IMG/VR virus record: IMGVR_UViG_3300020152_000020
Coordinates: 1-64,000 of that record
Strand: one strand, 5' to 3'
DNA: 64,000 nt
From: a virus
How positions within the stretch are numbered: the first letter of the stretch is position 1; every line of letters begins with the position of its first letter. The position numbers and the translations under genes were made by a program. The notes beneath the pieces were generated by a model. It ran no database searches. It had not been told where the DNA came from and saw nothing but the letters and a program-made list of their open reading frames with translations. Shown here in pieces: positions 1 to 64,000 of this stretch.

Positions 1-1443
1 GGTGGCCTTCTCAACATCGACGACGGTGGTCCGAACCAGATGATCGGCGATCTGTACATGGGCACGGTGGAAGGCGACCGCCGACAGATCAAACTCGTGT
101 TGCCCGGTACGGCTCCGGCGTACCTTGCTCCGTCTGTGCATCAGTACATGGACGCGGCCAACGTGGACCAGTTGATCGCGCTGTACAACCACATTCTCGC
201 CGGGCTGGACTTCGTTTCCCGCCCCGGTGGTACGGCGACGGTGTTCCCGGCTGGTTTCGGCAGTGCTGCCGACAAGGGTTTCCGGCACGACCCCGGCAAT
301 CAGCCTGTGGACGCGACGGGTCGTCCGGTGGTGAACCTCGCCGCCAAATTCTTTATGAACCACGGCGTCATGCCCGTGGCTCTGCGTAACTCCCCCGGCC
401 TCGAAGCGTACAGCGTTCAAAAGAGCTACGTAGACGGCAACGATGAACTGCTTTTGCCGCGCGACGGCACGCGTGCGTGGACGGGTCCGTCGCACTTGGA
501 CATGAATAGTCATCGCGTCGTCAACATCGCGGTGACTCCGGCGAGCGTTTCCGAAGCCACGTCGAAGGGGTATGTGGATACGCGCGACAGCGCGCGCGTT
601 CATCGCGGTGGTGGTGTCACTCAGCCGGACACGGGTGCTCCGAACCGCATGTACGGCACGCTGCACATGGACGGCAATCCCGGCGACGCGGGCGCGACCG
701 TGGGTGCGCGCAATCTGGTTTCTGGTGTCGCTGCTCCGGCTGACGGTGACGATGCGGTTCCGTACGATTTCGCGAACGTTGTTTATATTCGCCGCGACGC
801 GAACGTCGGCCATGCCCCGGCTGCATCCAGCGCGCTCAACCCTATCGGCACGGGTGGTCACTTTTACTGGGGTCGCCAGTTAAAGGCTGTGAACGATCCG
901 ACCGAACTACAGGACGCAGTGACCGCCGCGTTCCTGAAGTCGTACTTCCGCACTGGATATCATGCGGGCGGTGCGACTTTGTTGACACCTGTCATGCAGA
1001 ATGTTGCTCAAATTTTCATTCCGCATCCGACGAATAATCCCATGTACCCGAACACGTGGGTTATTGATGGTGCCTTATTGATGGATGCCCCTTCGGTGCT
1101 GTACAACGAGACCAAACAGCTTGGCGCGGCAATTCGTTTTGACTTCCCGCCCGGTTCTCCTTTCGCGTCTATCGGTACGACGATTGTCGTTAATGGCTCG
1201 AACCGAAATTCTTACGCGCGTTTAGGCATTAACACTACGCTCGATTTCGATACGTACGCAAAAGATCAGGGTGCACCGGGTGATCCGCGCTTTGCGCCTC
1301 AAATTTGGGTGTACTTCACGGGCATCGTGCAGTGTGCTGGTCCCGGCGTCATGAGTTTACAAGCTGCTTCATCTCCAAGTGTGGCGGAACAAGTGTTTTT
1401 CCAGCCGGGAAGTTATATCCGCGCGTTCCCGCACGACGAATAA
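1..1443 (+). CDS. Tail fibre-like virion protein (5' end outside window)
   Basis: The reading frame is open from the first base, so the gene starts upstream and only its last 481 codons are present. The visible part holds repeated units of the type GAPNRMYGTLHMDGNPGD and MIGDLYMGTVEGD, plus HLDMNSHRVVNI, a pattern common in phage fibre shafts where short Gly/Asp/Met units repeat. There is no transmembrane segment. It heads a run of appendage genes (2.4-8.3 kb), which supports a receptor-binding or baseplate-attached fibre. The exact role is inferred from repeats and context only. Confidence 0.6.
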   Translation, partial: GGLLNIDDGGPNQMIGDLYMGTVEGDRRQIKLVLPGTAPAYLAPSVHQYMDAANVDQLIALYNHILAGLDFVSRPGGTATVFPAGFGSAADKGFRHDPGNQPVDATGRPVVNLAAKFFMNHGVMPVALRNSPGLEAYSVQKSYVDGNDELLLPRDGTRAWTGPSHLDMNSHRVVNIAVTPASVSEATSKGYVDTRDSARVHRGGGVTQPDTGAPNRMYGTLHMDGNPGDAGATVGARNLVSGVAAPADGDDAVPYDFANVVYIRRDANVGHAPAASSALNPIGTGGHFYWGRQLKAVNDPTELQDAVTAAFLKSYFRTGYHAGGATLLTPVMQNVAQIFIPHPTNNPMYPNTWVIDGALLMDAPSVLYNETKQLGAAIRFDFPPGSPFASIGTTIVVNGSNRNSYARLGINTTLDFDTYAKDQGAPGDPRFAPQIWVYFTGIVQCAGPGVMSLQAASSPSVAEQVFFQPGSYIRAFPHDE

Positions 1444-1471
1444 CCACTACTGAGCCGCGAGAGGGGTATCC

Positions 1472-2356
1472 GTGGATACGACTGATGCAAAGCAGATCGT
1501 GGACATAGCGCAGGGGTTAAATCAACTGCGCTCTGATGTCTTACAGTTCATCATCACGATGACTGTGCTCGTGGTCGGGTACATGGTGCTGTCAAAGGTT
1601 CTGGCCGCACGCGCCAAGCGCCGGGAAGAGGAAAGTAAGAATGCCCGCGCGCAGATGTACGCTGACGCGCAGAAACGGCAGGCCGACGCGATCAACAGTC
1701 TTGCGAAAGCCATGCAGGATCACACCACCAGCGACACGGCAATGGCTACGCAGCTTAATACCACGATGACGAACGTCGGGGACGTAACGAGCGATTTGAA
1801 GGGCGCAGTCGAATTGCTCGTGGCGAAAAACGAGGGCCGGATCAACCGGGAAGATTCGGTCAAGATGATCCGGGATCGGTTCATCACTCACGTGTACCGC
1901 GAGTTCACAACCATCATCGAAGTCAGCCTGCGCGAAAACGACTATGTGAACCGCAAGGCCCACGTCACCCGGAAAGTGAAGACGGAACTGGGCAAGGTGC
2001 TGATCGAAGCTCGCAGGTATCTGGCCAGCTTCAATATGTCGGTCGATCCCGCCGTCTTCTTTCAGCTTGCGCCGGACGATCACGGCGAGCGGTTCATCCT
2101 TTGTGACGCTGTGTGGAGCGACGTGGAAGGTCTGTTTCTGCGGGATCACTCGACCCCGGCGAAGCTCAAACAGGTGACAGAAGAAGCGTACGTCATCATC
2201 GAAAACGTCATCAAGGACTACGTGACGCAGTGCGGACGCGGGAACAACTGCTCGATTGACTTCCGCAACCCGGCGTCAGAGAGTAATGCGCAGTTGCTCA
2301 TGACGCGCACGACGCGTTTGCTGGAAGCGGAGTCGGTTCCGTCCGTGATGAAGTAA
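1472..2356 (+). CDS. Membrane-anchored coiled-coil protein of unknown function
   Basis: GTG start preceded by GAGAGGGG. About 294 residues: a short N-terminal stretch, one hydrophobic segment near residues 25-47 (FIITMTVLVVGYMVL), then a basic/acidic region rich in Ala, Lys and Glu that should form a coiled coil, and a mixed C-terminal domain with Cys residues (CGRGNNC). The protein is therefore probably inner-membrane bound with most of its mass on one side. It sits between fibre genes. No family was recognised. Confidence 0.7.
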   Translation: MDTTDAKQIVDIAQGLNQLRSDVLQFIITMTVLVVGYMVLSKVLAARAKRREEESKNARAQMYADAQKRQADAINSLAKAMQDHTTSDTAMATQLNTTMTNVGDVTSDLKGAVELLVAKNEGRINREDSVKMIRDRFITHVYREFTTIIEVSLRENDYVNRKAHVTRKVKTELGKVLIEARRYLASFNMSVDPAVFFQLAPDDHGERFILCDAVWSDVEGLFLRDHSTPAKLKQVTEEAYVIIENVIKDYVTQCGRGNNCSIDFRNPASESNAQLLMTRTTRLLEAESVPSVMK

Positions 2357-2359
2357 AGG

Positions 2360-2374
2360 TTGACATTGTGTTAA
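2360..2374 (+). promoter_or_regulatory. Operator-like palindrome, consensus copy
   Basis: TTGACATTGTGTTAA, in the gap between two genes and ending 10 bp before the ATG at 2385. It matches the recurrent 15-bp palindrome TTRACAYTRTGTYAA found throughout the window. Confidence 0.75.
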
Positions 2375-2384
2375 GGGGCTTTGC

Positions 2385-2816
2385 ATGGCGGTCTGTCTCA
2401 CAAACGTTCGGCTCTCGCTGGCATCGCGCTCGCACGCGACGAACGCGATTCTGGCCGGACTGGACGCGGGCGCTGGCCCCGGTCGCTGCCGTGTGTACTC
2501 TGGACCCCGCCCGGTAAACCCGGATGATCCGCTCGCGGTCAGCAATGTGTTGCTGGCCGATTTTGCTTTGCTCAAGCCTGCGTTCGATCCTGCTGTGAAC
2601 GGCGTTGCCACCCTTCGCCAACCTGTCCCGTCCGTGCAAGCCCTCGCTACCGGAATTGGCGCGTGGGTCCGGTTACTTGATTCGGACTTAAACGTAGTTT
2701 TGGACGCTGAAATGGGTACAACTAATGTCGCGTTCATCGTGAACACGATTCAGTTCGTGATCGGCGTCGAAGTGGCGCTGGGCGTAACGACGTACACAAC
2801 CCCTGTCGGACAGTAA
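2385..2816 (+). CDS. Conserved small virion/appendage protein
   Basis: 143 residues. The layout resembles a family of small phage structural proteins: an N-terminal strand, a line such as CRVYSGPRPVNPDDP, then LLADFALLKPAFDPA, an Ala/Thr/Gly middle, WVRLLDSDLNVVLDAEMG, and a Thr-rich end (VTTYTTPVGQ). These are usually found near tail genes and are thought to be beta-rich. The start is fixed by AAGGGG behind the operator palindrome. The function in this phage is inferred from context. Confidence 0.55.
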   Translation: MAVCLTNVRLSLASRSHATNAILAGLDAGAGPGRCRVYSGPRPVNPDDPLAVSNVLLADFALLKPAFDPAVNGVATLRQPVPSVQALATGIGAWVRLLDSDLNVVLDAEMGTTNVAFIVNTIQFVIGVEVALGVTTYTTPVGQ

Positions 2817-2819
2817 CGC

Positions 2820-3254
2820 ATGTCTCACGTCCTGATCGACCATAAGGGCGTTAAGATCGTTAGCCCGGAACCGACCGGGCTTGGCGGTCAGACGCTTAAC
2901 GAGAACTTCCGGCTGCTCGCCGGGAAGTATCCCGTCTTCACCTATCAGGTGTTGTGGTCGGCAGCTATGCCCGTGGATGTCATGGACGTGCCCGACAGCC
3001 GAACGATCCGTGAAATCAGTGTGAATGCCTTCCAAGCCTTCACCGCGCCCGGTGCCTACGTAAACATCGGAACTCCCGCCGACCCCACACGATTCTTCAA
3101 TTCCGGGGATAGCGATTTGTACGAAGTTGGAGTAGACTTCTCAAAGCTAATAAACGTTGCCGGGCCTGTGACCGTCCGGTTGACGCTGAATCCCGGAATC
3201 GCACCCACTTCCGGGGGGATTTTTGTGGTGGTCACAACAACCCCTGCACCGTAA
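2820..3254 (+). CDS. Putative virion appendage protein
   Basis: 144 residues starting three bases after the previous stop. The N-terminus (SHVLIDHKGVKIVSPEP, then LGGQTLNENF) resembles the collar of small tail appendage proteins with a Gly-Leu-Asn-Asn-Phe segment. The rest is beta-rich with many Val, Thr and Pro, ending VVVTTTPAP. No catalytic motif is seen. It belongs to the same transcription unit as its neighbours and ends 12 bp before the next gene. Confidence 0.5.
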   Translation: MSHVLIDHKGVKIVSPEPTGLGGQTLNENFRLLAGKYPVFTYQVLWSAAMPVDVMDVPDSRTIREISVNAFQAFTAPGAYVNIGTPADPTRFFNSGDSDLYEVGVDFSKLINVAGPVTVRLTLNPGIAPTSGGIFVVVTTTPAP

Positions 3255-3266
3255 GGAGACAGCCAC

Positions 3267-3917
3267 ATGGCTAATCGTATTTTGTCCGACTTGATTGGTA
3301 CGCTGCGTACCTTCTTCCGCATCGGAAATCTCCGGCTGAAGAACAATCTGGGCCACTTGGAAGTGCGCAATCTCGCCGACACCGCGCACGCGAACATCGC
3401 CGCCGCCGAACACCAGTTCCGCAACGCGGGCGGGTTCGGTATGAACATCGCTGCGAATCCGGCTGCGGCAGTCAACACGACGCTGACGCTGCCGGACGGT
3501 GACGCCCCGGCCACCACGAACGACTACGCGCTCGTGTCGGACGGCGCGGGCCAGTTGTCGTGGGTGCAGGTGTCCACGGGTAACAACGCTGTGAAGAAGC
3601 AGAGCGAAGTTGTGACGTTCTCGTCCGCGTCCCCGGTCGCGATGTTCACGCCCCCGGCGAACGCGATCATCCAGACGGTCATCTGCGACGTGGACACCGC
3701 CTTCAACGGCGCTCCGTCCCTGTCCGTGGGTGTCGCGGGCGACACGGGCCGCTACATGGCCGCGTCCGAAAACGAACTGACGACCACGGGCGTTTACGAA
3801 ACGTCCCCGGAGTACAAGGAAGACGGTACGCCGGAAGCGATCATCGTCACGTTCGCTGCGGGCGGTGCCACTCAGGGCAGCGCCGAAGTGACCGTGATCT
3901 ACGCCAACCCGGCCTAA
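3267..3917 (+). CDS. Putative tail appendage protein, paralogue of the next gene
   Basis: 216 residues, start preceded by AAGGAGA. The N-terminal 90 residues carry a Gly/Ala-rich fibre-like segment (LTLPDGDAPATTNDYALVSD is typical of fibre repeats). The C-terminal half shares a domain with the downstream 199-residue protein: SLSVGVAGDTGRYM here, SLQVGINGDSNRFV there, each ending in a VTV-Y strand. The gene is closed by a strong terminator, so it is the last gene of its message. Confidence 0.55.
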   Translation: MANRILSDLIGTLRTFFRIGNLRLKNNLGHLEVRNLADTAHANIAAAEHQFRNAGGFGMNIAANPAAAVNTTLTLPDGDAPATTNDYALVSDGAGQLSWVQVSTGNNAVKKQSEVVTFSSASPVAMFTPPANAIIQTVICDVDTAFNGAPSLSVGVAGDTGRYMAASENELTTTGVYETSPEYKEDGTPEAIIVTFAAGGATQGSAEVTVIYANPA

Positions 3918-3938
3918 TCCCGGCCTGAAGTGATCGAC

Positions 3939-3974
3939 GGCGGGGTGTTAACAGCACCCCGCCTTCACTTTTTT
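3939..3974 (+). terminator. Intrinsic terminator
   Basis: Nine-base-pair stem GGCGGGGTG/CACCCCGCC with a seven-base loop, then a T-run, directly after the appendage gene ending at 3917. Confidence 0.9.
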
Positions 3975-3990
3975 CCTCTGAGGCTGTGAC

Positions 3991-4590
3991 ATGTCGCCCC
4001 CGCGTTTTCTATCGAATCTGCGCGGCACGTTCTTATCGGTGTTCCACATTCGACCCGCCGCAACCAACGGCGCTCCGACTGTCGGCACTCACCGTAAGGG
4101 CGACCTGTACATCGACAACAACGGTGACTTGTTCCGCTGTATCGTCAGCGGTACGCCGGGCACGTGGGTTAACGTCGGCTCTGTCTCCACCGCTGTCGTC
4201 ACGTCTCCGAACGGCGCTTCGATCACGCGCACGTACATCGAAGAAGAATTTTTCATCGCGGCGTCCCCCTTCACAGATTCGTCGTTCGATTTGCTCCCGG
4301 CCAATGCGTTCTGCTACGGTGTGGTTTGCCGCGTGACGGCGGCGATCCCCGGCCCCACGACCAGTCTCCAAGTCGGGATCAACGGCGACTCAAACCGCTT
4401 TGTGAACACGCTCGCGACGACGCTGGGCAGCACGGGCAATTCGTTCAAGCAGCCTATCCCGCTGGCTCCGTTTATGAATAACGCCGCCCGGAAGGTCCGC
4501 GTGACGGCTGTGGGTGGCAATCCCGGTGCGGCGACGGGTAAGGTTCGCGTGACGGTCTTCTATGATTCACTGGGAGAACCGACATCGTGA
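3991..4590 (+). CDS. Putative tail appendage protein with two shared modules
   Basis: 199 residues. Its N-terminal module (HRKGDLYIDNNGDLFRC, then SGTPGTW) recurs in the next protein (YRKGDLIADSAGSIWKC, then SGTPGTW). Its C-terminal module is shared with the previous gene. It is therefore a chimaera of two mobile modules, as expected for receptor-binding appendages that evolve by shuffling. The GAGG before the ATG supports the start. The gene overlaps the next by four bases. Confidence 0.6.
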   Translation: MSPPRFLSNLRGTFLSVFHIRPAATNGAPTVGTHRKGDLYIDNNGDLFRCIVSGTPGTWVNVGSVSTAVVTSPNGASITRTYIEEEFFIAASPFTDSSFDLLPANAFCYGVVCRVTAAIPGPTTSLQVGINGDSNRFVNTLATTLGSTGNSFKQPIPLAPFMNNAARKVRVTAVGGNPGAATGKVRVTVFYDSLGEPTS

Positions 4591-5525
4591 GGCAGCTTGT
4601 TGACACACTGTCACTCTCGCCGATGGCTCAACTGGGACCGCCCGTTTCCGGCGTGTACCGGAAGGGCGATCTTATCGCGGACTCTGCGGGTTCGATCTGG
4701 AAGTGCCAGACTTCGGGCACGCCGGGTACGTGGTCGCAGATGTCGTCCTCAGTCGATGAAGTCGTCACGCCGACTACGTATCGTGGTGTGGAAGGCTTCG
4801 AGTTGTTCTGGGCGTCTGTCTCGACGATCAAGCTGGGCCGTCCCGGTGAGCGGTCCATTGCGACGGATGCGTCGAACACGATTCTGATTTCGTATGTCGG
4901 CGAACTCACGGTGAGCGTGGCGAGCGTCGGCGCGAACGGGCGCGACGCTGGGGTGGAACTGCCGAACACGTGGTACGCCGTGTACGTCATTCAAGGATCG
5001 GCTGGCGTCGCCGGGCTGCTCTCCACGAACGCGGTCACGCCGACGCTCCCGGCTGGATACACGCAGTTCCGCCGCATCGGCTGGGTGCGCAATGGCCCCA
5101 CGGCAAACTTTCTGCGGTTCTTTTGTTCGGGTCGCAAGGTCGCCCGCGATTACATCTTTGACGAATCGCGTCCCACAGTGGCTGTGCTGCTGGGCGGCAA
5201 TTCGACAGCGTTCGCTACGGTCAATTTCTCGTCGCTGGTCCCGCCCGGCGTGGAACGCGCTCGCGTGAGTATCGGTATGTACTCCAAAGCGGACGGTGAT
5301 ATTGTTGGCTTCAGGCAGGTTGGCTCGACGCTGACGCTCGCGACGTGTTTGCAGCAGTTCAACGGTGGCGGCAAAACGACATCGCTTACGTCCCGCGCTG
5401 TGACCGACACCATTCTCCCGCTGACGATCAATGCGGGTAACGGGAACCGGGAGTTGCAGTACGCAGTCAGCAATGTGGACGACATTCTGGATATTTACGT
5501 GGGCGGCTTTTTCGAGGAAGTCTAA
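4587..5525 (+). CDS. Putative tail appendage protein
   Basis: 312 residues with a GTG start in a GTGA overlap. The module with RKGDL and SGTPGTW lies at residues 25-55; the remaining 250 residues are beta-rich without catalytic motifs that I can recognise. The middle reads like a jelly-roll or carbohydrate-binding fold, but this is inference. It overlaps the following gene by one base (TAATG), so translation is probably coupled. Confidence 0.5.
   Translation: MRQLVDTLSLSPMAQLGPPVSGVYRKGDLIADSAGSIWKCQTSGTPGTWSQMSSSVDEVVTPTTYRGVEGFELFWASVSTIKLGRPGERSIATDASNTILISYVGELTVSVASVGANGRDAGVELPNTWYAVYVIQGSAGVAGLLSTNAVTPTLPAGYTQFRRIGWVRNGPTANFLRFFCSGRKVARDYIFDESRPTVAVLLGGNSTAFATVNFSSLVPPGVERARVSIGMYSKADGDIVGFRQVGSTLTLATCLQQFNGGGKTTSLTSRAVTDTILPLTINAGNGNRELQYAVSNVDDILDIYVGGFFEEV
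4600..4614 (+). promoter_or_regulatory. Operator-like palindrome, degenerate copy
   Basis: TTGACACACTGTCAC, one mismatch from the common form, inside the first codons of the gene starting at 4587. It may be coincidental. Confidence 0.35.
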
Positions 5526-6259
5526 TGTACGGCATCATCGAAACGGCTACGGGCAACCTCAAGCGAGCGTCGTGGGAACCAATGACACCGGGCACGGGTG
5601 AATCTGCCCGGTCGGATGTCCCGGAACCGCCGCTGTTTTACCCGACGCGCCCGCAATACCACCGCTGGACCGGAAGCGAATGGGAATTGGCGACGACAGA
5701 GACGTTCAGCGACGAGTTTGACGGCACGACGCTCGACGCGAAGTGGTCATGGGTCAATCAGGGATCGGCGTACGCCACGCTGGCAGAGAGCTACTTGACG
5801 TTGAAGGCTCCGATCAGTGGCGGCTCAAATTCGCTGCGCTGTTTGGTCCAGACACTCACAGCCCCGTGGACGGTGGTCTTGAATTGTCGCGGGTTCAATC
5901 TGGTCGGCGGTCTTATTATGCGCGATTCTGGCAGCGGGCGCATAATGATGATCGGCCTCGACGTGCCCGGCGACGGTCTTTTCGTCCATAAGTGGAACTC
6001 TGCGACGAACAAGGTGAACGCAAATCCGTTCTCGAACACGCCGTTCTGTGGGATGGGTGATCCGACGACGTTCCGCGTGCGCAATGATGGGACCACGCTT
6101 GGCTTCGATTTCAGCCCGGACGGGATCAACTTCATTCAGCTTTACTCAGAAGCGAAGTCAGTATTTTTGCCGAATGTTAATCAGGTTGGCGTCGCAGCGT
6201 ACGCTTACGTCGGCAACAAGGACTCGTACTTGTTTGCCGACTACATCCGAAAGGTTTAA
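5525..6259 (+). CDS. Appendage protein with LamG/concanavalin-like domain
   Basis: 244 residues. After a 55-residue N-terminal part with WTGSEWELA, the sequence FSDEFDGTTLDAKWSWVNQG opens a beta-sandwich of the type seen in concanavalin-like or DUF1349-like proteins. It continues with LVGGLIMRDSG, MIGLDV, FRVRNDGTTLGFDFSPDG and ends in FADYIRKV. This fold usually binds glycans. No obvious glycosidase acid pair is visible. A role in host-surface recognition is inferred from fold and neighbourhood. Confidence 0.6.
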   Translation: MYGIIETATGNLKRASWEPMTPGTGESARSDVPEPPLFYPTRPQYHRWTGSEWELATTETFSDEFDGTTLDAKWSWVNQGSAYATLAESYLTLKAPISGGSNSLRCLVQTLTAPWTVVLNCRGFNLVGGLIMRDSGSGRIMMIGLDVPGDGLFVHKWNSATNKVNANPFSNTPFCGMGDPTTFRVRNDGTTLGFDFSPDGINFIQLYSEAKSVFLPNVNQVGVAAYAYVGNKDSYLFADYIRKV

Positions 6260-6265
6260 CGCGCC

Positions 6266-7045
6266 ATGCTGCTGAATCGCACCACGAAAGAACTCACCGA
6301 CATACTTGGCCCGAATCCCAGCTTCGATCCGTCTGTGTACATCCACAACCCCGACTTGTCGGGTGTTGTCGGTGTGCCGATCAAATACTGGAAGATCACC
6401 GGGGATGTCGTGTCGGAGATGACGACGGAAGAAAAGGCTGTGGTCGATGCCGCTGAACTCGCGGCTGAAAAGGTCCGCGTGATCGGCGAACTCAGCATCT
6501 CGATTCGGGATTACATCTGGACGCATTATGAGATTCACCGCCAGACGACGTTTGCGATCCTGCTGCTTGAAGCCATGTACAACCAATATTGGAATCGCTG
6601 GAATTACATTTGGGGCGGCGTCCAGTGGGTGCAAATGGTAATCGGTTACTACTACCAAATCGAGGCGGCGATCAACGCGCAGACGACGTTGGAAGCGGTA
6701 GACCTGATCGAGTGGAACACTGCTCAGTTCGACGCGCTCGATCCGGCTGTCACGATCATCGGTGCGAACACGCAGCCGGAGCAGCCTCGCATCACGTCTG
6801 CGCTCGCGCACGCGGGAACGGTTGACGTTGAGTTAACGCCGTACGCGATCACGACGGCTGGCGGCGTCCGCGCTGCTGCGTCGTTCAGCGCCACGGGCCT
6901 TCCGGCTGGCTTGTCCGTTGACACCGCGACCGGGATCATCTCTGGTACGCCTACGGAATCGGGCACGTTTAACGTGACCATCGGCACTGAGAATCCGGGC
7001 GGTACTGATTCTAAGACGCTGGTCCTGACCATCGCGGGGGCTTAA
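6266..7045 (+). CDS. Virion protein with C-terminal Ig-like (He_PIG) domain
   Basis: 259 residues. The first 170 residues are helical, with an aromatic central part (NQYWNRWNYIWGGVQW, YYYQ). The last 85 residues form a putative Ig domain: SFSATGLPAGLSVDTATGII followed by SGTPTESGTFNVTIG, the hallmark of the He_PIG family. Such domains decorate surface-exposed phage proteins. The same domain recurs in the protein at 7682-8287. Confidence 0.65.
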   Translation: MLLNRTTKELTDILGPNPSFDPSVYIHNPDLSGVVGVPIKYWKITGDVVSEMTTEEKAVVDAAELAAEKVRVIGELSISIRDYIWTHYEIHRQTTFAILLLEAMYNQYWNRWNYIWGGVQWVQMVIGYYYQIEAAINAQTTLEAVDLIEWNTAQFDALDPAVTIIGANTQPEQPRITSALAHAGTVDVELTPYAITTAGGVRAAASFSATGLPAGLSVDTATGIISGTPTESGTFNVTIGTENPGGTDSKTLVLTIAGA

Positions 7046-7049
7046 CCGC

Positions 7050-7670
7050 ATGGCGCAGGTTCTCGCGTGGGTATCGTTCCAAGTTGACCAGTGGGACACC
7101 TTCGATCTGGAAGAGTGGAACGTTTTTGTCATCCACGTCGAGTTAGAAATCGGCGGCGAGATGATCGGCCCCGACGCGATCATCGACGGCAAGCTGTACC
7201 CGGCTCCGAACATCACGATTCAGTCAGACTTGATCGGCCTCACCGGGCGGGTCATCGCGAAGCTCCGCAATAACGTCTTCATCGGCGCGGTCCCTGAGAT
7301 CGTCGTGGACGTGAACTTGTCCGACAATGACGTGCTGGTCGATCTGGGCGACGTGGTTCTTGACATTGTGTTAATGGGCATGGCCGAAGTGCTCGTGCCG
7401 CTCCCGGACTACGTTACTGTGTTGGACGGCGAAGGCGGCGTGGTGGACTTGCTGGAAGTCCCGGTGCTTGTCTTCGAGCAGGATGAAGTGATCGACGTGC
7501 CGCGCCACGAGATTGACGTGCTGGTCGCGTTGGAGACGGTAACGCTGCTTACCGACACGGATGAAGTGGACCTTGCGGAAATCCCTGTGCTGGTCGGAAT
7601 ACCCGAAATTTCAGTAGACAGCGAGGCGGGATCGTACGAGTATTTAGTTGAGGCAGAAACAACTCAGTAG
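7050..7670 (+). CDS. Acidic Val/Asp-rich protein, unknown function
   Basis: 206 residues, very rich in Val, Asp, Leu and Glu, with a repeating pattern of short beta strands (EIVVDVNLSDNDVLVDLGDV; EVPVLVFEQDEVIDVP). Almost no Lys or Arg in the second half. It lies between two Ig-domain proteins, so it is likely another structural protein. An operator-like palindrome falls inside the gene at 7360. No family recognised. Confidence 0.55.
   Translation: MAQVLAWVSFQVDQWDTFDLEEWNVFVIHVELEIGGEMIGPDAIIDGKLYPAPNITIQSDLIGLTGRVIAKLRNNVFIGAVPEIVVDVNLSDNDVLVDLGDVVLDIVLMGMAEVLVPLPDYVTVLDGEGGVVDLLEVPVLVFEQDEVIDVPRHEIDVLVALETVTLLTDTDEVDLAEIPVLVGIPEISVDSEAGSYEYLVEAETTQ
7360..7374 (+). promoter_or_regulatory. 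Operator-like palindrome, consensus copy inside a gene
   Basis: TTGACATTGTGTTAA identical to the copies at 2360, 16008 and 40928, but in the middle of a coding region, encoding D-I-V-L in frame. Confidence 0.65.
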
Positions 7671-7681
7671 GCGGAATTTAA

Positions 7682-8287
7682 ATGTCAACACCGGAATTGC
7701 GACTTGTCGTTTACGAAGGCAACGTGAAGGCGCTGCCCTTCCGGTTGCGCGTGAAGGGCACGAAGAACTTCTGGAACGTTGCCGCTGCCACGCAGATTTT
7801 GCTCGAATACGAAGAAAGCGCCGGATCACCTAAACTACAGGTGCCGTGCGACATTAACCACGCGCAGGCCGACTGGGCGAACGGGAAAGTGGTCGCACAG
7901 GTAAGCCCGGCAGACGTGACGGCTAAGGTCGGCAGTTATCCGTTCTCGCTGACGGTGTTTCTGGGCACGGAAGAAATCACGGCTGTCAGCGGGCACATTG
8001 AAGTCAAAGAACGCCCCGGCTTCCCGTATCCGCCGCCCGCGCCCGTCATCACGAGTTCGCTGGCTGTCGCGGCCAAGGTCGGGACCGTTTTCTTCTATCA
8101 GATCGGCGCAACGAATCTGCCCACGGGATATACGGCAGTCGGCGTGCCGCCCGGAATGTCTTTCAACACCGCGACGGGTGTGCTGCAAGGCATCCCGACG
8201 ACGGCTGGAATTTACAATGTCATGATCACCGCCACGAACGCTGGCGGGACGGACACGCAAACGTTGGTGATAAACGTCGCCGCGTAA
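7682..8287 (+). CDS. Virion protein with C-terminal Ig-like (He_PIG) domain
   Basis: 201 residues. The N-terminal 115 residues form a beta domain resembling the first domain of phage baseplate upper proteins (LVVYEGNVKALPFRLRV, then SLTVFLG). The last 80 residues are an He_PIG-type Ig domain (YTAVGVPPGMSFNTATGVL, QGIPTTAGIYNVMITATN). It ends 21 bp before the next gene. Likely surface exposed. Confidence 0.6.
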   Translation: MSTPELRLVVYEGNVKALPFRLRVKGTKNFWNVAAATQILLEYEESAGSPKLQVPCDINHAQADWANGKVVAQVSPADVTAKVGSYPFSLTVFLGTEEITAVSGHIEVKERPGFPYPPPAPVITSSLAVAAKVGTVFFYQIGATNLPTGYTAVGVPPGMSFNTATGVLQGIPTTAGIYNVMITATNAGGTDTQTLVINVAA

Positions 8288-8308
8288 ACTTGGAAAAGGA
8301 GAACTACG

Positions 8309-8974
8309 ATGGACTTGTTCATCCCGATGCTCGCCGAAGCCGCGAGTAACACCCCCGCCGCAGTTGCGGAGATCGTTCCGTTCTGGGCACAGATTCTGGG
8401 CACCATCCTCGCCGCTATTGCCACCGTGGTCCTGACGCCGCTGGCGTACAAGATGTCGCTCCGGCAGGACGCCGAAGTGCGCAAGGCCGAAGCCGAAGCG
8501 GAAGCCGCCAAGGCAGCGGGCACGTACAACGCGATGATGCAGCGCAAGCTCTTGAGCGAGCGCCTGAAAGCGTTCCTGCTCCGTGCTGCTGCGAACATCT
8601 CCGAACGCCGCTTCCCGGAACTTGCCCGCAACATCAAAGCTGGCATGTTCAGCCTGCATGACAAAGAAGCGTCGCGACTGGCGATCAAAGCCGAACTACG
8701 GAAGTGGGGCGCAGACTTGAAGCAGCAGGCCGTCGATTACTTCGAAGATCAGGGCATTGATCTGGTCGAAGAGTTCGGCGACAAAGCCCTTGACCATCTG
8801 ATCGAATGGGCCGCGAACAAAGTCTCGCCGTTCCCCGGCAAAGAAACCGCCGTCGCCATGCTGCAAGACAACGTGTCCGACCTGCTGATCGAGAAGGGCG
8901 TCGGCGCGATCCGTCTGTGGATCGACAAGCGCACGGACGGCAGCGACGAAGTGGCATCCATCCCCGCGCAGTAA
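8309..8974 (+). CDS. Single-pass membrane protein, possible holin
   Basis: 221 residues, start preceded by AAAAGGAGA. One hydrophobic segment near residues 25-46 (FWAQILGTILAAIATVVLTP), then a long Ala/Glu/Lys-rich helix (EVRKAEAEAEAAKAA) likely to be coiled coil. An N-terminal membrane helix followed by a charged coiled coil is seen in LL-H-type holins, though this protein is longer than those. Its place directly before the spanin-like gene and after the tail genes fits a lysis cassette. A virion membrane protein is the alternative. Confidence 0.5.
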   Translation: MDLFIPMLAEAASNTPAAVAEIVPFWAQILGTILAAIATVVLTPLAYKMSLRQDAEVRKAEAEAEAAKAAGTYNAMMQRKLLSERLKAFLLRAAANISERRFPELARNIKAGMFSLHDKEASRLAIKAELRKWGADLKQQAVDYFEDQGIDLVEEFGDKALDHLIEWAANKVSPFPGKETAVAMLQDNVSDLLIEKGVGAIRLWIDKRTDGSDEVASIPAQ

Positions 8975-9011
8975 GCGTGGGGACTCTGGCCGGGACTACG
9001 AGGGTTGAACC

Positions 9012-9662
9012 ATGAAGGGCATCCTGATGTTGGTGGCGCAAGCCTTCTTCCAGAGCCTTATCGGTTCGATCACGGGCTGGTTCGAAAAGAAAAACGCGAA
9101 GGAAAACGAGTTCCGCATGGTCGCCCTCGAACACCAGAAAAAGTCGGTGATCGAGGCGACCAACGTTCAGATCGCCGTCGAGAAGGCGCAGGTCAACGTG
9201 AAGCCTGTGACGACGCGTGCTGAAGCTCTGAAAGCACTGGGGCTGGCTCCGGTGCTGATCTTCGCGCTCATGCTGCCGGGCTGCGGCAAAATCAGCATCA
9301 CGTCGTCCGCTGAATCGAACAAGCCTGTCATCCGAACGAAGAAGAAAGACGCGAAGCTGCTTGACGGGCCGGAGCAGTTGACGGAGCGCGAGCAGCGACT
9401 GATCCAGTACATCGGTGAACTACGAAACGGAATCGGCGAGTACAACAAGTGGGCCGTGCAGTCGAACGTGAAGAACGGGTTCCCCGCAGGTGACAGTTCG
9501 CCAGAGGGATGGGAAGTGCTCATGCCGCTCCCAACTGTCCAAGAGCCTGTGCCGCCTTCACCGACTGGACCCCCACCGCGCGCAAGCTCGCCGGGCGCTG
9601 AAGTCGTACCGCTCCCGGTCGAAGCCAAGCCTGATCCGGCAGCTAATCGGCGACCCGGCTGA
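9012..9662 (+). CDS. Spanin-like protein with internal lipobox
   Basis: 216 residues. The N-terminus is hydrophobic or amphipathic (MKGILMLVAQAFFQSLIGSI). Near residues 70-92 there is a second hydrophobic segment ending in a perfect lipobox (ALGLAPVLIFALMLPGCGK). The C-terminal 45 residues are very rich in proline (EPVPPSPTGPPPRASSPG), as in outer-membrane spanins (Rz1 type). Either the whole product is made, or a GTG in the middle of the gene starts a separate lipoprotein. The position after the holin candidate supports a lysis role. Confidence 0.55.
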   Translation: MKGILMLVAQAFFQSLIGSITGWFEKKNAKENEFRMVALEHQKKSVIEATNVQIAVEKAQVNVKPVTTRAEALKALGLAPVLIFALMLPGCGKISITSSAESNKPVIRTKKKDAKLLDGPEQLTEREQRLIQYIGELRNGIGEYNKWAVQSNVKNGFPAGDSSPEGWEVLMPLPTVQEPVPPSPTGPPPRASSPGAEVVPLPVEAKPDPAANRRPG

Positions 9663-9681
9663 AAAGAGAGCCGGGTGAACG

Positions 9682-9711
9682 AAAGCCGCGCTAATCACGC
9701 GGCTTTTTTTC
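9682..9711 (+). terminator. Intrinsic terminator closing the tail/lysis unit
   Basis: Stem AAAGCCGCG/CGCGGCTTT with seven-base loop followed by T7, 20 bp after the spanin-like gene. Confidence 0.93.
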
Positions 9712-9730
9712 TAGGCCCTCTGAGGCAAAC

Positions 9731-9991
9731 ATGGCGAAAAAGAAACGTACGCCAGTCATCAAGCCAGACCTGACGCCCAAGCCCATCACGGAATTTACGA
9801 TGGGCGAGTTGTTGCGTGAAGTGGACCGCCGCTCACTGGGTTGTTACATCTGCGTCGTCACGATCCACGAAGGTAATAAAGACGGCTGGCAATTCGTGAT
9901 TAAAGGCTCCGACATCCTCGTCGGCTCGATGGACATTGCACTGGCTCGCAGACTACAGGCCGAACGCGACATCTCCCCCGACGACGAATAA
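9731..9991 (+). CDS. Small hypothetical protein
   Basis: 86 residues, basic N-terminus (AKKKRTPVIKPD), then a mixed alpha/beta segment (LGCYICVVTIHEG) and acidic end. It lies alone between a terminator and the promoter at 10059. GAGG precedes the ATG. No family recognised. Confidence 0.6.
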   Translation: MAKKKRTPVIKPDLTPKPITEFTMGELLREVDRRSLGCYICVVTIHEGNKDGWQFVIKGSDILVGSMDIALARRLQAERDISPDDE

Positions 9992-10058
9992 ATCCGCGCT
10001 CCGCAGCACCAACCTCAGCATTTCCCGCATAGCCCGAAAAAAATATTTCACTTTGTGC

Positions 10059-10086
10059 TTGCGCTTTCATTAGCGGCTTGTACCTT
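10059..10086 (+). promoter_or_regulatory. Promoter of the 10.15-15.95 kb unit (class without operator)
   Basis: TTGCGC at 10059, 16-bp spacer, TACCTT at 10081, preceded by an A-rich tract (CCCGAAAAAAATATTT). The same -35 and spacing with an upstream A-tract recur at 60673 (TTGCGC-16-TATAAA). The transcript leader that follows carries a small hairpin and CCAACGGAG. Confidence 0.6.
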
Positions 10087-10095
10087 ATTCCTATC

Positions 10096-10149
10096 CCGGA
10101 ACCGACGATCCCTTCGCAGGGGTCAAGCCAACGGAGAGGGTAAGGCGCA
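10096..10149 (+). promoter_or_regulatory. Leader hairpin with CAACGG element
   Basis: GGAACC, then a short stem formed by GACGATCCC and GGGGTC around TTCGCA, then AAGCCAACGGAG and the ribosome site of the gene at 10150. The same order (hairpin, AAG-N-CAACG, GGAG) is found at 16040 and 60740. Confidence 0.5.
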
Positions 10150-10515
10150 ATGGCTAAGTACGTGGTGGTGACCATCGAGCAGTTCCGCGAAGTGCTCAAG
10201 GCCGACAAGGGCTGGCAGGAAACGATTGAAGCCGGAACGAAGGAATACGTTTTTCTCTGGCCGATCAAGGAATGCCCCGGCATTGTTCTCAAGGTGTACA
10301 GCAGCGTGACGCTGGCGTCCGGCGCTGGCCGCAAGCGCGGCGGCGACGCGATCCGTGTCTGCGCGATTAACACTGTGTTAAACACTGGTTATGTCCGTAT
10401 GCCCCGCGTTCATCGGGTCGAGCAGTGGCGCTACAATTTGCGTGCGCGTGTCATGCAGGCGCTCCGTGAAGCCCGGAAGCGGTACGGCTGTGTAAAGAAA
10501 GGGGTGGCTGCATGA
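10150..10515 (+). CDS. Small basic hypothetical protein
   Basis: 121 residues and the first gene after the promoter at 10059. Basic, with an Arg-rich C-terminal helix (RVMQALREARKRYGCVKKG) that could bind nucleic acid. A perfect palindrome TTAACACTGTGTTAA lies inside the gene. It overlaps the next by four bases (ATGA). No family recognised. Confidence 0.65.
   Translation: MAKYVVVTIEQFREVLKADKGWQETIEAGTKEYVFLWPIKECPGIVLKVYSSVTLASGAGRKRGGDAIRVCAINTVLNTGYVRMPRVHRVEQWRYNLRARVMQALREARKRYGCVKKGVAA
10367..10381. promoter_or_regulatory. Operator-like palindrome, perfect symmetrical copy
   Basis: TTAACACTGTGTTAA is a perfect 15-bp palindrome around one central base, inside the gene at 10150. Confidence 0.65.
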
Positions 10516-10667
10516 AGGTCTTACCAGAATGCGTGGGTGGCTGGGCGATCCGTGATCGTCGCGGTGATATTCAGGTGGTCGAGGGGAAGCACAAAACGAC
10601 CAAAGCCGCAAAGCGCGCGGCGAAAAAACAAGGTCTGAAAGGCAAGCTGTTCAACATCTTTGAGTGA
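10512..10667 (+). CDS. Very small basic protein (51 aa)
   Basis: Starts in an ATGA overlap and ends in GAGTGA, overlapping the next start. The product begins MKVLPECVGGWAIRDRRGD and continues with a Lys/Ala-rich segment (KAAKRAAKKQG). It resembles small phage proteins with one beta hairpin followed by a basic helix. Coupled translation at both ends argues it is real. Confidence 0.65.
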   Translation: MKVLPECVGGWAIRDRRGDIQVVEGKHKTTKAAKRAAKKQGLKGKLFNIFE

Positions 10668-10867
10668 CGTTGAACGAAGTTCGAGACATCCGGGAAGCGG
10701 CTACAAAGGGGCGGGGGCGAATGCGGAAAGAACACGAGTCAGTCTGGGAGTGCCTAGAACGAATCTTGCAGGCTGAAACGCTTGAGCAGGCGATGGTGAT
10801 TGCGAAAGAAGCTCTGAAGCACAAACCGAAAGATCGGCACCAGCGAAAAGGGAGTGGTCGGAAATGA
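10664..10867 (+). CDS. Small hypothetical protein
   Basis: 67 residues, GTG start in a GTGA overlap, and ATGA overlap with the next gene. Charged helical protein (REAATKGRGRMRKEHESVWE; LEQAMVIAKEALKHK), basic C-terminus. No family recognised. Confidence 0.55.
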   Translation: MTLNEVRDIREAATKGRGRMRKEHESVWECLERILQAETLEQAMVIAKEALKHKPKDRHQRKGSGRK

Positions 10868-11469
10868 CGAAGTTGCAGAACATCCTTCAACTGCTGTGCG
10901 CGTACGGGCGCGCGGAAATCCTGAACGACTTCACTCCGAATTGTTGCATTGAGTCGGCGCGGATCGCGGACATGGTGCTTACGCACTTCCGCATCCCGTC
11001 GCGTCCCCTGCCAACGACAGCAGGGGTTTTTAACAAGGCGCTGGCCGACTGGATCGCGGCGGGCGGCGATCTGCCGACGCTCACGGCGGAAAAGATGGAC
11101 GAGTTCGGCGGCTGGGTGGTGAAGATCGGCGACACTGGCGAGAAGATCGAGGGCGGGTGGGACGGGCATCTTGCTACGCTGGTCGAGGAACGGGTGCTGC
11201 TCGACCTGTCCATCGACCAAGCCAATCGCCCGGCCAAGGGTATCGAAGTGACGCCGCTGGCCGCTCCGGTCCCACCAGAGTTCGTGCGCGGCGAAGAAGC
11301 GGTGACGCTCTCCCACAAGAAGTCCGGGTGCCTGATCCGGTATCACACGCTGCACCGGATCGAATACGGCGAAACTCCGGCGTGGCGGCGACTGTCCGAC
11401 AAGCGGGTGGTCGCGGATCGAATTATCTGGCGCATGGAACGCGCCCTTGATCGGATGCTCAAGTCGTAA
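10864..11469 (+). CDS. Putative transglutaminase-like cysteine peptidase fold protein
   Basis: 201 residues. The order of features matches transglutaminase/papain-like folds: an N-terminal helix with Cys (NCCIESARIADMVLTHF), then GGWDGHLATLV containing His, then LLDLSIDQANRP containing Asp. If right, Cys (near 21), His (near 100) and Asp (near 113) would form the catalytic triad. The fold call rests on motif order only. It is in the same coupled early operon as its neighbours. A non-enzymatic relative is possible. Confidence 0.45.
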   Translation: MTKLQNILQLLCAYGRAEILNDFTPNCCIESARIADMVLTHFRIPSRPLPTTAGVFNKALADWIAAGGDLPTLTAEKMDEFGGWVVKIGDTGEKIEGGWDGHLATLVEERVLLDLSIDQANRPAKGIEVTPLAAPVPPEFVRGEEAVTLSHKKSGCLIRYHTLHRIEYGETPAWRRLSDKRVVADRIIWRMERALDRMLKS

Positions 11470-11512
11470 AAAGTTTTTTTCCTCGTCCAACGGCGAGAGG
11501 GGGTTGTACACG

Positions 11513-12022
11513 ATGGTTCGTTTACCGTTCATCCCTGTGTTCCGTTATCGAGTCAACGACTCGACGGACAGGGCGGCGAGAAATAAACGTATCTTTTTAG
11601 AGCGCGCGTCCATGTACCTTCGGGCGCTTGTTGGCGTGTTGCAGGAAGACCACGGCTACACGTGTCTGTACTTCGCGGTTGATCCTGTGGGTCGGGGTTC
11701 GGCTGGTCGAGTGACCGCGTTTTTGTATTCTGACGAGCACGGTTTTGGTGTGCGGCTCTGGGTGGTCATCGGTCGCACTAATATGTCGCGCATGGTGGAT
11801 GGGGTGTATCTCCGAATGCGTGGTGCCGTGATGCGGTGCGGTCGATCCCAGCGAGTGTCGTTCGAGTATTTGAGCGATCTGCGCGCGTTCGCTGTCACGA
11901 AACCTTACTTGTTTCTCTCACGTCAAATTCGAGACACACTTTTCAGAAGTACGCGTCCGATCAATCATCTTTTCTTCCACCCCTATGATCGCAGGGTGCG
12001 CAGACTGGCGGTGCGGGCATGA
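11513..12022 (+). CDS. Basic hypothetical protein
   Basis: 169 residues. The ATG at 11513 is preferred over upstream codons because GAGAGGGGG precedes it. Very basic, with many Arg (RNKRIFLERASMYLRALVG). Beta-rich middle. The 44-bp gap before it contains an AAAAAG-T7 stretch but no clear hairpin. Ends in an ATGA overlap with the next gene. No family recognised. Confidence 0.6.
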   Translation: MVRLPFIPVFRYRVNDSTDRAARNKRIFLERASMYLRALVGVLQEDHGYTCLYFAVDPVGRGSAGRVTAFLYSDEHGFGVRLWVVIGRTNMSRMVDGVYLRMRGAVMRCGRSQRVSFEYLSDLRAFAVTKPYLFLSRQIRDTLFRSTRPINHLFFHPYDRRVRRLAVRA

Positions 12023-12453
12023 TCTCTTGCGCGCCGCGCTTGAAGGCAAGCTCTCCCCGGCCAAACTCGAAAGGGGTCGGAAATGGGCTTGCGATTCTGA
12101 CGCCGTTTTATGTCCGTGAGATTTGGCGTCTGTACGAGGAAAAACACTGGGGCTACAGGCGAATCGCAAACGATCTGAACAAGCCTCTGGGCGCGGTTGA
12201 GCACGTCCTCAGAGGCCGGAGTTGGCGGCACTTAATGCCAGAAAAATATCAGCAAATCGGGTTCGTTGTGAATGATCGGGGGAAGTATGCAAAGATGTTT
12301 TTTGCGGAAGACCCGAATGTGTATGTGGTGATCCGTGACGGTGTCGCGTCGTCGCCTCAGTCAGATCGCACGCAACGGTTGCGTCAGGATTGGCGGCGGC
12401 TCTCAATAGCAACGCTTCGGGCGATTTATAAACGGATCATCGAAGGGAGTTGA
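12019..12453 (+). CDS. Helix-turn-helix protein
   Basis: 144 residues, basic. Residues about 31-70 (YVREIWRLYEEKHWGYRRIA, then NKPLGAVEHVLRGRSW) form a helix-turn-helix of the kind found at the ends of HNH or resolvase-type proteins, with a typical G-Y-R-R-I-A first helix and V-L-R-G at the end of the recognition helix. A DNA-binding role is likely; the target is unknown. It could be a regulator of the early operon. Confidence 0.55.
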   Translation: MISCAPRLKASSPRPNSKGVGNGLAILTPFYVREIWRLYEEKHWGYRRIANDLNKPLGAVEHVLRGRSWRHLMPEKYQQIGFVVNDRGKYAKMFFAEDPNVYVVIRDGVASSPQSDRTQRLRQDWRRLSIATLRAIYKRIIEGS

Positions 12454-12454
12454 A

Positions 12455-12745
12455 ATGCCAAGACGCCCGTGTGACACGCCGCTGAATAAGGTTCGGTGTG
12501 CGACCTGTCCGTTCAATGAAGACGGCGTGCTTTCGATCCGGCACGCCGTCGAAGAACGCTGCATGACGGTCGGGAGCCAGTTCTGCCATCACACGCATGA
12601 CCAGACTCTCTGCCGTGGGGCGCGCGATCACCAGTTGCAGATTTTTCACCGCATGGGACTTCTGGAAGAAGCTACCGACGAGTGCTGGGACAAAACGTGG
12701 TCCCTGCTGTCGGCTGGGAAAGGAGCAAATGGCAAACGAAGCTGA
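12455..12745 (+). CDS. Cys-rich protein, DUF6283-like
   Basis: 96 residues. Pattern C-x2-CPF (VRCATCPFNEDG), a His/Cys segment (SQFCHHTHDQTLCRGARDHQ) and a helical end. The CRGARD signature after a histidine pair is characteristic of a small phage family known as DUF6283. It may bind zinc or an iron-sulphur cluster. Start one base after the previous stop. Confidence 0.65.
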   Translation: MPRRPCDTPLNKVRCATCPFNEDGVLSIRHAVEERCMTVGSQFCHHTHDQTLCRGARDHQLQIFHRMGLLEEATDECWDKTWSLLSAGKGANGKRS

Positions 12746-13064
12746 GTCCGAACTGTACCCAAAGCTGTGCGAGTGCGGCGGTGAAATGGTGTACGTGCGC
12801 GATCACGGGCGGGTGTTCTCCCACTGCGCGCGCTGCACCCCGGTCGTGAAAGTGGACGTGAGCAAGCTGAACCAACCGTTCGAAGTCGGCACGGTGCGCG
12901 GGCCGTATACCTGCGGGAATGGCACCAATCCTGAAGGCGGCGTTCAGTTTCTCGTGAAGAGTGAGGGCGGGTGGGTTCCGTTCATCGAAGCGCGGCACGA
13001 AGTGGCGAAAGCTCGCCAAGCTGCGGAATCGTACGCCAAGGAAATCACAGGCAAGAAAGGATGA
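12729..13064 (+). CDS. Zinc-ribbon hypothetical protein
   Basis: 111 residues. The ATG at 12729 has AGGAG close before it and overlaps the preceding gene by 17 bp. LCECGGEMVYVRDHGRVFSH followed by CARC makes a four-cysteine zinc ribbon; the rest is mixed alpha/beta. Ends just before the operator-bearing start of the next gene. Confidence 0.6.
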   Translation: MANEAESELYPKLCECGGEMVYVRDHGRVFSHCARCTPVVKVDVSKLNQPFEVGTVRGPYTCGNGTNPEGGVQFLVKSEGGWVPFIEARHEVAKARQAAESYAKEITGKKG

Positions 13065-13075
13065 CACAGTGTCAC
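13061..13075. promoter_or_regulatory. Operator-like palindrome containing a GTG start codon
   Basis: ATGACACAGTGTCAC; the inner TGACACAGTGTCA is a perfect palindrome. The GTG start of the next gene is at bases 9-11 of the site. Confidence 0.7.
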
Positions 13076-13650
13076 AAAAAAGATGGTTCCACTACACCAC
13101 GATGTTTCACCTTCCGCGAATCATCGGTGACGGCTTGATTAAGCCTGCGACGGGCAAGGTTCCGCACCACGAACGCCCGGCTGTGTGGTTCTCGTTTCAT
13201 CCGGTCTGGGAGCAGACGTGCAACAAGATGGTCGCAAACGGCGAGTTCGGCGATCAGGACTCCACAGATCGCTACTATGGACTCGCCCGGATCGAAGTGC
13301 CGGAGACGGTCGCGTCTGTCTCTTGGATGATGTTCCGCAAGACCAGCGGCGCGACGAACGCCGAACTGGACGCGCTCGAAGTGGCGGCGCTCCGCTCCGG
13401 GTCGTCGCCTGATTACTGGCGGGTCAGCTATGAACCTGTCACGTCGGACAAATGGATCGGGATTGAATTGTACGCGAGCGCGCGCTGGTCCGTGTTCGGT
13501 GAAAGCAAATGGGTGCCGCTCAAGGACTCCATGCTCCGTGAAGAAAACATCGTCCGGCAGTTCCGTCGCCGGGATGCAAAGATCGTGGTCGCGACGCGGG
13601 ATGATTTGATCAAGATGGGCTTGATCGCTCCCGGCGACCGTGGCGTGTGA
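13069..13650 (+). CDS. Putative ADP-ribosyltransferase-fold protein
   Basis: 193 residues from the GTG inside the operator palindrome, with GAAAGGA before it. The N-terminus WFHYTTMFHLPRIIGDGLIK follows the pattern H-Y-T-x4-L-x2-I-x2-G that opens DarT-like and related ADP-ribosyltransferase folds, and ERPAVWFSFHPVWE fits the next core strand. Length is close to DarT. The catalytic Glu cannot be assigned securely. Phages use such enzymes to modify host proteins or nucleic acids, but a non-enzymatic relative is possible. Confidence 0.4.
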   Translation: MSQKRWFHYTTMFHLPRIIGDGLIKPATGKVPHHERPAVWFSFHPVWEQTCNKMVANGEFGDQDSTDRYYGLARIEVPETVASVSWMMFRKTSGATNAELDALEVAALRSGSSPDYWRVSYEPVTSDKWIGIELYASARWSVFGESKWVPLKDSMLREENIVRQFRRRDAKIVVATRDDLIKMGLIAPGDRGV

Positions 13651-13665
13651 TGAAAGGGGGTTGCA

Positions 13666-14130
13666 GTGGCTGTGCTCGAAGCGACGTATAAGGAACGGGG
13701 CACGCGCAAATATAAGCGCAAGACGAAGGTGCTACAGTTCCAGCGGCCTGAAGGGACGTTGACGCCAAACGAGATCGGCAAGCGTCTGAACATCTCCGGT
13801 GAGGCCGTCAAGCAGTGGATTTATCTGGGCCGTCTGCCCGCTGCCAAGCTCGACAACGGGTACTGGTTCGTGAAAGAAGATGACCTGAAGGTGTTTCTGT
13901 CGCGGAAGAACAATGTCGAGTTCAAGCGGCATATCGCGGGTCCGGCCAAGTCGGAGACGGTTGAATTGGCGTTCAATCGTTGGCTGCGGGAGAACAATAT
14001 CACGCTGAACCAGCAGCAGTTCGCGTTCGCTCTGCGGGTGTATAAGGCGGGCTGGGAAAAGGTGGGGGTCTTCAATGGCGACGGATCGGATTCAGCACAA
14101 CGCGTTGACGTTTCAGAAACTCAACCATAA
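13666..14130 (+). CDS. Excisionase/MerR-type helix-turn-helix protein
   Basis: 154 residues from GTG. After a basic N-terminal arm (ERGTRKYKRKTKVLQF) comes a winged helix of the excisionase type: TPNEIGKRLNISGEAVKQWI, then YLGRLPAAKLDNGYWFVKED and DLKVFL. The wing sequence L-P-A-A-K-L-x-N-G-Y-W-F is typical. Such proteins bind DNA as accessory or regulatory factors. The gene overlaps the next by 56 bp. It is one of several candidates for binding the repeated palindrome. Confidence 0.65.
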   Translation: MAVLEATYKERGTRKYKRKTKVLQFQRPEGTLTPNEIGKRLNISGEAVKQWIYLGRLPAAKLDNGYWFVKEDDLKVFLSRKNNVEFKRHIAGPAKSETVELAFNRWLRENNITLNQQQFAFALRVYKAGWEKVGVFNGDGSDSAQRVDVSETQP

Positions 14131-14326
14131 GTTCCTCGCCACGTTCGGCCAACCGCTCTCCCGGTTCTGGCCGAACCACATTGTCGGGCTGGACGTTCGA
14201 AGGCTTGACTCGCTACTGGTCAAGCCGCGCAAGGGAGAGACGACGTTCGAAGCAATCCGGCGTCAATGGGGCGACGCCGGGGTGGAGTTGATCGAATCTC
14301 TGGTCATAGGTCCGGGGGACAAATGA
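14075..14326 (+). CDS. Small hypothetical protein
   Basis: 83 residues, ATG preceded by GGGGG inside the tail of the previous gene (56-bp overlap). Contains NHIVGLDVRRLDSLLVKPRK. Ends in ATGA overlap with the next. No family recognised. Confidence 0.5.
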   Translation: MATDRIQHNALTFQKLNHKFLATFGQPLSRFWPNHIVGLDVRRLDSLLVKPRKGETTFEAIRRQWGDAGVELIESLVIGPGDK

Positions 14327-14613
14327 TACCGCGTCCAGACCAACGACCGACACACGGCATCGCGCAACTCCGGGCTGAGATCGACCGGGTGACGAAGGTG
14401 GTTCAGGCTATGTGGTACTGCGGCTGCACGCGGCAGCAGTGGGGTCCGTGGAAGCTGTACCTGAACCATTTGTGGACCGACATGCACGTTCGCGCGCGGC
14501 GCTGGAAGGAAATGACGCCTTCTGAAAAGGCGCGGCTCCGGCAGCGTGTATCGAAGTATCGAGAACGAGATCGGAAACGAGCAAGCGCAAGCGCAAAGGC
14601 AGGGGGCGCTTAA
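14323..14613 (+). CDS. Small basic hypothetical protein
   Basis: 96 residues starting in an ATGA overlap. Two Cys close together (YCGCTRQQWGPWK) and a strongly basic C-terminal helix (KARLRQRVSKYRERDRKRA). A nucleic-acid-binding role would fit but is only inferred. Confidence 0.55.
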   Translation: MIPRPDQRPTHGIAQLRAEIDRVTKVVQAMWYCGCTRQQWGPWKLYLNHLWTDMHVRARRWKEMTPSEKARLRQRVSKYRERDRKRASASAKAGGA

Positions 14614-14649
14614 TTCCCGCCATACCCTTCGGTTGAAGGAGACGGTCAC

Positions 14650-15057
14650 ATGCCAGTGCAGGAACAAACAGAAAACGCCGTGGAGCACAACGTCCGCTCC
14701 CGGCTCAAGGCGCTACGGGACGAAAAGACTCACGCGCTGGAACGGATCAAGCAAATCGACGAGCAGATCGACTTGCTCCAAGGTCTGCTCCCCGGTTCGC
14801 TTTTCCCGCCGCCGCCCGCTGGGTCCGGCAAGCCCGCCAAGCTGGAACTTCAGAACGTGTCGATGAAGGACGGCGTGATCCGCACGCTGCTGTACACGGG
14901 CAAGAAAATGCGGGCCGAAGACATCGAGTCGATGATGCTCGCGCACGGCTTCAAGAAAACGAAGGCGATGTCCGCGTCGATGAAGGCGCTGCTGTCGATG
15001 CTCGCGCTGAAGGGCATCATTCTGCGCTCTGATCGCGGGCTGTACGAGGCGAAGTAA
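14650..15057 (+). CDS. Coiled-coil plus winged-helix (HARE-HTH-like) protein
   Basis: 135 residues, GAAGGAGA before the ATG. Residues 15-48 form a coiled coil (ALERIKQIDEQIDLLQGLL); then a Pro-rich hinge; residues 70-135 form a winged helix (MKDGVIRTLLYTGKKMRAED, then SMKALLSMLALKGIILRSDR and GLYEAK) like the HARE-HTH domain. Probably a small DNA-binding regulator acting as a dimer. Confidence 0.55.
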   Translation: MPVQEQTENAVEHNVRSRLKALRDEKTHALERIKQIDEQIDLLQGLLPGSLFPPPPAGSGKPAKLELQNVSMKDGVIRTLLYTGKKMRAEDIESMMLAHGFKKTKAMSASMKALLSMLALKGIILRSDRGLYEAK

Positions 15058-15068
15058 ACCAGTCGCGT

Positions 15069-15101
15069 GAGCGCGGGCAGGCGTGTGGCTTGTCCGCGCT
15101 C
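15069..15101 (+). other. Long hairpin between genes
   Basis: GAGCGCGG pairs with CCGCGCTC around a partly paired interior. It lies between two genes and lacks a good T-run, so attenuation or mRNA processing is more likely than termination. Confidence 0.4.
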
Positions 15102-15124
15102 CCGGCATTTTGAGGGAGACGGTG

Positions 15125-15946
15125 ATGCTCATGGAACTGTCCGAAATCGACGTGCTGATTGCGTCGGCCAAACGGGAAAAGGCCACGTATGAAGTCAGGA
15201 AACTACAAGGGGAACTGGAAGCTCTAAGAATGGACCAGCGCCGGGATCGGGACGCGCTGAAGGCCATCGCCGACAAAGTGCTGCCGTTCGAAGCCCGGAA
15301 AAAGACCTTCGAGGGCAAGAAAAAAGAACTTGAGGCGCTACGCGAGTTCGTGCCGGACGCCAAGTTCGAAGACGCGATGAAGTCCCTCGACGATCTGATC
15401 GCGGAGCAGGAACTTGAAATCGAAGTCGTGGACACGGATCGCATAAACCTGTCGCTCGCCGTGGAGAACCGCGAGAAGGAACTGGCGGTGCTCGAATCGA
15501 AGTTGCTCGATTACCGCGAGCGCGAGCACGCTCCGCTCCCCGTGGTTCAGCCGACGCCGGAGTTGACCGAAGACGATGCCGACGCGCAACTCAAGTATCA
15601 CGCTGCTGAGGTTGGACTCGTGAAGCTGATGACCGGAAAGAAGCTCACGTTTTACGGCGGGCTGAAGTCGCGCGGGTCCGCACAGGCTCTGCAAACGTTT
15701 ACGGCGAAGACGCTTCAGCTACGGAAGTGCGAGTGGTTTAACGGACGCGACGACATGGATCGTCTGGTCCAGTCGATCGCGAACGGCGGCGTTGATTGCT
15801 TTGTCCAGTTCACCCAAATGTCGAACCACTGCCCTCACGTTCTCCGGGCGTGCCGGGACCGAAGTGTCCCCGTGGTTCTGCTCACGTCGCCCGGCAAGGC
15901 GCAGGTGCTCAAAGGAATCGCGGAAGCGCAGGGCTTAAAGTGGTAA
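15125..15946 (+). CDS. Coiled-coil protein with DUF2325-like C-terminal domain
   Basis: 273 residues; the ATG at 15125 has GAGGGAGA in front. Residues 1-140 are a long Lys/Glu-rich coiled coil. The C-terminal 110 residues contain CEWFNGRDDMDRLVQSIANG, VDCFVQFTQMSNHC and RSVPVVLLTSPG, the Rossmann-like pattern of DUF2325 (a strand, a helix, and a final strand of pure hydrophobic residues). The family is often found with regulatory proteins. Last gene before a terminator. Confidence 0.5.
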   Translation: MLMELSEIDVLIASAKREKATYEVRKLQGELEALRMDQRRDRDALKAIADKVLPFEARKKTFEGKKKELEALREFVPDAKFEDAMKSLDDLIAEQELEIEVVDTDRINLSLAVENREKELAVLESKLLDYREREHAPLPVVQPTPELTEDDADAQLKYHAAEVGLVKLMTGKKLTFYGGLKSRGSAQALQTFTAKTLQLRKCEWFNGRDDMDRLVQSIANGGVDCFVQFTQMSNHCPHVLRACRDRSVPVVLLTSPGKAQVLKGIAEAQGLKW

Positions 15947-15978
15947 TTTAACCCCCGTCACACGCCTGAGTTAGCCAG

Positions 15979-16004
15979 AAATCCCGCGTTATGCGGGATT
16001 TTTT
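15979..16004 (+). terminator. Intrinsic terminator
   Basis: AAATCCCGC/GCGGGATTT stem with a five-base loop and T-run. The next promoter's -35 box starts four bases downstream. Confidence 0.9.
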
Positions 16005-16007
16005 GTT

Positions 16008-16036
16008 TTGACATTGTGTTAACCGCGCGGTATTGT
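16008..16036 (+). promoter_or_regulatory. Promoter overlapping an operator palindrome
   Basis: TTGACA at 16008 is both a perfect -35 box and the left part of TTGACATTGTGTTAA (16008-16022); 17-bp spacer; -10 TATTGT at 16031. It drives the genes from 16097. A protein bound to the palindrome would block polymerase. Confidence 0.8.
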
Positions 16037-16043
16037 TCTGTCA

Positions 16044-16090
16044 TCGGAACCAGATGCCCCCGAAGGGGCAAAGACAACGATAACGGAGAT
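16044..16090 (+). promoter_or_regulatory. Leader hairpin with CAACG element
   Basis: Stem TGCCCC/GGGGCA with loop CGAA followed by AAGACAACGATAACGGAG, the ribosome site of the gene at 16097. It matches the leader architecture at 10096 and 60740. Confidence 0.55.
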
Positions 16091-16096
16091 CACAAA

Positions 16097-16582
16097 ATGG
16101 AAACGCCCGCCCCCGCCTCTCAGCCCGCCAAGGAAACCCCCAGCTTCGCAATGCTCCCGGTTAACCCCAAGACCGGGTTCCCGGACTTCACCACCAAAAC
16201 GCAGCGGCTTGCGTGGTTTAAGCTCAAGCTGTCGCAGGACGCCAACTGGGCGATGCGCGCCTGCGAAGTGGTGTACCAGTACCAGACCGCTTCGGAGAAA
16301 GCCGCCCAAGCTACAACGCAGGATAACGGGGTCGGGTTCTCCGGCACCGACGCGGAACTGCTCTCGTCATTCGCGCAGCAGATCGCGAAGAACCGCGCGG
16401 CCAAGGCGGCGGGCACCTTCCCCAAGAATTACGGTCTGCTCTCCCCCAAGCAGACGGCGCTCGTGCTGAAGCGGATGCCCAAGTACGCGAGCCAGTTGAT
16501 CTCCCACCTTGAAGCGTCTGGCAAGCTCCCGGCGCTGGCGAAGAAGGTCAACACGGACGGCAGCATCGGCGCGGCGGCGTAA
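16097..16582 (+). CDS. Hypothetical protein
   Basis: 161 residues; ATG at 16097 preceded by ACGGAG. Helical, with Ala/Pro-rich ends. Motifs: TQRLAWFKLKLSQDANWAMR, NGVGFSGTDAELLSSFAQQI, YGLLSPKQTALVLKRMPKYA. The latter resembles a small module that follows helicase domains in some phage and bacterial proteins, but I cannot name it. It is the first gene behind a strong promoter, so probably abundant early. Confidence 0.55.
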   Translation: METPAPASQPAKETPSFAMLPVNPKTGFPDFTTKTQRLAWFKLKLSQDANWAMRACEVVYQYQTASEKAAQATTQDNGVGFSGTDAELLSSFAQQIAKNRAAKAAGTFPKNYGLLSPKQTALVLKRMPKYASQLISHLEASGKLPALAKKVNTDGSIGAAA

Positions 16583-16609
16583 GCCGCCCTTGCTTCGAGG
16601 GGAGCCAAC

Positions 16610-16813
16610 ATGGCGCTTGGAACGAATTATCGTCGCACGCCGGGACTGGTCGGTCCCGGTGGCTGTGAGATCGGGCGGGTCGTTCTGCTCGACCGCGTGT
16701 GCCGCCGCAAGGCGGCTGAGTCGGTGGACACTGGCAAGGTGAAATTGATGCTCTGTCGCAAGTGCGCAGCGCGGTGTCGCCGGGTGATCGAATCCAAGGG
16801 AGCTACGAAATGA
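16610..16813 (+). CDS. Small Cys-rich protein
   Basis: 67 residues with GAGGGGAG before the ATG. Four cysteines, two in LCRKCAARC, suggest a metal site. Basic. ATGA overlap with the next gene. Confidence 0.5.
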   Translation: MALGTNYRRTPGLVGPGGCEIGRVVLLDRVCRRKAAESVDTGKVKLMLCRKCAARCRRVIESKGATK

Positions 16814-17076
16814 ACACGCGAATGGGCTTGCGCAAGTTTTTGATGTCTGTCGCGCGTCAGTGCCGCGCGCGGAAGACTGTGCGTCAGCAGAAAATCGACG
16901 CCGTCTTTGCTGCCGGGGCTTTGCTCTTTGCTGTTAGGGCTGAACTGATTTCGTTCAACGAGTGGATTGTGCTTGATACGTGGGTGTGTGGCGATCCGAA
17001 ACTCCGGCTCGCACGGTTCGAACGCAAAGACCAGAAATACCTGCGCACGTTGACACTTTCAAAACCACGGGATTAA
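16810..17076 (+). CDS. Small basic hypothetical protein
   Basis: 88 residues from the ATGA overlap. Basic N-terminus (GLRKFLMSVARQCRARKTVR), hydrophobic middle (AVFAAGALLFAVRAELISF), basic end. It might contact membrane or DNA; nothing specific can be said. Confidence 0.45.
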   Translation: MNTRMGLRKFLMSVARQCRARKTVRQQKIDAVFAAGALLFAVRAELISFNEWIVLDTWVCGDPKLRLARFERKDQKYLRTLTLSKPRD

Positions 17077-17089
17077 ACGGAGCTACAAA

Positions 17090-17587
17090 ATGAAAACGTT
17101 TCACGAGTGTCTGTTCGTGGCGCTGTGCGATGAACTGGAACGCGAGGTTCCGAAGCTCCCGGATGCGGCTGATCTGGCGCAGGAATGCGAGAAACTTGAG
17201 CGCCGTCTGATCGGGGTTCCGAATGGGAAAGAAGCCGTGGCGCGGGCGTTCAAGCGGGCGAAGCGGGCGCGGGCGATGGAGATTGTCAACGAGGCGACGG
17301 CGTACGTGGAAAAGCTCAAGGCCGAAGGCTGGCAGCAGGAAGACTTCGTGGCGGCTCTGCAAAATCTCATGGTGTCGAAGACAGGCGAGGGGATGCTGCG
17401 GGTTCCCAAGATCGTTCCGCTGGTTGAGTCCGTTGACGGGTTCCTCGTTCGGTACGTGTTCCATGAAGGCAACTGGCACAAGGTCATGCCCTTGAGCACG
17501 CCGTCGCACTGGTTCTGTGAAATCGCGGCCACCAACGACACACACATCGCCGTGCTGATCGGGCGCGGTGAACTGAAACGAGTTTGA
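17090..17587 (+). CDS. Hypothetical protein
   Basis: 165 residues, ACGGAG before the ATG. Helical N-terminal part with Glu/Lys heptads (LAQECEKLERRLIG) and a C-terminal beta part (FLVRYVFHEGNWHKVMP; THIAVLIGRG). Last gene of the unit that starts at 16097 and is followed by a terminator. No family recognised. Confidence 0.55.
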   Translation: MKTFHECLFVALCDELEREVPKLPDAADLAQECEKLERRLIGVPNGKEAVARAFKRAKRARAMEIVNEATAYVEKLKAEGWQQEDFVAALQNLMVSKTGEGMLRVPKIVPLVESVDGFLVRYVFHEGNWHKVMPLSTPSHWFCEIAATNDTHIAVLIGRGELKRV

Positions 17588-17614
17588 GTCGGGTCGGGCG
17601 CTTGCCCGGCTGAC

Positions 17615-17638
17615 ACCCCGCGCTGGCGGGGTTTTTTT
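17615..17638 (+). terminator. Intrinsic terminator
   Basis: CCCCGC/GCGGGG stem with four-base loop and T7. Confidence 0.92.
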
Positions 17639-17664
17639 ATGCCCGTGCACAGACTACGGGTGAC

Positions 17665-17697
17665 GAAAAAACCCGGAGTGCTGTCCGGGTTTCTTTT
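17665..17697. terminator. Bidirectional terminator between convergent genes
   Basis: AAACCCGGA/TCCGGGTTT with six-base loop; A-tract on the left and T-tract on the right, so it works for the minus-strand gene and as back-up for the + strand. Confidence 0.85.
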
Positions 17698-17716
17698 GCT
17701 GCGAGTCTGGTCGGGC

Positions 17717-18361
17717 TTACATCAGTTCGCCTGTACGCTGCTGATCTTCAATCGCGGCGGCGAGTTCCGTCGCGACCTTCGGGTCCAGCTTCGGTTCCGG
17801 CTCGTCAATCGGCACCACCTTCTGCGCTCCCACCGGGTGCTCGAATCCGGGCGCGGGCACCAGCTTGAAGCCGGGCGGCAGGCTTTCCACCGGGTAGTCC
17901 GGGCCGACGATCCGGTTCTCTGGGATCATGGCTTTGGGGTCCGTGACGGGGAACTTCTGCGACTTCGGGACGCTGAAGTCGAACTGCGCCTTCCGTTCTT
18001 TGGCCGCTACCGCTTTCGTCTTCTTCTCCAACTCTTTGCGGTCGCGTTCCGTGGTGTCGCGGCAGAACTTACGCATCTCGCGGATCATGTAGCCGACCAG
18101 CCAGTCCGTACGATCCTGCCCCTTGAGGCCGGGCGGCACGATGATCGGGATGCGCATTCCGTTGATCGGGTCGGGTCCGGCGAGTTCGACGAATTGGCGA
18201 TTGTCCGGTGTGTTCGAGTTGAACACAGCGGAGATGCCTTGCCGGACCTGTGTGACGTTGCCCTTGCTGTCCAGCTTGCGGCAGCAGGGCCACATTGAGA
18301 TGTTCGGGTTGGCGGGGTCGCCGAAGATGCAAACGTCTACGACTTGGCTCATGTCGAGCAT
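17717..18361 (-). CDS. Lone minus-strand gene of unknown function
   Basis: 214 residues if started at 18361, where AAGGAG lies 11 bases upstream (a second ATG is at 18352). N-terminal beta segment with Cys (VVDVCIFGDPANPNISMWPC), a charged central helix (ERDRKELEKKTKAVAAKER) and a Pro-rich C-terminal half (IVGPDYPVESLPPGFKLVPA). It is the only gene on this strand in 64 kb, with its own terminator and a possible own promoter, and so looks like an inserted independent unit. No family recognised. Confidence 0.65.
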   Translation of the reverse strand: MLDMSQVVDVCIFGDPANPNISMWPCCRKLDSKGNVTQVRQGISAVFNSNTPDNRQFVELAGPDPINGMRIPIIVPPGLKGQDRTDWLVGYMIREMRKFCRDTTERDRKELEKKTKAVAAKERKAQFDFSVPKSQKFPVTDPKAMIPENRIVGPDYPVESLPPGFKLVPAPGFEHPVGAQKVVPIDEPEPKLDPKVATELAAAIEDQQRTGELM

Positions 18362-18575
18362 GGTAGGGGGTACTCCTTCGTTGCAGGCCGCTCTCTGAGT
18401 GACCTGTCGGTTTTGTTTTGGCACCCACCAACGCTGGCGGGCGCTCTGGTTCGCGCAGCACCGCGAACACTGAACAAGCTACGCTGCGGCGGCGCGATAG
18501 CAACAACTTTCCGCATAAAAGTATCGCATGACGGCGTTACACAAACAAAATTTCTGCATTATGCGCATATTATCG
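18362..18575. other. Divergent intergenic region
   Basis: Gap between the minus-strand gene and the RecQ promoter. Apart from the ribosome site of the minus-strand gene (CTCCTT on this strand at 18373) and a possible minus promoter near 18518-18545, nothing coding is seen. The right half is AT-rich. Confidence 0.5.
18518..18545 (-). promoter_or_regulatory. Possible promoter of the minus-strand gene
   Basis: Read on the minus strand: TTTGTG, 16-bp spacer, TACTTT. Only half of each box matches the consensus, so this is tentative. Confidence 0.3.
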
Positions 18576-18603
18576 TTGACACAATGTCATAAACGGGTAT
18601 GGT
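18576..18603 (+). promoter_or_regulatory. Promoter overlapping an operator palindrome (recQ)
   Basis: TTGACA at 18576 within TTGACACAATGTCAT (18576-18590), 16-bp spacer, TATGGT at 18598. An AT-rich region lies upstream. The leader to 18697 is GC-rich and contains ACGGAAAACAAGGAG before the ATG. Confidence 0.75.
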
Positions 18604-18697
18604 GCGGCTGTCGTCTGTGGCTGACGGGACACGGTGGCGGGCCGCGCAATGCGGTGTCTGCCGGGCACCCGAAAACGGAAAACAAGGAGAAGCAGTC

Positions 18698-20407
18698 ATG
18701 CCGGAAGTCCTCGACTCCGCTCGTGAAGTCCTTCAGGCCCACTGGGGCTTCGATCAGTTTCGTCCCGCACAGGAAAAGGTGATCCTCGCCGCGCTCAACG
18801 GCGAAGACGTTCTCGCCGTCCTGCCCACCGGGTACGGTAAGTCCGCTACGTTTCAGGTGCCCGCGCTGATGTCCGAAGGCACGGCCATCGTCATCTCGCC
18901 TCTGATCGCGCTGATGAAAGATCAGGCCGACGACTGCAAGAAACGCGGCATCCCGGCGTCGTACATCAACTCGCACGTGTCGGACAAAGAAGTCCACACG
19001 CGGTTCAACGATCTGATCGGCGGCGCATTCAAGGTCTTTTACATCGCGCCTGAACGGCTGTCGTCGCCGTCGTTCCGCGAAGCGATTCAACTCACCAACG
19101 TTTCCTTCATCGTGGTGGACGAAGCGCACTGCGTGTCGCGCTGGGGCCACGACTTCCGCCCGGCGTATTCCAAGATCAAAAATCTGGTGGACATGGTTTC
19201 CGTGGACGGCCAGCGCCCGCCGATCATGGCGGTGACTGCGACCGCTACGCGCGACATCGAAGCGGACATCATGAAGGGCTGCGGGATCGAAGGCGGGTAC
19301 GCGCGCATCGTCGGCGATCCGATCCGTCCGAATCTCGCGTACAAGGTGATGCAGGGAAATCCGTGGGGCAACCTGCGCGTGATCCTGAAATCGTGGGACG
19401 TGGTGAACGGGCGGTACATCATTTACTGTGGCACCCGCAAAGGCGCGGAGAAGGTCGCGCTCATGGCTGAGGAACATCTGGAAGACGGCTGCGTCGGGTT
19501 CTATCACGCCGGGATGGACAAGGACGCGCGGATCAAAGCCCAGAACGCTTTCAAGTCCGGCGAGAAGCCAGTTGTGGTCGCTACATGCGCGTTCGGTATG
19601 GGGATCGACGTGCCGAACATTCGTTCGGTGGTCCACTTCGGCATCCCCGGTTCGATTGAAGATTACTGCCAAGAGGCGGGCCGCGCGGGTCGCGACGGCA
19701 AGCACTCCGATGTCATCCTGATCGCGGACGATTATTCGATCAACCTGCGGCAGATGTTCATCAACTTCGCGAATCCGCCGTATGCCGTTTACCAGCACGT
19801 CTGGGAGTGGCTGCACGCGAATCTGGATCAGGGCGAAGTGCTCACGATGTCCGGCGACGACATCGCCAAGGAAATGACCAAAGAATACGGCGTGCAGATC
19901 GAGGGCGAGCAGGTGCTCGCGGCGCTCTCCACGATGGACGCGCACGCGCTGGTCGTCCGGCGCAACGCTTCGGGCGGGCTGAACCTGAAAATCGACCGCG
20001 ACAAGCTGAAGGCGTTTATCGCGGCGGGGGTCCCCAACCCGCTACTGCGCAAGGCTGCGGAATACCTGCACAACGATGTCCTGTCGGCGCTGTCTGGTCC
20101 CAACGAAATGAACGTGATCGTGGATCAGGCGACGGCGGCTGAATGCTCTGACATGTCGGACTCGACGTTCGCGAAAATGTGCGAACTGCTGGAAGACAAA
20201 AGTGTGTTGTCGGTGGAGAAGTCGTTCCGGGGCAAGTCCACGCAGATCGCGAAGTACGGCGTTGATCTCGACGATGTGCTGCCGCGCGCGGAGATCGAAG
20301 CCAAGCGCAAGCGCGAACAGGCGCGGCTTGATTACATGGTCGGGTACACGAAGTCGCCCGACCGCATCAAGTACATCCGTTCGTACTTTTTGGGGGGTGA
20401 CGAATGA
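18698..20407 (+). CDS. recQ: RecQ-like superfamily 2 DNA helicase
   Basis: 569 residues; ATG at 18698 with CAAGGAGA in front. Helicase motifs in order: FRPAQEKVI (motif 0), LPTGYGKSA near 45 (Walker A), VVDEAHCVSRWGHDFRP near 140, AVTATATRDI, IIYCGTRKGAE, VATCAFGMGIDVPNIRSVVH, QEAGRAGRDG. These are diagnostic of 3'-5' RecQ helicases. The C-terminal part has a winged-helix-like segment, but the usual RecQ zinc cysteines are not visible; the protein ends YIRSYFLGGDE, a cysteine-less echo of the zinc-domain helix. Probably acts in recombination-dependent replication or repair. Confidence 0.9.
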   Translation: MPEVLDSAREVLQAHWGFDQFRPAQEKVILAALNGEDVLAVLPTGYGKSATFQVPALMSEGTAIVISPLIALMKDQADDCKKRGIPASYINSHVSDKEVHTRFNDLIGGAFKVFYIAPERLSSPSFREAIQLTNVSFIVVDEAHCVSRWGHDFRPAYSKIKNLVDMVSVDGQRPPIMAVTATATRDIEADIMKGCGIEGGYARIVGDPIRPNLAYKVMQGNPWGNLRVILKSWDVVNGRYIIYCGTRKGAEKVALMAEEHLEDGCVGFYHAGMDKDARIKAQNAFKSGEKPVVVATCAFGMGIDVPNIRSVVHFGIPGSIEDYCQEAGRAGRDGKHSDVILIADDYSINLRQMFINFANPPYAVYQHVWEWLHANLDQGEVLTMSGDDIAKEMTKEYGVQIEGEQVLAALSTMDAHALVVRRNASGGLNLKIDRDKLKAFIAAGVPNPLLRKAAEYLHNDVLSALSGPNEMNVIVDQATAAECSDMSDSTFAKMCELLEDKSVLSVEKSFRGKSTQIAKYGVDLDDVLPRAEIEAKRKREQARLDYMVGYTKSPDRIKYIRSYFLGGDE

Positions 20408-20595
20408 ACCAGCTACAGTGGCAGGGCTTCAAGTCGGTGTGCGGGCGTTTCAAGATCGTTGATCGTGTCGGTGAGGGGTGGTATCGCCTGCTCGAAAACG
20501 GGAAGGACACCGGGGCCGCGTCCAGCAACGTTGAAACGCTCAAGCTGGCCGCGCAGTCGCTGCTCGAAAAGCGGGAAGGGGTCAAAGCGAAATGA
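20404..20595 (+). CDS. Small hypothetical protein
   Basis: 63 residues from an ATGA overlap with recQ. One small beta domain (FKIVDRVGEGWYRLLENGKD) then a helix (VETLKLAAQSLLEKREG). Coupled to recQ translation. No family recognised. Confidence 0.55.
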   Translation: MNQLQWQGFKSVCGRFKIVDRVGEGWYRLLENGKDTGAASSNVETLKLAAQSLLEKREGVKAK

Positions 20596-20813
20596 AATGC
20601 GTGCTGCTCGTGGTTCTCTGGTTCTCCGGGGCCGTCGATGGTTCCGATCCGGTCCAAGAAGCCCGCTACGGCGTACTGCTTCCGGCTCCCGGCGAAAAAG
20701 ACGCGCCCAGTGACCCAGTCAGTGTCCCAGTTCCCGGACAGAGTGTCTCACAGTGTCTGACATTTTGGACACTGTGTCTTACCGTCGCGGCCAACAAAGC
20801 AGGGGGGTATTAG
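20592..20813 (+). CDS. Small protein with signal-like N-terminus
   Basis: 73 residues in an ATGA overlap. The start MKCVLLVVLWFSGAVDGSDP looks like a signal peptide, with a possible cleavage near residue 17. The C-terminal half is encoded by DNA filled with half-sites of the operator palindrome and reads SQCLTFWTLCLTVAANKAG. An export role is possible; the unusual composition of the end may reflect constraint from the DNA sites. Confidence 0.4.
   Translation: MKCVLLVVLWFSGAVDGSDPVQEARYGVLLPAPGEKDAPSDPVSVPVPGQSVSQCLTFWTLCLTVAANKAGGY
20737..20778. promoter_or_regulatory. Pair of operator cores 31 bp apart
   Basis: GACAGAGTGTC (20737-20747) and GACACTGTGTC (20768-20778) both fit the core GACA-NNN-TGTC. 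Their centres are 31 bp apart, three helical turns, and further half-sites lie between them. Confidence 0.5.
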
Positions 20814-20816
20814 GGT

Positions 20817-21578
20817 ATGCCGAAACCGCGCCCAACACCGCAAGGTGCAAAGCCGCTCCCGGCTGCGTCTGAAGGGCCAATGCTGCCGGGGCTGGCCGAT
20901 GTCGTTCCCAAGGTCGAAAACGCGCCCACAGGGCCGGGATTTGGGGGTTCCGGGCTTCCCAGCGAGGCCGTCCGGGCTGTAACCGACGTTTTGAACGGGG
21001 TTCCGCCCGCTCCGGCTCCGGCTGGACCCACCGCAGCACAGGTGCACGTTGCGTTGTCGGTTCTGCGGGCCGGGCGTGACATTGTGTCAGAAACCGCGTG
21101 GCTGGCGGCGCAGCAGGCCGTCAATCAGGCGCTCTCAATGCCGGGGTGGACCGGGGCCGCTACGGATTGCCTGCCGTTCGGGGTGGAAGCTGAACGCGCG
21201 CGGGGGCAGCATGATCACTTACTGGAACTTCTCGACCGCTCTGGTGCGGTCATCGACGAATTGCAGACCTTCGTGGAAGGCTGCACGGACAAGATCGGGC
21301 CGGGGGTCGCGATGGAAGCACGCGCGGTTCTGGCTCGCGTCAAACTCTTAGCTGAAGGGAAACCCGATGGGACTGAAGGATCGAATCGCAGCAGCGCAAC
21401 GGATGCAGGCAGCGGCCAAGCAGGCGAAGGTGACAATCGTGACGGCGCGGCAAGTCTCGACGCCGATCTCCGAACCGCGCGTGAAAATCACAATGCCAAG
21501 CTCGCAGGTGCCGATGACGCCGATCCCGGTCCCGACGAAGGACCCGGCGACATTGACGAGAACAGCGTCCCGTTCTAA
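20817..21578 (+). CDS. Low-complexity protein with acidic SSB-like tip
   Basis: 253 residues. Pro/Ala/Gly-rich N-terminal 70 residues, a helical middle with VHVALSVLRAGRDIVSETAW and LLELLDRSGAVIDELQTFVE, and a long acidic tail ending GPGDIDENSVPF. The final acidic D-E-N-S-V-P-F recalls the SSB C-terminal tip (D-D-D-I-P-F), a docking peptide for repair proteins; this similarity is short and may be chance. The last 212 bp overlap the next gene in another frame. Confidence 0.5.
   Translation: MPKPRPTPQGAKPLPAASEGPMLPGLADVVPKVENAPTGPGFGGSGLPSEAVRAVTDVLNGVPPAPAPAGPTAAQVHVALSVLRAGRDIVSETAWLAAQQAVNQALSMPGWTGAATDCLPFGVEAERARGQHDHLLELLDRSGAVIDELQTFVEGCTDKIGPGVAMEARAVLARVKLLAEGKPDGTEGSNRSSATDAGSGQAGEGDNRDGAASLDADLRTARENHNAKLAGADDADPGPDEGPGDIDENSVPF
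21076..21090. promoter_or_regulatory. Operator-like palindrome inside a gene
   Basis: GTGACATTGTGTCAG; inner TGACATTGTGTCA is symmetrical except for the base pairs flanking the centre. Confidence 0.55.
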
Positions 21579-21738
21579 GCAGGCGATGTTCGACTCGATG
21601 ATTAAAGCCCGGCTGGCGGGCTACAAACCGACCGGGTGGCATCGCTGCAACGGTGGCTCGCAGTTCGTGCCCGGCGAGCAGTGCCCGGTCTGTAACCCGC
21701 CTGAAGTGTTGGCGGCTCTCAAGGGGGTGGCATCGTGA
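21367..21738 (+). CDS. Hypothetical protein starting MGLKDRI, with CxxC
   Basis: 123 residues; GAAGGGA precedes the ATG. N-terminus MGLKDRIAAAQRMQAAAKQ shares its first residues with four other proteins of this phage (27667, 29799, 39681, 45905). A Pro/Thr-rich linker follows; the C-terminal part GWHRCNGGSQFVPGEQCPVC makes a His/Cys metal site. Its first 212 bp overlap the preceding gene. GTGA overlap with the next gene. Confidence 0.6.
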   Translation: MGLKDRIAAAQRMQAAAKQAKVTIVTARQVSTPISEPRVKITMPSSQVPMTPIPVPTKDPATLTRTASRSKQAMFDSMIKARLAGYKPTGWHRCNGGSQFVPGEQCPVCNPPEVLAALKGVAS

Positions 21739-22286
21739 GCGCGTTAAAGATCGCAATGGAAGCGGTGCGGTACATCGTGGATCAGAAGCCGGAGCACACG
21801 AAAAAGGGCCGCTTACTGGACAACGTGACTGACGCGCAGGTCGTCAACTCCCTGCTCAGTGAGGCCAACGAGCTACACGAGGCTGTGGTGCTCAACCACA
21901 AGGAAGACGCGATCCCGTATGAAGCTGCGGACGTGCTGATCCCGATTTTCCATCTGTCCAAGCGCCGGGGGTGGTGTGAGGAAGACTTGGCGCGCTGGGT
22001 GATCGAGAAGTTGATGCTCCGGCACCACCTGTCGGAAGAACAGAAAGCACACATGACGGAGCTACTGGCACGGGTGGTCGCGGCTGACGAAGTTATGCTC
22101 CGGGTGGCGGTGGCTCTCCCCGTGCTTAACCTTGTGTTAACGCGGGCCGGGGTGAAAGACATTCCCCGTGCTGTGGGGCTGCTCACGGAGTTGATCGCGG
22201 ACTTCCAGCGGTGCTTTCCTGAAGTGGTCGCTGAAGCGAAACGGCGCGCGGAACAAAAAGAGAAGCCGGGAAGCTCTGAAGCCTGA
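21735..22286 (+). CDS. MazG-like nucleotide pyrophosphohydrolase
   Basis: 183 residues, GTG start in a GTGA overlap. SLLSEANELHEAVVLNHKED followed by YEAADVLIPIFHL matches the MazG core E-x2-E-x-E ... E-x2-D, where the acidic residues bind Mg. MazG-type enzymes hydrolyse dNTPs or alarmones. The fit is weaker than for the second such gene at 44363. It ends the recQ unit before the AT-rich gap. Confidence 0.5.
   Translation: MSALKIAMEAVRYIVDQKPEHTKKGRLLDNVTDAQVVNSLLSEANELHEAVVLNHKEDAIPYEAADVLIPIFHLSKRRGWCEEDLARWVIEKLMLRHHLSEEQKAHMTELLARVVAADEVMLRVAVALPVLNLVLTRAGVKDIPRAVGLLTELIADFQRCFPEVVAEAKRRAEQKEKPGSSEA
22126..22140 (+). promoter_or_regulatory. Operator-like palindrome, degenerate copy in gene
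   Basis: TTAACCTTGTGTTAA, one mismatch from the symmetrical form at 10367. Confidence 0.45.
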
Positions 22287-22333
22287 AGCTGTCACCGTTC
22301 CGCCCGGTCAAACAAAGCAGAAATTCTTAGACG

Positions 22334-22385
22334 GGCGCGGCAACGCCGCGCCTTGCTGCTGTGGCGGCAACGCCGCCGATGCAGC
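22334..22385. other. Two tandem GC hairpins with AAC loops
   Basis: GGCGCGGC-AAC-GCCGCGCC (22334-22352), then GGCGGC-AAC-GCCGCC inside an outer stem GCTGC/GCAGC (22355-22385). No T-run follows the second, so they may be structural RNA or DNA elements, not plain terminators. Confidence 0.6.
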
Positions 22386-22654
22386 GAAAGACCCCTGAAA
22401 AGTGCGATTTTCCCTTTCGACGGATTAGTCTTAATATCAGTTATCCTCTTATTACTACTATCATTTATAACATTAATAGGATGCTATGAACCATTGCTCC
22501 AAAGGCTCTAAGGCGCTAAGAACATATGGGGGGTGGACACTGGGAACCTCATGCGGGACCTGTTAGGTACGCTACCACGTGCATTGTTCAGATCGGCACA
22601 AGAGCAATAAATTGTCGTTTTTTTGGAAAATGTTGTATTTTCGGCAGTTGCTTT

Positions 22655-22697
22655 TTTGTCTACCCTGAGTAAGTTTTTGCGCATCCGGGTAGACAAA
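22655..22697. repeat. 11-bp inverted repeat upstream of RepL-like gene
   Basis: TTTGTCTACCC (22655-22665) and GGGTAGACAAA (22687-22697) with a 21-bp loop. Ends 51 bp before the GTG start at 22749; may be an initiator or autoregulatory site. Confidence 0.6.
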
Positions 22698-22748
22698 CGG
22701 GCACCTTTTCCGCGCCATGCGTCGGAATGGAAATATCGGAGTAAACCT

Positions 22749-23243
22749 GTGGCTGACAAGTATTTGTGCGTTGATGAAGGCGTTCACGTGTTCGACCCTG
22801 CGTCGGGGAACACGGTCCCGCTACGGACGTTCAAGGGCACAACGTGTCTTGCGTTCGGAAGCAATCTCTTCGGGGCGCTTCAGGACGATCCCGCCGCGTT
22901 GCAGGTGCTGGTTTATGTTGCGCGCATCGTCCAGTGCTGCGGTCGCCCGGATTCGGTGAACTGGGTCCGCTGCCCGCGCAAAGACATCGCTCGCAAGACC
23001 GGGCAGTCCACTCGCACGATCACGCGCGCCATCGAGACGCTGCTCGCGAAGGGTTATCTCGTGCGGAACGAGCACGTTCAGTGCGTGTACCGCATCCCCG
23101 CCAAGTACCTGCTCACGGGCAAGCTGGAAAAGCTGCCGGAGCCGTCCGCTCAGAATGGTTCGGAGTTCGAAGTCATCGTGCCGCCTGACGAAGTTCAGGA
23201 AGCGGCCCACTCCGCTACCGTTCCCGCTGCTGTACCTGCGTAA
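22749..23243 (+). CDS. RepL-like winged-helix replication/regulatory protein
   Basis: 164 residues from the GTG at 22749, chosen because CGGAG lies seven bases upstream; the open frame continues further upstream through the inverted repeat. FGSNLFGALQDDPAALQVLV leads into a winged helix: CPRKDIARKTGQSTRTITRA, IETLLAKGYLVRNEHV, then YRIPAKYLLTGKL. The order matches plasmid RepL proteins (helix, L-L-Y, I-A-x-x-T-G-x-S-x-x-T-I-x-R-A, then Y-x-I-x-P). RepL acts as an initiator in plasmids; here a replication or regulatory role beside the AT-rich gap is inferred. Confidence 0.6.
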   Translation: MADKYLCVDEGVHVFDPASGNTVPLRTFKGTTCLAFGSNLFGALQDDPAALQVLVYVARIVQCCGRPDSVNWVRCPRKDIARKTGQSTRTITRAIETLLAKGYLVRNEHVQCVYRIPAKYLLTGKLEKLPEPSAQNGSEFEVIVPPDEVQEAAHSATVPAAVPA

Positions 23244-23270
23244 AAAACAAAACGAAGGTCTGGGCGTCGG

Positions 23271-23285
23271 TTGACAGTGTGTTAA
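23271..23285 (+). promoter_or_regulatory. Operator-like palindrome before UvsW-like gene
   Basis: TTGACAGTGTGTTAA, 18 bp upstream of the GTG at 23304. It contains a perfect -35 hexamer but no convincing -10 follows at 16-18 bp. Confidence 0.65.
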
Positions 23286-23303
23286 CCGCTGAGGGATGCT
23301 GCC

Positions 23304-25040
23304 GTGATTCCAAGTATCAGAGTTCAAGGTGCGTGGGCCGAATTGACGGGTGCTCCCATTTCGATTCTTGAAGAATCGCTGTGTGCGCTCGATCCCAAGC
23401 GGTTCTTTAACGCTGCGTTCCGCCAGAAACGCTGGGACGGTAAAGTCCGGCTGCATTCGGGTCGCTTGTTCCCGTCTGGTCTGGTCCACCGGGTGATCGC
23501 GGCCTGCAACGAAGACGGCATGGACGTGCGCGTCGTGTCGGCTGAGGAAACCGAACCGATTGACGTTTCTCGCTTCGACAAGCACTACTTGCCGGGCATC
23601 GAGTTGTGGGACCACCAGATCAAAGCCGTGCTCGCCATGCTTCAGAACCCGCGCGGGTCCATTAAATCGCCCACGGGGTCTGGCAAGGGCGAGATGATTG
23701 CCGCCGCCGCCCGGTACTTCTGGGAAGAACGACGGTGGCGCTCGCTGGTCGTCGTGCCAAAGAAAGGTTTGGCGGCGCAGCAGCGCGAGCGAATGCGCAA
23801 ATACTACGGAGATGACATTCAAGTCGGCATTTGCGGTGACGGGCACCGGATCGTAGGTCCGATCACGGTGGCGACGGCACAAACGCTGGCAGGCTTCAAG
23901 CCGCGCATTCAGAAGGTTCGCGGCAAGGGCCTGAAACATCTTCCGGCTGATCCGATACTACGGAAGCTGGTCGCGCAGTGTGAGGTTTTGTTCCTCGACG
24001 AAACGCATCACGCCAGTTCGGATTCGTGGTTCGACATTGCGATGTCGTCCGGCGCGATCCGGCGCTTCGGTCTGTCCGGGACTCCGCTCAAAGAAGACGA
24101 CGTAGCCGATTTGCGCATGGTCGGGGCGACGGGTCCGCTGCTGTGTGAGATTCAGGCGACAAAGATGATCGACCTTGGCCTGTGCGCACGTCCGAAGATC
24201 GCGGTGGTGATGTCGGATGCGGTGTCGGGGCCAGAGTTGCCGTTCAAGTGGTTGTTCCGCATTCAGAAAGACGGGTCGCGCGTGCGGTATAAGCGGTTCC
24301 AGCCGTACGACGTGGCGTACCAGAAAGGCGTGGTCGATAACCGGGCGCATAACAAAGCGGTGATTCGTGCTACGAACTGGCTGGTCGATCAGGACAAACA
24401 AACGCTCGTACTCTGTCGCCGCAAGGACCACTTCTCCGCGCTGAAGAAGATGCTCGAAGATACGGGTGTGCAGTTCATGGCGGTCTGGGGCGACACAGAG
24501 ACGGAAGAACGGAACCGGGCCAAGAAGGCGCTCGACAGTCGGCGCATTCAGTGCGTGCTTGCCTCGACGATCTGGGATGAAGGCGAGGACGTTCCCGGCA
24601 TCGAGGCGCTGGTTCTGGCTGAGGGCGTGAAGGTGAATACGAACGTCCTGCAACGGATCGGACGCGGGATGCGCCGGAAGAAGGGCGGGGATAACACGGT
24701 GTGGGTCGTGGACTTTGCGCCGACGTGTCACCCGAAATTGCTTGAGCACGCTCTGAAAAGAGCCGAATCGTACGAGGGGGAAGGCTATGAAGTTCGCGTG
24801 GTGGAAGAATGGCGCACCGACGAGGACTTTGACGAGAAGGAATTGCTGCCGTTCTTAAACTGGGATAGTGGGGGCACTACCAGTGAACAAACTGAACCGA
24901 AGAAACGAGTCGCGAGTGCTGGGGCTGGCAGTCCGAACGTTGCGCGAGCGAGCCGAACTGAGCCAGTCCGACGTGGCCATCCTGTACGGGTTGTGTCACC
25001 GCAATCAGGTAAGCCTGTGCGAAAAGGGCGAGAACTTTAA
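23304..25040 (+). CDS. UvsW-like superfamily 2 helicase
   Basis: 578 residues from GTG with GAGGGA upstream. An N-terminal accessory domain with RQKRWDGKVRLHSGRLFPSG resembles T4 UvsW. Helicase motifs: SPTGSGKGEM (Walker A), FLDETHHASSDSW (DExH), RFGLSGTPL (III), QRIGRGMRRKKGG (VI). T4 UvsW unwinds R-loops and branched intermediates and switches origin to recombination-dependent replication. The C-terminal 55 residues are disordered, carry EPVRRG and GKPVRKGREL, and overlap the next gene in another frame. Confidence 0.85.
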   Translation: MIPSIRVQGAWAELTGAPISILEESLCALDPKRFFNAAFRQKRWDGKVRLHSGRLFPSGLVHRVIAACNEDGMDVRVVSAEETEPIDVSRFDKHYLPGIELWDHQIKAVLAMLQNPRGSIKSPTGSGKGEMIAAAARYFWEERRWRSLVVVPKKGLAAQQRERMRKYYGDDIQVGICGDGHRIVGPITVATAQTLAGFKPRIQKVRGKGLKHLPADPILRKLVAQCEVLFLDETHHASSDSWFDIAMSSGAIRRFGLSGTPLKEDDVADLRMVGATGPLLCEIQATKMIDLGLCARPKIAVVMSDAVSGPELPFKWLFRIQKDGSRVRYKRFQPYDVAYQKGVVDNRAHNKAVIRATNWLVDQDKQTLVLCRRKDHFSALKKMLEDTGVQFMAVWGDTETEERNRAKKALDSRRIQCVLASTIWDEGEDVPGIEALVLAEGVKVNTNVLQRIGRGMRRKKGGDNTVWVVDFAPTCHPKLLEHALKRAESYEGEGYEVRVVEEWRTDEDFDEKELLPFLNWDSGGTTSEQTEPKKRVASAGAGSPNVARASRTEPVRRGHPVRVVSPQSGKPVRKGREL

Positions 25041-25221
25041 GCTCGCGTTGCTGCTGATCGCCGGGTTGTCGTATTTGTTGGGAGAGGGGCCACAACCATG
25101 CTTCAAACTGCCGTTAACCGCAAACCCAGAGCCGCCGAAGGCATACCGGAATGTTACGGGGTATCTTTTTCCGGTGAGTCTCGAAAATGTGGGGTGTGTC
25201 CTGTCCGCGATGCCTGCGTGA
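24883..25221 (+). CDS. XRE-family helix-turn-helix protein (overlapping gene)
   Basis: 112 residues from the GTG at 24883, with GGGGG eight bases upstream. The sequence LGLAVRTLRERAELSQSDVA, then LCHRNQVSLCEKGENFKLAL and LIAGLSYLLG follow the XRE/Cro-repressor pattern throughout (L-R-x3-E-L-S-Q-x2-V-A ... S-x2-E-K-G-E). It overlaps the helicase tail by 158 bp and the next gene by 124 bp, so only 57 bp are unique to it; nevertheless the HTH match is too good for chance. Its stop codon lies inside an operator-like palindrome. A candidate regulator. Confidence 0.6.
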   Translation: MNKLNRRNESRVLGLAVRTLRERAELSQSDVAILYGLCHRNQVSLCEKGENFKLALLLIAGLSYLLGEGPQPCFKLPLTANPEPPKAYRNVTGYLFPVSLENVGCVLSAMPA

Positions 25222-26066
25222 CACAATGTCAACGGTGGCTGCTCCGGGCGTCCCTGTCGGAGCGGCTGAAGGTGCTCGAAAAGAGCATGGTGATTTCGAG
25301 TGAGACGTTGAACTTGCCGCAGCTTTACACGCGCCTGTACGAGCAGCACTACGGAACGCGGGATTGTCCTGATCTGGTCACTGGGGCGGCGGCGTTCGGG
25401 GCTTTTGGCTGGGTGGATCGGTTCTGCCGGGAGAACGACATCGACCCGGCGCTGTGGATCACGGCCCAGATGCACGGCATGAAGATGTTTCTCGACAAGC
25501 AGCGGGAGTCTGGCGGGCACTGCCCGTACTTCCGCATCAACATGCTTTGTGGGGACAAGGCGAAGGTTCGCTACAACGTTTATCTGCGGATCGCGTACCG
25601 CCGCTTCCGGCACGTCGGGGTTGACGTGTTCAACGGGCGCACGGATTTGACGAAGCTCTGCGTCGAGTTGAAGGAAGACGAAGAACGGATCGGCGCGTTC
25701 TATTGCATGAACGTGGTCGAGGGGCATCCGGTGTCGTGGCGCGAGTGTGTCAACGTTTGCGAGGCAGGCGAGTTGTGGCGCGCGGTTCACGAAGTGCCGG
25801 GCATCGCTTCGATGAAGAAGCTGACTGAACTGCGCCAGACGTACGACATGGAAACAATCAAGCGGTTGAAGACGCTTGCCACGCTGCGGGCTGCTGTCGC
25901 AGTCGCTTCCCGGTACGCGTATGACCTTGCTGATCGGATCGGTTATCGCGATCCGTTCCTCTGGAATGACTTCGCAATGCTCTTGCTCCGGCTGTACGGC
26001 GGCGAGAAGATTACACCTGTGAATAAGGTAAAGGGGATCGCTGGAACTGAGTGGAGAGGGGCGTAA
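25098..26066 (+). CDS. Unknown protein with Cys cluster, upstream of replicative helicase
   Basis: 322 residues. N-terminal cluster KCGVCPVRDACVTQC is a probable zinc or Fe-S site. The rest is alpha/beta without known motifs (ITAQMHGMKMFLDKQRESGG; LRIAYRRFRHVGVDVFNGRT). It shares a TAATG junction with the helicase gene, so a helicase-loading or accessory role is possible from position alone; no similarity to gp59 or DnaC is visible. Confidence 0.55.
   Translation: MLQTAVNRKPRAAEGIPECYGVSFSGESRKCGVCPVRDACVTQCQRWLLRASLSERLKVLEKSMVISSETLNLPQLYTRLYEQHYGTRDCPDLVTGAAAFGAFGWVDRFCRENDIDPALWITAQMHGMKMFLDKQRESGGHCPYFRINMLCGDKAKVRYNVYLRIAYRRFRHVGVDVFNGRTDLTKLCVELKEDEERIGAFYCMNVVEGHPVSWRECVNVCEAGELWRAVHEVPGIASMKKLTELRQTYDMETIKRLKTLATLRAAVAVASRYAYDLADRIGYRDPFLWNDFAMLLLRLYGGEKITPVNKVKGIAGTEWRGA
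25218..25232. promoter_or_regulatory. Operator-like palindrome at XRE stop codon
   Basis: GTGACACAATGTCAA; the TGA stop of the XRE gene is at bases 2-4, and the site is also inside the gene at 25098. Confidence 0.55.
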
Positions 26067-27571
26067 TGCCAGAGGGTAGCTACGGAGAAAATTTCGGCGA
26101 GAAGTTCCAGCAGCACATTCTCGCGGTCGCGTCCCGGCATCCGGGATTCATCCTGCGGTACAGGTCGGTACTGAGTCACGAGTATTTCGTGTCCGATCTG
26201 CACAGGCTGGTGGCGAAGGCGTTGCTGGCGCACGTGGACGAGCATCGGCAAATTCCAACGATGCCGACGTTGATCGAAGAGGTTCGCCCGTTGACCGACG
26301 AAGACACGCTGGACTCCGCGTGTCGTCTGCTCGAAAAACTTTACAGCGAAGACATTTCCGACTCGAAGGCCGTCATCCAAAAGGTGATCGAGTTCGGTAA
26401 GACGCAGGCCATGTGTAACGCCGTCATCGAGGGCGCTGAGAAGATCGAGAAGGGCAAACGAAATCAGGTCATGGACTTGATTCGCGAGGCCACGCTGGTC
26501 GGTGAAGACTTGCTCTCGCTGGGAACTGACTACGGTACGACGGTCGAGCAGCGCGCGCAGTGGTACTTGCATCCTGAAGAACTGGCTGAGTGTATTCCGA
26601 CCGGGATCACGCACTTGGACAGGGCAATGGGCGGCGGGTTGGGGCGGCGCGAGTTGGGCGTGATCGTGGCTCCCCCGAAGAAGGGAAAATCGACGACGCT
26701 TTTCAACATCGGGTTCGGCGCGCTGATTAACCCGCAGAAGTTGAACGTGGTCCACTACACGCTTGAAATGCGCGAGAAGAACGTCATCAAGCGGTACGAT
26801 GACCGTCTCGCCGGGGCGCTGGTGAAGATCAAAAAGACGGACCCGCTGGCGTACACGGAAGAGTTGAAGGCCCGCGTGAAGAAGTTCATCAAGGGCCGCT
26901 TGTTCGTGAAGGAATACAACACGCGCTCCGTGACCGTCTCCGGCATCCGGTCGCATTTGTCGCTGCTCGCCGCGCAGGATTTCCACCCGGACCTTATCAT
27001 CGTGGACTACGCGGACATTATGAAGCCGGAGCGGCGCATGGGTGAAATGCGTCACGAGCAGGCCGGAATTTACGAAGACTTGCGTGCGCTCGCGGGCGAG
27101 TATGACGCCGCGCTCTGGACGGGTTCGCAAGCCAAGGTCGGGGCGCTGGAAAAAGAAATCATCACGATTGCCGACTTCGCTGAGTCGTTTGAAAAGGCCG
27201 CGATTGTTGACGCCGCCGTCGCGTTCTGCCAGACCAAAGACGAAGACGTGGCGCGCACGTGCCGCTTGTTCATGGCTGCGCTGCGTAAGGATCAGGGCGG
27301 TACGACGGTCGAGTGCTCCATCGCTCGCGACCGCTGTCTGATTAAGTCCATTCAGTTGCTCGACGCTTCCAACACGCCGATTGTGACTGACGATGAAGAG
27401 TCGCCCAGCGTGACGAAGACGGTCGCTCGCGTGCATGCGGCCTCTACGGGTTCCGTGACTGACAAGCTGAAACAGGAATCGGGCATCGCCAAGCCGCCGC
27501 AGAAGAAGGGCAAGTTCCCTGTGCGTAAGGGGAAGAATGAAATGCTGACAAAGAAGGTTCCTGCTGCGTAA
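26066..27571 (+). CDS. DnaB/gp41-like replicative DNA helicase
   Basis: 501 residues; ATG at 26066 in a TAATG junction with GGAGAGGGG upstream. N-terminal helical domain, then IPTGITHLDRAMGGGLGRRE, VIVAPPKKGKSTT near 203 (Walker A), VVHYTLEMRE, DLIIVDYADIMKP (Walker B), LWTGSQAK. This is the RecA-fold hexameric helicase order of T4 gp41 and DnaB. The C-terminus is disordered and carries KFPVRKGKNEM. It pairs with the primase at 28287 for lagging-strand synthesis. Confidence 0.88.
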   Translation: MPEGSYGENFGEKFQQHILAVASRHPGFILRYRSVLSHEYFVSDLHRLVAKALLAHVDEHRQIPTMPTLIEEVRPLTDEDTLDSACRLLEKLYSEDISDSKAVIQKVIEFGKTQAMCNAVIEGAEKIEKGKRNQVMDLIREATLVGEDLLSLGTDYGTTVEQRAQWYLHPEELAECIPTGITHLDRAMGGGLGRRELGVIVAPPKKGKSTTLFNIGFGALINPQKLNVVHYTLEMREKNVIKRYDDRLAGALVKIKKTDPLAYTEELKARVKKFIKGRLFVKEYNTRSVTVSGIRSHLSLLAAQDFHPDLIIVDYADIMKPERRMGEMRHEQAGIYEDLRALAGEYDAALWTGSQAKVGALEKEIITIADFAESFEKAAIVDAAVAFCQTKDEDVARTCRLFMAALRKDQGGTTVECSIARDRCLIKSIQLLDASNTPIVTDDEESPSVTKTVARVHAASTGSVTDKLKQESGIAKPPQKKGKFPVRKGKNEMLTKKVPAA

Positions 27572-27618
27572 CACGCGCTTTCTTGCGGTCTTTCCCGCAT
27601 AGCGCGACTTGTTTGCTT

Positions 27619-27633
27619 ATGACATTGTGTTAA
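27619..27633 (+). promoter_or_regulatory. Operator-like palindrome between helicase and 27667 gene
   Basis: ATGACATTGTGTTAA in the 95-bp gap, 33 bp before the next ATG. A CCCGCATAGCGCG segment just upstream resembles the hairpins found before other operator-promoters. Confidence 0.65.
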
Positions 27634-27666
27634 CATGGGTGGCGGCTCGAAAGGAAGGAGACGCCT

Positions 27667-28290
27667 ATGGGTTTGAAAGATCGAATCGTGAACGCGGCGA
27701 AGCTGGCTGAGGAAGCCGCAGCCGCCCGGCGCAAAGCAGAGATTGCCGCCGCTGAAAAGGCTCGCGGTCCTGAGTTCCCCGGTGACGACATTGTGTGCGC
27801 GATGCTGGGCCGTGAAACGCCGTCGCAGCCGTGGGATTACTCGAAGCACTTCATCGCTCTCACCACGAAGCAGTCGGTTGCGTGGAGATCGACGCACGCT
27901 ACGGTTAAGCAGATGCGGGAAGTCTGCGGCCAGCCGAAGTACGAGTGCATCGTGGTCACGTACGACGACATGATGTCGGGCAACTTCAAGCGCCAACTGA
28001 AGCCGCCCAAGGGGTTCGATTTCCGGGAACTGAAGGTCGCTCCGATGAAGGCTGAAGTGACGGCGCATATCGAAGAGGGTCTGGTCGCGGCCATTAATCG
28101 TGCGTCGGGTCCGGTGAAGAAGGGTCCGGTTCAGCACACGATTTCGGGCAACTTCCAAGCGACGCTGACGCCGGAAGCGACGGCTGGCTTGAAGGCGATG
28201 CTGGGCAAGCCTGTAAAGAAATCGCAGTTTGTGACGAAGACCATCACGATCAAGCCGGGCGCTCCGGTGCGGAAAGGGCAGACGGTATGA
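27667..28290 (+). CDS. Unknown protein rich in the phage's two short motifs
   Basis: 207 residues, AAGGAAGGAGA before the ATG. N-terminus MGLKDRIVNAAKLAEEAAAA followed by an Ala/Glu helix; an alpha/beta middle (HFIALTTKQSVAWRS; YECIVVTYDDMMSG); and a C-terminal third with SGPVKKGPV, GKPVKKSQF and GAPVRKGQTV. It lies between the helicase and primase genes with an ATGA overlap to the primase. It has more copies of the P-V-K/R-K-G motif than any other protein here, so it may be a replisome scaffold; this is inference. Confidence 0.6.
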   Translation: MGLKDRIVNAAKLAEEAAAARRKAEIAAAEKARGPEFPGDDIVCAMLGRETPSQPWDYSKHFIALTTKQSVAWRSTHATVKQMREVCGQPKYECIVVTYDDMMSGNFKRQLKPPKGFDFRELKVAPMKAEVTAHIEEGLVAAINRASGPVKKGPVQHTISGNFQATLTPEATAGLKAMLGKPVKKSQFVTKTITIKPGAPVRKGQTV

Positions 28291-29348
28291 CGGCACCCCT
28301 TCCCGGCGCTCCGGTTCGCAAAGGCAAGCCGCAGCTACGAACGCGGCCCAGCCTGCTCGACTATCTTCAGGATCGTCTGGGCGTCGCGAAGGGCACGTCG
28401 CGCGAGCGGGAGTTTTACTGCCCGTTCTGCATTGACCGGGTGGGTGATGAAAGTTCGAAGCGCAAGCTGTCGGTCAACATGTTCGAGGGAAAGGTGTGGT
28501 GCTTCCGGTGCGAGTACGGCACCAACTCGCTTGAGCGTTTCTTCCGCGATCTGAACGGCGGGTCGCTGAAGATGGAAGAGTTGATGCTGCTCCGGGGCGA
28601 GACGAAGCCGCCCGCGCGCGATCTGGCTGAGGCGGTCGCCGACATTCTGGCGGGCGAGGCGGGGCCGGGGAAATACTTCAAAGCTGTGCCTCTGCCGAAA
28701 GAATCGGTTCCGCTGAACAAGGCCAAGCGTGATTCCATTGTGTACCGCCGCGCGTTCACGTACCTTGAAGGCCGGGGGTACACGGGCGACGCCTTAGAAA
28801 ATCTGATCGAGCGGTTTCAGATCGGGTACTGCCCAAGCGGTGACTACGGCGGGCGTCTGGTCTTTCCTGTGTTCCAGCAAGGCGCGCAGGTTTACTTCAC
28901 GACGCGGTATTGCGGGAACCATCCAGCCAAGTCGAAGAATCCGCCGAACGTGCCCGGCTGGTATCAACGCGATCTGTGCCTGCTGAATTATGACGCTGTG
29001 GTCGGTCAGCCTGTGGTCGCGCTGGCTGAAGGGCCGTTCTCTGTGGCGGCGTTCGAGTACGCGGTCGGGTCAATGGGTAAGCACGTTTCCCCGGCACAAG
29101 TCAGCCTGCTCGCGGCGCTGGTTCCGTACGGGTTGCAGGAACTGGTGATCGCGTTCGACGCGGACGCCGGGAAGGCTATCGACAAAATGTACGCGGTGCT
29201 GTCGGATCGGGTTCCGAAAGTGACTGTGCTACCGCTGGACCACGGTGATCCTGATGATCGTCGGGACGAACTGGCTGAGTTGCTGGCGAAGCGGGGCGTG
29301 CGGTCGTTTGCGGATCGCGTGCGGTCCCGCTTCCGGGGGAGCAAATGA
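28287..29348 (+). CDS. DnaG-like DNA primase
   Basis: 353 residues from an ATGA overlap. The N-terminus carries LPGAPVRKGKPQ. Zinc-binding part: FYCPFCIDRVGDES and KVWCFRCEYG (CxxC and CxxC, near 45-75). TOPRIM domain: VVALAEGPFSVAAFEYA near 245 with catalytic Glu, and LVIAFDADAGKAIDKMY with the D-x-D. It would synthesise RNA primers with the helicase at 26066. Length is short for bacterial DnaG, normal for phage primases. Confidence 0.88.
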   Translation: MTAPLPGAPVRKGKPQLRTRPSLLDYLQDRLGVAKGTSREREFYCPFCIDRVGDESSKRKLSVNMFEGKVWCFRCEYGTNSLERFFRDLNGGSLKMEELMLLRGETKPPARDLAEAVADILAGEAGPGKYFKAVPLPKESVPLNKAKRDSIVYRRAFTYLEGRGYTGDALENLIERFQIGYCPSGDYGGRLVFPVFQQGAQVYFTTRYCGNHPAKSKNPPNVPGWYQRDLCLLNYDAVVGQPVVALAEGPFSVAAFEYAVGSMGKHVSPAQVSLLAALVPYGLQELVIAFDADAGKAIDKMYAVLSDRVPKVTVLPLDHGDPDDRRDELAELLAKRGVRSFADRVRSRFRGSK

Positions 29349-29689
29349 CAAACGACGATATTGTGGTGCTGGAAAAGCACGGCTGGGAAGTCGAGTGTCA
29401 AAGCCCGCTTGAAATCCGGCACAAGGACGACGGCTCGTTTGCGACGAAGGGGGCGGCGCTGGCGATTCTGTGCGGATTGAAGCGCGAGCCAATGCTTGAA
29501 TACGAGACGCTGGTCGAGTCGTTGCAGAAGCTCCCGATCACGTGGTATCCGGGCCTACTACGGGAACTGGTGGTCGCCGCGTACAAGAAGAACAAGGTGT
29601 TTCAGCCGGGCGGGGCGTCGCGGCTGATCGCGAGGGTCGAAGTCGAACTGGGAGAAACTGCAAAAACTCGCACAATCCGCAAGAAGTGA
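29345..29689 (+). CDS. Small hypothetical protein
   Basis: 114 residues in an ATGA overlap with the primase, GGGGAG upstream. A compact alpha/beta protein (GWEVECQSPLEIRHKDDGSF; LLRELVVAAYKKNKVFQPGG) with a basic end. Likely co-expressed with the primase. No family recognised. Confidence 0.55.
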   Translation: MTNDDIVVLEKHGWEVECQSPLEIRHKDDGSFATKGAALAILCGLKREPMLEYETLVESLQKLPITWYPGLLRELVVAAYKKNKVFQPGGASRLIARVEVELGETAKTRTIRKK

Positions 29690-29690
29690 T

Positions 29691-29718
29691 TTGTGTTTGT
29701 CGTGTGGCGCGCTATATT
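29691..29718 (+). promoter_or_regulatory. Putative promoter
   Basis: TTGTGT at 29691, 16-bp spacer, strong -10 TATATT at 29713. The 80-bp leader contains AGTCAACGGGGAG and a GGGG/CCCC hairpin before the gene at 29799. Confidence 0.5.
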
Positions 29719-29798
29719 TTCCTGAAAAGCTCTCTGGTGAGGGCTGGTCAAATTCGGGAGTCAACGGGGAGTTGCACCCCGCCCGGAAAGGAACGGAT

Positions 29799-30869
29799 AT
29801 GGGTCTTAAAGAACGGATGGCGCAGGGCGTTAGTGCAGTGGTCGAGGCTCCCGGTTTTTGCTTCGATCAGCCACCTGTCCGGCGCTTCGCTGAGATTGCG
29901 GCTTTCCAGTCGGCGATCAAATCTCAGAGCGATTGCACCGCTACGGTCGATGTTGACACGAAGTCATTCGTCGGGATCGACATTGACGGCAAGGTCCACA
30001 ATTCCTCGTGGCGGCTGTCTCCGGCTGCGTTCGGCGATCTGTGCCACTGGACGAAGCTCCCCGTCGCGTTCATCAAGCGGCTGGCGAAAACCGACGAGCA
30101 GCTTGCGCTCGAAGTCGTCGAGTCCTGCATTGATCACTGGTTCCACTCTGGACCACCCAAGCAGTTTGTGATCGACACCACCACGGGCCGCGTTGACGGC
30201 ATCGTCGGGAAAGAGTCGTATGCTCCCATCGCGAACAAGGACGTGGTGGATTTCGTGTTCTCCGCTACTCCCGACCTGAAAATCTGCGAGGGCTGGCTGG
30301 CCGGGCCGAACATGCGTCTGACGGCGGTGCTGGGCACGAAGCCCGCTGAACCGCGTAAGGGCGACATTGTCCATATCGGCACGGCGGTCGAAAATTCGAT
30401 CAACGGTGACTGCTCGTTGAAGGTGTGCGATTATGCGAATCGTCTGGTCTGCACCAACGGCATGACGGCGCGCGAAGGGTTCCACATGGAACGGATCGTG
30501 CATCGCGGCGACATTGAGGCCAACACGATCAAGGCAATCATTCGGTCAGCTACGCGCTCTGAGCAAATGGTTCCGCTCATGGCGAAGGCTGCGGCGCATC
30601 TGGTCAACGAGAAGGAAGTCCGGGCGATCAAAGGGTTCCTGTCGGAGCAGGCGAACGGCGGCTCCGAAGCGTTCTTCAAAAAGGTCGCTGAGAAGGCGAT
30701 GGACGAGGCCAAGACCGAAGGCCGCGACCCGGATGAAGTGACTTTGTGGAACATCGTCAATGGGATCACTGAATCAGCCCACGATACGTCGTCCCTTAAT
30801 CGTCGCGTCGAGATTGAGGCTTTGGGATATCGGACACTTGTCAAATTCGGGGCTGTACTCAATGCGTGA
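29799..30869 (+). CDS. DUF932-like phage/plasmid protein
   Basis: 356 residues; ATG at 29799 with AAAGGAACGG upstream, start MGLKERMAQG. The body matches DUF932: a beta domain, VDGIVGKESYAPIANKDVVD, an NMRLTAVLG strand, and DYANRLVCTNGMTAREG with the typical V-C-x-N-G turn, then a helical C-terminus. This family is common in phages and plasmids and often near recombination genes; its function is not established. It has its own promoter. Confidence 0.65.
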   Translation: MGLKERMAQGVSAVVEAPGFCFDQPPVRRFAEIAAFQSAIKSQSDCTATVDVDTKSFVGIDIDGKVHNSSWRLSPAAFGDLCHWTKLPVAFIKRLAKTDEQLALEVVESCIDHWFHSGPPKQFVIDTTTGRVDGIVGKESYAPIANKDVVDFVFSATPDLKICEGWLAGPNMRLTAVLGTKPAEPRKGDIVHIGTAVENSINGDCSLKVCDYANRLVCTNGMTAREGFHMERIVHRGDIEANTIKAIIRSATRSEQMVPLMAKAAAHLVNEKEVRAIKGFLSEQANGGSEAFFKKVAEKAMDEAKTEGRDPDEVTLWNIVNGITESAHDTSSLNRRVEIEALGYRTLVKFGAVLNA

Positions 30870-31398
30870 AGTGTGGAAGGCGATCCCTGACACGGGCGGG
30901 CGGTACGAAGCCTCGAACCTTGGCAACATCCGGCGTGCAGACACGCGCCGGGTGTTGTCTGGTCGGGTGTCCACCAACGGCTACAGGAACCTCACGCTTT
31001 CTCTGGGTTCCCGCGCGAATAGGCGCACGGTATTCGTGCATCAGATTGTGGCGTTGCTGTTTAAAGGGCCGTGCCCGCCCGGTCTTGTTGTGAATCACGA
31101 GAATGGGAATAAGCTCGATTGCTGCGTTAAAAATCTGACGTACGTAACGTCTAGTGAGAACGCGCGGCACGCTTATCGGGTTCTGGGCCGTCAGCCAAGC
31201 CGGACGAATAAGGTTCGCGGGAGCAAGCACCACTTCGCCCGGTTCACGGCTAAGGACGTTTTGAAAATTCGTGCGGCTGTTCGCGCGGGGGCGACGAAGG
31301 TGTCTCTCGCCCGTAAGTATGGCGTCAGTGATTCCGCGATTGGCAAGGTTTGCAGCGGGGAAAACTGGGGCCATGTTGGAAACCCGATTACATCGTGA
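30862..31398 (+). CDS. HNH homing endonuclease (NUMOD4-HNH)
   Basis: 178 residues from the ATG at 30862, overlapping the previous gene by 8 bp. NUMOD4 part EVWKAIPDTGGRYEASNLGN, HNH part VHQIVALLFKGPCPPGLVVN followed by HENGNKLDCCVKNLTYVTS (conserved His, Asn-His and Asn), then a helix-turn-helix with VSLARKYGVSDSAIGKV. This is a typical free-standing phage homing endonuclease, likely mobile. A double hairpin terminator follows. Confidence 0.88.
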   Translation: MREVWKAIPDTGGRYEASNLGNIRRADTRRVLSGRVSTNGYRNLTLSLGSRANRRTVFVHQIVALLFKGPCPPGLVVNHENGNKLDCCVKNLTYVTSSENARHAYRVLGRQPSRTNKVRGSKHHFARFTAKDVLKIRAAVRAGATKVSLARKYGVSDSAIGKVCSGENWGHVGNPITS

Positions 31399-31405
31399 TC
31401 GGGTT
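31381..31405 (+). other. Hairpin at the end of the HNH gene
   Basis: AACCCGAT/ATCGGGTT around nine bases, overlapping the stop codon region and preceding the strong terminator. Confidence 0.5.
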
Positions 31406-31417
31406 GCAGGGGGTGTG

Positions 31418-31452
31418 ACCGGGCGGCGGGGGTGCCGCCGCCCGGTTTTTTT
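31418..31452 (+). terminator. Intrinsic terminator
   Basis: Eleven-base-pair stem CCGGGCGGCGG/CCGCCGCCCGG with five-base loop and T7. Confidence 0.95.
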
Positions 31453-31472
31453 GCCGCTTATGGGGTGCTACG

Positions 31473-32276
31473 ATGCCGAACGATTTGGATTCAGTGTTTT
31501 GCCCGTCCTGCGGAATGAAGACGCACCTTACCGCGTCTGGCCGAAGCATCTGTCCGAACTGTCTGGACCTGAAAGCAAAGCCGTACACGCTCGACCTGTC
31601 GCTCCCTGTGCTGCTTGAGGCTCCGATCCCGCCGACTGAGAACCTGAGTTGCACCGTCTGTACGGAGCGCGCGACGCGGTATATCATCATAGCTTCGCAC
31701 CGCCCGGTGTCGCTGCTCTGCGAACTGCATTACAAAATGTTGCTCACGCAGGAAGTTGAGCGGTTCAAAGCGGGTGCAGCGGCGATGATGGGTCAGGTGA
31801 CGAAGGCCGCGAGCATGTTCGATTTCGTGGCGCTTGAGATTTGCCTGCTCTCCATGATGTCGCTGCGGGACGCCGGGAAGAACGCGCAGTTCCGGGATGC
31901 GTACACTGCGGTCCCGCTACCGGACGCTCCCGCTCCCAACCTTCAAAACATCGGCACGCAGACGGGCCGGATGCAGTCTGTGGTGCCGAACGAATCGGGG
32001 ACAGCCAAGCCAGCGCGCCCGGTTCACTGCCCGCGCTGTGCGCAGGAACGCGGCGTTGCGATCCCGAAGGAATGCCCGCACGTGTCGCCGAACAAGGGCG
32101 GGTGCTGGTATTGCTGGATCGCTGATAACAAGTTGGTCTTTTGCAACGAATTCGATACGTATATCCATATCGACTGCATCAAGGCGCAGTTGGCAGCGTT
32201 GCCGCCCGGAACTGAAGACCCGGAACTTGCGGTGATCGCGGCGGAATTCAAGGAAGCTCTGGCTGAGGGCGGTTAA
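31473..32276 (+). CDS. Multi-zinc-finger protein
   Basis: 267 residues. N-terminal zinc ribbon (VFCPSCGMKTHLTASGRSIC, then PNC), second site SCTVCTERATRYI, helical middle, and a C-terminal set with CPRCAQERG, KECPHVSPNKGGCWYCWIAD and FCNEF ... CIK. Several metal sites suggest a nucleic-acid or protein adaptor. Its TAA stop lies within the operator palindrome at 32273. Confidence 0.6.
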   Translation: MPNDLDSVFCPSCGMKTHLTASGRSICPNCLDLKAKPYTLDLSLPVLLEAPIPPTENLSCTVCTERATRYIIIASHRPVSLLCELHYKMLLTQEVERFKAGAAAMMGQVTKAASMFDFVALEICLLSMMSLRDAGKNAQFRDAYTAVPLPDAPAPNLQNIGTQTGRMQSVVPNESGTAKPARPVHCPRCAQERGVAIPKECPHVSPNKGGCWYCWIADNKLVFCNEFDTYIHIDCIKAQLAALPPGTEDPELAVIAAEFKEALAEGG

Positions 32277-32287
32277 CACAATGTCAA
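32273..32287. promoter_or_regulatory. Operator-like palindrome joining stop and start codons
   Basis: TTAACACAATGTCAA: TAA (bases 2-4) stops the preceding gene and ATG (bases 9-11) starts the next. Confidence 0.75.
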
Positions 32288-32508
32288 CCGGGAACCCTGA
32301 ATGCTTTGGGAACGTGACGCGCAGCCGGGAGTGTAATGGCTGCGCGGTGAAGATGGAGTGCTACGAACAGCAGCAGACGGATTTGGCGGTGTACCTGCTC
32401 CCGAAGGACAGGCCCGCTCCGAAGGACGCACCGCCGAAGCCCGCCCGGTACGTGAAGGAAACGCCGACACCGAAGGTGAACGATGCCGCCGATCAAGAAG
32501 ACGAATAA
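32281..32508 (+). CDS. Small Cys-rich protein
   Basis: 75 residues, ATG inside the operator palindrome. CFGNVTRSRECNGCAVKMEC forms a four-Cys site, followed by a Pro/Lys-rich tail (PAPKDAPPKPARYVKETPTP). The pattern resembles small phage Cys clusters with a disordered tail. Overlaps the polymerase gene by 26 bp. Confidence 0.6.
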   Translation: MSTGNPECFGNVTRSRECNGCAVKMECYEQQQTDLAVYLLPKDRPAPKDAPPKPARYVKETPTPKVNDAADQEDE

Positions 32509-35500
32509 CGGGGTCGCTATCGCGGCTCCCGCTGCGATCAAGAAGCCTGTGCTGGCGAAGCCGGGGGCCAAGCCCGCCGAAGCGCCTGTGCTGTCGCTGC
32601 GTCCGCTGGTCAAGTGCGGCCCGAAGGTCGATAAAAGCGGCTGCGGGTGGTGTCCGCTCATGCCGTTCGCTCTCGACTTCGACCGCTTCAAGGCGGGGTA
32701 TCAACGCGACGCGACGAAGATTCTGGCGAAAGAAAAAGAAGGGCATCTGATCCGCAACCGGAACGTCCGCGAAGAGTGGACCGAAGTGGACATTCTTTTC
32801 GTCGGCGAGGCTCCCGGCGCGGACGAGGATAAGCAGGGCCTGCCGTTCGTCGGTCGTGCTGGCAAGTTACTACGGGACGCGATCAAGGAGATGGTCGAGG
32901 TTCCGCCCGAACGTATCGGCTTCACCAGTCTCGTGCGCTGCCGCCCGCCACGTAACCGCGAGCCAAACGGAACGGAGAAGGTGTCGTGCGCCCCGGAACT
33001 GGTTCGCGAGATCGCGGCCCGCAAGCCGAAGGTCATCGTGGCGATGGGGAACCACGGGCTTGAGTTCTTGACCGGACAGTCCGGCATCACGACCATGTGC
33101 GGTAAGGTGCTCCGCACGATCCGTGAAGATGTCGCGAAGCTCCCGGTGGTCGGCTGTCTCAATCCGCTTTACGTGCTCCGCATGGATCACGAGATGGAGA
33201 AGTTTCTCAAGGCTATCGGTCTGGCATCGGACGTGGCGCTGGGGAAGTACGAAGCGCCGCACGGGATGGGCACGTACAAGGTGCTCACCGAACTGTCCGA
33301 CGTGCGGAAGATGTTCGAGAAGTTCCGCAAAGACAAGCGGGTGACTACGTTCGACACGGAAACAGGCGCGCTGACGCCGTTCCAGAGCAAGTTCCCCGCG
33401 CTGCTGTGCTTCAGCTTTTCCAATGGCGAGTTCACCGGGTACACGGTTCCGTACGATCATCCTGATTCGCCGTGGCGCGTCGGTGGCCCGAAGGCGAAAG
33501 AGCGCCCGGCGCTGACAAAGCTGCTGGTCGATTACTTCATTGATCCCAAGATCGAGAAGGTCGCCCAAAACGAGAAGTTCGACCGCCAGCACATTCGCGC
33601 GGCGCTGGGCGTGGAGCCTGTGCGCGTCGTCCGGGACACGATGATAACGCATCTGGTCACTGACGAAACGCGCGGCACCCACGGCTTGAAAATCCTGTCG
33701 TACTCGTTCACGGGCATGGGTGGCTACGAGAGGCCGCTGGAACATTACATCGAGACGCATCGCGAAGCGGACCCGGAAGCTGGCGGATCGTACGCCAACA
33801 TTCCGGGCGATGTCTTGTTCCCGTACGCCGCGATGGACGCCGACGTGACGTGGCGCACCGACGAGGGGTTGCAGAAAATCCCGGAGTACGCCAACAACAA
33901 AAAGTTGCAGAACATCGCCACGTTCTACTTGCCGGAGTTGTCCCGCGTGCTCGCCGACATGGAGTACGAGGGCGCGAAGATCAACAAGGAAGTCGCGAAA
34001 AAGCTGGACGTGAAGTACAGCGGTGAAATGAAGAAAAAGACGCAGGATATTTCGAACGATCCCTGCGTGAAGAAGTTCGTGGACGACCGTCGCCGGAAGC
34101 TGGTCAACGAGTTGCCCGCGCCCAAGTTTTACAAGAACGGCAAGCCGCGCCCGCCCACGAAGGCGTTCCAAGAGGCACACAATTTTGAGTTCAATCCGGG
34201 TTCAACTGACCAGCTTCGCGAAGTCCTGTTCGATTACTACGACCTGAAGCCTGTCGAAATGACGGACACCGGGTTTGAGAAGCTGGTCGCCCGGCATAAG
34301 CGCCTGAACGACGAAGCGAAGGCTGACGGCAAAGAGGGGCCGAACTTCTCCAACGTGGTGAACGCCGCCATTGAGAAACGGGAGTGGGAGTTCTTCACGA
34401 CGAAGGCCGACGTGCTCCACGAGTACGAGCGGCAGAAGAATCCGCTGGCGAACCACATTTTGCAGTATCGTGACGCGCAGGTTATGCACGGCACTTTCGT
34501 CACGCCGCTGCTCCACAAGCTCGACCCTCTGGACAAAATTCACGGCACGTTCCTGATCCACGGCACCGTCACTGGCCGTCTGTCGTCTGCCGATCCCAAC
34601 TTGCAGAACATCCCGAACAAGGGCGGCGGGTTGATTAAACAGGCGTACGTCTCCCGGTTCGGAGACGAGGGCGTCCTGCTGAACGTGGACTTTTCGCAGA
34701 TCGAATTGCGCGTCGCTGCGGCGTACTACCGCGAACCGACGATGATTCAGGCGTACCTCGACAACGCCGACTTGCACACGCTCACGGCGGCTGACATCGC
34801 CTTCCCGGCGCTGGCTCCCGCCGCGCGTCTGGCCGCGTTTAAGAAGCTCCCGAAGGACGAGCAGAAACAATGGCGTACGCGCGCGAAGCGCGTGAACTTC
34901 GGCGTGCTGTACGGTGGTGGCCCGCCCGCGTTGCAGACCACGCTGAAGAAGGACGGCGTGTTCGTGACGGTCGAGGAATGTCAGAAGCTGATCGACCTGT
35001 ACTTCAAGGCCCGCCCGGCGCTGAAGAAGGGCATCGAGAAGCTGGAAGAGAAGGTCCGGCGCACCGGGTACTTGGAGTCGTTCACGGGTCGCCGTCGCCG
35101 CATCCCGGAAGTGTTCAGCGAAGACGAGCAGCTTGTGGCCCGCGCGCTACGGCAGTCGGTGAACTTCCCGATTCAGTCCGGCGCAGGCGACATGACGCTT
35201 ATGGCGCTGATCCTGATTCACCGCGTCTTGAAGGCCGAAGGGTTCAAGTCGCGCGTGATCCTGACTGTGCACGACTCGCTGGTGTTCGACTGCCACGTGG
35301 ACGAGTTGTTCGAAGTCGCCCGGCTGGCGAAAGAAGTCATGGAAAACATTCCGTCGCTGTCGGACGAAGTGTTGCCCGGTCTTGACTGGTCTTGGCTGCA
35401 CCCGGTGCCGATTGTCGCGGAATGCGAAGCGGGGCCGTCGTGGGGCCAGATGGTCGAGTTCGATCCGACGACCATCGAGACGGGTCTCACCGACGATGCT

Positions 35501-35608
35501 CCGCTTATCGGCCTGAACGACAAGCAAAAGGAAGACCTGCTACGCAAGCCTGTTAACGTGGACGAACTGTGGGAAGCGTTCGCGTTCAAGCTGAAGAAGG
35601 CGGTGTGA
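32483..35608 (+). CDS. polA: Uracil-DNA glycosylase-DNA polymerase I fusion
   Basis: 1041 residues. A basic Pro/Ala tail (1-40) is followed by a family 4 UDG domain (about 41-245): Fe-S cysteines C45 or C54/C57, C153 and C169, and motif A VGEAPGADEDKQGLPFVGRA. Motif B reads CLNPLYVLR, with Asn227 where active enzymes have His. Then a 3'-5' exonuclease (D291/E293 in FDTETG; NEKFDRQH; YAAMDADVTWR) and a family A polymerase with LNVDFSQIELRVA, KRVNFGVLYGGG and LTVHDSLVFDCHV. This is the replicative polymerase. All polymerase and exonuclease residues are intact; the UDG domain may act as a uracil sensor rather than an excising enzyme. Confidence 0.93.
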   Translation: MPPIKKTNNGVAIAAPAAIKKPVLAKPGAKPAEAPVLSLRPLVKCGPKVDKSGCGWCPLMPFALDFDRFKAGYQRDATKILAKEKEGHLIRNRNVREEWTEVDILFVGEAPGADEDKQGLPFVGRAGKLLRDAIKEMVEVPPERIGFTSLVRCRPPRNREPNGTEKVSCAPELVREIAARKPKVIVAMGNHGLEFLTGQSGITTMCGKVLRTIREDVAKLPVVGCLNPLYVLRMDHEMEKFLKAIGLASDVALGKYEAPHGMGTYKVLTELSDVRKMFEKFRKDKRVTTFDTETGALTPFQSKFPALLCFSFSNGEFTGYTVPYDHPDSPWRVGGPKAKERPALTKLLVDYFIDPKIEKVAQNEKFDRQHIRAALGVEPVRVVRDTMITHLVTDETRGTHGLKILSYSFTGMGGYERPLEHYIETHREADPEAGGSYANIPGDVLFPYAAMDADVTWRTDEGLQKIPEYANNKKLQNIATFYLPELSRVLADMEYEGAKINKEVAKKLDVKYSGEMKKKTQDISNDPCVKKFVDDRRRKLVNELPAPKFYKNGKPRPPTKAFQEAHNFEFNPGSTDQLREVLFDYYDLKPVEMTDTGFEKLVARHKRLNDEAKADGKEGPNFSNVVNAAIEKREWEFFTTKADVLHEYERQKNPLANHILQYRDAQVMHGTFVTPLLHKLDPLDKIHGTFLIHGTVTGRLSSADPNLQNIPNKGGGLIKQAYVSRFGDEGVLLNVDFSQIELRVAAAYYREPTMIQAYLDNADLHTLTAADIAFPALAPAARLAAFKKLPKDEQKQWRTRAKRVNFGVLYGGGPPALQTTLKKDGVFVTVEECQKLIDLYFKARPALKKGIEKLEEKVRRTGYLESFTGRRRRIPEVFSEDEQLVARALRQSVNFPIQSGAGDMTLMALILIHRVLKAEGFKSRVILTVHDSLVFDCHVDELFEVARLAKEVMENIPSLSDEVLPGLDWSWLHPVPIVAECEAGPSWGQMVEFDPTTIETGLTDDAPLIGLNDKQKEDLLRKPVNVDELWEAFAFKLKKAV

Positions 35609-36327
35609 TGATGGGACGGGTTGCGAAGTTGGACCTGACTGGAAAACGTTTCGGTAAACTACGGGTCGTGCGCCGGGCTGCGGAGCGGTCGCCGAAGCAC
35701 GTACACTGGCTGTGCGTCTGTGATTGCCTGACGCCGCGTGTCGTGCGCGCCGACGATCTGGATAAGAAGACGCCGGGGTTCGACCGTTGTGTGCTCTGTA
35801 TGCGGGAGTTGCGCGCAAGCCGCCCGGCTCCGTTTAAGCGTCCTGACCCGGTGCTGACGAATAAGATCGACAAGGCTCTGTACGCTGCGTGGCTGCGCAT
35901 GATGCTGCGCTGTTATGATCCCTTGCATGCTCCGTATCCGAAGTATGGCGGCGCAGGGATGACTGTTTGCGCTCGCTGGCGAACGGGGAAGTGGTTCGGG
36001 TTTCACAACTTTTTGGTGGACATGAAGCCGTCGTTTAAGCTGGGGTTGTCGTTGAACCGGATTGACAATGACCGCCTTGAGTCCGGGTACTGCCCGGCGA
36101 ATTGCAACTGGCTGACAAAGAAACAGCAGCAGCAGTGGAAGCGGAACACGTCGCTACATATCATCCGGGGTGTGATGTACAGCCTGAGTCAGTTGGCGAA
36201 GCTGACGGGCATCGGAATCGGGGAGTTGAAGTCGCGGTTGAAAGCGAAATGGACGATCTGGCACGCGATTGTTGAACCGTACGTCCGCAGAGGTAAGGTC
36301 GTGTATCCACGACCGCTTCCGGCTTGA
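35608..36327 (+). CDS. Putative mobile endonuclease-like DNA-binding protein
   Basis: 239 residues in a TGATG junction. N-terminal DLTGKRFGKLRVVRRA and CVCDC are typical of a phage family with AP2- or HNH-related folds. The centre YPKYGGAGMTVCARW, FLVDMKPSFKLGLSLNRIDN and GYCPANCNWLTKKQQQQ matches the G-G-x-G-x-x-V-C-x-R-W ... S-L-x-R-I-D-N ... N-C-x-W pattern of these endonuclease-like proteins. A C-terminal HTH (SLSQLAKLTGIGIGELKSRL) follows. Directly after the polymerase gene, a favourite site for such intruders. Confidence 0.65.
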   Translation: MMGRVAKLDLTGKRFGKLRVVRRAAERSPKHVHWLCVCDCLTPRVVRADDLDKKTPGFDRCVLCMRELRASRPAPFKRPDPVLTNKIDKALYAAWLRMMLRCYDPLHAPYPKYGGAGMTVCARWRTGKWFGFHNFLVDMKPSFKLGLSLNRIDNDRLESGYCPANCNWLTKKQQQQWKRNTSLHIIRGVMYSLSQLAKLTGIGIGELKSRLKAKWTIWHAIVEPYVRRGKVVYPRPLPA

Positions 36328-36342
36328 TTGACATTATGTTAA
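36328..36342 (+). promoter_or_regulatory. Operator-like palindrome before Dda-like helicase
   Basis: TTGACATTATGTTAA, 12 bp before the ATG at 36355, with the ribosome site AAAGGGGGG starting at its right end. Confidence 0.65.
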
Positions 36343-36354
36343 AGGGGGGTCCGC

Positions 36355-37536
36355 ATGGCAGCGCCAGCGCCTGTGAAGAAAAAAGAGTTTAAGCCGACGT
36401 TCTCGCCGGACCAACAGGCGGCGGTGGACGCGATCATGGACGGCACGGGGCCGTTCTTTCTGACGGGCGAGGCTGGCTCCGGCAAGTCGTACATCATCAA
36501 GTATCTGCGGCAGACGCTTCCGAACGTGTCTGTCACGGCGACTACGGGCATGGCTGCGCAGTTGATCGAAGGGGCCACCTTGCATAGCTGGGCGTCGATC
36601 CACCCGCAGCTTGGCGTCGTCAACTCGTTCCCGGCGAAGATGCGCGTGGTCGAGACTGAAACGCTGGTCGTGGACGAAGTGAGCATGATGTCCGCGTCGC
36701 TGCTCGACCAGTTGTGGGAGCGGTTCCGCAAGTCGGAGCACACGCCGAAGGTGATTCTGGTCGGAGACTTTTTGCAGCTACCCCCTGTCGAGGGGCAGTT
36801 CGCGTTTCAGTCGCCGATCTGGCAAGACGTGACGATGCTCCGGCTCACGACCAATCACCGCCAGAAAGGCGATGACGGGTTCCTCGACGCGCTGAATGAT
36901 CTGCGGGTCGGCAAGTACAGCGAGCGGCTGCGGGCGTTGCTGGCTGAACGGACGTTCGCTGAACTGCCGGACGACTGCACGCAGTTGTACGCGCACCGCG
37001 CCAGCGTGGACGATCTCAACGAGGAAAAGCTCGAAGCTCTGGCGGGCGAAGAGGCAATCTTCGAGCGTGAGATTTGGACGCACCCGAAGTCGGTCGGCGA
37101 AGTGGACTACGACCGCTTCCGGTTCCCGCATCTTCTGCGGTTGAAGCTGGGCGCTCGTGTTGTGTTGCTGACGAACACGGCGGCGTGGGTCAACGGCTCG
37201 ACGGGGACGGTCACGGGGATCGAAGACAATCTGGTCAAGGTCCTGCTCGACAATGGCCGGGAAGTGAACGTGCCGCCCGCTGTGGAGAAGCTGATGGACG
37301 CGCATCAGGAAACGGTCGCGACGGCCAATCAGTTTCCGATGATGCTGGCGTGGGCGCTGACGGTCCACAAAGCGCAGGGCATGACGATGGATCGCGTCGG
37401 CGTCTGCCTGAACAACCACTTCGCGTCGGGTCAGACGTATGTGGCGCTGTCCCGGTGCCGGAGCAAGGAAGGGCTGTATCTCACAGGGAAGTTCGGGTAC
37501 GTCCCGGTGAGTCGTCTGGTTCTCAAATACGCATAG
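36355..37536 (+). CDS. Dda/Pif1-like superfamily 1B helicase
   Basis: 393 residues. The N-terminus APAPVKKKEFKPTFSPDQQ leads to FFLTGEAGSGKSYIIKYL (Walker A), LHSWASIHP, TLVVDEVSMMS (Walker B), KVILVGDFLQLPPV, LTTNHRQKG, and motif V/VI WALTVHKAQGMTMDRV and YVALSRCRSKEGLYLTGK. A 5'-3' helicase of the Dda/Pif1/RecD2 type, which remodels forks and displaces proteins. Intact motifs throughout. Confidence 0.9.
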   Translation: MAAPAPVKKKEFKPTFSPDQQAAVDAIMDGTGPFFLTGEAGSGKSYIIKYLRQTLPNVSVTATTGMAAQLIEGATLHSWASIHPQLGVVNSFPAKMRVVETETLVVDEVSMMSASLLDQLWERFRKSEHTPKVILVGDFLQLPPVEGQFAFQSPIWQDVTMLRLTTNHRQKGDDGFLDALNDLRVGKYSERLRALLAERTFAELPDDCTQLYAHRASVDDLNEEKLEALAGEEAIFEREIWTHPKSVGEVDYDRFRFPHLLRLKLGARVVLLTNTAAWVNGSTGTVTGIEDNLVKVLLDNGREVNVPPAVEKLMDAHQETVATANQFPMMLAWALTVHKAQGMTMDRVGVCLNNHFASGQTYVALSRCRSKEGLYLTGKFGYVPVSRLVLKYA

Positions 37537-37547
37537 GATTCGCGCGC

Positions 37548-38036
37548 ATGGCTGCACCGCAGAAGAAAACGAAACACGGGGAAGACTACCTGTCGTCGCT
37601 GGAACGGATCGAGATTCGTCTCGAAAACGGCGAGAAGGTGGACTTCTCTTGGGAGACGGAACTGTCGATCCCGGACGGTCCCGACGAGCAGTTGCGCGCT
37701 GCCCGCAAGGCTCCCGCCCGGCTGGCGTTCTTTGCGTACCAAGCTGAACGGATGCTCCACAAGGTTCGCACCCTTGAAGGTGAGTTAGCGGAGAACGAAG
37801 GCTTGGCGGATTTGACTTGGCGTAAATACTACGAGGAACACACGAGCGAAGAGTACACAGAGCAAATGATCCGCTCCCGGATCGCGATGGATGGAAAAGT
37901 AAAAACTACGAAAATTAACTTGAACTACGCGAGAAAGTGTTATGGTTATTTGCGCGCACTACGGGACAGTCTGGACCACCGGGTCTACGTCCTGAACGCG
38001 TTGGTCGGCCAAAAGCCAAACGCCAATCGGGACTGA
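37548..38036 (+). CDS. UvsY-like recombination mediator (candidate)
   Basis: 162 residues; ATG at 37548. Features match T4 UvsY (137 aa): a helical body with A-x-L-A-F-F-A-Y-Q-A-E, WRKYYEEHTSEEYTEQMIRS, KVKTTKINLNYARKCYGYLR and a final helix RDSLDHRVYVLNALVGQ, where UvsY has the order Y-x2-W-L ... V-D-T-x2-Y-x2-I-L ... A-x4-R-x-F-A-I. It lies directly before the gp32-like and UvsX-like genes, its functional partners in loading recombinase on ssDNA. Sequence similarity is weak, so context carries much of the call. Confidence 0.55.
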   Translation: MAAPQKKTKHGEDYLSSLERIEIRLENGEKVDFSWETELSIPDGPDEQLRAARKAPARLAFFAYQAERMLHKVRTLEGELAENEGLADLTWRKYYEEHTSEEYTEQMIRSRIAMDGKVKTTKINLNYARKCYGYLRALRDSLDHRVYVLNALVGQKPNANRD

Positions 38037-38084
38037 GTTCCCACAAGGCAAACGGCAGTAGGCCAAAACTAGAAAGGGGCGATC

Positions 38085-39323
38085 ATGCCTAAGAAAGTGT
38101 CCGCCGAAGTTCTCAACAAGTTGCGCAGCCAGCAGAAGGAAATGGGTGGTGGTTTAATTATCACCAACAAGAACTTCACCAAGCTCCGCTGCCGCATCCT
38201 GCCCATCGCCGAAGACGCTCCCGGTAAAGAGTACATCGGCCTGTACTGCGAGTCGCTGAAGAAGGGCACCACGTCGCCCCGCACCTTCGGCAATAAGTGC
38301 CCCGTGATGGATTACATCGACAAGGTGAAGCGCACGGGCGAGAAGGACGAAAAGGAACACGTCAAGAACTACGTCAACATCCAGCGCGAATACTGGATGG
38401 GCGTGGTGTCGCAGGAAGATCGCGACACCCGTGAGTCGAACGCCGTGGCGATCCGCATTCTGTGCGCGAAGCGTTCGGTGTACGAAGAAATCATCAAGTT
38501 CATGATGGACGAAGATGACGGCGAAGACATCACTGATCCGAAGGAAGGGCGCGACATCCGGGTGAAGAAGGAAGGCTCCGGGATGGACACGCAGTGGACG
38601 GTGAAGTTCCTCGACCGCGAGCCTGTGTCGAACGACGAAGACTACGTCTCCGCGTTCGTCGAAGCCGCCAAGGGCTTCAACGTCGAAGACCACTTCTTCA
38701 AGGTGGACTATGACACGTTGGGTGAGATTTACACCAACCTGACGGGTGAGCCGATCCCGGATGAATACCTCGAAGGCGTTGACACAAAGTCATCCGGCAA
38801 AAAGTCGGGCGGCAAGGTGTCGAAGGTGGTCACGAAGGACGACGACGAAGACGACAAGCCCGCTGCTGCTCCGGCCAAGTCGAGCAAGCCCGCTACGGCT
38901 GGCCCGGCGAAGAAGAAGACGGTTGAAACCGAACCGGAACCCGAAGCCGACGAGGCTGCTGAGTTCCCGCGCGAAGGTGCTCGCTGCTCGTTCAAGGACG
39001 CGGACGGCAACGACATCGAAGCCGAAGTGCTCAAGCAGAACGAAGACGGTTCGTGGGACGTGAAGGACACCACGGGCGAAGTCTGGGGCGTCAACGCGGA
39101 CGATCTGACGGAGATCGCGGCGGAAGAAGCGGAACCGGAAGCCGAACCCGAAGCGGAAGAAGAAGCGCCCGCTCCGGCCCCGGCTAAGAAGGGTCCGGTC
39201 GCGAAGGGCGGCGGTACTCCGGCTGCTCCGGCGAAGCCCGCCACTCCGGCTGGTCCGCGCAAGCCGACCCCGACGAAGGCGTCCGGTTCGATCAAGGATC
39301 GTCTGGCTTCGGCCAAGAAGTAA
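38085..39323 (+). CDS. gp32-like single-stranded DNA-binding protein
   Basis: 412 residues, AAAGGGG before the ATG. The core resembles T4 gp32: NFTKLRCRILPIAEDAPGKE, GNKCPVMDYIDK (zinc-site region), YWMGVV, then PKEGRDIRVKKEGSGMDTQW, the OB-fold loop typical of gp32. Beyond residue 240 an acidic Pro/Ala-rich tail contains a small SH3/Tudor-like repeat (GARCSFKDADGNDIEAEVLK) and ends KASGSIKDRLASAKK, echoing the N-terminal motif of UvsX. It coats ssDNA and organises the replisome. The tail is much longer than in T4. Confidence 0.85.
   Translation: MPKKVSAEVLNKLRSQQKEMGGGLIITNKNFTKLRCRILPIAEDAPGKEYIGLYCESLKKGTTSPRTFGNKCPVMDYIDKVKRTGEKDEKEHVKNYVNIQREYWMGVVSQEDRDTRESNAVAIRILCAKRSVYEEIIKFMMDEDDGEDITDPKEGRDIRVKKEGSGMDTQWTVKFLDREPVSNDEDYVSAFVEAAKGFNVEDHFFKVDYDTLGEIYTNLTGEPIPDEYLEGVDTKSSGKKSGGKVSKVVTKDDDEDDKPAAAPAKSSKPATAGPAKKKTVETEPEPEADEAAEFPREGARCSFKDADGNDIEAEVLKQNEDGSWDVKDTTGEVWGVNADDLTEIAAEEAEPEAEPEAEEEAPAPAPAKKGPVAKGGGTPAAPAKPATPAGPRKPTPTKASGSIKDRLASAKK
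38779..38793. promoter_or_regulatory. Operator-like palindrome, one mismatch, in gp32-like gene
   Basis: TTGACACAAAGTCAT differs at one position from the copy at 18576. Confidence 0.4.
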
Positions 39324-39335
39324 CGCACGCACTAC

Positions 39336-39373
39336 CGGGCAGGGGGCGCTAGGTGCCCCCTGCCCTTCTCTTT
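39336..39373 (+). terminator. Terminator after gp32-like gene
   Basis: Eleven-base-pair stem GGGCAGGGGGC/GCCCCCTGCCC, seven-base loop, then TTCTCTTT. The weak U-tract may allow partial read-through to the UvsX unit. Confidence 0.85.
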
Positions 39374-39406
39374 GATACGTCCCTCTTTCCATCGGAAGGA
39401 AACGTG

Positions 39407-39805
39407 ATGCTCAAGCCCGGCGATAAAGTCGCTTTGTCACTTAACATCTCAGTCGAGATTGCGAAGTACAAAAGCGTCAAACCACACGCCTCTCTCACCC
39501 GCGTCTTCCCCGAAGGTGCCGACGAAGAAACGTTCCTGTCCGAATGCGAGACCGCGCTGCGCCGTATGGTGATGCGCGGTGTTCTCATGCAACTGGACGT
39601 GGAGAACGACCTCTACGACGCGCTGGGTGCGGAACCCGACGTTGAGAACTTGGCGAAATTCTGCAAGAAGGAGTTAGGATATGTCGCTCAAAGACCGCAT
39701 GTTGAAATCGAAGGCGGAACCGAAGCCGGAGCCAGCGCCGGAGTCGGACGTGGTGCTGACGCCCAAAGCGCCGCCCGAAAAAAAGGCCCCGTTAAAAAAG
39801 GGTAA
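39407..39805 (+). CDS. Hypothetical protein upstream of UvsX
   Basis: 132 residues; ATG at 39407 with GGAAGGAA upstream. LKPGDKVALSLNISVEIAKY opens a beta domain; a helical part (FLSECETALRRMVMRGVL) follows; the Gly/Ala tail ends KKGPVKKG. The last 125 bp overlap the UvsX-like gene in another frame. It is probably a small replisome or recombination accessory, judged by its neighbours and tail motif. Confidence 0.6.
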   Translation: MLKPGDKVALSLNISVEIAKYKSVKPHASLTRVFPEGADEETFLSECETALRRMVMRGVLMQLDVENDLYDALGAEPDVENLAKFCKKELGYVAQRPHVEIEGGTEAGASAGVGRGADAQSAARKKGPVKKG

Positions 39806-40877
39806 AACGCAGGTCCCCTACGCGCAGGCTGTGGTGGATAAGCTGAAGAAGAAGCTCACGTCGAAGAAGGCCGAAGCGTCGAATGTCTCGCTGCTCTCCG
39901 GTGGCGAGGTTTTGTCTGACGTGTCGGAGTGGATTCCGACCGGGTTTCCGCCGCTGGACAAAATCATGGGCGGCGGTTGGGCTGTCGGGCGCGCGACGGA
40001 GTTGTTCGGAAAGGAAGGCTCCGGCAAGTCGGCGCTCTGTCACCGCGCGATCAAGCAGTGTCAGGACATGGGCGGCATGGTCATTTACATCGACTTCGAG
40101 AACGCCCTCGATTCGGACAAGATGGAACAGATCGGGATTGACCCGGATCGACTGATTTACTGCACGCCCGACTACGTTGAACAGGCGTGGGACATCGTGT
40201 GGGAAGCCATTGACCACATGAAGCAGTTCCCGCCCGAAGCCCCGACGCTTATCATCTGGGACTCTGTAGCGGCTTCGGTTCCGAAGGCTGAACTGCAAGA
40301 GGAAACGGCGGAAAACTCGCACGTCGGCCTGCTCGCCCGCGCAATGGCGAAGGGGTGCCGGACCATGTACCGCGCGATTGCGAAGGTCCGCGCGCACATG
40401 ATTTTCGTGAACCACATGACGTTCAAGATCGGTGGCAACTCCCGCTTCCCGGAAATCATCACGCCGGGCGGTGTCGAGGTTAAGTACGCGGTGTCGGCGC
40501 GCGTGCAGACTTCGATCCGGCAGCGGATCAAGGGCAAGGATGACGGCCCGTCTGGTTACATGATCGCGTGCAACACGCACAAATGCCGCTTGTTCCCGCC
40601 GCACCGAAAGGCGAACTGGGTACTGGACTTCAAGTACGGCCCGTCCCCGGAAATGACTGCACTACACTTGATGATCGCGGCGGGTGCGATTAAATCTGTG
40701 GGGCAGGGTGCGTACGTCGGTTCGTGGTCGAAGAAGCAGTTCACGAAAGACAACTGGATGTCCCGGCTGGAAGAAGACCCTGAGTTTAAGGCTGCGGCTC
40801 TGGCGACCTTCGAGGAAGGCGTGAAAAGCGGAAAATTCCCCGTCACGATTGATGACGCAAGCGAGGACGACGATTAG
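39681..40877 (+). CDS. uvsX: UvsX/RecA-like recombinase
   Basis: 398 residues, AAGGAG before the ATG. N-terminal tail MSLKDRMLKSKAEPKPEPAP and KKAPLKKGKTQ, then PTGFPPLDKIMGGGWAVGRA, ELFGKEGSGKSAL (Walker A near 110), VIYIDFENALDSDK, TLIIWDSVAA (Walker B), HMIFVNHMTFKIG (L2 region) and TPGGVEVKYAVSARV. This is the RecA fold as in T4 UvsX. It would carry out strand exchange for recombination-dependent replication with the gp32- and UvsY-like proteins upstream. The acidic end EDDD is like that of RecA. Confidence 0.88.
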   Translation: MSLKDRMLKSKAEPKPEPAPESDVVLTPKAPPEKKAPLKKGKTQVPYAQAVVDKLKKKLTSKKAEASNVSLLSGGEVLSDVSEWIPTGFPPLDKIMGGGWAVGRATELFGKEGSGKSALCHRAIKQCQDMGGMVIYIDFENALDSDKMEQIGIDPDRLIYCTPDYVEQAWDIVWEAIDHMKQFPPEAPTLIIWDSVAASVPKAELQEETAENSHVGLLARAMAKGCRTMYRAIAKVRAHMIFVNHMTFKIGGNSRFPEIITPGGVEVKYAVSARVQTSIRQRIKGKDDGPSGYMIACNTHKCRLFPPHRKANWVLDFKYGPSPEMTALHLMIAAGAIKSVGQGAYVGSWSKKQFTKDNWMSRLEEDPEFKAAALATFEEGVKSGKFPVTIDDASEDDD

Positions 40878-40927
40878 CCTTACGTGAAAGTCGCATAAAT
40901 TTCTCGCGTTGCGCGGGAAAAACCGCG

Positions 40928-40956
40928 TTGACATTGTGTTAACCGGGGGGTAAGTT
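40928..40956 (+). promoter_or_regulatory. Promoter overlapping an operator palindrome (ParB-like gene)
   Basis: TTGACATTGTGTTAA (40928-40942) supplies the -35 TTGACA; 17-bp spacer; -10 TAAGTT at 40951. A CTCGCG/CGCGGG hairpin with an A-tract (about 40902-40922) lies just upstream. Confidence 0.7.
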
Positions 40957-41044
40957 TCGGATGTCGCAGTTGGGGTTTCAGGGTTCACAAAGCAAATGTC
41001 GCGGTGGCAGTCCACCGTAAATGCTGGCAGGGGTGGGAGCGTGG

Positions 41045-41059
41045 TTGACACAGCGTCAA
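41045..41059. promoter_or_regulatory. Second operator copy before ParB-like gene
   Basis: TTGACACAGCGTCAA, one mismatch, in the leader of the ParB-like message, 103 bp downstream of the first copy's centre plus a few bases. A GCCCGG/CCGGGC hairpin and AAGGCCACAAA follow. Confidence 0.55.
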
Positions 41060-41103
41060 TCGCCCGGCTCCGGGCAAGGCCACAAAAAATGGAGAAAATC
41101 ACC

Positions 41104-42225
41104 GTGGCTGTAACAAAGAAGAAAAGTCTCGACGAGGGCAAGGGTGCGGCAGCGGTTGCCGAACAGCCGACCATTCACGGCGTGCTGGTCAATTCGGGCG
41201 ACATCAAGCACGGCGGCACGGCGAAGAAGCCGTTCGTCTGCCTGCTGAACCGCAAGGTCATTCACGTGCAGAAGGGCTTCAACCCGCGCACGAGCGGTCT
41301 GGGCGAGATCGACACGCTCGCGGAGTCGATCAAGAAGGACGGTCTGCTGTCTACTCCCGTCGTTCGCCCGGACGCCGACAAGCCGGGGCACTTCCTGCTG
41401 GTCGCTGGCGAGCGCCGCCTCAAGGCGTGCGATCTGATCGGTCTGGAAGAAATTCCGGTCCAGATTCGCACCGACCTGACGGGCGATGACGACAAGGCGA
41501 AGGCTGTCGCCGTCGCGGAAAACTCCGAAGACGGGCGCACCAACCTCAATTCGATTGAAGTCGGTCGCGTCTGCAAGGACCTCGAAGACAAGGGCTGGAC
41601 CGTGGCGCGCATCGCGTCGGAGTGCGGTCTGCATCCGATGAAGGTCCGGCGCTGTCTCACGCTGGTCAACGCGCCCGAAGACGTTGTGAAGAAGGTGGAG
41701 AAGGGCGAAATCTCCATGATCGCCGGGCTGGAACTGGCGAAGCTCGACGACGACACCCGCAAGAAGATCAAGGGCGATCTGACGGCGGAAACGTCGGCGG
41801 CGGAAGTGAAGAAGCTCGCCAAGGCGGCGGCGAAGGAGAGCGAGGGCGCTACGGACGGCGCTGGCAAGCCGAACCAGAAGAAGACGGGTAAGGCGCGCGA
41901 CGCGGCGCTGTACACGTGGCAGGGGTCGAAGGCGAAGCAGGCCAAGATCGCGGAACTGGCTTATTACATCGCCAACGCGGGCGAGGACAAGGGCACGGGC
42001 GACTGGCACGAACTGCGCGGCTCGCTGGCGGCGCTGCTCTGGGATCGCGGCGACCTGACGGAGATCATGCTCCCGAACGCGGAGAGCGAGAAGCCCGCCG
42101 ATAAGAAGGCGCTGAAGAAGTTCGAGGAACTGGTCGAGAAGGAAGCGGCCAAGCACACGCCGCCCGCTGTCGAGGGCGAGGGTGCCGAAGCCGAACCGGA
42201 AGAAGCGGCGGCGGGGAAGAAGTAA
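41104..42225 (+). CDS. ParB/KorB-like DNA-binding protein (no ParA)
   Basis: 373 residues from the GTG at 41104, chosen because GGAG lies nine bases upstream; an in-frame ATG at 41089 is the alternative. ParB core: FNPRTSGLGEIDTLAESIKK, VAGERRLKACDLIG (the CTP-binding G-E-R-R box near 100), AENSEDGRTNLNSIEVGRVC (second CTP-binding box) and the HTH WTVARIASECGLHPMKVRRC. A long Lys/Ala/Glu-rich C-terminal part ends in EEAAAGKK. No ParA gene is present. Two operator-like palindromes lie between the preceding gene and its start, so autoregulation and a KorB-like repressor role are plausible inferences. Confidence 0.8.
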   Translation: MAVTKKKSLDEGKGAAAVAEQPTIHGVLVNSGDIKHGGTAKKPFVCLLNRKVIHVQKGFNPRTSGLGEIDTLAESIKKDGLLSTPVVRPDADKPGHFLLVAGERRLKACDLIGLEEIPVQIRTDLTGDDDKAKAVAVAENSEDGRTNLNSIEVGRVCKDLEDKGWTVARIASECGLHPMKVRRCLTLVNAPEDVVKKVEKGEISMIAGLELAKLDDDTRKKIKGDLTAETSAAEVKKLAKAAAKESEGATDGAGKPNQKKTGKARDAALYTWQGSKAKQAKIAELAYYIANAGEDKGTGDWHELRGSLAALLWDRGDLTEIMLPNAESEKPADKKALKKFEELVEKEAAKHTPPAVEGEGAEAEPEEAAAGKK

Positions 42226-42246
42226 CTTCCCTGTCCTGCGGGGTGA

Positions 42247-42279
42247 AGAACGGGCGGGAAACCGCCCGTTCTTTTTTTT
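42247..42279 (+). terminator. Intrinsic terminator after ParB-like gene
   Basis: AGAACGGGCGG/CCGCCCGTTCT stem, GAAA loop, T8. Confidence 0.95.
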
Positions 42280-42297
42280 ATGCGAAAGGGCGACTAC

Positions 42298-43290
42298 GTG
42301 ACTCCGATCCTGATTGACGGCAACAATCTGATTAAGCGCGCCTGTATGGCGTCGGCTCTCGACGACCTGAAGGCTGGGGGCGTCTTCACCGGGGGTATCT
42401 ATGGGACGCTCAACTCGCTCGCGTCGTTCCTGAACATGCCTGAAGTCATGGCGGGGCCGATCTGGTGCTTCATGGACGGGGGCACGCCGCCCTTCCGGTT
42501 GAAGCTGCTCCCTGAGTACAAGTCGAAGCGCGCGGAGAAGCGGGACTTGCTCCCGCCCGCTGAACAGAAGAAGTGGCTTCAGCAGTTCGTGCTCTCCGGT
42601 GAGATGCTGGAATTGCTGGGGGTGTCCTGCATCAAGTACAAGAACTTCGAGGCCGACGACGTGGTGGCTGCGGCTGTCCGGCTCTGCGTTGAAGCCGGGC
42701 ACGTCCCGGTGGTGGTGTCCAGCGACAAAGACTTGTGGCAGGTTGTCCGCATGGGTGCGGTCGTCTACGATCTGGCAAACGACCGTTGGGTCATGGACGA
42801 GAACTTCGAAGAACTGGCTGGCACGCGCCCGGAGACATACCTGCTTTATCGTACGCTGGTCGGTGACACGTCGGATTCGATTCAGGGCTGTCGCGGTTGT
42901 GGCAAAGGGACGGCTCCCAAGGTAATCGCGGAGTTGCATGAGGCGCTGGGTGACGATCTTTACGGGTACGATCCGCTGGCGCAGCTTGATTTCGTCCGCG
43001 CGGTTATCACTGAGAAGCCGGAGAAGGAACGTAAGGCGTACGAGCGCAATTTCCTCGACGACTACGGGCGGCTCGTGAACGTGATGAAGGGAATCGACCT
43101 GTCGGCGTCGTTCACTGACATCGACGATCTGCGGGCGAAGATGCAAACGCGGCTCCCGGTCCAGATGAAGAAGCTGCTGCAACTGGCCGTCAAGCTGAAG
43201 TTCAGTTCTGTCATGGGTTCCCCACAACGCTACATTCGCCCGTTCAGCGAGGCACAGGAACGCTGCAAGCAGCCCGTGTTCCCGGCTTAA
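42298..43290 (+). CDS. 5'-3' exonuclease, FEN/T4 RNase H-like
   Basis: 330 residues from the GTG at 42298 with GAAAGGG upstream; an in-frame ATG at 42280 abuts the terminator and has no ribosome site. PILIDGNNLIKRA, CFMDGGTPPFRLKLLPEYKS, NFEADDVVAAAVRLC and VVVSSDKDLWQVV carry the metal-binding Asp/Glu residues of the FEN family. It would remove RNA primers and flaps behind the polymerase, which itself lacks a 5' nuclease domain. The TAA stop sits in an operator palindrome. Confidence 0.85.
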   Translation: MTPILIDGNNLIKRACMASALDDLKAGGVFTGGIYGTLNSLASFLNMPEVMAGPIWCFMDGGTPPFRLKLLPEYKSKRAEKRDLLPPAEQKKWLQQFVLSGEMLELLGVSCIKYKNFEADDVVAAAVRLCVEAGHVPVVVSSDKDLWQVVRMGAVVYDLANDRWVMDENFEELAGTRPETYLLYRTLVGDTSDSIQGCRGCGKGTAPKVIAELHEALGDDLYGYDPLAQLDFVRAVITEKPEKERKAYERNFLDDYGRLVNVMKGIDLSASFTDIDDLRAKMQTRLPVQMKKLLQLAVKLKFSSVMGSPQRYIRPFSEAQERCKQPVFPA

Positions 43291-43301
43291 CACAATGTCA
43301 A
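43287..43301. promoter_or_regulatory. Operator-like palindrome at exonuclease stop codon
   Basis: TTAACACAATGTCAA with the TAA stop at bases 2-4, 32 bp upstream of the -35 box at 43333. Confidence 0.7.
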
Positions 43302-43332
43302 AAAATAATTCTCGCTACACGCGGGAAAAACG

Positions 43333-43360
43333 TTGACACACGCGGCATTTATCCTAGACT
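43333..43360 (+). promoter_or_regulatory. Promoter
   Basis: TTGACA at 43333, 16-bp spacer, TAGACT at 43355. It is followed by a CCGCG-TTA-CGCGG hairpin in the leader and preceded by CTCGC/GCGGG with AAAAA. The -35 is a half-site of the operator only. Confidence 0.75.
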
Positions 43361-43390
43361 TATCCGCGTTACGCGGGAGAAAGTTTCAAG

Positions 43391-44326
43391 ATGATTTTCG
43401 ACAAGCTCTGTGCGATCTGTGAGAAGTTCAACACTCCGGCGTTGAAGGCGCTGCATGACGCGCGCATCTTCAACTTCCCGTATCGCTCGCATGAAATCTT
43501 CTCTGGCGCTGACGGGTCGCCGACCATCTCGAACGACGAACTGGCTGCGATGCGGGATATGTTTTTCCTGCCCTTCCCGGTGATCGCGGTCGAAGACACG
43601 GCGTCCTGTATCGTCATGTGGGATTCGGAAAAGGACCAGCAGGGGTTCGGAAAGACGCGGTACTTCATCGAGTGCATGTCGGTCCACAGCAGTTCCGAAG
43701 AGTTCAACGACGACGAGGAAGTGATCAAACAGGTGCGGGAGCAGAATGTCGCGTCGGCTCTGGGTATCACGGACCCAGACGCCTGCTACGTAAACTTCGG
43801 GCGGTTCCTCGACCTTGAAGTGATCCCGCAAGAGGACGTGAAGAACCGCCTGCTCTTTAAGGGCCACGGCGACATGTTCTTTATCGCGTCCAAGCGCGAG
43901 ATGTTCTTTAAGCCTGTGATGTTTTCGCAGGTTGATCCCCGCGCTGAACAGGCCGTGCTCCGCAACGTTCTCGCGTCGGTGTGCGAAGTCTTTTACTTCA
44001 ACCAGCCGAACCGCTTCATTCTCGAAGCCACCCCGAAGAAGTGCCACGATGATCGTCCGGTGCAGCCGGGTCGCGTCCTGCGCTCGCCGTTCCGGCGTCA
44101 GTACACCATTCTCAAGCCCGACGAGATTCGCGAGCGTCTGGGCTTGCCGCCGTCCGGCTCCGGTGGTCCCAAGGCTCCGCATGAACGCCGCCGTCACACG
44201 CGGACGTACAAGGCGGATCGCTACGTTGAAATGAAAGGTAAGACCGTCGTGATTCCTGCGACGTGGATCGGCCCAAGCGAGGCCGTCGTCAAGGGGACGA
44301 AGTACAAAGTTTTGCTCGACATCTGA
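43391..44326 (+). CDS. Conserved phage protein of unknown function
   Basis: 311 residues. Alpha/beta protein with VIAVEDTASCIVMWD, TRYFIECMSVHSSSEEF and a basic C-terminal signature PHERRRHTRTYKADRYV followed by VVIPATWIGPSEAVVKGTKY. That last part, H-x-R-R-x-H-x-R-x-Y ... W-x-G-P-x-E-A, recurs in a family of phage proteins that I remember only as uncharacterised. It is the first gene of its unit. Confidence 0.6.
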   Translation: MIFDKLCAICEKFNTPALKALHDARIFNFPYRSHEIFSGADGSPTISNDELAAMRDMFFLPFPVIAVEDTASCIVMWDSEKDQQGFGKTRYFIECMSVHSSSEEFNDDEEVIKQVREQNVASALGITDPDACYVNFGRFLDLEVIPQEDVKNRLLFKGHGDMFFIASKREMFFKPVMFSQVDPRAEQAVLRNVLASVCEVFYFNQPNRFILEATPKKCHDDRPVQPGRVLRSPFRRQYTILKPDEIRERLGLPPSGSGGPKAPHERRRHTRTYKADRYVEMKGKTVVIPATWIGPSEAVVKGTKYKVLLDI

Positions 44327-44338
44327 TCGGGCGGCGCT

Positions 44339-44353
44339 TTGACACTGTGTTAA
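44339..44353 (+). promoter_or_regulatory. Operator-like palindrome before MazG-like gene
   Basis: TTGACACTGTGTTAA, 9 bp before the ATG at 44363; its last bases are part of the ribosome site AAGGGGG. Confidence 0.7.
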
Positions 44354-44362
44354 GGGGGTATC

Positions 44363-45100
44363 ATGCCTGAGTTGCTTTCGCTGTACGAGTATCCGTCTGC
44401 CTGTTTGCGCACGGAGTCGCCGTATCCCGGTGCCGCGTTGCCACCGTTGGACGAGTTCACGTACCGCCTTCAGCACGGCGCTATCGGCGTCATCACGGAA
44501 GCCGGGGAGTTGTTCGACGCGCTCGCGCTGAACGAGATGGACGCGGTGAACGTGAACGAGGAAATCGGCGACGGGTGCTGGTACGCCGGGCTGCTCGCGC
44601 ACATTCTGCGCAAGGACTTCCGTCTCATGGTGGACAAGGCCCGCAAGGAAAACGATCAGCGCCTCGACCATTACAGCCAGTACGCGCCGGACATCAAGAA
44701 GGACAACCTGCATCTGGCTACGGCTATGTGGGTGCGCGGCGCGGGCATCATCCTCGACGAGTGCAAGCGCAAGGTGTATTACCGCCTGCGCTCCGTCAAA
44801 TCGACGAAGGACAAGTTCTTCACCACGTTGTCGGTGGATCATCAGGGTCTCGTGCTGCGCGGCGAGACGGTCAAAATCCCGTACGAGATCGACGTGGAAC
44901 GCTGCGGGAAGGCGCTTGAACTGGTCGTGCGCGGTCTGTACATGGCTTCGACCAGCGGGTTCGGCGAAGACATCGAAACGATCTGCACGAAGAACATCAT
45001 GAAGCTCGCCAAGCGGTACGGCGACAAGTTCAACGAGTTCGGCGCGATCACGCGCAATCTGGAAGCGGAGCGCAAGCTGCTCGAATCCCAGCCGACGTAA
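44363..45100 (+). CDS. MazG-like nucleotide pyrophosphohydrolase
   Basis: 245 residues, AAGGGGG before the ATG. HGAIGVITEAGELFDALALN and VNVNEEIGDGCWYAGLLAHI match the E-x2-E ... E-x2-D metal-binding core of MazG. The C-terminal half (YYRLRSVKSTKDKFFTTLSV; SGFGEDIETICTKNIMKLA) resembles the extension of larger phage MazG proteins. Such enzymes clean nucleotide pools or lower (p)ppGpp in starved hosts. The match is better than for the gene at 21735. Confidence 0.75.
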   Translation: MPELLSLYEYPSACLRTESPYPGAALPPLDEFTYRLQHGAIGVITEAGELFDALALNEMDAVNVNEEIGDGCWYAGLLAHILRKDFRLMVDKARKENDQRLDHYSQYAPDIKKDNLHLATAMWVRGAGIILDECKRKVYYRLRSVKSTKDKFFTTLSVDHQGLVLRGETVKIPYEIDVERCGKALELVVRGLYMASTSGFGEDIETICTKNIMKLAKRYGDKFNEFGAITRNLEAERKLLESQPT

Positions 45101-45140
45101 CGGCTGGTCGTGTCCCGGTCAAACTTGAGAGGGTTCGTCG

Positions 45141-45908
45141 ATGTCTGGTCTGGCAAAAGGCGTTCGCAAAGAGGGGAAGATCATCCAGCGGTGGAAGTTC
45201 CGCTGTGAGGGGTATTCGGGTGAACTGGAAATCCCGCTACGCCTGATTGACGACTCCGATTTGAAGACCACGCGCATTTCGTACTGTGTGGACATCGACG
45301 AACCCTTGAAGTTGAAGGAGTACGACAAAGACCTTGAGCGTCTGAAGCGAACGGTGCTCGAAAAGGTCCAGAGTTTTTTCACGATCAAGTGGGAGAACTT
45401 TCTGCACGTCCGGGTCGATTCTGCGAAGACGTGCAGGTTCAGCAATCGTCAGCACGAGAAGACGCGGTTCCTGCGTCTGGCTTACACTCGCGTCTCTGTC
45501 GGCACGCGGCTTGACGGAACGAAGTGTTATTACGAGGTTGAGGATCGCCAGTACAGCCGTGCTCGCACGAATCAAGGGGAGCCTGAAGTCGGCGTGCGGG
45601 ATCACCCTTTTGAGCGGGACGAAGTGCAGAGTTTCGCGCTCGTGGCTGACACGCCGGAGAACTTGGCGAGCCTCGACCGCATCATGGCCGCGATGGAAGA
45701 TTTGAGCGACCGGGTCAAGAATCTGATGTCGCCCGACCAGATTCAGAAGTCGCTACAGATGTCGAACGTGCTCGCGCTCCCGGCTCCGGCTAAGGAGAAG
45801 AAACGGCACGTGCTCGCGCCCGGTCTTGACGGTGCTGAACCGATTCAGGTTGAAGTGTCTGAACAAGAGTACCAGCGTCTTTTGAAAGCTCGCGGGGGTA
45901 AGTGGTGA
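45141..45908 (+). CDS. Hypothetical protein
   Basis: 255 residues, GAGAGGG before the ATG. Beta-rich N-terminal half (IIQRWKFRCEGYSGELEIPL), RLAYTRVSVGTRLDGTKCYY in the middle, helical C-terminal part. Ends in a GTGA overlap with the next gene. No family recognised. Confidence 0.6.
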   Translation: MSGLAKGVRKEGKIIQRWKFRCEGYSGELEIPLRLIDDSDLKTTRISYCVDIDEPLKLKEYDKDLERLKRTVLEKVQSFFTIKWENFLHVRVDSAKTCRFSNRQHEKTRFLRLAYTRVSVGTRLDGTKCYYEVEDRQYSRARTNQGEPEVGVRDHPFERDEVQSFALVADTPENLASLDRIMAAMEDLSDRVKNLMSPDQIQKSLQMSNVLALPAPAKEKKRHVLAPGLDGAEPIQVEVSEQEYQRLLKARGGKW

Positions 45909-46213
45909 GCCTGAAGGAACGGATCGCTGCTGATCGCGCCCGGCACGAACGGGAGAAAGGGCTGACGGAGTTTCAGCGGCGGATTCTTCACCACCTTCGC
46001 ACGTGGCCGAACGGGTCGGCGAGCACGTGGGAAATTGCGATGACCACGTTCCCGGAGAAGTGGACGAAGAAGACGGGGCGGGCAAGGTCGGGGCGGGCTG
46101 CGTTGATCGGCCATATTCAACGCGAGGCCCGGAAGATGGGTCTGATAACGTGGCGGGGCGAAGGCATTCACGCGGCGACGTATATTGCTCTGGGAGAAAA
46201 ATGGCGCAGCTAA
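45905..46213 (+). CDS. Winged-helix-like protein with MSLKERI start
   Basis: 102 residues from the GTG at 45905 (GTGA overlap). MSLKERIAADRARHEREKG begins with the motif shared by four other proteins here. FQRRILHHLRTWPNGSASTW, then GRAALIGHIQREARKMGLIT and YIALGEKW make a winged helix with a beta wing. Probably DNA-binding; target unknown. It overlaps the next gene by 13 bp. Confidence 0.6.
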   Translation: MSLKERIAADRARHEREKGLTEFQRRILHHLRTWPNGSASTWEIAMTTFPEKWTKKTGRARSGRAALIGHIQREARKMGLITWRGEGIHAATYIALGEKWRS

Positions 46214-46419
46214 TGAAGGAAGTTTCGAGTGGGAACGACTGGTGCCACGTCTGCGGTGGTCGGGGCCAGCGAACGTTCGTGCTGATTGATTACCCGGCGA
46301 ATGCGGAGCATGATAAGAAGAACACGAAGTTCCTACGTATCTGTAAGGACTGTGTTGAGGCAGCGCACAAGCTGGTGAACGATCCGGCTGGCGGCAAAGT
46401 GAAAGTAGGTGGCGCTTGA
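46201..46419 (+). CDS. Small zinc-finger protein
   Basis: 72 residues from the ATG at 46201; an ATG at 46213 in a TAATG junction is possible. DWCHVCGGRGQRTFVLID and FLRICKDCVEAA make a CxxC...CxxC site. TTGA overlap with the gp47-like gene, so it is translated with the nuclease complex. Confidence 0.6.
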   Translation: MAQLMKEVSSGNDWCHVCGGRGQRTFVLIDYPANAEHDKKNTKFLRICKDCVEAAHKLVNDPAGGKVKVGGA

Positions 46420-47429
46420 AAACGGCTGGGCGATGGGTGGTGACTGCGGACCTTCAGTTCGACGAGCACGCGAGCCTGTCTACGCTCACGCCGTCCGGGG
46501 TCACGTCGCGGTTGAAGGATATGATCGACTGCTGGCACTGGATCATGGCGACGGCGATTAAGCGGAACTGCGAAGGCATCATCGTCATCGGCGACATCTT
46601 CGATTCGCGGACGGTGATCGACTTGTCTGTGCTGGATCAGGTCTGCCGGGGGTTCCATGCCGCTCATGAGAAGGGGCTGCGGCTTATCATCGTCGCGGGA
46701 AACCACGACAGCTACCTGCGCTCCCCGAAGATGAACAGCCTTCAGGTGTTCAAGGGGTACGCGCAGGTTGTGGAAGTGACGCACGTGGAAGACGGGATGG
46801 GCTTCGTCGCTTGGACCGAAGACATCACGGCGCTGCGGTCGGGCATTGACACTGTGTTAAAGGGCGGGGCGAAGTACCTGTTTACGCACGTGTTGCTGCG
46901 GGGTGCGGTCACTGGCGGCGACAAAGGCGTCCCTGTCGATGCGCTCCGGCCTGAGAAGTTCGAGCAAGTGTTTCTGGGCGACGTGCACGATCCTCGCGAG
47001 ATCACGGAGAACGTTCGCTACGTTGGCTCCCCGTTGCAGATCAATTATGGCGACGCGGGTGGTTGGCGCGGCATCGTGGTGTTTGATCGCAAGTCTGGCG
47101 AGATCGAGACGGTCGAAAACACGGTGTCGCCGAAGTTCCACGTGATCGAAGACGCCACGGTCGAGGGTGTGAAGTCGAACGATTTCGTCCGGGTGAAGAC
47201 TGACGATCCTGAGATCGCGGCGGAAGCCGAAGCGGCGGCGAAGGTGAAGACGGGCTGGGTGGAGTCCACGTTCGTTGAGAAGCCGGACATCAAGCCGCGT
47301 CTGGACGTTCGCACGAGCCACGCGCATGAAGTCGTGCTCGCCCGGTACTGCACGCATCAGGGGATCGAAGAGGTTGACTCGCTCGTGAAAGTCGGCATGG
47401 AGATTATCGAGGAAGCGAAGCATGGGTAA
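46416..47429 (+). CDS. gp47/SbcD-like nuclease subunit
   Basis: 337 residues from a TTG start in a TTGA overlap. Metallophosphatase motifs: WVVTADLQFDEHA, IIVIGDIFDSRTV, LIIVAGNHDSYLR, YLFTHVLLR and VFLGDVHDP. The usual leading D-x-H is here D-L-Q; the other metal ligands are present. It forms a complex with the gp46-like ATPase at 50142 to resect DNA ends for recombination. An operator palindrome lies within the gene. Confidence 0.85.
   Translation: MKTAGRWVVTADLQFDEHASLSTLTPSGVTSRLKDMIDCWHWIMATAIKRNCEGIIVIGDIFDSRTVIDLSVLDQVCRGFHAAHEKGLRLIIVAGNHDSYLRSPKMNSLQVFKGYAQVVEVTHVEDGMGFVAWTEDITALRSGIDTVLKGGAKYLFTHVLLRGAVTGGDKGVPVDALRPEKFEQVFLGDVHDPREITENVRYVGSPLQINYGDAGGWRGIVVFDRKSGEIETVENTVSPKFHVIEDATVEGVKSNDFVRVKTDDPEIAAEAEAAAKVKTGWVESTFVEKPDIKPRLDVRTSHAHEVVLARYCTHQGIEEVDSLVKVGMEIIEEAKHG
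46846..46860 (+). promoter_or_regulatory. Operator-like palindrome inside gp47-like gene
   Basis: TTGACACTGTGTTAA, identical to the copies at 44339 and 61180. Confidence 0.65.
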
Positions 47430-47562
47430 CGAGGGGTCAACGACTCACTACGTTTTCGTTCCGTGGTGGGCTTTGCCGGAAAGTGAGCGGTCGTGGTGGA
47501 TCACCAACACCACGGCGGCGTACACCTTCAGGCGTTTTGGGGGTGCAGATGTCGTCATCTAA
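47422..47562 (+). CDS. Very small aromatic-rich protein (46 aa)
   Basis: ATG inside the end of the gp47-like gene (8-bp overlap), ending 14 bp into the next gene. The product begins MGNEGSTTHYVFVPWWALPE and contains SWWITNTTAAYTF. Tight coupling on both sides and an unusual number of Trp suggest a real micro-protein. Confidence 0.55.
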   Translation: MGNEGSTTHYVFVPWWALPESERSWWITNTTAAYTFRRFGGADVVI

Positions 47563-47920
47563 GGGTAAGCCCGTGAAGAAAGGGCTGTCTCCGGTGGACG
47601 CGGAGATCGCCGAACGTTACCGCGACGCTGCGCGTCCGACGCCTGCAACGAAGCCAAAGCCCAAGCCCGCTACGAAGAAGCTGTACATCGCTCTGGATTA
47701 TGCGGGCAAGGTGTTGAGTGTCTTGCTCGCGAACGCGCGGGATGAAGCCGATCTGGTCTGGACGGGGATGGGCGTGTACGCGTCGAGTGTTGAAGAACTG
47801 GACCCGGCTGGGCCGGACCTTCCGCGCGTCGTGTGCCTGCTGTCCAGCCAAATTAAGACCGTCCGGTTGTGGGACGGTTCCCAGACGGAGATGGTGGTTT
47901 TGAAGCGAGGTATGTCTTAA
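47549..47920 (+). CDS. Small protein with PVKKG motif
   Basis: 123 residues; ATG at 47549 with GGGGG upstream. N-terminal tail SSSKGKPVKKGLSP, Pro/Lys-rich linker (ARPTPATKPKPKPATKK), then a compact beta domain (LYIALDYAGKVLSVLLANAR; VVCLLSSQIKTVRLWDGSQT). A TAATG junction links it to the AAA+ gene. Likely an accessory of that ATPase or of the gp46/47 complex. Confidence 0.6.
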   Translation: MSSSKGKPVKKGLSPVDAEIAERYRDAARPTPATKPKPKPATKKLYIALDYAGKVLSVLLANARDEADLVWTGMGVYASSVEELDPAGPDLPRVVCLLSSQIKTVRLWDGSQTEMVVLKRGMS

Positions 47921-49707
47921 TGAATTTTCATGTTCCTGTAAAACTGTTGAAGGTCGCGATCAAGCAGTGGCCGAAGGAGTTCACGAAGGACATCGTGGAC
48001 ATGTCGGAACTGTGGGGTGGCGAACGTGAGCTAACTCTGAGTGCTACGCGTCTGCCGCGCTCCCGGCTCGCTGACTTTCAGAAGCTCGCGAAGATCAACG
48101 GCGCGAATGGGCTGGCAAATAAAATCGGCCTGTACATGAATCTGATCGACAACGTGGCTGGGAAGCGTATCACACGGCTGGAAGAACTGAACACGGCGCT
48201 GAAGCTGTATCTGAAGTCGGCTCCGAATTTCTGGGTCTTTGGTGAGCAGGACGACGGGTATCCGGTTCCATTCTTTGTGTCGCATATCAAGAAGGTGGAT
48301 CGGTACAAGGACACGCCGCCGTACGTCCGCATGACGCTTCAGTTCATGGATGCCGGGAAGCCGGACGAGAGGTACGTTGACTGGGAAACGAAGGACTTGG
48401 GTAAGAACCTTGTCGAGTTGCTCAACGAGGCCGGGTATTACCGGGCGACGAAAAGTGCCATCGAGCAGTACCAGAAAGACATTGAGATTTTCAAGAAGCT
48501 CTCGCCGATGGTTGGGCAGCAGTTCACTGCTACCGGGTTCGGGTTCTTTGCTGAGGAAGGTTACGATAATCGTTTTGAGTGCTCGTCCCTCGAATGTGAC
48601 GGCCAGCCTGCCCGACTTGTGCTCGACGATCTGTCTGAGGAAAAGGACGACGATAGTTCGAGTCGCCGCTGGCGTGGTAAGTCGGTGTGTGATGAAGGGC
48701 TGGGGCTGCTGTCGTTCTGGGAGAAGGATGAAGACCCGGATGACGTTGACGAGCAGGACGAAGCGGCGAAGACCTGTGCGCTCCCGGTCCATCCGTACCT
48801 GAAATGCTTCGATCTGGTCCGGCACGAATTCGTCTGGGTCCACTGCTCGAACATGGTCCAGTATGTGTACGATTCGGAGTTGGTGGACAAGCTCGTGCTA
48901 CCGTCTGACACGAAGTCGCTGGTCAAGATTCTGATGCACGGCGCGTCGATCAAGATGGACGACATCATTAAGGGCAAGACAGGCGGCGTCATCGTGATCG
49001 CCAGCGGCCCGCCCGGCACCGGAAAGACGCTCACGGCGGAAGTGTTCTCCGAACACATTAAGTGCCCGCTGTACGTGGTTCAGTGCTCGCAGCTTGGCAT
49101 CGACGAAGAAACGGTCGAGGGGCGGCTCCGCACCGTGCTGGCGCGGTCGCAACGCTGGGGTGCGTTGCTGCTGATCGACGAGGCCGACGTGTACGTCCAC
49201 GAACGCGGTCACGACATTCACCAAAACGCGATTGTCGGCGTGTTCCTGCGGGTGCTTGAGTATTATCGCGGCATCCTGTTTATGACTTCGAACCGGGCGA
49301 CCATCATCGACGACGCGATCATGTCGCGAGCTACAGCGTGGCTGAAGTACGACTTCCCGACGCCGGACGAATTGAAGTCGCTCTGGCAGATTCTGGGCAA
49401 GCAGTACGGGGTTGCGCTGTCGGATCGCGACATCGACCTGCTGATCCGCGACTTCCCGATCCTGTCCGGGCGCAACATCAAAAATATGCTGAAGCTGTCG
49501 CGAATGCTCGCGGCGGAAAAGAAGGCAAAGGTCACGACGGACACGATCCGGTACTGTGCCAAGTTCCTTGACCTGTCTCATGGAGAACGCGCAGATGGAA
49601 AGAGCAATAACGGAGCGGTGGCAAGTGGTCGAAACCGTGTTCCTGCGAAGCGAAAAGCCGGGGGCGATGACGGACCCGACTTCTCCGAACTCGATGGTCA
49701 ACGTTGA
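47920..49707 (+). CDS. AAA+ ATPase
   Basis: 595 residues from the ATG at 47920. About 340 residues of unknown N-terminal domain (LWGGERELTLSATRLPRSRL) precede a classical AAA+ module: VIVIASGPPGTGKTLTAEVF near 360 (Walker A), LLLIDEADVYVHERG near 417 (Walker B), RGILFMTSNRATIIDDAIMS (sensor 1 and Arg finger region), and LSGRNIKNMLKLSRML (sensor 2). It resembles the BCS1/FtsH group more than clamp loaders. Role unknown; it sits between the two nuclease-complex genes. Confidence 0.75.
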   Translation: MNFHVPVKLLKVAIKQWPKEFTKDIVDMSELWGGERELTLSATRLPRSRLADFQKLAKINGANGLANKIGLYMNLIDNVAGKRITRLEELNTALKLYLKSAPNFWVFGEQDDGYPVPFFVSHIKKVDRYKDTPPYVRMTLQFMDAGKPDERYVDWETKDLGKNLVELLNEAGYYRATKSAIEQYQKDIEIFKKLSPMVGQQFTATGFGFFAEEGYDNRFECSSLECDGQPARLVLDDLSEEKDDDSSSRRWRGKSVCDEGLGLLSFWEKDEDPDDVDEQDEAAKTCALPVHPYLKCFDLVRHEFVWVHCSNMVQYVYDSELVDKLVLPSDTKSLVKILMHGASIKMDDIIKGKTGGVIVIASGPPGTGKTLTAEVFSEHIKCPLYVVQCSQLGIDEETVEGRLRTVLARSQRWGALLLIDEADVYVHERGHDIHQNAIVGVFLRVLEYYRGILFMTSNRATIIDDAIMSRATAWLKYDFPTPDELKSLWQILGKQYGVALSDRDIDLLIRDFPILSGRNIKNMLKLSRMLAAEKKAKVTTDTIRYCAKFLDLSHGERADGKSNNGAVASGRNRVPAKRKAGGDDGPDFSELDGQR

Positions 49708-49987
49708 CATTGTGTCAATTAAAACTGAGGGCGGCATGATGGTCGTCCCTCAGATGCAGAAGGCTGCTGCGGAGCACGTGGTTCGGCTACACAACGAGGA
49801 ACTGGAACACGGAGCGCGGATCACTGAAATCTGGTTGCAGCGTCGGGGCGTTGAGAACGATCCGCACGCTAAGGCTGTGGTGATGCTCCGAACGAAGGGC
49901 GGGACGTGGGTGAAGGGGCTGGAAGAACCGCTTGATGGGAACTTCAGCCATTGCCTGCATGTCCGGGCTGCGACGTTGAAGGGTTGA
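49667..49987 (+). CDS. Hypothetical protein
   Basis: 106 residues; the ATG at 49667 has GGGGG just before it and overlaps the AAA+ gene by 41 bp. NVDIVSIKTEGGMMVVPQMQ and a C-terminal beta part (AVVMLRTKGGTWVKGLEEPL). No family recognised. Confidence 0.5.
   Translation: MTDPTSPNSMVNVDIVSIKTEGGMMVVPQMQKAAAEHVVRLHNEELEHGARITEIWLQRRGVENDPHAKAVVMLRTKGGTWVKGLEEPLDGNFSHCLHVRAATLKG
49704..49718. promoter_or_regulatory. Operator-like palindrome at AAA+ stop codon
   Basis: TTGACATTGTGTCAA, symmetrical apart from the central triplet; the TGA stop of the AAA+ gene is at bases 2-4. Confidence 0.65.
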
Positions 49988-49989
49988 CA

Positions 49990-50145
49990 GTGCGAAAACG
50001 GGAAGACCCGAAGCAGGCGCTCAAAGAAGGGACTCGCTGCATGATCTGCGATGGGCGGGCGACCCGGTTCGAAGATTGCGGGCACGTGTGGTCGTATTAC
50101 TGCCGGAAGTGCTGGGCTGCGATGAAGGGGAAGAAAACAAAATGA
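49990..50145 (+). CDS. Micro zinc-finger protein (51 aa)
   Basis: GTG start at 49990. RCMICDGRATRFEDCGHVWS and YYCRKCW give CxxC...H...CxxC. Ends in an ATGA overlap with the gp46-like gene. The sequence TTGACAGTG at its start is a half-site of the operator. Confidence 0.55.
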   Translation: MRKREDPKQALKEGTRCMICDGRATRFEDCGHVWSYYCRKCWAAMKGKKTK

Positions 50146-52094
50146 CTGGCTACGTCGTCGGTGTAACGCGGTACGAGAACTTCGGTCCCTTTCAGGACGC
50201 CACGGTGGACTTCTCGAAGCCGGGCTTGACCGTGATCGAGGGGCTGATCGACAAGAAACGCGGCTGCGACTCCAACGGCGCGGGCAAGTCGTTTCTGTTT
50301 GACGGTGTGGTCTGGGCGCTGTACGGGCGCTGCATCCGGGAAAAGTACAGCGGGGACGACGTGATCCGCGTCGGCCAGAAGGGCGGCACCTGTGTCACGG
50401 TCACGATCAAGGGTGACGTGACGATCACGGTGAAGCGGCACCGCAAGCACCCCGTCCACAAGGACAACGTGCTACTCTTTGTCGGCGGCGAGAACGTCAC
50501 GCGCGGCACGAACCCGGAGACGACGCTCGCCATTGAGCAGGCTATCGGGATGGATTTCCTGTCGTTTGTGAACTCCGTCGCGTTCGGTGCTCGCGATGAC
50601 GTTAAGAGTTTCTTCGTCGCCCCGGACTCCGAACGTAAAAAGATCATGGAGAAAATTCTGGGCTTGGAACTGTACGCCGAAGCGGAGAAGGTCGCCCGGC
50701 GTCGCGCGCGTGAAGCGGCTGAGTCCATGAACACGCTGAACTCCACCCGGACCACGCTACAGGCCACCATCGCGGAGAAGAAGGCCAAGCTGGACCAGAT
50801 GAAGAATTCGCAGTCGAAGGCTGAACTCGAAGTCGAGCACAAGCGGCAGGCGCTCGTGGTGAAGAAGCTCGAAACCAGCATCACGCAGATCGACGTGCTT
50901 ATCAGCACGCTCAACGCCGGGCTGGAAGAGGAAACGGAAAAGGCGCAGGACGCGGTGCGCAAGTACGAGCGGGCACTGGCGGATTACAACAACGCCAAGC
51001 TGAAGGCTGAAACGGAGAAGCGCCGGGCAGAGCGCGAGATCGCTACCATCGACGGCCAGCAGAAACAGATCGAGGCGCGCAAGCAGAAGATCACGGCGCA
51101 GGCCGGGAAGAACTGCCCGACGTGTCAGCAAGTGGTCGCGAAGAAGCTGACCGACACGATGATCGCTGCCTGCGACGACGAAATGAAGGCGCACCGATCC
51201 GCCCGGCTCAAATTCGAATTGGTGCTCGACCAGCAGGACGCGGTGCTCAAGGACTTGAAGGCTCCGGTCGAACCGGAGTTTCCGCAGATCGACGAGAAGA
51301 AGGAACAGCTACAGAAGGAACGGCTGCGTCGGACGGAGACGGTCGGCAAGAAGAACACCGAATCCGCGAAGCTCAAACAGATCGGTGACGAAATCGCCCG
51401 GCTCGAAACGATGGCGTCGGACCTGAAGGACGAATTGAAGGACGCGGAGAAAGAACTGGCCGATACGGACAAGCAGTACCGCGAACTGGAAGTGAAGGTC
51501 AACGAGTTGCAGTTCTGGGTCGATGCGTTCGGCAACTCCGGCTTGAAGTCGTTCCTGATCGAAGCGGAAATTCCGGCGATCAACGAGAAGGCCACGGGGT
51601 ACGCGCGGCGCTTGCTGGGGGACGGCGCGCACGTCCGGCTGTCGGCGACCAAAGAGTTAAAATCCCGCGCGGCGCTGAAGGAAGAGTTGACCGTCGAGGG
51701 TTATATTCCGGGGTGCACGAACAGCTACAACGGTGCGTCGAAGGGGCAGCGTAAACGGCTCGACCTGTGCCTCGTGCTGGCGTTCCGTGATCTGGTCGCG
51801 TCCCGGACCAGCAAGGCGTTCCGGCAGATGTTTGTGGACGAATTGTTCGACGGCTTGGATCGCTCCGGCTGTGAAAGTGTGGTGACGTTGCTGCGGGACA
51901 TCGTGAAGGATTGCCCGATTTCCATGATTACTCACGATCCGCGCATCAAGCCCGCTGGCGATCAGTTTATTTTCGTTCATCACAACGGGTCGCTCGATAA
52001 TCCTGTGGCGAAAATACTTGCGCATGGTGCGACACAAGCTACCATACCTGTCGGGAAGCCGCTGAAAAAGACGATCAACAAGGTGGCAGTATAA
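50142..52094 (+). CDS. gp46/SbcC-like ATPase subunit
   Basis: 650 residues; ATG at 50142. N-terminal Walker A KRGCDSNGAGKSFLFDGVVW near 45, long coiled coil split by a zinc hook GKNCPTCQQVV near 324, and C-terminal NSYNGASKGQRKRLDLCLVL (signature) with MFVDELFDGLDRSGCES (Walker B/D-loop). A complete SMC-like Rad50/SbcC protein. It partners the gp47-like nuclease. The tail ends ATIPVGKPLKKTINKVAV, a variant of the terminal motif seen in other replication proteins. Confidence 0.9.
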   Translation: MTGYVVGVTRYENFGPFQDATVDFSKPGLTVIEGLIDKKRGCDSNGAGKSFLFDGVVWALYGRCIREKYSGDDVIRVGQKGGTCVTVTIKGDVTITVKRHRKHPVHKDNVLLFVGGENVTRGTNPETTLAIEQAIGMDFLSFVNSVAFGARDDVKSFFVAPDSERKKIMEKILGLELYAEAEKVARRRAREAAESMNTLNSTRTTLQATIAEKKAKLDQMKNSQSKAELEVEHKRQALVVKKLETSITQIDVLISTLNAGLEEETEKAQDAVRKYERALADYNNAKLKAETEKRRAEREIATIDGQQKQIEARKQKITAQAGKNCPTCQQVVAKKLTDTMIAACDDEMKAHRSARLKFELVLDQQDAVLKDLKAPVEPEFPQIDEKKEQLQKERLRRTETVGKKNTESAKLKQIGDEIARLETMASDLKDELKDAEKELADTDKQYRELEVKVNELQFWVDAFGNSGLKSFLIEAEIPAINEKATGYARRLLGDGAHVRLSATKELKSRAALKEELTVEGYIPGCTNSYNGASKGQRKRLDLCLVLAFRDLVASRTSKAFRQMFVDELFDGLDRSGCESVVTLLRDIVKDCPISMITHDPRIKPAGDQFIFVHHNGSLDNPVAKILAHGATQATIPVGKPLKKTINKVAV

Positions 52095-52102
52095 CGCGAG
52101 GG

Positions 52103-52117
52103 TTAACACAGTGTCAG
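52103..52117. promoter_or_regulatory. Operator-like palindrome containing a GTG start codon
   Basis: TTAACACAGTGTCAG; GTG of the nuclease gene at bases 9-11. Confidence 0.7.
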
Positions 52118-52776
52118 ACGGGCGGAAGAAGGGCCTCGCGTTCGAGAACGACATCTGCCGGGCGTTCTCAGTCTGGATGTTCCCCGGTCAAGGCTTCGAG
52201 GAAGCCGTTGTTCCGGCCCTTCCGTTCCGCCGAAGGTTCACCGACTCAACGCCGCTGGATGGGCACTGGGAAGGTGCGGGTGATGTTCTTCATCGCCCGG
52301 ACGTGAAGTTCCCGTTCTGTACTGAGTGTAAGAAGGTTGAAGGGTGGGAGTTGGACGGGATGCTCGCGAACGAGCAGTGGCCTGTTTGGGATTGGTGGAG
52401 TCAGTGTAAGGCCCAAGCAGAGGCGGTCGGTCAGGTTCCCTTACTTGTGTTCACGCGGAACCGTCGTGGCATCTACGTTTTAGTCGAAGAAGGAGTTCTC
52501 CAATGTCTCAGACTGCAACCAAAGCACGGACCCGTTCTGGTGGTGCGGCGTGGAAACGGGGAAAGACTCGCACTGCTACTGCTCGCCGATCTCGTGGCGA
52601 CGCCGTGCAACTTGGTGGCTTGCTTGACGGTGAAAAAACCAAAGTCGCCAGCCGTGAGATCGAAGAATATCTCTGCGTCACCTTCGGCATCCAGAAGCCC
52701 GCTGCCACGCGCGTCTGGGATGCGATCCTCGAACGGCTCCGTGGCTCGCTTCTCCAAGGTCGCCCGGTCACGCTGA
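52111..52776 (+). CDS. PD-(D/E)XK nuclease, Holliday-junction-resolvase-like
   Basis: 221 residues if the full frame is used; GTG within the operator palindrome, GAGGG upstream. GRKKGLAFENDICRAFSVWM has the early Glu; GAGDVLHRPDVKFPFCTECK carries the Asp and E-x-K of the catalytic core; VPLLVFTRNRRGIYVLVEE is the following strand. The last 274 bp overlap the HU-like gene in another frame, and the C-terminal 45 residues are low-complexity, so part of the tail may be a by-product. A junction resolvase fits a recombination-dependent phage. Confidence 0.65.
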   Translation: MSDGRKKGLAFENDICRAFSVWMFPGQGFEEAVVPALPFRRRFTDSTPLDGHWEGAGDVLHRPDVKFPFCTECKKVEGWELDGMLANEQWPVWDWWSQCKAQAEAVGQVPLLVFTRNRRGIYVLVEEGVLQCLRLQPKHGPVLVVRRGNGERLALLLLADLVATPCNLVACLTVKKPKSPAVRSKNISASPSASRSPLPRASGMRSSNGSVARFSKVARSR

Positions 52777-52922
52777 CGAACATCGGGACCATCGAACCGT
52801 ACACGAAGAAGGAGTCCACGTTCCGGCATCCGACGACGGGCAAGTTGGAGAAGGTTCCGGCTCGCCGCTACGTTCGCTTTTTGCTGTCGCCCAGCTTGAA
52901 GACTGAACTGCGCGCGGAGTAA
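52503..52922 (+). CDS. HU-like histone protein
   Basis: 139 residues. Basic Arg/Thr tail (ATKARTRSGGAAWKRGKTRT), then the HU/IHF fold: VASREIEEYLCVTFGIQKPA, DAILERLRGSLLQGRPVTLT, NIGTIEPYTKKES (arm) and PARRYVRFLLSPSLK. The conserved G-R-P-V-x-L-x-N-I-G-T strand is clear. It may compact or bend phage DNA before packaging; the terminase genes follow. Overlaps the nuclease gene by 274 bp. Confidence 0.75.
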   Translation: MSQTATKARTRSGGAAWKRGKTRTATARRSRGDAVQLGGLLDGEKTKVASREIEEYLCVTFGIQKPAATRVWDAILERLRGSLLQGRPVTLTNIGTIEPYTKKESTFRHPTTGKLEKVPARRYVRFLLSPSLKTELRAE

Positions 52923-53049
52923 GATAAGGCTGTGGTGTACGTTGCACTTCGGGGTCTTTGCGGGTTCCTGACAGGGACTCCCCGCTGATCCCGGTGGACA
53001 AGGGTTGAAGTCCCTTGCAGCCTTTCTAGTTCAACCGGGGGTCTTCAGC
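52923..53049 (+). other. Structured gap upstream of terminase, possible pac/cos region
   Basis: 127 bp with dense secondary structure: GCGGG/CCCGC, AAGGG-TTGAAGT-CCCTT (53000-53016), and inverted repeat GGTTGAA (53003-53009) with TTCAACC (53030-53036). Such structure immediately before a small terminase gene could be a packaging site or a message leader. Nothing coding is seen. Confidence 0.35.
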
Positions 53050-53748
53050 ATGGCTTTGACGGAACAGGAAAAGAACATCGTACGCCGGGCCTTCTCAATG
53101 GGTCCGGCTGCTTTGTTAGACGACGGGTACACATGGGCCAACATCGGCGATTTCCTCGCCCGCCCGGACGTTAAAGCTGAACTCGAACTGTTGCAGTCAG
53201 AGTTTAACAATCAGGACGCACTACTGACGCGCAGCAAGTTCGTCGCCAAGCGCCAACTCGCCCGGTTCGCACAGGGCGCTGTTGCCGTGCTGGGTCAGGC
53301 TCTGGCTGGTCCGGTGTACGCCCGCGACAACAAGGGCAACATTTTGATGGACGCGCAGGGCCGTCCGATCATGCAGTCAGCCCCGCCGCACGAAATGCAG
53401 TACAACGCTGCGACGCAGATTTTGAACCGTCTGGGGGTCGATACGGACAAGCCTGCTGATCGCGCGGGTGACATGAACGTTCAGCTTTTGTTCAAGTCGG
53501 GCGAGGCGTCGGCCAAGGTTCAGATCACGACCGATCCGGCGTTGCTCACGTCTGAAGAACAGGCGCTGTCGCGCGAGCGCGTGCGCAACGCGTTCGAGAA
53601 GCTGGCAAAGCGTCTGCCCGAAGCGCAAGCCAAGATCAAGGCCGCGCTGGGGAATCCTCAGCCGGAAGAAGCAGCCGCGAAGAAACCAAAGAAGAAATCC
53701 AAGGCCAAGCCGAAGCCCGTTAACACAGTGTCAACCACTACGGAGTAA
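53050..53748 (+). CDS. Terminase small subunit (by position)
   Basis: 232 residues; ATG at 53050 with CCGGGGG upstream. Helical N-terminal part with TWANIGDFLARPDVKAELEL and ALLTRSKFVAKRQLARFAQG, which could be a helix-turn-helix and coiled coil; Lys-rich C-terminus (AAAKKPKKKSKAKPKPVN). It lies 5 bp before the large terminase gene, the usual place of the small subunit, which binds the packaging site. No direct sequence similarity is claimed. Confidence 0.6.
   Translation: MALTEQEKNIVRRAFSMGPAALLDDGYTWANIGDFLARPDVKAELELLQSEFNNQDALLTRSKFVAKRQLARFAQGAVAVLGQALAGPVYARDNKGNILMDAQGRPIMQSAPPHEMQYNAATQILNRLGVDTDKPADRAGDMNVQLLFKSGEASAKVQITTDPALLTSEEQALSRERVRNAFEKLAKRLPEAQAKIKAALGNPQPEEAAAKKPKKKSKAKPKPVNTVSTTTE
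53720..53734. promoter_or_regulatory. Operator-like palindrome at end of small terminase gene
   Basis: TTAACACAGTGTCAA inside the last codons, 20 bp before the large terminase GTG. Confidence 0.65.
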
Positions 53749-53753
53749 AGGCT

Positions 53754-55862
53754 GTGGCATCGAAGGTGAAGGCAAAGAAGAAGACGTATCCCATCTCCCG
53801 CCCGGAGAATCTTAGCGAAGAGGCGAACAGGTTGTTCGACCGCATCGCCGAAGAGATGATCCACGGCGACCGCGAGTTATTCGACACGCTCTCGACGCAC
53901 GAAAAGAAGACGGTCATCGACTGGCTGTCGGATGCGATAGTCACGGGTCCGGCGAACGCCGTCCACGACTTGTTCTGGGAAGTGGACTATGTCCGCAAGC
54001 CTGTCGGCATTGACGAGTTCCTTGAAAACGACGAGTACATGGGTCGCGTCTGCTCTGACTTGCATCCCCGCTGGCGTGAAGACATGCGGATCGTGCTGGG
54101 GCCGGGCAGCAAGGTCGCCGAATGGATTATGACGGGCGGCATCGGCATCGGCAAAACGACCATCGCCATGTCGGCCATCGCATACAAGATTTACTGCCTG
54201 TCGTGTTTGAAAAGCCCTGCCCGGTACTACGGACTGTTGCACGACTCTCTGATCGTGTTCGGCATTTACTCGATCACGAAGCGCCAAGTCGCCGACGCGG
54301 GTTACTTCAAGCTGCGTGGCTTCATCGACACATGCCCGTACTTCCGTCTGCATTATCCGCGCTCCCGGAAGATCGACTCCAAGGTGGTCTTCCCGGAAAA
54401 GAATGTGAACGTCATCCCCGGCTCGCAAGAACTGCACGCGCTGGGCTTGGACTTGTTCTCGTTCGCGATGGACGAAGTGAACTTCATGCGCGTCAAAAAC
54501 GACAAGGAAGGCGGTAAGGCGACGGGTCAGGCGTACGACCTGTACAACGCGGTGCACGCTCGTATCCTGTCACGCTTCATGCGCCCCGGTGGAACGATCC
54601 CCGGACTCATGCTACTGATGTCGTCCCGCAACGCGCAGACATCGTTCCTTGAAGAACATCTGAAGAAGGTCAAGGGGTCGGCGAGTTCGTACGTCAGCGA
54701 TTATCCGCTGTGGGAGTGCAAGCCCAAGCACCGCTTCCAGCTTCCGAAGTTCAACGTGGAAGTCGGCGACCGGATCGCACGCTCCCGCATTCTGGGTGAG
54801 GGTGATAATCCGCGTAAGGGTGCGCGCGTTGTTACGGTGCCCGGCGAGTTCAAACAGACGTTCCTTGAAGATATTGACCAAGCTCTGCGTGACATTGCTG
54901 GCGTTGCTACGTTCAACGTGTCGCCGTTGATCCGCGACCGTCAGTCGATCTTCGATGCCAGCCGGGCTGAGATGCAGCATCCGTTCACGAAGCCTGTCGT
55001 TACGCTGGACGTGCTCGACGATACGCTGCTCGACGAATACTTCATGACGAAGCTGGTCTGTAAGGTCGAAAGTTCCATTTACAAGCCGCGCTTGAATCCG
55101 GGGTGCCCGCGCTTCATGCACATTGACATCGGCCTGCGCGGTGACTGCGCGGGCATTGCCATGTCGCATATCAGCGGGATGAAGGTGAATCAGCGCGTGA
55201 ACCCGGACGGGACGCTCTCGACGGTGCGCAATCCGTTCGCGGTCGTGGACTTCATGCTACGGATCGTTCCGCCGCCCGGCTCTGAAATCGACTTGTCGAA
55301 GCTGCGGGCGTTCGTGCTTTTCATCAAACGGTTGTACCCGCTCGTTCAGGTGACGTTCGACGGCTTTCAAAGCGCCGACTCCGTGCAGATTCTCAAGAAG
55401 CAGGAAATCGACGCGTGCCTGCTCTCCGTGGATCGCACTGATGTTCCGTACCTGTCGCTGCGCTCTGCGTTCTTTGATCGCCGCATCGCCTGTTACGAGT
55501 ACACGCCGTTCATTGACGAAATGCTCGACCTTGAACGCGACGCCACGTCCGGGAAGGTGGATCATCCCGCGCGCGCAACGAACGGCGGCAAGGGCAGCAA
55601 AGACGTGGCCGACGCGGTTTGCGGTAGCGTGTACATGGCGCTCACCGACGAACGCTCCAAGTCGCAAACGCTCCCGGTCATCGGCGAAGACCAGATGCTC
55701 CCCGTCAAGGCCATTGATCCGGCTGACACCGCTACGATGACGATCACTCGACCCGATCCGACGAATCCTGAAGTGACTGAAATTGTCCCGGCATCAAACG
55801 TTAGACTTATTGGCGGCAAGGCTGTAAACTGGGATGTGCTTCAGGCGAACGTTGACGCATAG
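53754..55862 (+). CDS. terL: Terminase large subunit
   Basis: 702 residues from GTG. ATPase: WIMTGGIGIGKTTIAMSAIA near 126 (Walker A), LFSFAMDEVNFM near 236 (Walker B), LLMSSRNAQTSFLE (coupling motif). Nuclease: RFMHIDIGLRGDCAGIAMSH near 455 with the first Asp, QVTFDGFQSADSVQILKK, and GGKGSKDVADAVCGSVYMAL with the last Asp. A complete packaging motor protein. The portal gene follows after 8 bp. Confidence 0.92.
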   Translation: MASKVKAKKKTYPISRPENLSEEANRLFDRIAEEMIHGDRELFDTLSTHEKKTVIDWLSDAIVTGPANAVHDLFWEVDYVRKPVGIDEFLENDEYMGRVCSDLHPRWREDMRIVLGPGSKVAEWIMTGGIGIGKTTIAMSAIAYKIYCLSCLKSPARYYGLLHDSLIVFGIYSITKRQVADAGYFKLRGFIDTCPYFRLHYPRSRKIDSKVVFPEKNVNVIPGSQELHALGLDLFSFAMDEVNFMRVKNDKEGGKATGQAYDLYNAVHARILSRFMRPGGTIPGLMLLMSSRNAQTSFLEEHLKKVKGSASSYVSDYPLWECKPKHRFQLPKFNVEVGDRIARSRILGEGDNPRKGARVVTVPGEFKQTFLEDIDQALRDIAGVATFNVSPLIRDRQSIFDASRAEMQHPFTKPVVTLDVLDDTLLDEYFMTKLVCKVESSIYKPRLNPGCPRFMHIDIGLRGDCAGIAMSHISGMKVNQRVNPDGTLSTVRNPFAVVDFMLRIVPPPGSEIDLSKLRAFVLFIKRLYPLVQVTFDGFQSADSVQILKKQEIDACLLSVDRTDVPYLSLRSAFFDRRIACYEYTPFIDEMLDLERDATSGKVDHPARATNGGKGSKDVADAVCGSVYMALTDERSKSQTLPVIGEDQMLPVKAIDPADTATMTITRPDPTNPEVTEIVPASNVRLIGGKAVNWDVLQANVDA

Positions 55863-55870
55863 GATGAATC

Positions 55871-57730
55871 ATGGCGCTTCCGCAGAATGATCCCAAAGCT
55901 CCCCCCGTGGGCCAGCCGCACACGGTAAACTGGTTTTATCGTTTGTTCGGTCTGTATGATCGGCAGTCGCATCCGTTCGACTTCGACACTGATCAGCAGA
56001 ACGAAGACGCCGCCGCGAAGAAGACAGCGGAATGGTGGTCCGATCAGTTCAAGCTGGGGCAGGATCGCAAGGAACGGTATCGCATCTTCGACGAGATGGA
56101 TGCGTCCGGTCTGGCCGGGGCGATCCTCGATTTGTTCGCCGAAGAAACGACGCAGATCGACTACGAAAAGGGCCGCGCGGTCTGGATCGAGTCGAAAAGC
56201 AACGAGATGATTAAGCGCGGCGACGAATGCCTGCGCAATCTCATGGTTGAAGACAAGCTCTTTGCCATCGTCCGGGGCATGTGCAAGTACGGTGATCACT
56301 TCCGCCGCCTGATTTACAGCGCCAAGAAAGGCGTGCTGGGCTGGCAGCAGGCTCCCGTCGATAAAACGCACCGCCTCGATGATCGGTACGGGCGTCTGAT
56401 CGGGTTCCGTGAAGACGGGAAGACGTTCCGGGGCGCGCGCAAGCGCCCTGTGTCGTGGCCGTGGGATTATGTGCACTTCCGCATGATGGGTAAGGACGAG
56501 AACACGGGCTACGGTACGTCCATCCTTGAACCGATGTTCAATCCGTGGCGGCGGCTCATGCTGGCCGATGACGCTGTGTTAATGTACCGCCTGCGTCGCG
56601 CGCCGGATCGCAACATGGTGCTGGTCGATGTCGGCAACATGGAAGAACACGAGGCGCTGGAATACGTGAACGCGTGGCGCAAGCGGTTCCGCAAACACGA
56701 GTTCGTGGACCCCGCGTCGCCGAACTATCGCAAGCAGTACAATCCGCTCACTCCGCTCGAAGACTTCTTCATCCCGATTCGCGGCGGCGAGAACAACAGC
56801 CGGGTCGAGAATCTGTCTGGGTCTTCGAACGCCGACCAGTTATTCGACCTGAACTACTACCGCGACACGTTCTTCGGTGCGGGCAAGGTCCCGAAGGCTT
56901 ACATGGGTTTCGAGGGCGACGTGAACGCGAAGGCGACGTTGATCCAGCAGGACGTGCGCTTCGCCCGCACGTGTAAGCGCGCCCGGAAGCACGCGCTGTA
57001 CGGTCTGCGGCAGACGCTCGACATCCACTACACGCTGCTGGCCGACAGCGAGACGGATACGAAGTACGACTTCTCCCGCCCGGAAAACAAATACCTGATC
57101 CAGATGACGCCGATCTCGTACCTCGACGAGTTCGAACGGCTGGAACTGATTCAGTTGCGTTACCAGATCGTCGAGGCAATGGCGAACGTCGCCACGTCCA
57201 TGCAGATTGACGTGCGGGTCTGGGCGACGTACATCCTGCTCGAATACGCGAAGCTGCCCGAAGACTTGGTGATGAAGCTGATCGCCAAGACGCCGGAAGG
57301 TCCGCTTGCGCCGGGTGGGATGATGCCGCCCGGTGGCGCTCCGGGTGAAGAACCTGCGTTCCCGCCCGAAGGTGGCAGCGCCAACGCGGGCGTGCCGCCT
57401 GCTGAGGCCGCGCGCTTCAAGCGTCCGATCTGGATGCAGATAACCGAAAACATGGGTAAGCGCGGCTTCTATCCCTTGAGCGAAGCAGAGAAGACGCAGA
57501 TCGCGCGCCTGATGCACGAGTCGTGTGCGCTACGGAAGGTCGTCGGCGACATCACGGAGTACCACATTGACGACCTGATGAACTTCCAGACTGATCCGTC
57601 GCTGCTCCCGGTGATCTCCAAGGGCGCGGAGTTGACGGACGTGGTGAACGAAGACACTGAAGTCATCCTGCTCCGGGAAGACCTTGCGGCTCTGAAATCC
57701 GCCACCCTCAACGAAGAAAAGAAGAAATAA
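55871..57730 (+). CDS. Portal protein
   Basis: 619 residues, directly after terL. LYDRQSHPFDFDTDQQNEDA, then DEMDASGLAGAILDLFAEET, IVRGMCKYGDHFRRLIYSAK, SWPWDYVHFRMMGKDENTGY and YGTSILEPMFNPWRRLMLAD are the pattern of large (T4 gp20-type) portals: a helical wing, K-Y-G-x-x, and G-x-S-x-L. Pro/Gly-rich loop near 480-520 and helical C-terminus. It forms the dodecameric DNA gate of the capsid. Confidence 0.88.
   Translation: MALPQNDPKAPPVGQPHTVNWFYRLFGLYDRQSHPFDFDTDQQNEDAAAKKTAEWWSDQFKLGQDRKERYRIFDEMDASGLAGAILDLFAEETTQIDYEKGRAVWIESKSNEMIKRGDECLRNLMVEDKLFAIVRGMCKYGDHFRRLIYSAKKGVLGWQQAPVDKTHRLDDRYGRLIGFREDGKTFRGARKRPVSWPWDYVHFRMMGKDENTGYGTSILEPMFNPWRRLMLADDAVLMYRLRRAPDRNMVLVDVGNMEEHEALEYVNAWRKRFRKHEFVDPASPNYRKQYNPLTPLEDFFIPIRGGENNSRVENLSGSSNADQLFDLNYYRDTFFGAGKVPKAYMGFEGDVNAKATLIQQDVRFARTCKRARKHALYGLRQTLDIHYTLLADSETDTKYDFSRPENKYLIQMTPISYLDEFERLELIQLRYQIVEAMANVATSMQIDVRVWATYILLEYAKLPEDLVMKLIAKTPEGPLAPGGMMPPGGAPGEEPAFPPEGGSANAGVPPAEAARFKRPIWMQITENMGKRGFYPLSEAEKTQIARLMHESCALRKVVGDITEYHIDDLMNFQTDPSLLPVISKGAELTDVVNEDTEVILLREDLAALKSATLNEEKKK
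56568..56582 (+). promoter_or_regulatory. Operator-like palindrome, degenerate, in portal gene
   Basis: ATGACGCTGTGTTAA, one mismatch in the left half. Confidence 0.4.
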
Positions 57731-57732
57731 TC

Positions 57733-58257
57733 ATGTTTAAGGTACGCATCCCGTTCATTAGCAGAACGGTTGACGGTCAGCCGCTACAGTGGGTGCTCGA
57801 AGAAACGGCGAAACAGTGCGACATGACCCCGCATGACGTGATGATCGTCATCACGCACGTCTTGGAGAACATCGCGCGGGCGCTGACGAAGGGCTGGATC
57901 GTCCGCATCCCCGGCTTCGGAATGTTCGGGCCGTACACGTGGTGGCCGCGCAAGGCTGGCTCCCATGAGCCTGACAAAACGAAGGCGGCGCACGTGCTGC
58001 CCCGGTTCGTTGCGGCGAAGGGGTTCGTGTCGGAGATCGACGTGTCGTGCCGCCCGTCTGAGGAACGAAACAAGAAGCTGGACGTGTATCGCAAGAACCA
58101 CGCGTACTACTCAAAGGCGACGCCGGATGATCGCAGGGTGTTCACGGCGATGTCAAAGTTCCGGGAGAGCGTTGTGGCCGATAAGCGCAAGCTGGGGATG
58201 GACGATAAGATGTTCAAGGTGCGGCAGTCCGCGCTTAAAAACATGGAACACTTATGA
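57733..58257 (+). CDS. Second HU/IHF-like protein
   Basis: 174 residues, two bases after the portal stop. Residues 18-80 form an IHF/HU-like domain: VLEETAKQCDMTPHDVMIVI, THVLENIARALTKGWIVRIP, GFGMFGP. The arm region is replaced by a Trp-rich WWPRKAGSH, and a basic C-terminal extension follows (EERNKKLDVYRKNHAYYSKA). Its place within the portal-morphogenesis block suggests a packaged or packaging-linked nucleoid protein. ATGA overlap with the next gene. Confidence 0.6.
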   Translation: MFKVRIPFISRTVDGQPLQWVLEETAKQCDMTPHDVMIVITHVLENIARALTKGWIVRIPGFGMFGPYTWWPRKAGSHEPDKTKAAHVLPRFVAAKGFVSEIDVSCRPSEERNKKLDVYRKNHAYYSKATPDDRRVFTAMSKFRESVVADKRKLGMDDKMFKVRQSALKNMEHL

Positions 58258-59120
58258 TCGACGACGACTTTGATCCGTTCGTGTTCGCTCCCAGCTTCCA
58301 ACTGGCTGAATCTCTGGAAGCCGGGGGCGAGTTGTTTGAGGGTAAAGCAATCGGCACAGCCAAGCTGCAAGACTTGAAGCTGATGCAGAACATTGCTTCG
58401 TTCCCCTACACGCTCGCGCCCAACGCGAACACGGAAGCGAAGAAGGGTCAGACGGTCGGTCGCCGCAAGATGCTTGAAGTTCAGCAGCGGACGAAGGCTG
58501 CGCTGCTCTCCCTGATCCTGAACTTTCAGTCCAAGAAGATCAGCGAGAGTGAGTTCCGTAAATCCGCTACGAAGACAATGAAGACGGCGTGGCGCGACGT
58601 GTACCTCGCGGGCATTCGCGCGTCCGGCGTGTCCGGTACTGGCGCGGGCAAGGGAAAGGTGCTGGTCAATCTGCACGCGATGGACGAGGGCTGGCTCAAG
58701 GGGGCCATGTCGCACGAGATGTCGTTCCTGAACGGGTTTCTCGAAGACATCGTGACGGACTCGTACAAGATGCCGCTCGAACGCCGGGCTGAGATGTACG
58801 TCCGCGCGCTCACGTCGTTTTACGAGTCGGCGCGGGTGATCGGGATGCCTGAGAACGTGCTGATCCACTGGGCGGGTCCCGGCGATAAAAAGACGTGCCT
58901 GTCCTGTCGGTATCTCTTCGAAAACTCTCCGTACACGAAACTCAACCTGCCCACTACGCCGCGCGCGGGCATGACGCTCTGCCTGACGAACTGCCGCGAC
59001 CGCTTGTTTGTCCGGCGCGTTGATCTCAAGGAAGTGCAGACGCGGCTGGAAGAGTCGAAGTACACGCGCGGCGGGCATGTCGCCAATCTGCGGCGCATCA
59101 AGCGCACGGGTTCCCTGTAA
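58254..59120 (+). CDS. MuF-like head morphogenesis protein
   Basis: 288 residues in an ATGA overlap. Helical N-terminal two-thirds; C-terminal part ENVLIHWAGPGDKKTCLSCR, SPYTKLNLPTTPRAGMTLC and LTNCRDRLFVRRV is the C-x2-C ... P-x2-G-x-T-x-C-x3-C pattern at the end of MuF/SPP1-gp7-type minor head proteins. Next to the portal, as usual. Probably a minor capsid protein inside or at the vertex of the head. Confidence 0.7.
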   Translation: MIDDDFDPFVFAPSFQLAESLEAGGELFEGKAIGTAKLQDLKLMQNIASFPYTLAPNANTEAKKGQTVGRRKMLEVQQRTKAALLSLILNFQSKKISESEFRKSATKTMKTAWRDVYLAGIRASGVSGTGAGKGKVLVNLHAMDEGWLKGAMSHEMSFLNGFLEDIVTDSYKMPLERRAEMYVRALTSFYESARVIGMPENVLIHWAGPGDKKTCLSCRYLFENSPYTKLNLPTTPRAGMTLCLTNCRDRLFVRRVDLKEVQTRLEESKYTRGGHVANLRRIKRTGSL

Positions 59121-59166
59121 TGCAGGCTTTTGTCCTGCTCTGCTCGCATAACGCGGAAAATATAGT

Positions 59167-59194
59167 TTGACATTGTGTCATTCCCGTGTAACTT
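59167..59194 (+). promoter_or_regulatory. Promoter overlapping an operator palindrome
   Basis: TTGACATTGTGTCAT (59167-59181) supplies -35 TTGACA; 16-bp spacer; -10 TAACTT at 59189. Upstream TCGCATAACGCGG plus AAAATATAG resembles the hairpin/A-tract before other promoters. Confidence 0.7.
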
Positions 59195-59195
59195 G

Positions 59196-59258
59196 CTTTG
59201 TGTCTGGCGGCTGAAGCTGCCGGGCCGAATGCCGGGTGCCCGGCAAGGACAACAAGCG
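59196..59258 (+). promoter_or_regulatory. Leader hairpins with GGACAAC element
   Basis: GGCGGC-TGAA-GCTGCC, then TGCCGGG-TG-CCCGGCA, then AAGGACAACAAGCGAAGCGGGAG, the ribosome site for the gene at 59277. Confidence 0.5.
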
Positions 59259-59276
59259 AAGCGGGAGATGCGATCC

Positions 59277-59933
59277 ATGTGGCTTTTCTCGAAGTACGGT
59301 TTCTTCAGCGCGGTGTGCACAAAGGAAAACCCGGAAGAGTTGAAGGTCCGGGCGCGGGATGTTGACCATCTGCGTGAACTGAAAAAGAACTTCCCGATGC
59401 TCGCGCCGTTCGAGATTTCCGAAAGTCCGAAGGCTGATTATCGCTGCCGGATGATCGTGCCGAAGGCAATCTGGACAAAGGTCTGCGAGGCGCTGGCTGA
59501 AGACATCGACTATGACAATTTCAAGTCGGGGGTCGCCGCGCATCGCGGTCGTGATGCTTACGAGCACGCGCTGCATGAAATCTGGTCGGTGATGTACGGC
59601 GTTCAGGTGCGCAAGTACGGCCAAGGGATTTATGCGTACCAGAACCGCAAGCACGGCGTGGGTGTGAAGTCGCTGGTCGATGGCGGGCTGTTCGAGCACG
59701 AGGCCGAATCGGAGCACCCTGAAACGGAAGTTGAGGTTGATCTCGATGTCGGCGATCTGGTGGCGAAAGCGACGGCTGAACCGCGCTGCAAGTGCGGGCA
59801 TTCGGAGTCGCGGCACAACACACAGAACGGCGATTATGAGTGTAATGTTGTCGGGTGTTCCTGCGCGAATTACTCCCCGGTTGCGCCGAAGCGGGGCAAT
59901 GTGCGGGGCGGTAAAAAGAAGGCGGCGAAGTAA
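59277..59933 (+). CDS. Conserved phage protein with C-terminal zinc site
   Basis: 218 residues; ATG at 59277 with GCGGGAG nine bases before (an in-frame ATG at 59268 is too close to it). MWLFSKYGFFSAVC followed by LKVRARDVDHLRELKKNF is a domain seen in many phages and bacteria, uncharacterised to my knowledge. The C-terminal tail adds CKCGHSESRH, then YECNVVGCSCANYSP, a His/Cys metal site. First gene behind the promoter at 59167 and followed by a terminator, so it is a single-gene unit. Confidence 0.7.
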   Translation: MWLFSKYGFFSAVCTKENPEELKVRARDVDHLRELKKNFPMLAPFEISESPKADYRCRMIVPKAIWTKVCEALAEDIDYDNFKSGVAAHRGRDAYEHALHEIWSVMYGVQVRKYGQGIYAYQNRKHGVGVKSLVDGGLFEHEAESEHPETEVEVDLDVGDLVAKATAEPRCKCGHSESRHNTQNGDYECNVVGCSCANYSPVAPKRGNVRGGKKKAAK

Positions 59934-59935
59934 TT

Positions 59936-60001
59936 GAGCCGCGCGGCGCTCCGGGGGGTTGTCCACCCTTCTCCCCGGTGCTAACCGCGCGGTTCTTTTT
60001 T
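59936..60001 (+). terminator. Large intrinsic terminator
   Basis: GAGCCGCGCGG pairs with CCGCGCGGTTC (one wobble) and an inner stem CCGGGG/CCCCGG; T-run to 60001. Confidence 0.92.
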
Positions 60002-60019
60002 GCTTGGGGGTTGCTACAG

Positions 60020-60232
60020 ATGGAAGGCCGCGAACTCGTCTCTGGCGAAATCTTCATCGTTGAGAATGCGATCAAGGACCCAACGTATGCGCCGTACTGC
60101 GGTCGCTGCTCCGGGTTGCATCGCATGACGCGGGTTGAGCCGTTCCTCTGGAAGCATCGCTGCGGGGCGATCCATGATTCCCGCGACACGAAAATGGTCC
60201 GCGAGCATTTGGCGGGGAAAGCGCAGGCGTAA
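60020..60232 (+). CDS. Small zinc-binding protein
   Basis: 70 residues; ATG at 60020, GGGGG ten bases before. YAPYCGRCSGLHRMTRVEPF and HRCGAIHD give a Cys/His site. Adjacent to the next start (TAAATG). Confidence 0.55.
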   Translation: MEGRELVSGEIFIVENAIKDPTYAPYCGRCSGLHRMTRVEPFLWKHRCGAIHDSRDTKMVREHLAGKAQA

Positions 60233-60544
60233 ATGGGTATCGCGATTTGGCTGGGCGTCACATTGTTGGGTGTGTTAAAGTGGGGGCCGGGTGACGAGTC
60301 TGCGCTGTGCTGCGCTCTGGGACTGGTCGCCGGGCTTTTGTACGTGAGCGCCGTCTCTCAGAAAGGGGTTGACACAATGTCACAGGAAACTGACAAACCG
60401 AAGCCAAGGCCGGGGCCGCTGGTCGAAGACGAAACGGTCGTGGGTGGCTACGACGAACAGACGGGCGCGGCGGTGATCCGGCCCAAGACGCCGGACGGTC
60501 GCGCGGACGAATCGACGCGGCCTACGGATCGCCGCGAGAAGTAA
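60233..60544 (+). CDS. Membrane protein with alternative internal start
   Basis: 103 residues from 60233: two hydrophobic segments (MGIAIWLGVTLLGVLKW; CCALGLVAGLLYVSAV) then a Pro/Asp-rich soluble tail. An in-frame ATG at 60377, inside an operator palindrome and with GAAAGGGG before it, would make a 55-residue soluble form (MSQETDKPKPRPGPLVEDET). Either one gene with two products, or a small membrane protein fused to a separate gene. Confidence 0.5.
   Translation: MGIAIWLGVTLLGVLKWGPGDESALCCALGLVAGLLYVSAVSQKGVDTMSQETDKPKPRPGPLVEDETVVGGYDEQTGAAVIRPKTPDGRADESTRPTDRREK
60369..60383. promoter_or_regulatory. Operator-like palindrome containing an in-frame ATG
   Basis: TTGACACAATGTCAC; ATG at bases 9-11, same register as at 13061, 32273, 52103 and 63707. 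Confidence 0.7.
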
Positions 60545-60619
60545 CGCCAGTAAGATCGACCGCTAACTGGAAGCGGTGACGCCTGATCGTCCAGAGACTT
60601 CGGGCGCTCTGACTGGCTC

Positions 60620-60649
60620 GATGCCGGGGAAACCCGGCATCTTTTTTTT
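60620..60649 (+). terminator. Intrinsic terminator
   Basis: GATGCCGGG/CCCGGCATC stem, GAAA loop, T8. A further ACCGCT/AGCGGT hairpin lies upstream near 60558. Confidence 0.95.
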
Positions 60650-60672
60650 GTCGGAATGTGCGAAAAAAGAAT

Positions 60673-60700
60673 TTGCGCTTTCCGTGTCACGCGGTATAAA
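60673..60700 (+). promoter_or_regulatory. Promoter (class without operator)
   Basis: TTGCGC at 60673, 16-bp spacer, TATAAA at 60695, with AAAAAAGAATTT upstream. Same layout as at 10059. Confidence 0.7.
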
Positions 60701-60739
60701 TGTCTTTGTAAACGCTGGGCAGCGCGCCCGGCGAACCGG

Positions 60740-60776
60740 AAACAAAGACCCTTCACTGGGTCGAGACAACGGAAAG
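60740..60776 (+). promoter_or_regulatory. Leader hairpin with CAACGG element
   Basis: AAAGACCC-TTCACT-GGGTC hairpin followed by GAGACAACGGAAAGG; comparable to 10096 and 16044. Confidence 0.5.
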
Positions 60777-60790
60777 GCAGGGCAGTACCG

Positions 60791-61123
60791 ATGGCGAACG
60801 ACAACGGCGACAAGTTGGGCGGCGAGCAGTTCGACGAGGCGATGGAGCAGGAGAAAATCGCGAAGGCGAAGGATCAGTTGCTCGATCCGAAGGGCACCGC
60901 GAAAGACAGCGAGGGCAAGGAGTTCCCGGTCTGTCTGCTGGAAATCGAAGTTAAGAAAATTCGCAACGTCACCACGCACCTGCTCCGCGTCGTAAACCCG
61001 ACCGCGTACGCTGAGTACAAGGCCATGAAGCAGGCCGATGCGTCGCTGGCTGGCAAGCGCAAGGCGTACGCGTTCGCCTTCACTAAGCTGCTCGAAGTCG
61101 GTTACAACATCAGCGGGCTGTAA
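60791..61123 (+). CDS. Small hypothetical protein
   Basis: 110 residues; ATG at 60791. Acidic N-terminal helix (GEQFDEAMEQEKIAKAKDQL), then CLLEIEVKKIRNVTTHLLRV and a basic end. It has its own strong promoter and terminator, so it is expressed alone, probably highly. No family recognised. Confidence 0.6.
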   Translation: MANDNGDKLGGEQFDEAMEQEKIAKAKDQLLDPKGTAKDSEGKEFPVCLLEIEVKKIRNVTTHLLRVVNPTAYAEYKAMKQADASLAGKRKAYAFAFTKLLEVGYNISGL

Positions 61124-61135
61124 CTTTGTGGGGGG

Positions 61136-61180
61136 CCGGGTGTGCGTCGAGAGGGTTCGGCGCGCGCCCGGTTTTTCTTT
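61136..61180 (+). terminator. Terminator directly before an operator
   Basis: CCGGGTGTGCG pairs with CGCGCGCCCGG (two wobbles), then TTTTTCTTTT; the operator palindrome begins at the last T. Confidence 0.75.
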
Positions 61181-61194
61181 TGACACTGTGTTAA
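61180..61194 (+). promoter_or_regulatory. Operator-like palindrome, consensus copy
   Basis: TTGACACTGTGTTAA, 15 bp before the ATG at 61210. Contains TTGACA but no good -10 at the usual distance. Confidence 0.7.
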
Positions 61195-61209
61195 TGAAAG
61201 GGGTGTACG

Positions 61210-61767
61210 ATGGCGGTCAAGAAAGCTCCCGCGAAGAAGAAGGTCGATGCTCCGGCTCCGGCTGTGGTCGAGGCTCCCGCGCCTGATTCGCCGCTGGGAC
61301 AGTTGGACGGCGCGCTGGTGGCTCTGCAAGGTGCGGCGGCGCACGTGACGCTGATAGTTCAGCGCGGCTGGGATCACTCGCAGCCGATCCCGTCCGATAT
61401 GCTCCGGGTCGCGAAGATTTTCGAGACGGTTGAGCGGCTGGCGAAGAAGACGGGCGAGTTGATCGACTCGCTACTGAAGGCACACAAGGCCGCGAATGGC
61501 ACGTACGAACCGGGCGCGTACACGGTGGTGTTCTCGTCCACTGATAAGCGGTCGCCGAAATGGAAGGAAGAAGCCGTCCGGCTGGGCCGCGAATGCTTCT
61601 TGCTCCGGCAGGAACTGGCCGAACTGCGCGGCGAGGCGTTCACCGAAGTCTGGGACGAGAAGGTGTTCTGCGCGCAGATCGTCGCGAAGTATCCGCCGTC
61701 CACTGGGTCAAGCGTTAAGGTTCTCGCGCAGGGTGAGACGGTCCAGCCTGAGTCGCAAAGCTGCTAA
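61210..61767 (+). CDS. Hypothetical protein
   Basis: 185 residues, GAAAGGGG before the ATG. Lys/Ala/Pro-rich tail (AVKKAPAKKKVDAPAPAV), helical middle (ALVALQGAAAHVTLIVQRGW; IFETVERLAKKTGELIDSLL), mixed end. Histone-H1-like tail composition. No family recognised. Confidence 0.55.
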   Translation: MAVKKAPAKKKVDAPAPAVVEAPAPDSPLGQLDGALVALQGAAAHVTLIVQRGWDHSQPIPSDMLRVAKIFETVERLAKKTGELIDSLLKAHKAANGTYEPGAYTVVFSSTDKRSPKWKEEAVRLGRECFLLRQELAELRGEAFTEVWDEKVFCAQIVAKYPPSTGSSVKVLAQGETVQPESQSC

Positions 61768-61778
61768 CCGGGGGTCCC

Positions 61779-61976
61779 TTGAGTCAGGCGTATTGCATGT
61801 CCTGCGTTGAGACGACGCGGGCTGAAATGGTGAGCGGGTACTGTCTGCGAACGATGAAGTGCGACCGCTGTGGTCGCACTGGGGATTTGGCTCTCGTGGC
61901 GGTAAAGGATTCCAACGATGAAAAGTCTGCTCATGGCGGTCCTGCTGGCGTGCTCTCTCAGCGCCGTCCGGGCTGA
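61779..61976 (+). CDS. Small zinc-ribbon protein
   Basis: 65 residues from a TTG with CCGGGGG upstream; an in-frame ATG at 61797 would remove the first Cys pair. YCMSCVETTRAEMVSGYCLR and MKCDRCGRTG form a zinc ribbon. The tail overlaps the next gene by 59 bp. Confidence 0.45.
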   Translation: MSQAYCMSCVETTRAEMVSGYCLRTMKCDRCGRTGDLALVAVKDSNDEKSAHGGPAGVLSQRRPG

Positions 61977-62355
61977 GTCGGACACCGGGAAGGCGACCTA
62001 CTACACTTGCGAGTCGTGTCAGCGCGAGGGAACGTCGGGCGTGTACACGGCGTCTGGCGAGCGGTACGACGAATCGAAGTTGACCTGTGCGCTGCCCCGG
62101 CGCGGCTGGGGTGGGATTTACAAGGTCACAAACCTCGACAACGATCTCTGCATTTACGTCCGGCATAACGACTTCGGGCCGGGCAAAGGTCCGCGTGCGA
62201 AGGGCGTCGTGATCGACTTGACTCCGGCTGCGTTTCAAGCTCTGGGTGGCAAGTTGAAGGACGGGATCATCAAGCGGGTGAAGTACGAGCGGCTGGACGC
62301 GGCTGAAGTCCGGGTGCTGAAGAAACAGGGTAAGCTCGCTGGAACAGAAAAATGA
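61918..62355 (+). CDS. Secreted RlpA-like double-psi beta-barrel protein
   Basis: 145 residues. Signal peptide MKSLLMAVLLACSLSAVRA, mature protein starting near ESDTGKATYYTC. GVYTASGERYDESKLTCALP, YKVTNLDNDLCIYVRHNDFG and VIDLTPAAFQALGGKLKDGI follow the RlpA order, including the N-D-x-x-P segment with the catalytic Asp. RlpA-type enzymes cut glycan strands lacking stem peptides. It may serve lysis or envelope remodelling. Some cysteines suggest disulphides in the periplasm. Confidence 0.75.
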   Translation: MKSLLMAVLLACSLSAVRAESDTGKATYYTCESCQREGTSGVYTASGERYDESKLTCALPRRGWGGIYKVTNLDNDLCIYVRHNDFGPGKGPRAKGVVIDLTPAAFQALGGKLKDGIIKRVKYERLDAAEVRVLKKQGKLAGTEK

Positions 62356-62606
62356 TGCGTTGGGTAACGATCTCTTCCTGCTGGGAACTTCAAAGCAAGC
62401 CGCTACTGGCGGCATTGACTGCGAAGTTCCCGCAGTTTTCTTTTCGTTTGGGTGGTCGTGGTCGCGGCGAGTTTGCTGAAGTGGTGAACATCCACGGTCG
62501 GCTTCCGTATCCGCATCCGAATGACTTTGCGCGCGAGGTTTCTACGTTCGCAGAAGAGTGGTGCTCTAAAAATCCTGTGTCGTCTTTACTTGGGCCGAAG
62601 GAGTGA
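62352..62606 (+). CDS. Small hypothetical protein
   Basis: 84 residues in an ATGA overlap. FPQFSFRLGGRGRGEFAEVV in the middle. No family recognised. Confidence 0.5.
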   Translation: MMRWVTISSCWELQSKPLLAALTAKFPQFSFRLGGRGRGEFAEVVNIHGRLPYPHPNDFAREVSTFAEEWCSKNPVSSLLGPKE

Positions 62607-62609
62607 TCC

Positions 62610-62798
62610 GTGCACTGCACTCACGAGAAGTGCTGCTGTGGTTGCGATCAGCCGTTGGAACGCCGGACGTTGAGCGTGCAGATCGCGAACGCCGGGGGCT
62701 GGGAAGAGTTTCATCAGCGCCGTCGCGAACCGCAGGCTGACTGGTGGAAGGCACGCCGCTTGAAGATGGAAGCGGAGTATCGGGCGAAGTGGGGCTGA
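62610..62798 (+). CDS. Cys-rich small protein
   Basis: 62 residues from GTG, GAAGGAG upstream. N-terminal CTHEKCCCGCDQPL packs five Cys; the rest is a Trp/Arg-rich helix (EPQADWWKARRLKMEAEYRA). Probable metal site. Confidence 0.5.
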   Translation: MHCTHEKCCCGCDQPLERRTLSVQIANAGGWEEFHQRRREPQADWWKARRLKMEAEYRAKWG

Positions 62799-62802
62799 TC
62801 CG

Positions 62803-63315
62803 ATGAAGGAAGCTGGGCGGTGCGACGGTTGTGGCGAGTCGCTTAACACGCAGACGACGGCGATCCGCTGGCGCACGGGCTACGGGCTGTGCGTCGATTG
62901 CTGGTCTGATTTTACGCCGTTCGAGCGTGTAGCTCTGGCTCTGCTCATGGATATCCGCGATAAGGTCCACGGCGAAACGGAGCCAACGGCGGAACCGCAC
63001 AGGGCGCTCACTCTGGCGGCTCCGGTCGATGAAGGCGGGTCTGGGCCGGATAAGGCTGAGAAAACGTCACCACGTCGCGCTGGACGCTCGCGCGAGCCTA
63101 AGCCTGTGCGGGTGTCTGAGGAAGGTCATAAGTTCTATGACCGAAAGGCGATCCCGGCGAAATGCCCCTCGTGCGGCTTTCCGCTGCGGGAGAAGGACGG
63201 GCGGTACGGGCCGTTCTTTGGTTGTACCAATTTTCCGAACTGTCGGCGCACGTTTACCATCGAGGTCCCGGCGTCTCCGGCTCAAGCTCCGGCTGCGTCG
63301 GATTCTCCGTACTGA
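62803..63315 (+). CDS. Protein with topoisomerase-type C4 zinc finger
   Basis: 170 residues. N-terminal zinc site (CDGCGESLN ... LCVDCW), a Pro/Ser linker, and a C-terminal AKCPSCGFPLREKDGRYGPF followed by FGCTNFPNCRRTFTI, exactly the pattern of the zf-C4 repeats at the end of bacterial topoisomerase I. Without a topoisomerase core it is likely a free ssDNA-binding adaptor. Confidence 0.7.
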   Translation: MKEAGRCDGCGESLNTQTTAIRWRTGYGLCVDCWSDFTPFERVALALLMDIRDKVHGETEPTAEPHRALTLAAPVDEGGSGPDKAEKTSPRRAGRSREPKPVRVSEEGHKFYDRKAIPAKCPSCGFPLREKDGRYGPFFGCTNFPNCRRTFTIEVPASPAQAPAASDSPY

Positions 63316-63326
63316 GGGTTGTATTT

Positions 63327-63581
63327 ATGGCGAGCGTTACTACGGTGCTGGCGAGCGAGTTCCTGAAGCGGGGTCCTCGCCCGGTTCCGTCTCTGCGGGT
63401 CGTCCCGCGTCCGCGCCGGATCGGCGTGCGTAAGCCGCTGGGTGAAGTGATGGAAGGGCCGGACGGCGTGGTGTATGTTTTTAAGGTCGAGGAACTGTGG
63501 AAGCGTGTCCGGCGCTGGGCGCGTCGCAACGGCAAAGAGTACATCCCGACGTATGGCGTGAAGGGCGTTGCGCCGACATGA
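63327..63581 (+). CDS. Small basic hypothetical protein
   Basis: 84 residues; ATG at 63327 with GAGGG upstream. Arg/Pro-rich (RGPRPVPSLRVVPRPRRIGV), then PDGVVYVFKVEELWKRVRRW. It ends at TGA 63579, after which the same frame stays open for 42 more codons to 63710. Confidence 0.55.
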   Translation: MASVTTVLASEFLKRGPRPVPSLRVVPRPRRIGVRKPLGEVMEGPDGVVYVFKVEELWKRVRRWARRNGKEYIPTYGVKGVAPT

Positions 63582-63710
63582 GGGTATTACATCAACGTCT
63601 GGTTCAGACGACTCCGGGTTAAGTTCGTGCACGGTACGATTAATATGTGGGAAGAGAATAACGCTGACGGCACCGACACGGAGTGGGTGGCGAGCTACCG
63701 AAGGGAATGA
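63582..63710 (+). other. In-frame extension behind a stop codon
   Basis: Following TGA at 63579 the frame reads GYYINVWFRRLRVKFVHGTI and continues to TGA at 63708, which touches the next operator. It could be stop read-through, or a small gene from GTG 63627 or ATG 63645. The peptide composition looks natural. Confidence 0.35.
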
Positions 63711-63721
63711 CACAATGTCAA
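63707..63721. promoter_or_regulatory. Operator-like palindrome containing an ATG start codon
   Basis: ATGACACAATGTCAA; bases 2-4 are a TGA stop and bases 9-11 the ATG of the next gene. Confidence 0.7.
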
Positions 63722-63957
63722 AGAAGAAAACGCGGGCGAAGGGCGGCTCCCGTCTTCTGGGTGTGGCTGGCTCTGACGGGCATACGCGGATCACGAACGG
63801 GCCGGGGTACACGTTGTCGGGCGGCGATAAAGAAACCCACGAGCGAATGCAGACGACGGCGGAAAAGTTTAACGAGCAGCTTCAGAAGAAGGGCAAACGG
63901 CTTGAAGACATCGGGCCGTCTGAGTTCCGGGACATGATTGGAGACGCGCAACGATGA
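63715..63957 (+). CDS. Small hypothetical protein
   Basis: 80 residues, ATG inside the operator, GAAGGGA upstream. Basic N-terminus (SKKKTRAKGGSRLLGVAG), then GPGYTLSGGDKETHERMQTT and a helical end. ATGA overlap with the next gene. Confidence 0.6.
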   Translation: MSKKKTRAKGGSRLLGVAGSDGHTRITNGPGYTLSGGDKETHERMQTTAEKFNEQLQKKGKRLEDIGPSEFRDMIGDAQR

Positions 63958-64000
63958 TAACGAAATCGAAGACGGAGAAGGTTCACCCTGACCAGATGGA
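63954..64000 (+). CDS. Start of a further gene (3' end outside window)
   Basis: Begins in an ATGA overlap and is open to the window edge: MITKSKTEKVHPDQM. Too short to identify. Confidence 0.5.
   Translation, partial: MITKSKTEKVHPDQM

Follow-up and report, generated by a model that had tools for sequence, protein, structure and literature searches.

An orphan ParB-family protein and a genome-wide, evenly spaced palindrome array in a clade of uncultured phages

In the 95,015-bp IMG/VR virus record G000, whose first 64 kb form the window, a ParB-family gene without a detectable ParA partner occurs together with a gapped palindrome that is repeated at fairly even intervals along the sequence, within genes as well as between them. 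Such a pairing, with about 20–50 palindromes per genome, is seen in a group of large uncultured phages. On balance, we favor the reading that a ParA-less ParB clamp is loaded at these regular palindromes and has a mainly architectural role; ParB binding, CTP-dependent sliding and the role itself are what we infer from the sequence. A phage ParB-type DNA clamp would thereby work without ParA: its dimers would recognize a 15–17 bp palindrome, close around the DNA with CTP and slide off, and the palindromes would be loading stations whose fairly even intervals let ParB cover the whole viral chromosome. The protein may then coat, compact or separate replicating phage DNA before packaging, or shield it. 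The even spacing, the sites within coding sequence and the occurrence across a clade are new with respect to the earlier note on this DNA, and no earlier report of evenly spaced phage ParB arrays was found in the open-access literature.

The parB locus of the window contains the following features:
39681..40877, plus strand: RecA-like gene, conserved upstream neighbor of parB (Pfam RecA, 2e-39; synteny)
40928..40942, no strand: TTGACATTGTGTTAA, a site upstream of parB that is retained at this position in G001 and G002
41045..41059, no strand: site upstream of parB, TTGACACAGCGTCAA (palindrome scan, matrix)
41104..42225, plus strand: orphan ParB-family protein, 373 aa, GTG start (Pfam ParB_N and HTH_ParB; TIGR00180; AF2 model)
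41626..41649, plus strand: recognition-helix region of the ParB HTH, GLHPMKVR, codons 175–182 (alignments); site position 6 changes together with H177 and K180
42280..43290, plus strand: exonuclease-like gene, conserved near parB (phrog_107; synteny)

The open reading frame at 41104–42225 matches Pfam ParB_N (5.6e-10) and HTH_ParB (1.2e-6) and exceeds the NCBIfam TIGR00180 cutoff; its product thus combines the ParB_N CTPase fold and the ParB HTH domain by which the ParB/Spo0J family is defined (TIGR00180, PF02195 with PF17762). Both CTP boxes, GERR and ENSEDGRTNLNSIE, are present, and the GERR and EN...R motifs also occur in the first ortholog set. The earlier note had described a ParB-family protein with an HTH and both CTP boxes, no ParA, and two palindromes upstream of the gene, all of which the present analysis bears out. 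CTP use is nevertheless not certain, because box III is longer by two inserted residues than in canonical ParB. The glutamate of GERR is substituted in the ParBs of G021 (L309; GFRR) and G025 (L328; GARR), which may alter CTP use there. The best matches of the ortholog profile were solved ParB, Noc and Spo0J chains. An AlphaFold (AF2) model of the G000 protein (mean pLDDT 75.7) matches KorB, ParB and Noc structures, with KorB (8qa9_B) reaching the top TM-score among full-length structure matches (0.77 by target); as modeled, the fold matches KorB no less well than it does other ParBs.

For ParA, AAA_31 had no match in the 95-kb record or in G001 and G002, and CbiA was not found in five relatives; since the records of the clade are all metagenomic and possibly incomplete, a missing ParA or integrase is not proof of absence. 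A search for a ParA-binding motif in the G000 ParB gave none, and the parS sequence TGTTTCACGTGAAACA had no match at ≤3 mismatches in the 95-kb record. The gene is flanked by the RecA-like and exonuclease genes within a replication–recombination module. Elsewhere in the window, a family A DNA polymerase is fused to a uracil-DNA glycosylase-superfamily domain (32483–35605), and two phage HU-type proteins, one HU-like and one probably HU-HIG-like, are encoded at 52605–52919 and 57733–58254, with counterparts in G001 and G002. A tmRNA gene was predicted by ARAGORN at L009 9256–9628 (record 73256–73628), with the tag ANPFAQQSRVAA.

Scanning of the window with ≤3 mismatches allowed returned 29 palindrome matches versus 0.48 in dinucleotide shuffles, and none of 100 shuffles reached 29. 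With the refined matrix, 30 sites were found in the window and 52–53 in the 95-kb record, where chance predicts about 0.3; the earlier figure of about 27 sites was therefore essentially right. An unbiased count of gapped palindromes in G000 ranked the same motif at the top. Motif strength and site set were refined iteratively, genome by genome. The site flanks in G000 hold no further signal. Similar GC-rich hairpin-like sequences (e.g., CCCGCGTTATGCGGG) adjoin several intergenic sites, at window positions 15982, 27593, 40902, 43290 and 59140. Two other identities of the motif were rejected: TTGACA as a promoter −35 box, as no conserved −10 lies at the proper distance and the flanks are uninformative, and matS (GTGACRNYGTCAC), whose half-sites are similar but whose spacer is different. 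Besides the two sites upstream of parB, the matrix places the following palindromes, given without strand, in the window:
2360..2374: array site
4600..4614: array site
6822..6836: array site, intragenic
7360..7374: array site, intragenic
10367..10381: array site, intragenic
13061..13075: array site
16008..16022: array site
18576..18590: array site
21076..21090: array site, intragenic
22126..22140: array site, intragenic
23271..23285: array site, counterpart in G002
25218..25232: array site
27619..27633: array site
29953..29967: array site (weak), within DUF932 gene
32273..32287: array site over the ATG of the ORF at 32281; counterpart in G001
36328..36342: array site, 1 bp after a gene end
38779..38793: array site within gp32-like gene
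43287..43301: array site, counterpart in G002
44339..44353: array site, counterpart in G001
46846..46860: array site within SbcD-like gene; counterpart in G001 also intragenic
49704..49718: array site
52103..52117: array site, counterpart in G002
53720..53734: array site, intragenic; counterpart in G002
56568..56582: array site within portal gene
59167..59181: array site, counterparts in G001 and G002
60369..60383: array site over a possible ATG
61180..61194: array site, counterpart in G001
63707..63721: array site over an ATG

Four proteins (portal, polymerase, ParB, terminase) served as queries for relatives and delineated a clade of phages, all uncultured. Orthologs of ParB were identified in G001/G003, G002, G010/G011, G012, G013, G016, G020, G021, G023 and G024, and a more distant one in G025. 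Named phages included no close match to G000, and alignment of ParB to bacterial genomes found no relatives there; the exact 15-mer gave mostly single matches over IMG/VR but recovered G004. In G000, G001, G002, G021, G023 and G024, a gapped palindrome was the top motif found de novo. The half-sites differ by phage (TTGACAC, KTRACAC, TTGACGC, TTGACR, AGTGACA, ATTTACGC): the de novo motifs are KTRACAC-N-GTGTYAM in G001, TTGACGC-N-GCGTCAA in G002, TTGACAC-N-GTGTCAA in G016, CTGGAC-N5-GTCCAG in G020 (5 sites), TTGACR-N3-YGTCAA in G021, AGTGACA-N3-TGTCACT in G023, ATTTACGC-N-GCGTAAAT in G024 and GTGACA-N3-TGTCAC in G025. Their geometry is common to the clade, each motif being an odd palindrome of 15–17 bp. 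Arrays are weak in the ParB-bearing G010/G011 and G012, and ParB-bearing G013 has no clear array; fragment-based motif searches of G010/G011 and G013 gave nothing clear above the low-complexity background. No arrays occur in four named phages that encode other orphan ParBs (Edwardsiella ZHS, Gordonia Kiko and Bowser, Klebsiella VLCpiS13f); phage ParBs are therefore not generally accompanied by one. In G024 (L323–L325), sites form tandem doublets or triplets at 8329, 17453 and 37935, while those of other genomes are mostly single. A distant relative, G030 (L338–L340), has another palindrome, the even GCGCAATCGATTGCGC, at 22 places within 54 kb, and contigs related to it (L271, L272, L277, L286–L288) carry GCAAT-N2-ATTGC.

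The gaps between G000 sites have a coefficient of variation (CV) of about 0.5, compared with 0.97 for random placement (P < 1e-4). This evenness is robust over a range of thresholds and fails for the few strongest sites alone; it also holds under nulls in which random sites retain the coding/intergenic split (run for three genomes) and under a null with one random site per intergenic region. All six genomes with ≥17 sites are evenly spaced (P = 2e-4, 1e-3, 2e-4, 4e-4, 8e-4 and 6.6e-3; combined P = 1.3e-13), G024 only once its tandem copies are merged. The mean interval is about 1.8 kb in G000 and 3.5–9.3 kb in its relatives. Of the G000 record, 97% lies ≤1.5 kb from a site, the reach of sliding known for KorB (PMC11790492), versus 81% with random placement; in G001 and G002 only 62–70% of bases do, so these phages would need longer sliding. 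A fragment of G019 in which parB is absent (L334, 1–17318) has 23 TGACA-N3-TGTCA sites, evenly spaced at a mean of 0.74 kb (CV 0.48).

By gene calls from a simple codon-usage script, about 40% of G000 sites are intragenic, as against 85% of the sequence being coding. The intragenic share ranges from 26 to 61% in the four genomes with the most sites, and the intergenic share is 60–74% in G000–G002 and 15 of 17 sites in G023. Intragenic sites of G000 share one reading phase, the one predicted from stop-codon avoidance, and force rare codons: 50 TTA codons were counted across the record and 13 of them fall in these sites, which make up 0.3% of all codons, and therefore selection acts on the DNA itself.

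These distributions bear on the proposal of the earlier note, a KorB-type global transcription regulator that loads at dispersed sites, slides and represses many operons, with intragenic sites as distal operators. KorB does act from distal operators by sliding (PMC11790492), and it heads the structure matches of the G000 protein. Sites are enriched between genes, one of them upstream of parB itself, and some lie tens of bp upstream of promoter-like sequences; intergenic enrichment is also expected of a regulator, though it can be explained by coding constraint. Operators tied to promoters would not, however, be expected to be evenly spaced in six genomes, nor does a −10 signal appear near the sites, many of which are within long genes, and the KorB operator OB, TTTAGC-S-GCTAAA, found no match. 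Site positions are kept between G000 and its collinear relatives for 7 of 19 and 7 of 17 sites in the collinear core, versus about 1 by chance, but most sites are not retained at orthologous promoters: the one ahead of parB is alone in keeping a clear link to one gene start across the three collinear genomes (G000, G001 and G002). Loading stations fit even spacing, intragenic placement and position turnover better than operators do; the retention of about a third of positions exceeds what pure spacing selection requires and counts against the loading-station reading. The architectural reading also draws on the place of parB in the replication–recombination module, on the lysine-rich N-terminal tails of several orthologs and on the two HU-type proteins. 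Given the even spacing, the intragenic sites, the clade-wide arrays, the site near parB and the helix changes described below, a KorB-style promoter regulator is not the best reading, and we consider it unlikely. What stands of that proposal is an orphan ParB with dispersed probable sites and a KorB-matching fold; regulation as the main function does not, given the even spacing, the intragenic sites and the lack of a −10. It is possible that some promoters are regulated, parB's own foremost, and parB may regulate itself through the nearby site.

The position of the sites relative to parB and the recognition helix both point to ParB as the binding protein. A site lies ≤200 bp from parB in 8 of the 10 phages with a motif: it is <200 bp upstream in G000, G001, G002, G016, G021 and G024 (6 of 7 tested; chance about 1e-7), whereas the sister phages G020 and G023 have it downstream, at distances of 77 and 96 bp. 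G012 has a weak site inside parB, and no site was found near parB in G025. Where the helix has His at the H177 position, site position 6 is A; the helices without His, in G002 (GHQT) and G024 (NHQK), pair with G, and G021, which retains His and has Thr at the K180 position, shows mixed A/G. This co-variation gives a Fisher P of 0.036, with phylogeny ignored, as the ParB tree is unresolved, and with two divergent cases. Because of the site near parB in most relatives and the co-variation, ParB probably binds the palindromes. Alternatively, another phage or host protein could bind them, with ParB incidental, and the clade does have further conserved genes without known domains; however, neither the proximity of sites to parB nor the helix changes would follow from it, and among the annotatable conserved genes of G000 ParB alone belongs to a family that binds dyad sites. 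We regard such a binder as improbable.

In a Noc-like membrane tether, ParB clamps loaded along the phage DNA would attach that DNA to the membrane or stop host cells from dividing. Noc, itself a ParB relative, loads at sites scattered round the chromosome (PMC8429893), and the ortholog profile scores almost equally on Noc and ParB. The N-terminal tails of the orthologs, by inspection, are lysine-rich (several) or plain, with no obvious membrane helix, and this role seems quite improbable. The ParB N-termini of G020 (L320) and G023 (L317) are long, lysine-rich and histone H1-like, with AKKKTARK repeats. A prophage repressor/stoperator network as in Cluster A mycobacteriophages, whose repressors have phage-wide dispersed sites (PMC9283540), is very improbable, since a search of G000, G001 and G002 for tyrosine integrases (PF00589) yielded none, the replication and packaging gene set is of lytic type, and the sites here are palindromic, unlike the asymmetric, oriented stoperators of Cluster A (PMC4351075).

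CTP clamps of the ParB type have established uses at centromeres (ParABS), in division control (Noc) and in plasmid regulation (KorB). If true, an orphan phage ParB with an even, genome-wide array would be a new use of this switch, organizing a viral chromosome. A fuller version, which we hold tentatively and at slightly less than even chances, would be a phage chromatin: a ParB clamp sufficient by itself would coat the replicating DNA end to end from loading palindromes of its own, which diversify and are set at a selected interval over the whole genome. The ParB–CTP switch would then dispense with both ParA and a centromere, and repression would not be its primary use. The architecture of the array is conserved while its half-site sequence diverges, and the clade would supply natural protein/site pairs for studying ParB specificity.

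Of the characterized proteins, KorB and Noc are closest to the G000 protein. Like canonical ParABS, it has ParB_N, HTH_ParB and boxes II and III; unlike it, no ParA, ParA-binding motif or parS sequence was detected in G000, and the sites are genome-wide rather than clustered near an origin. KorB of RK2, a CTP-clamp regulator, shares the ParB fold and dispersed palindromic operators. It has 12 operators positioned relative to promoters and a partner, KorA, and slides to promoters as far as 1.5 kb (PMC11790492); G000 differs in its many more sites, their even spacing and their frequently intragenic position. Noc of Bacillus subtilis is a ParB paralog without a ParA-binding motif that acts as a CTP clamp at palindromes scattered on the chromosome (PMC8429893, PMC12704722). 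The G000 protein resembles it as a ParB relative with dispersed sites and no ParA-binding motif, but the Noc site (NBS) has a different sequence and sits on the host chromosome, and neither an obvious membrane-binding helix, by inspection of the ortholog tails, nor a division role was seen here.

The closest cultured parallel is offered by the Cluster O mycobacteriophages (Corndog, Firecracker). Corndog has 34 copies of a dispersed 17-bp palindrome, TGTTCGG-N3-CCGAACA in Cluster O, about a third of them intragenic; they lie mostly off promoters and were judged unlikely to regulate transcription, their function being left open (PMC4351075). Cluster O has no integrase and no parAB, and its authors named a ParB-like protein as one of three candidate repeat binders (PMC4351075). 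In Firecracker, the Cluster O genome analyzed here, gp94 has a ParB_N domain and its alignment extends through the HTH region. Its 38 sites are rather evenly spaced in the left 47 kb (CV 0.54, P = 0.02) but not over the whole genome (P = 0.40), because of a dense cluster at the right end. Firecracker differs from G000 in an unrelated half-site, in a 502-aa protein of weak similarity and in the 361 bp that separate the gene start from the site closest to it. Cluster O nevertheless shares with the G000 clade dispersed odd palindromes, partly intragenic, together with a ParB-like protein, and the reading of such palindromes as ParB loading stations offers a testable answer to the question, still unanswered in 2015, of what role the 17-bp repeats play.
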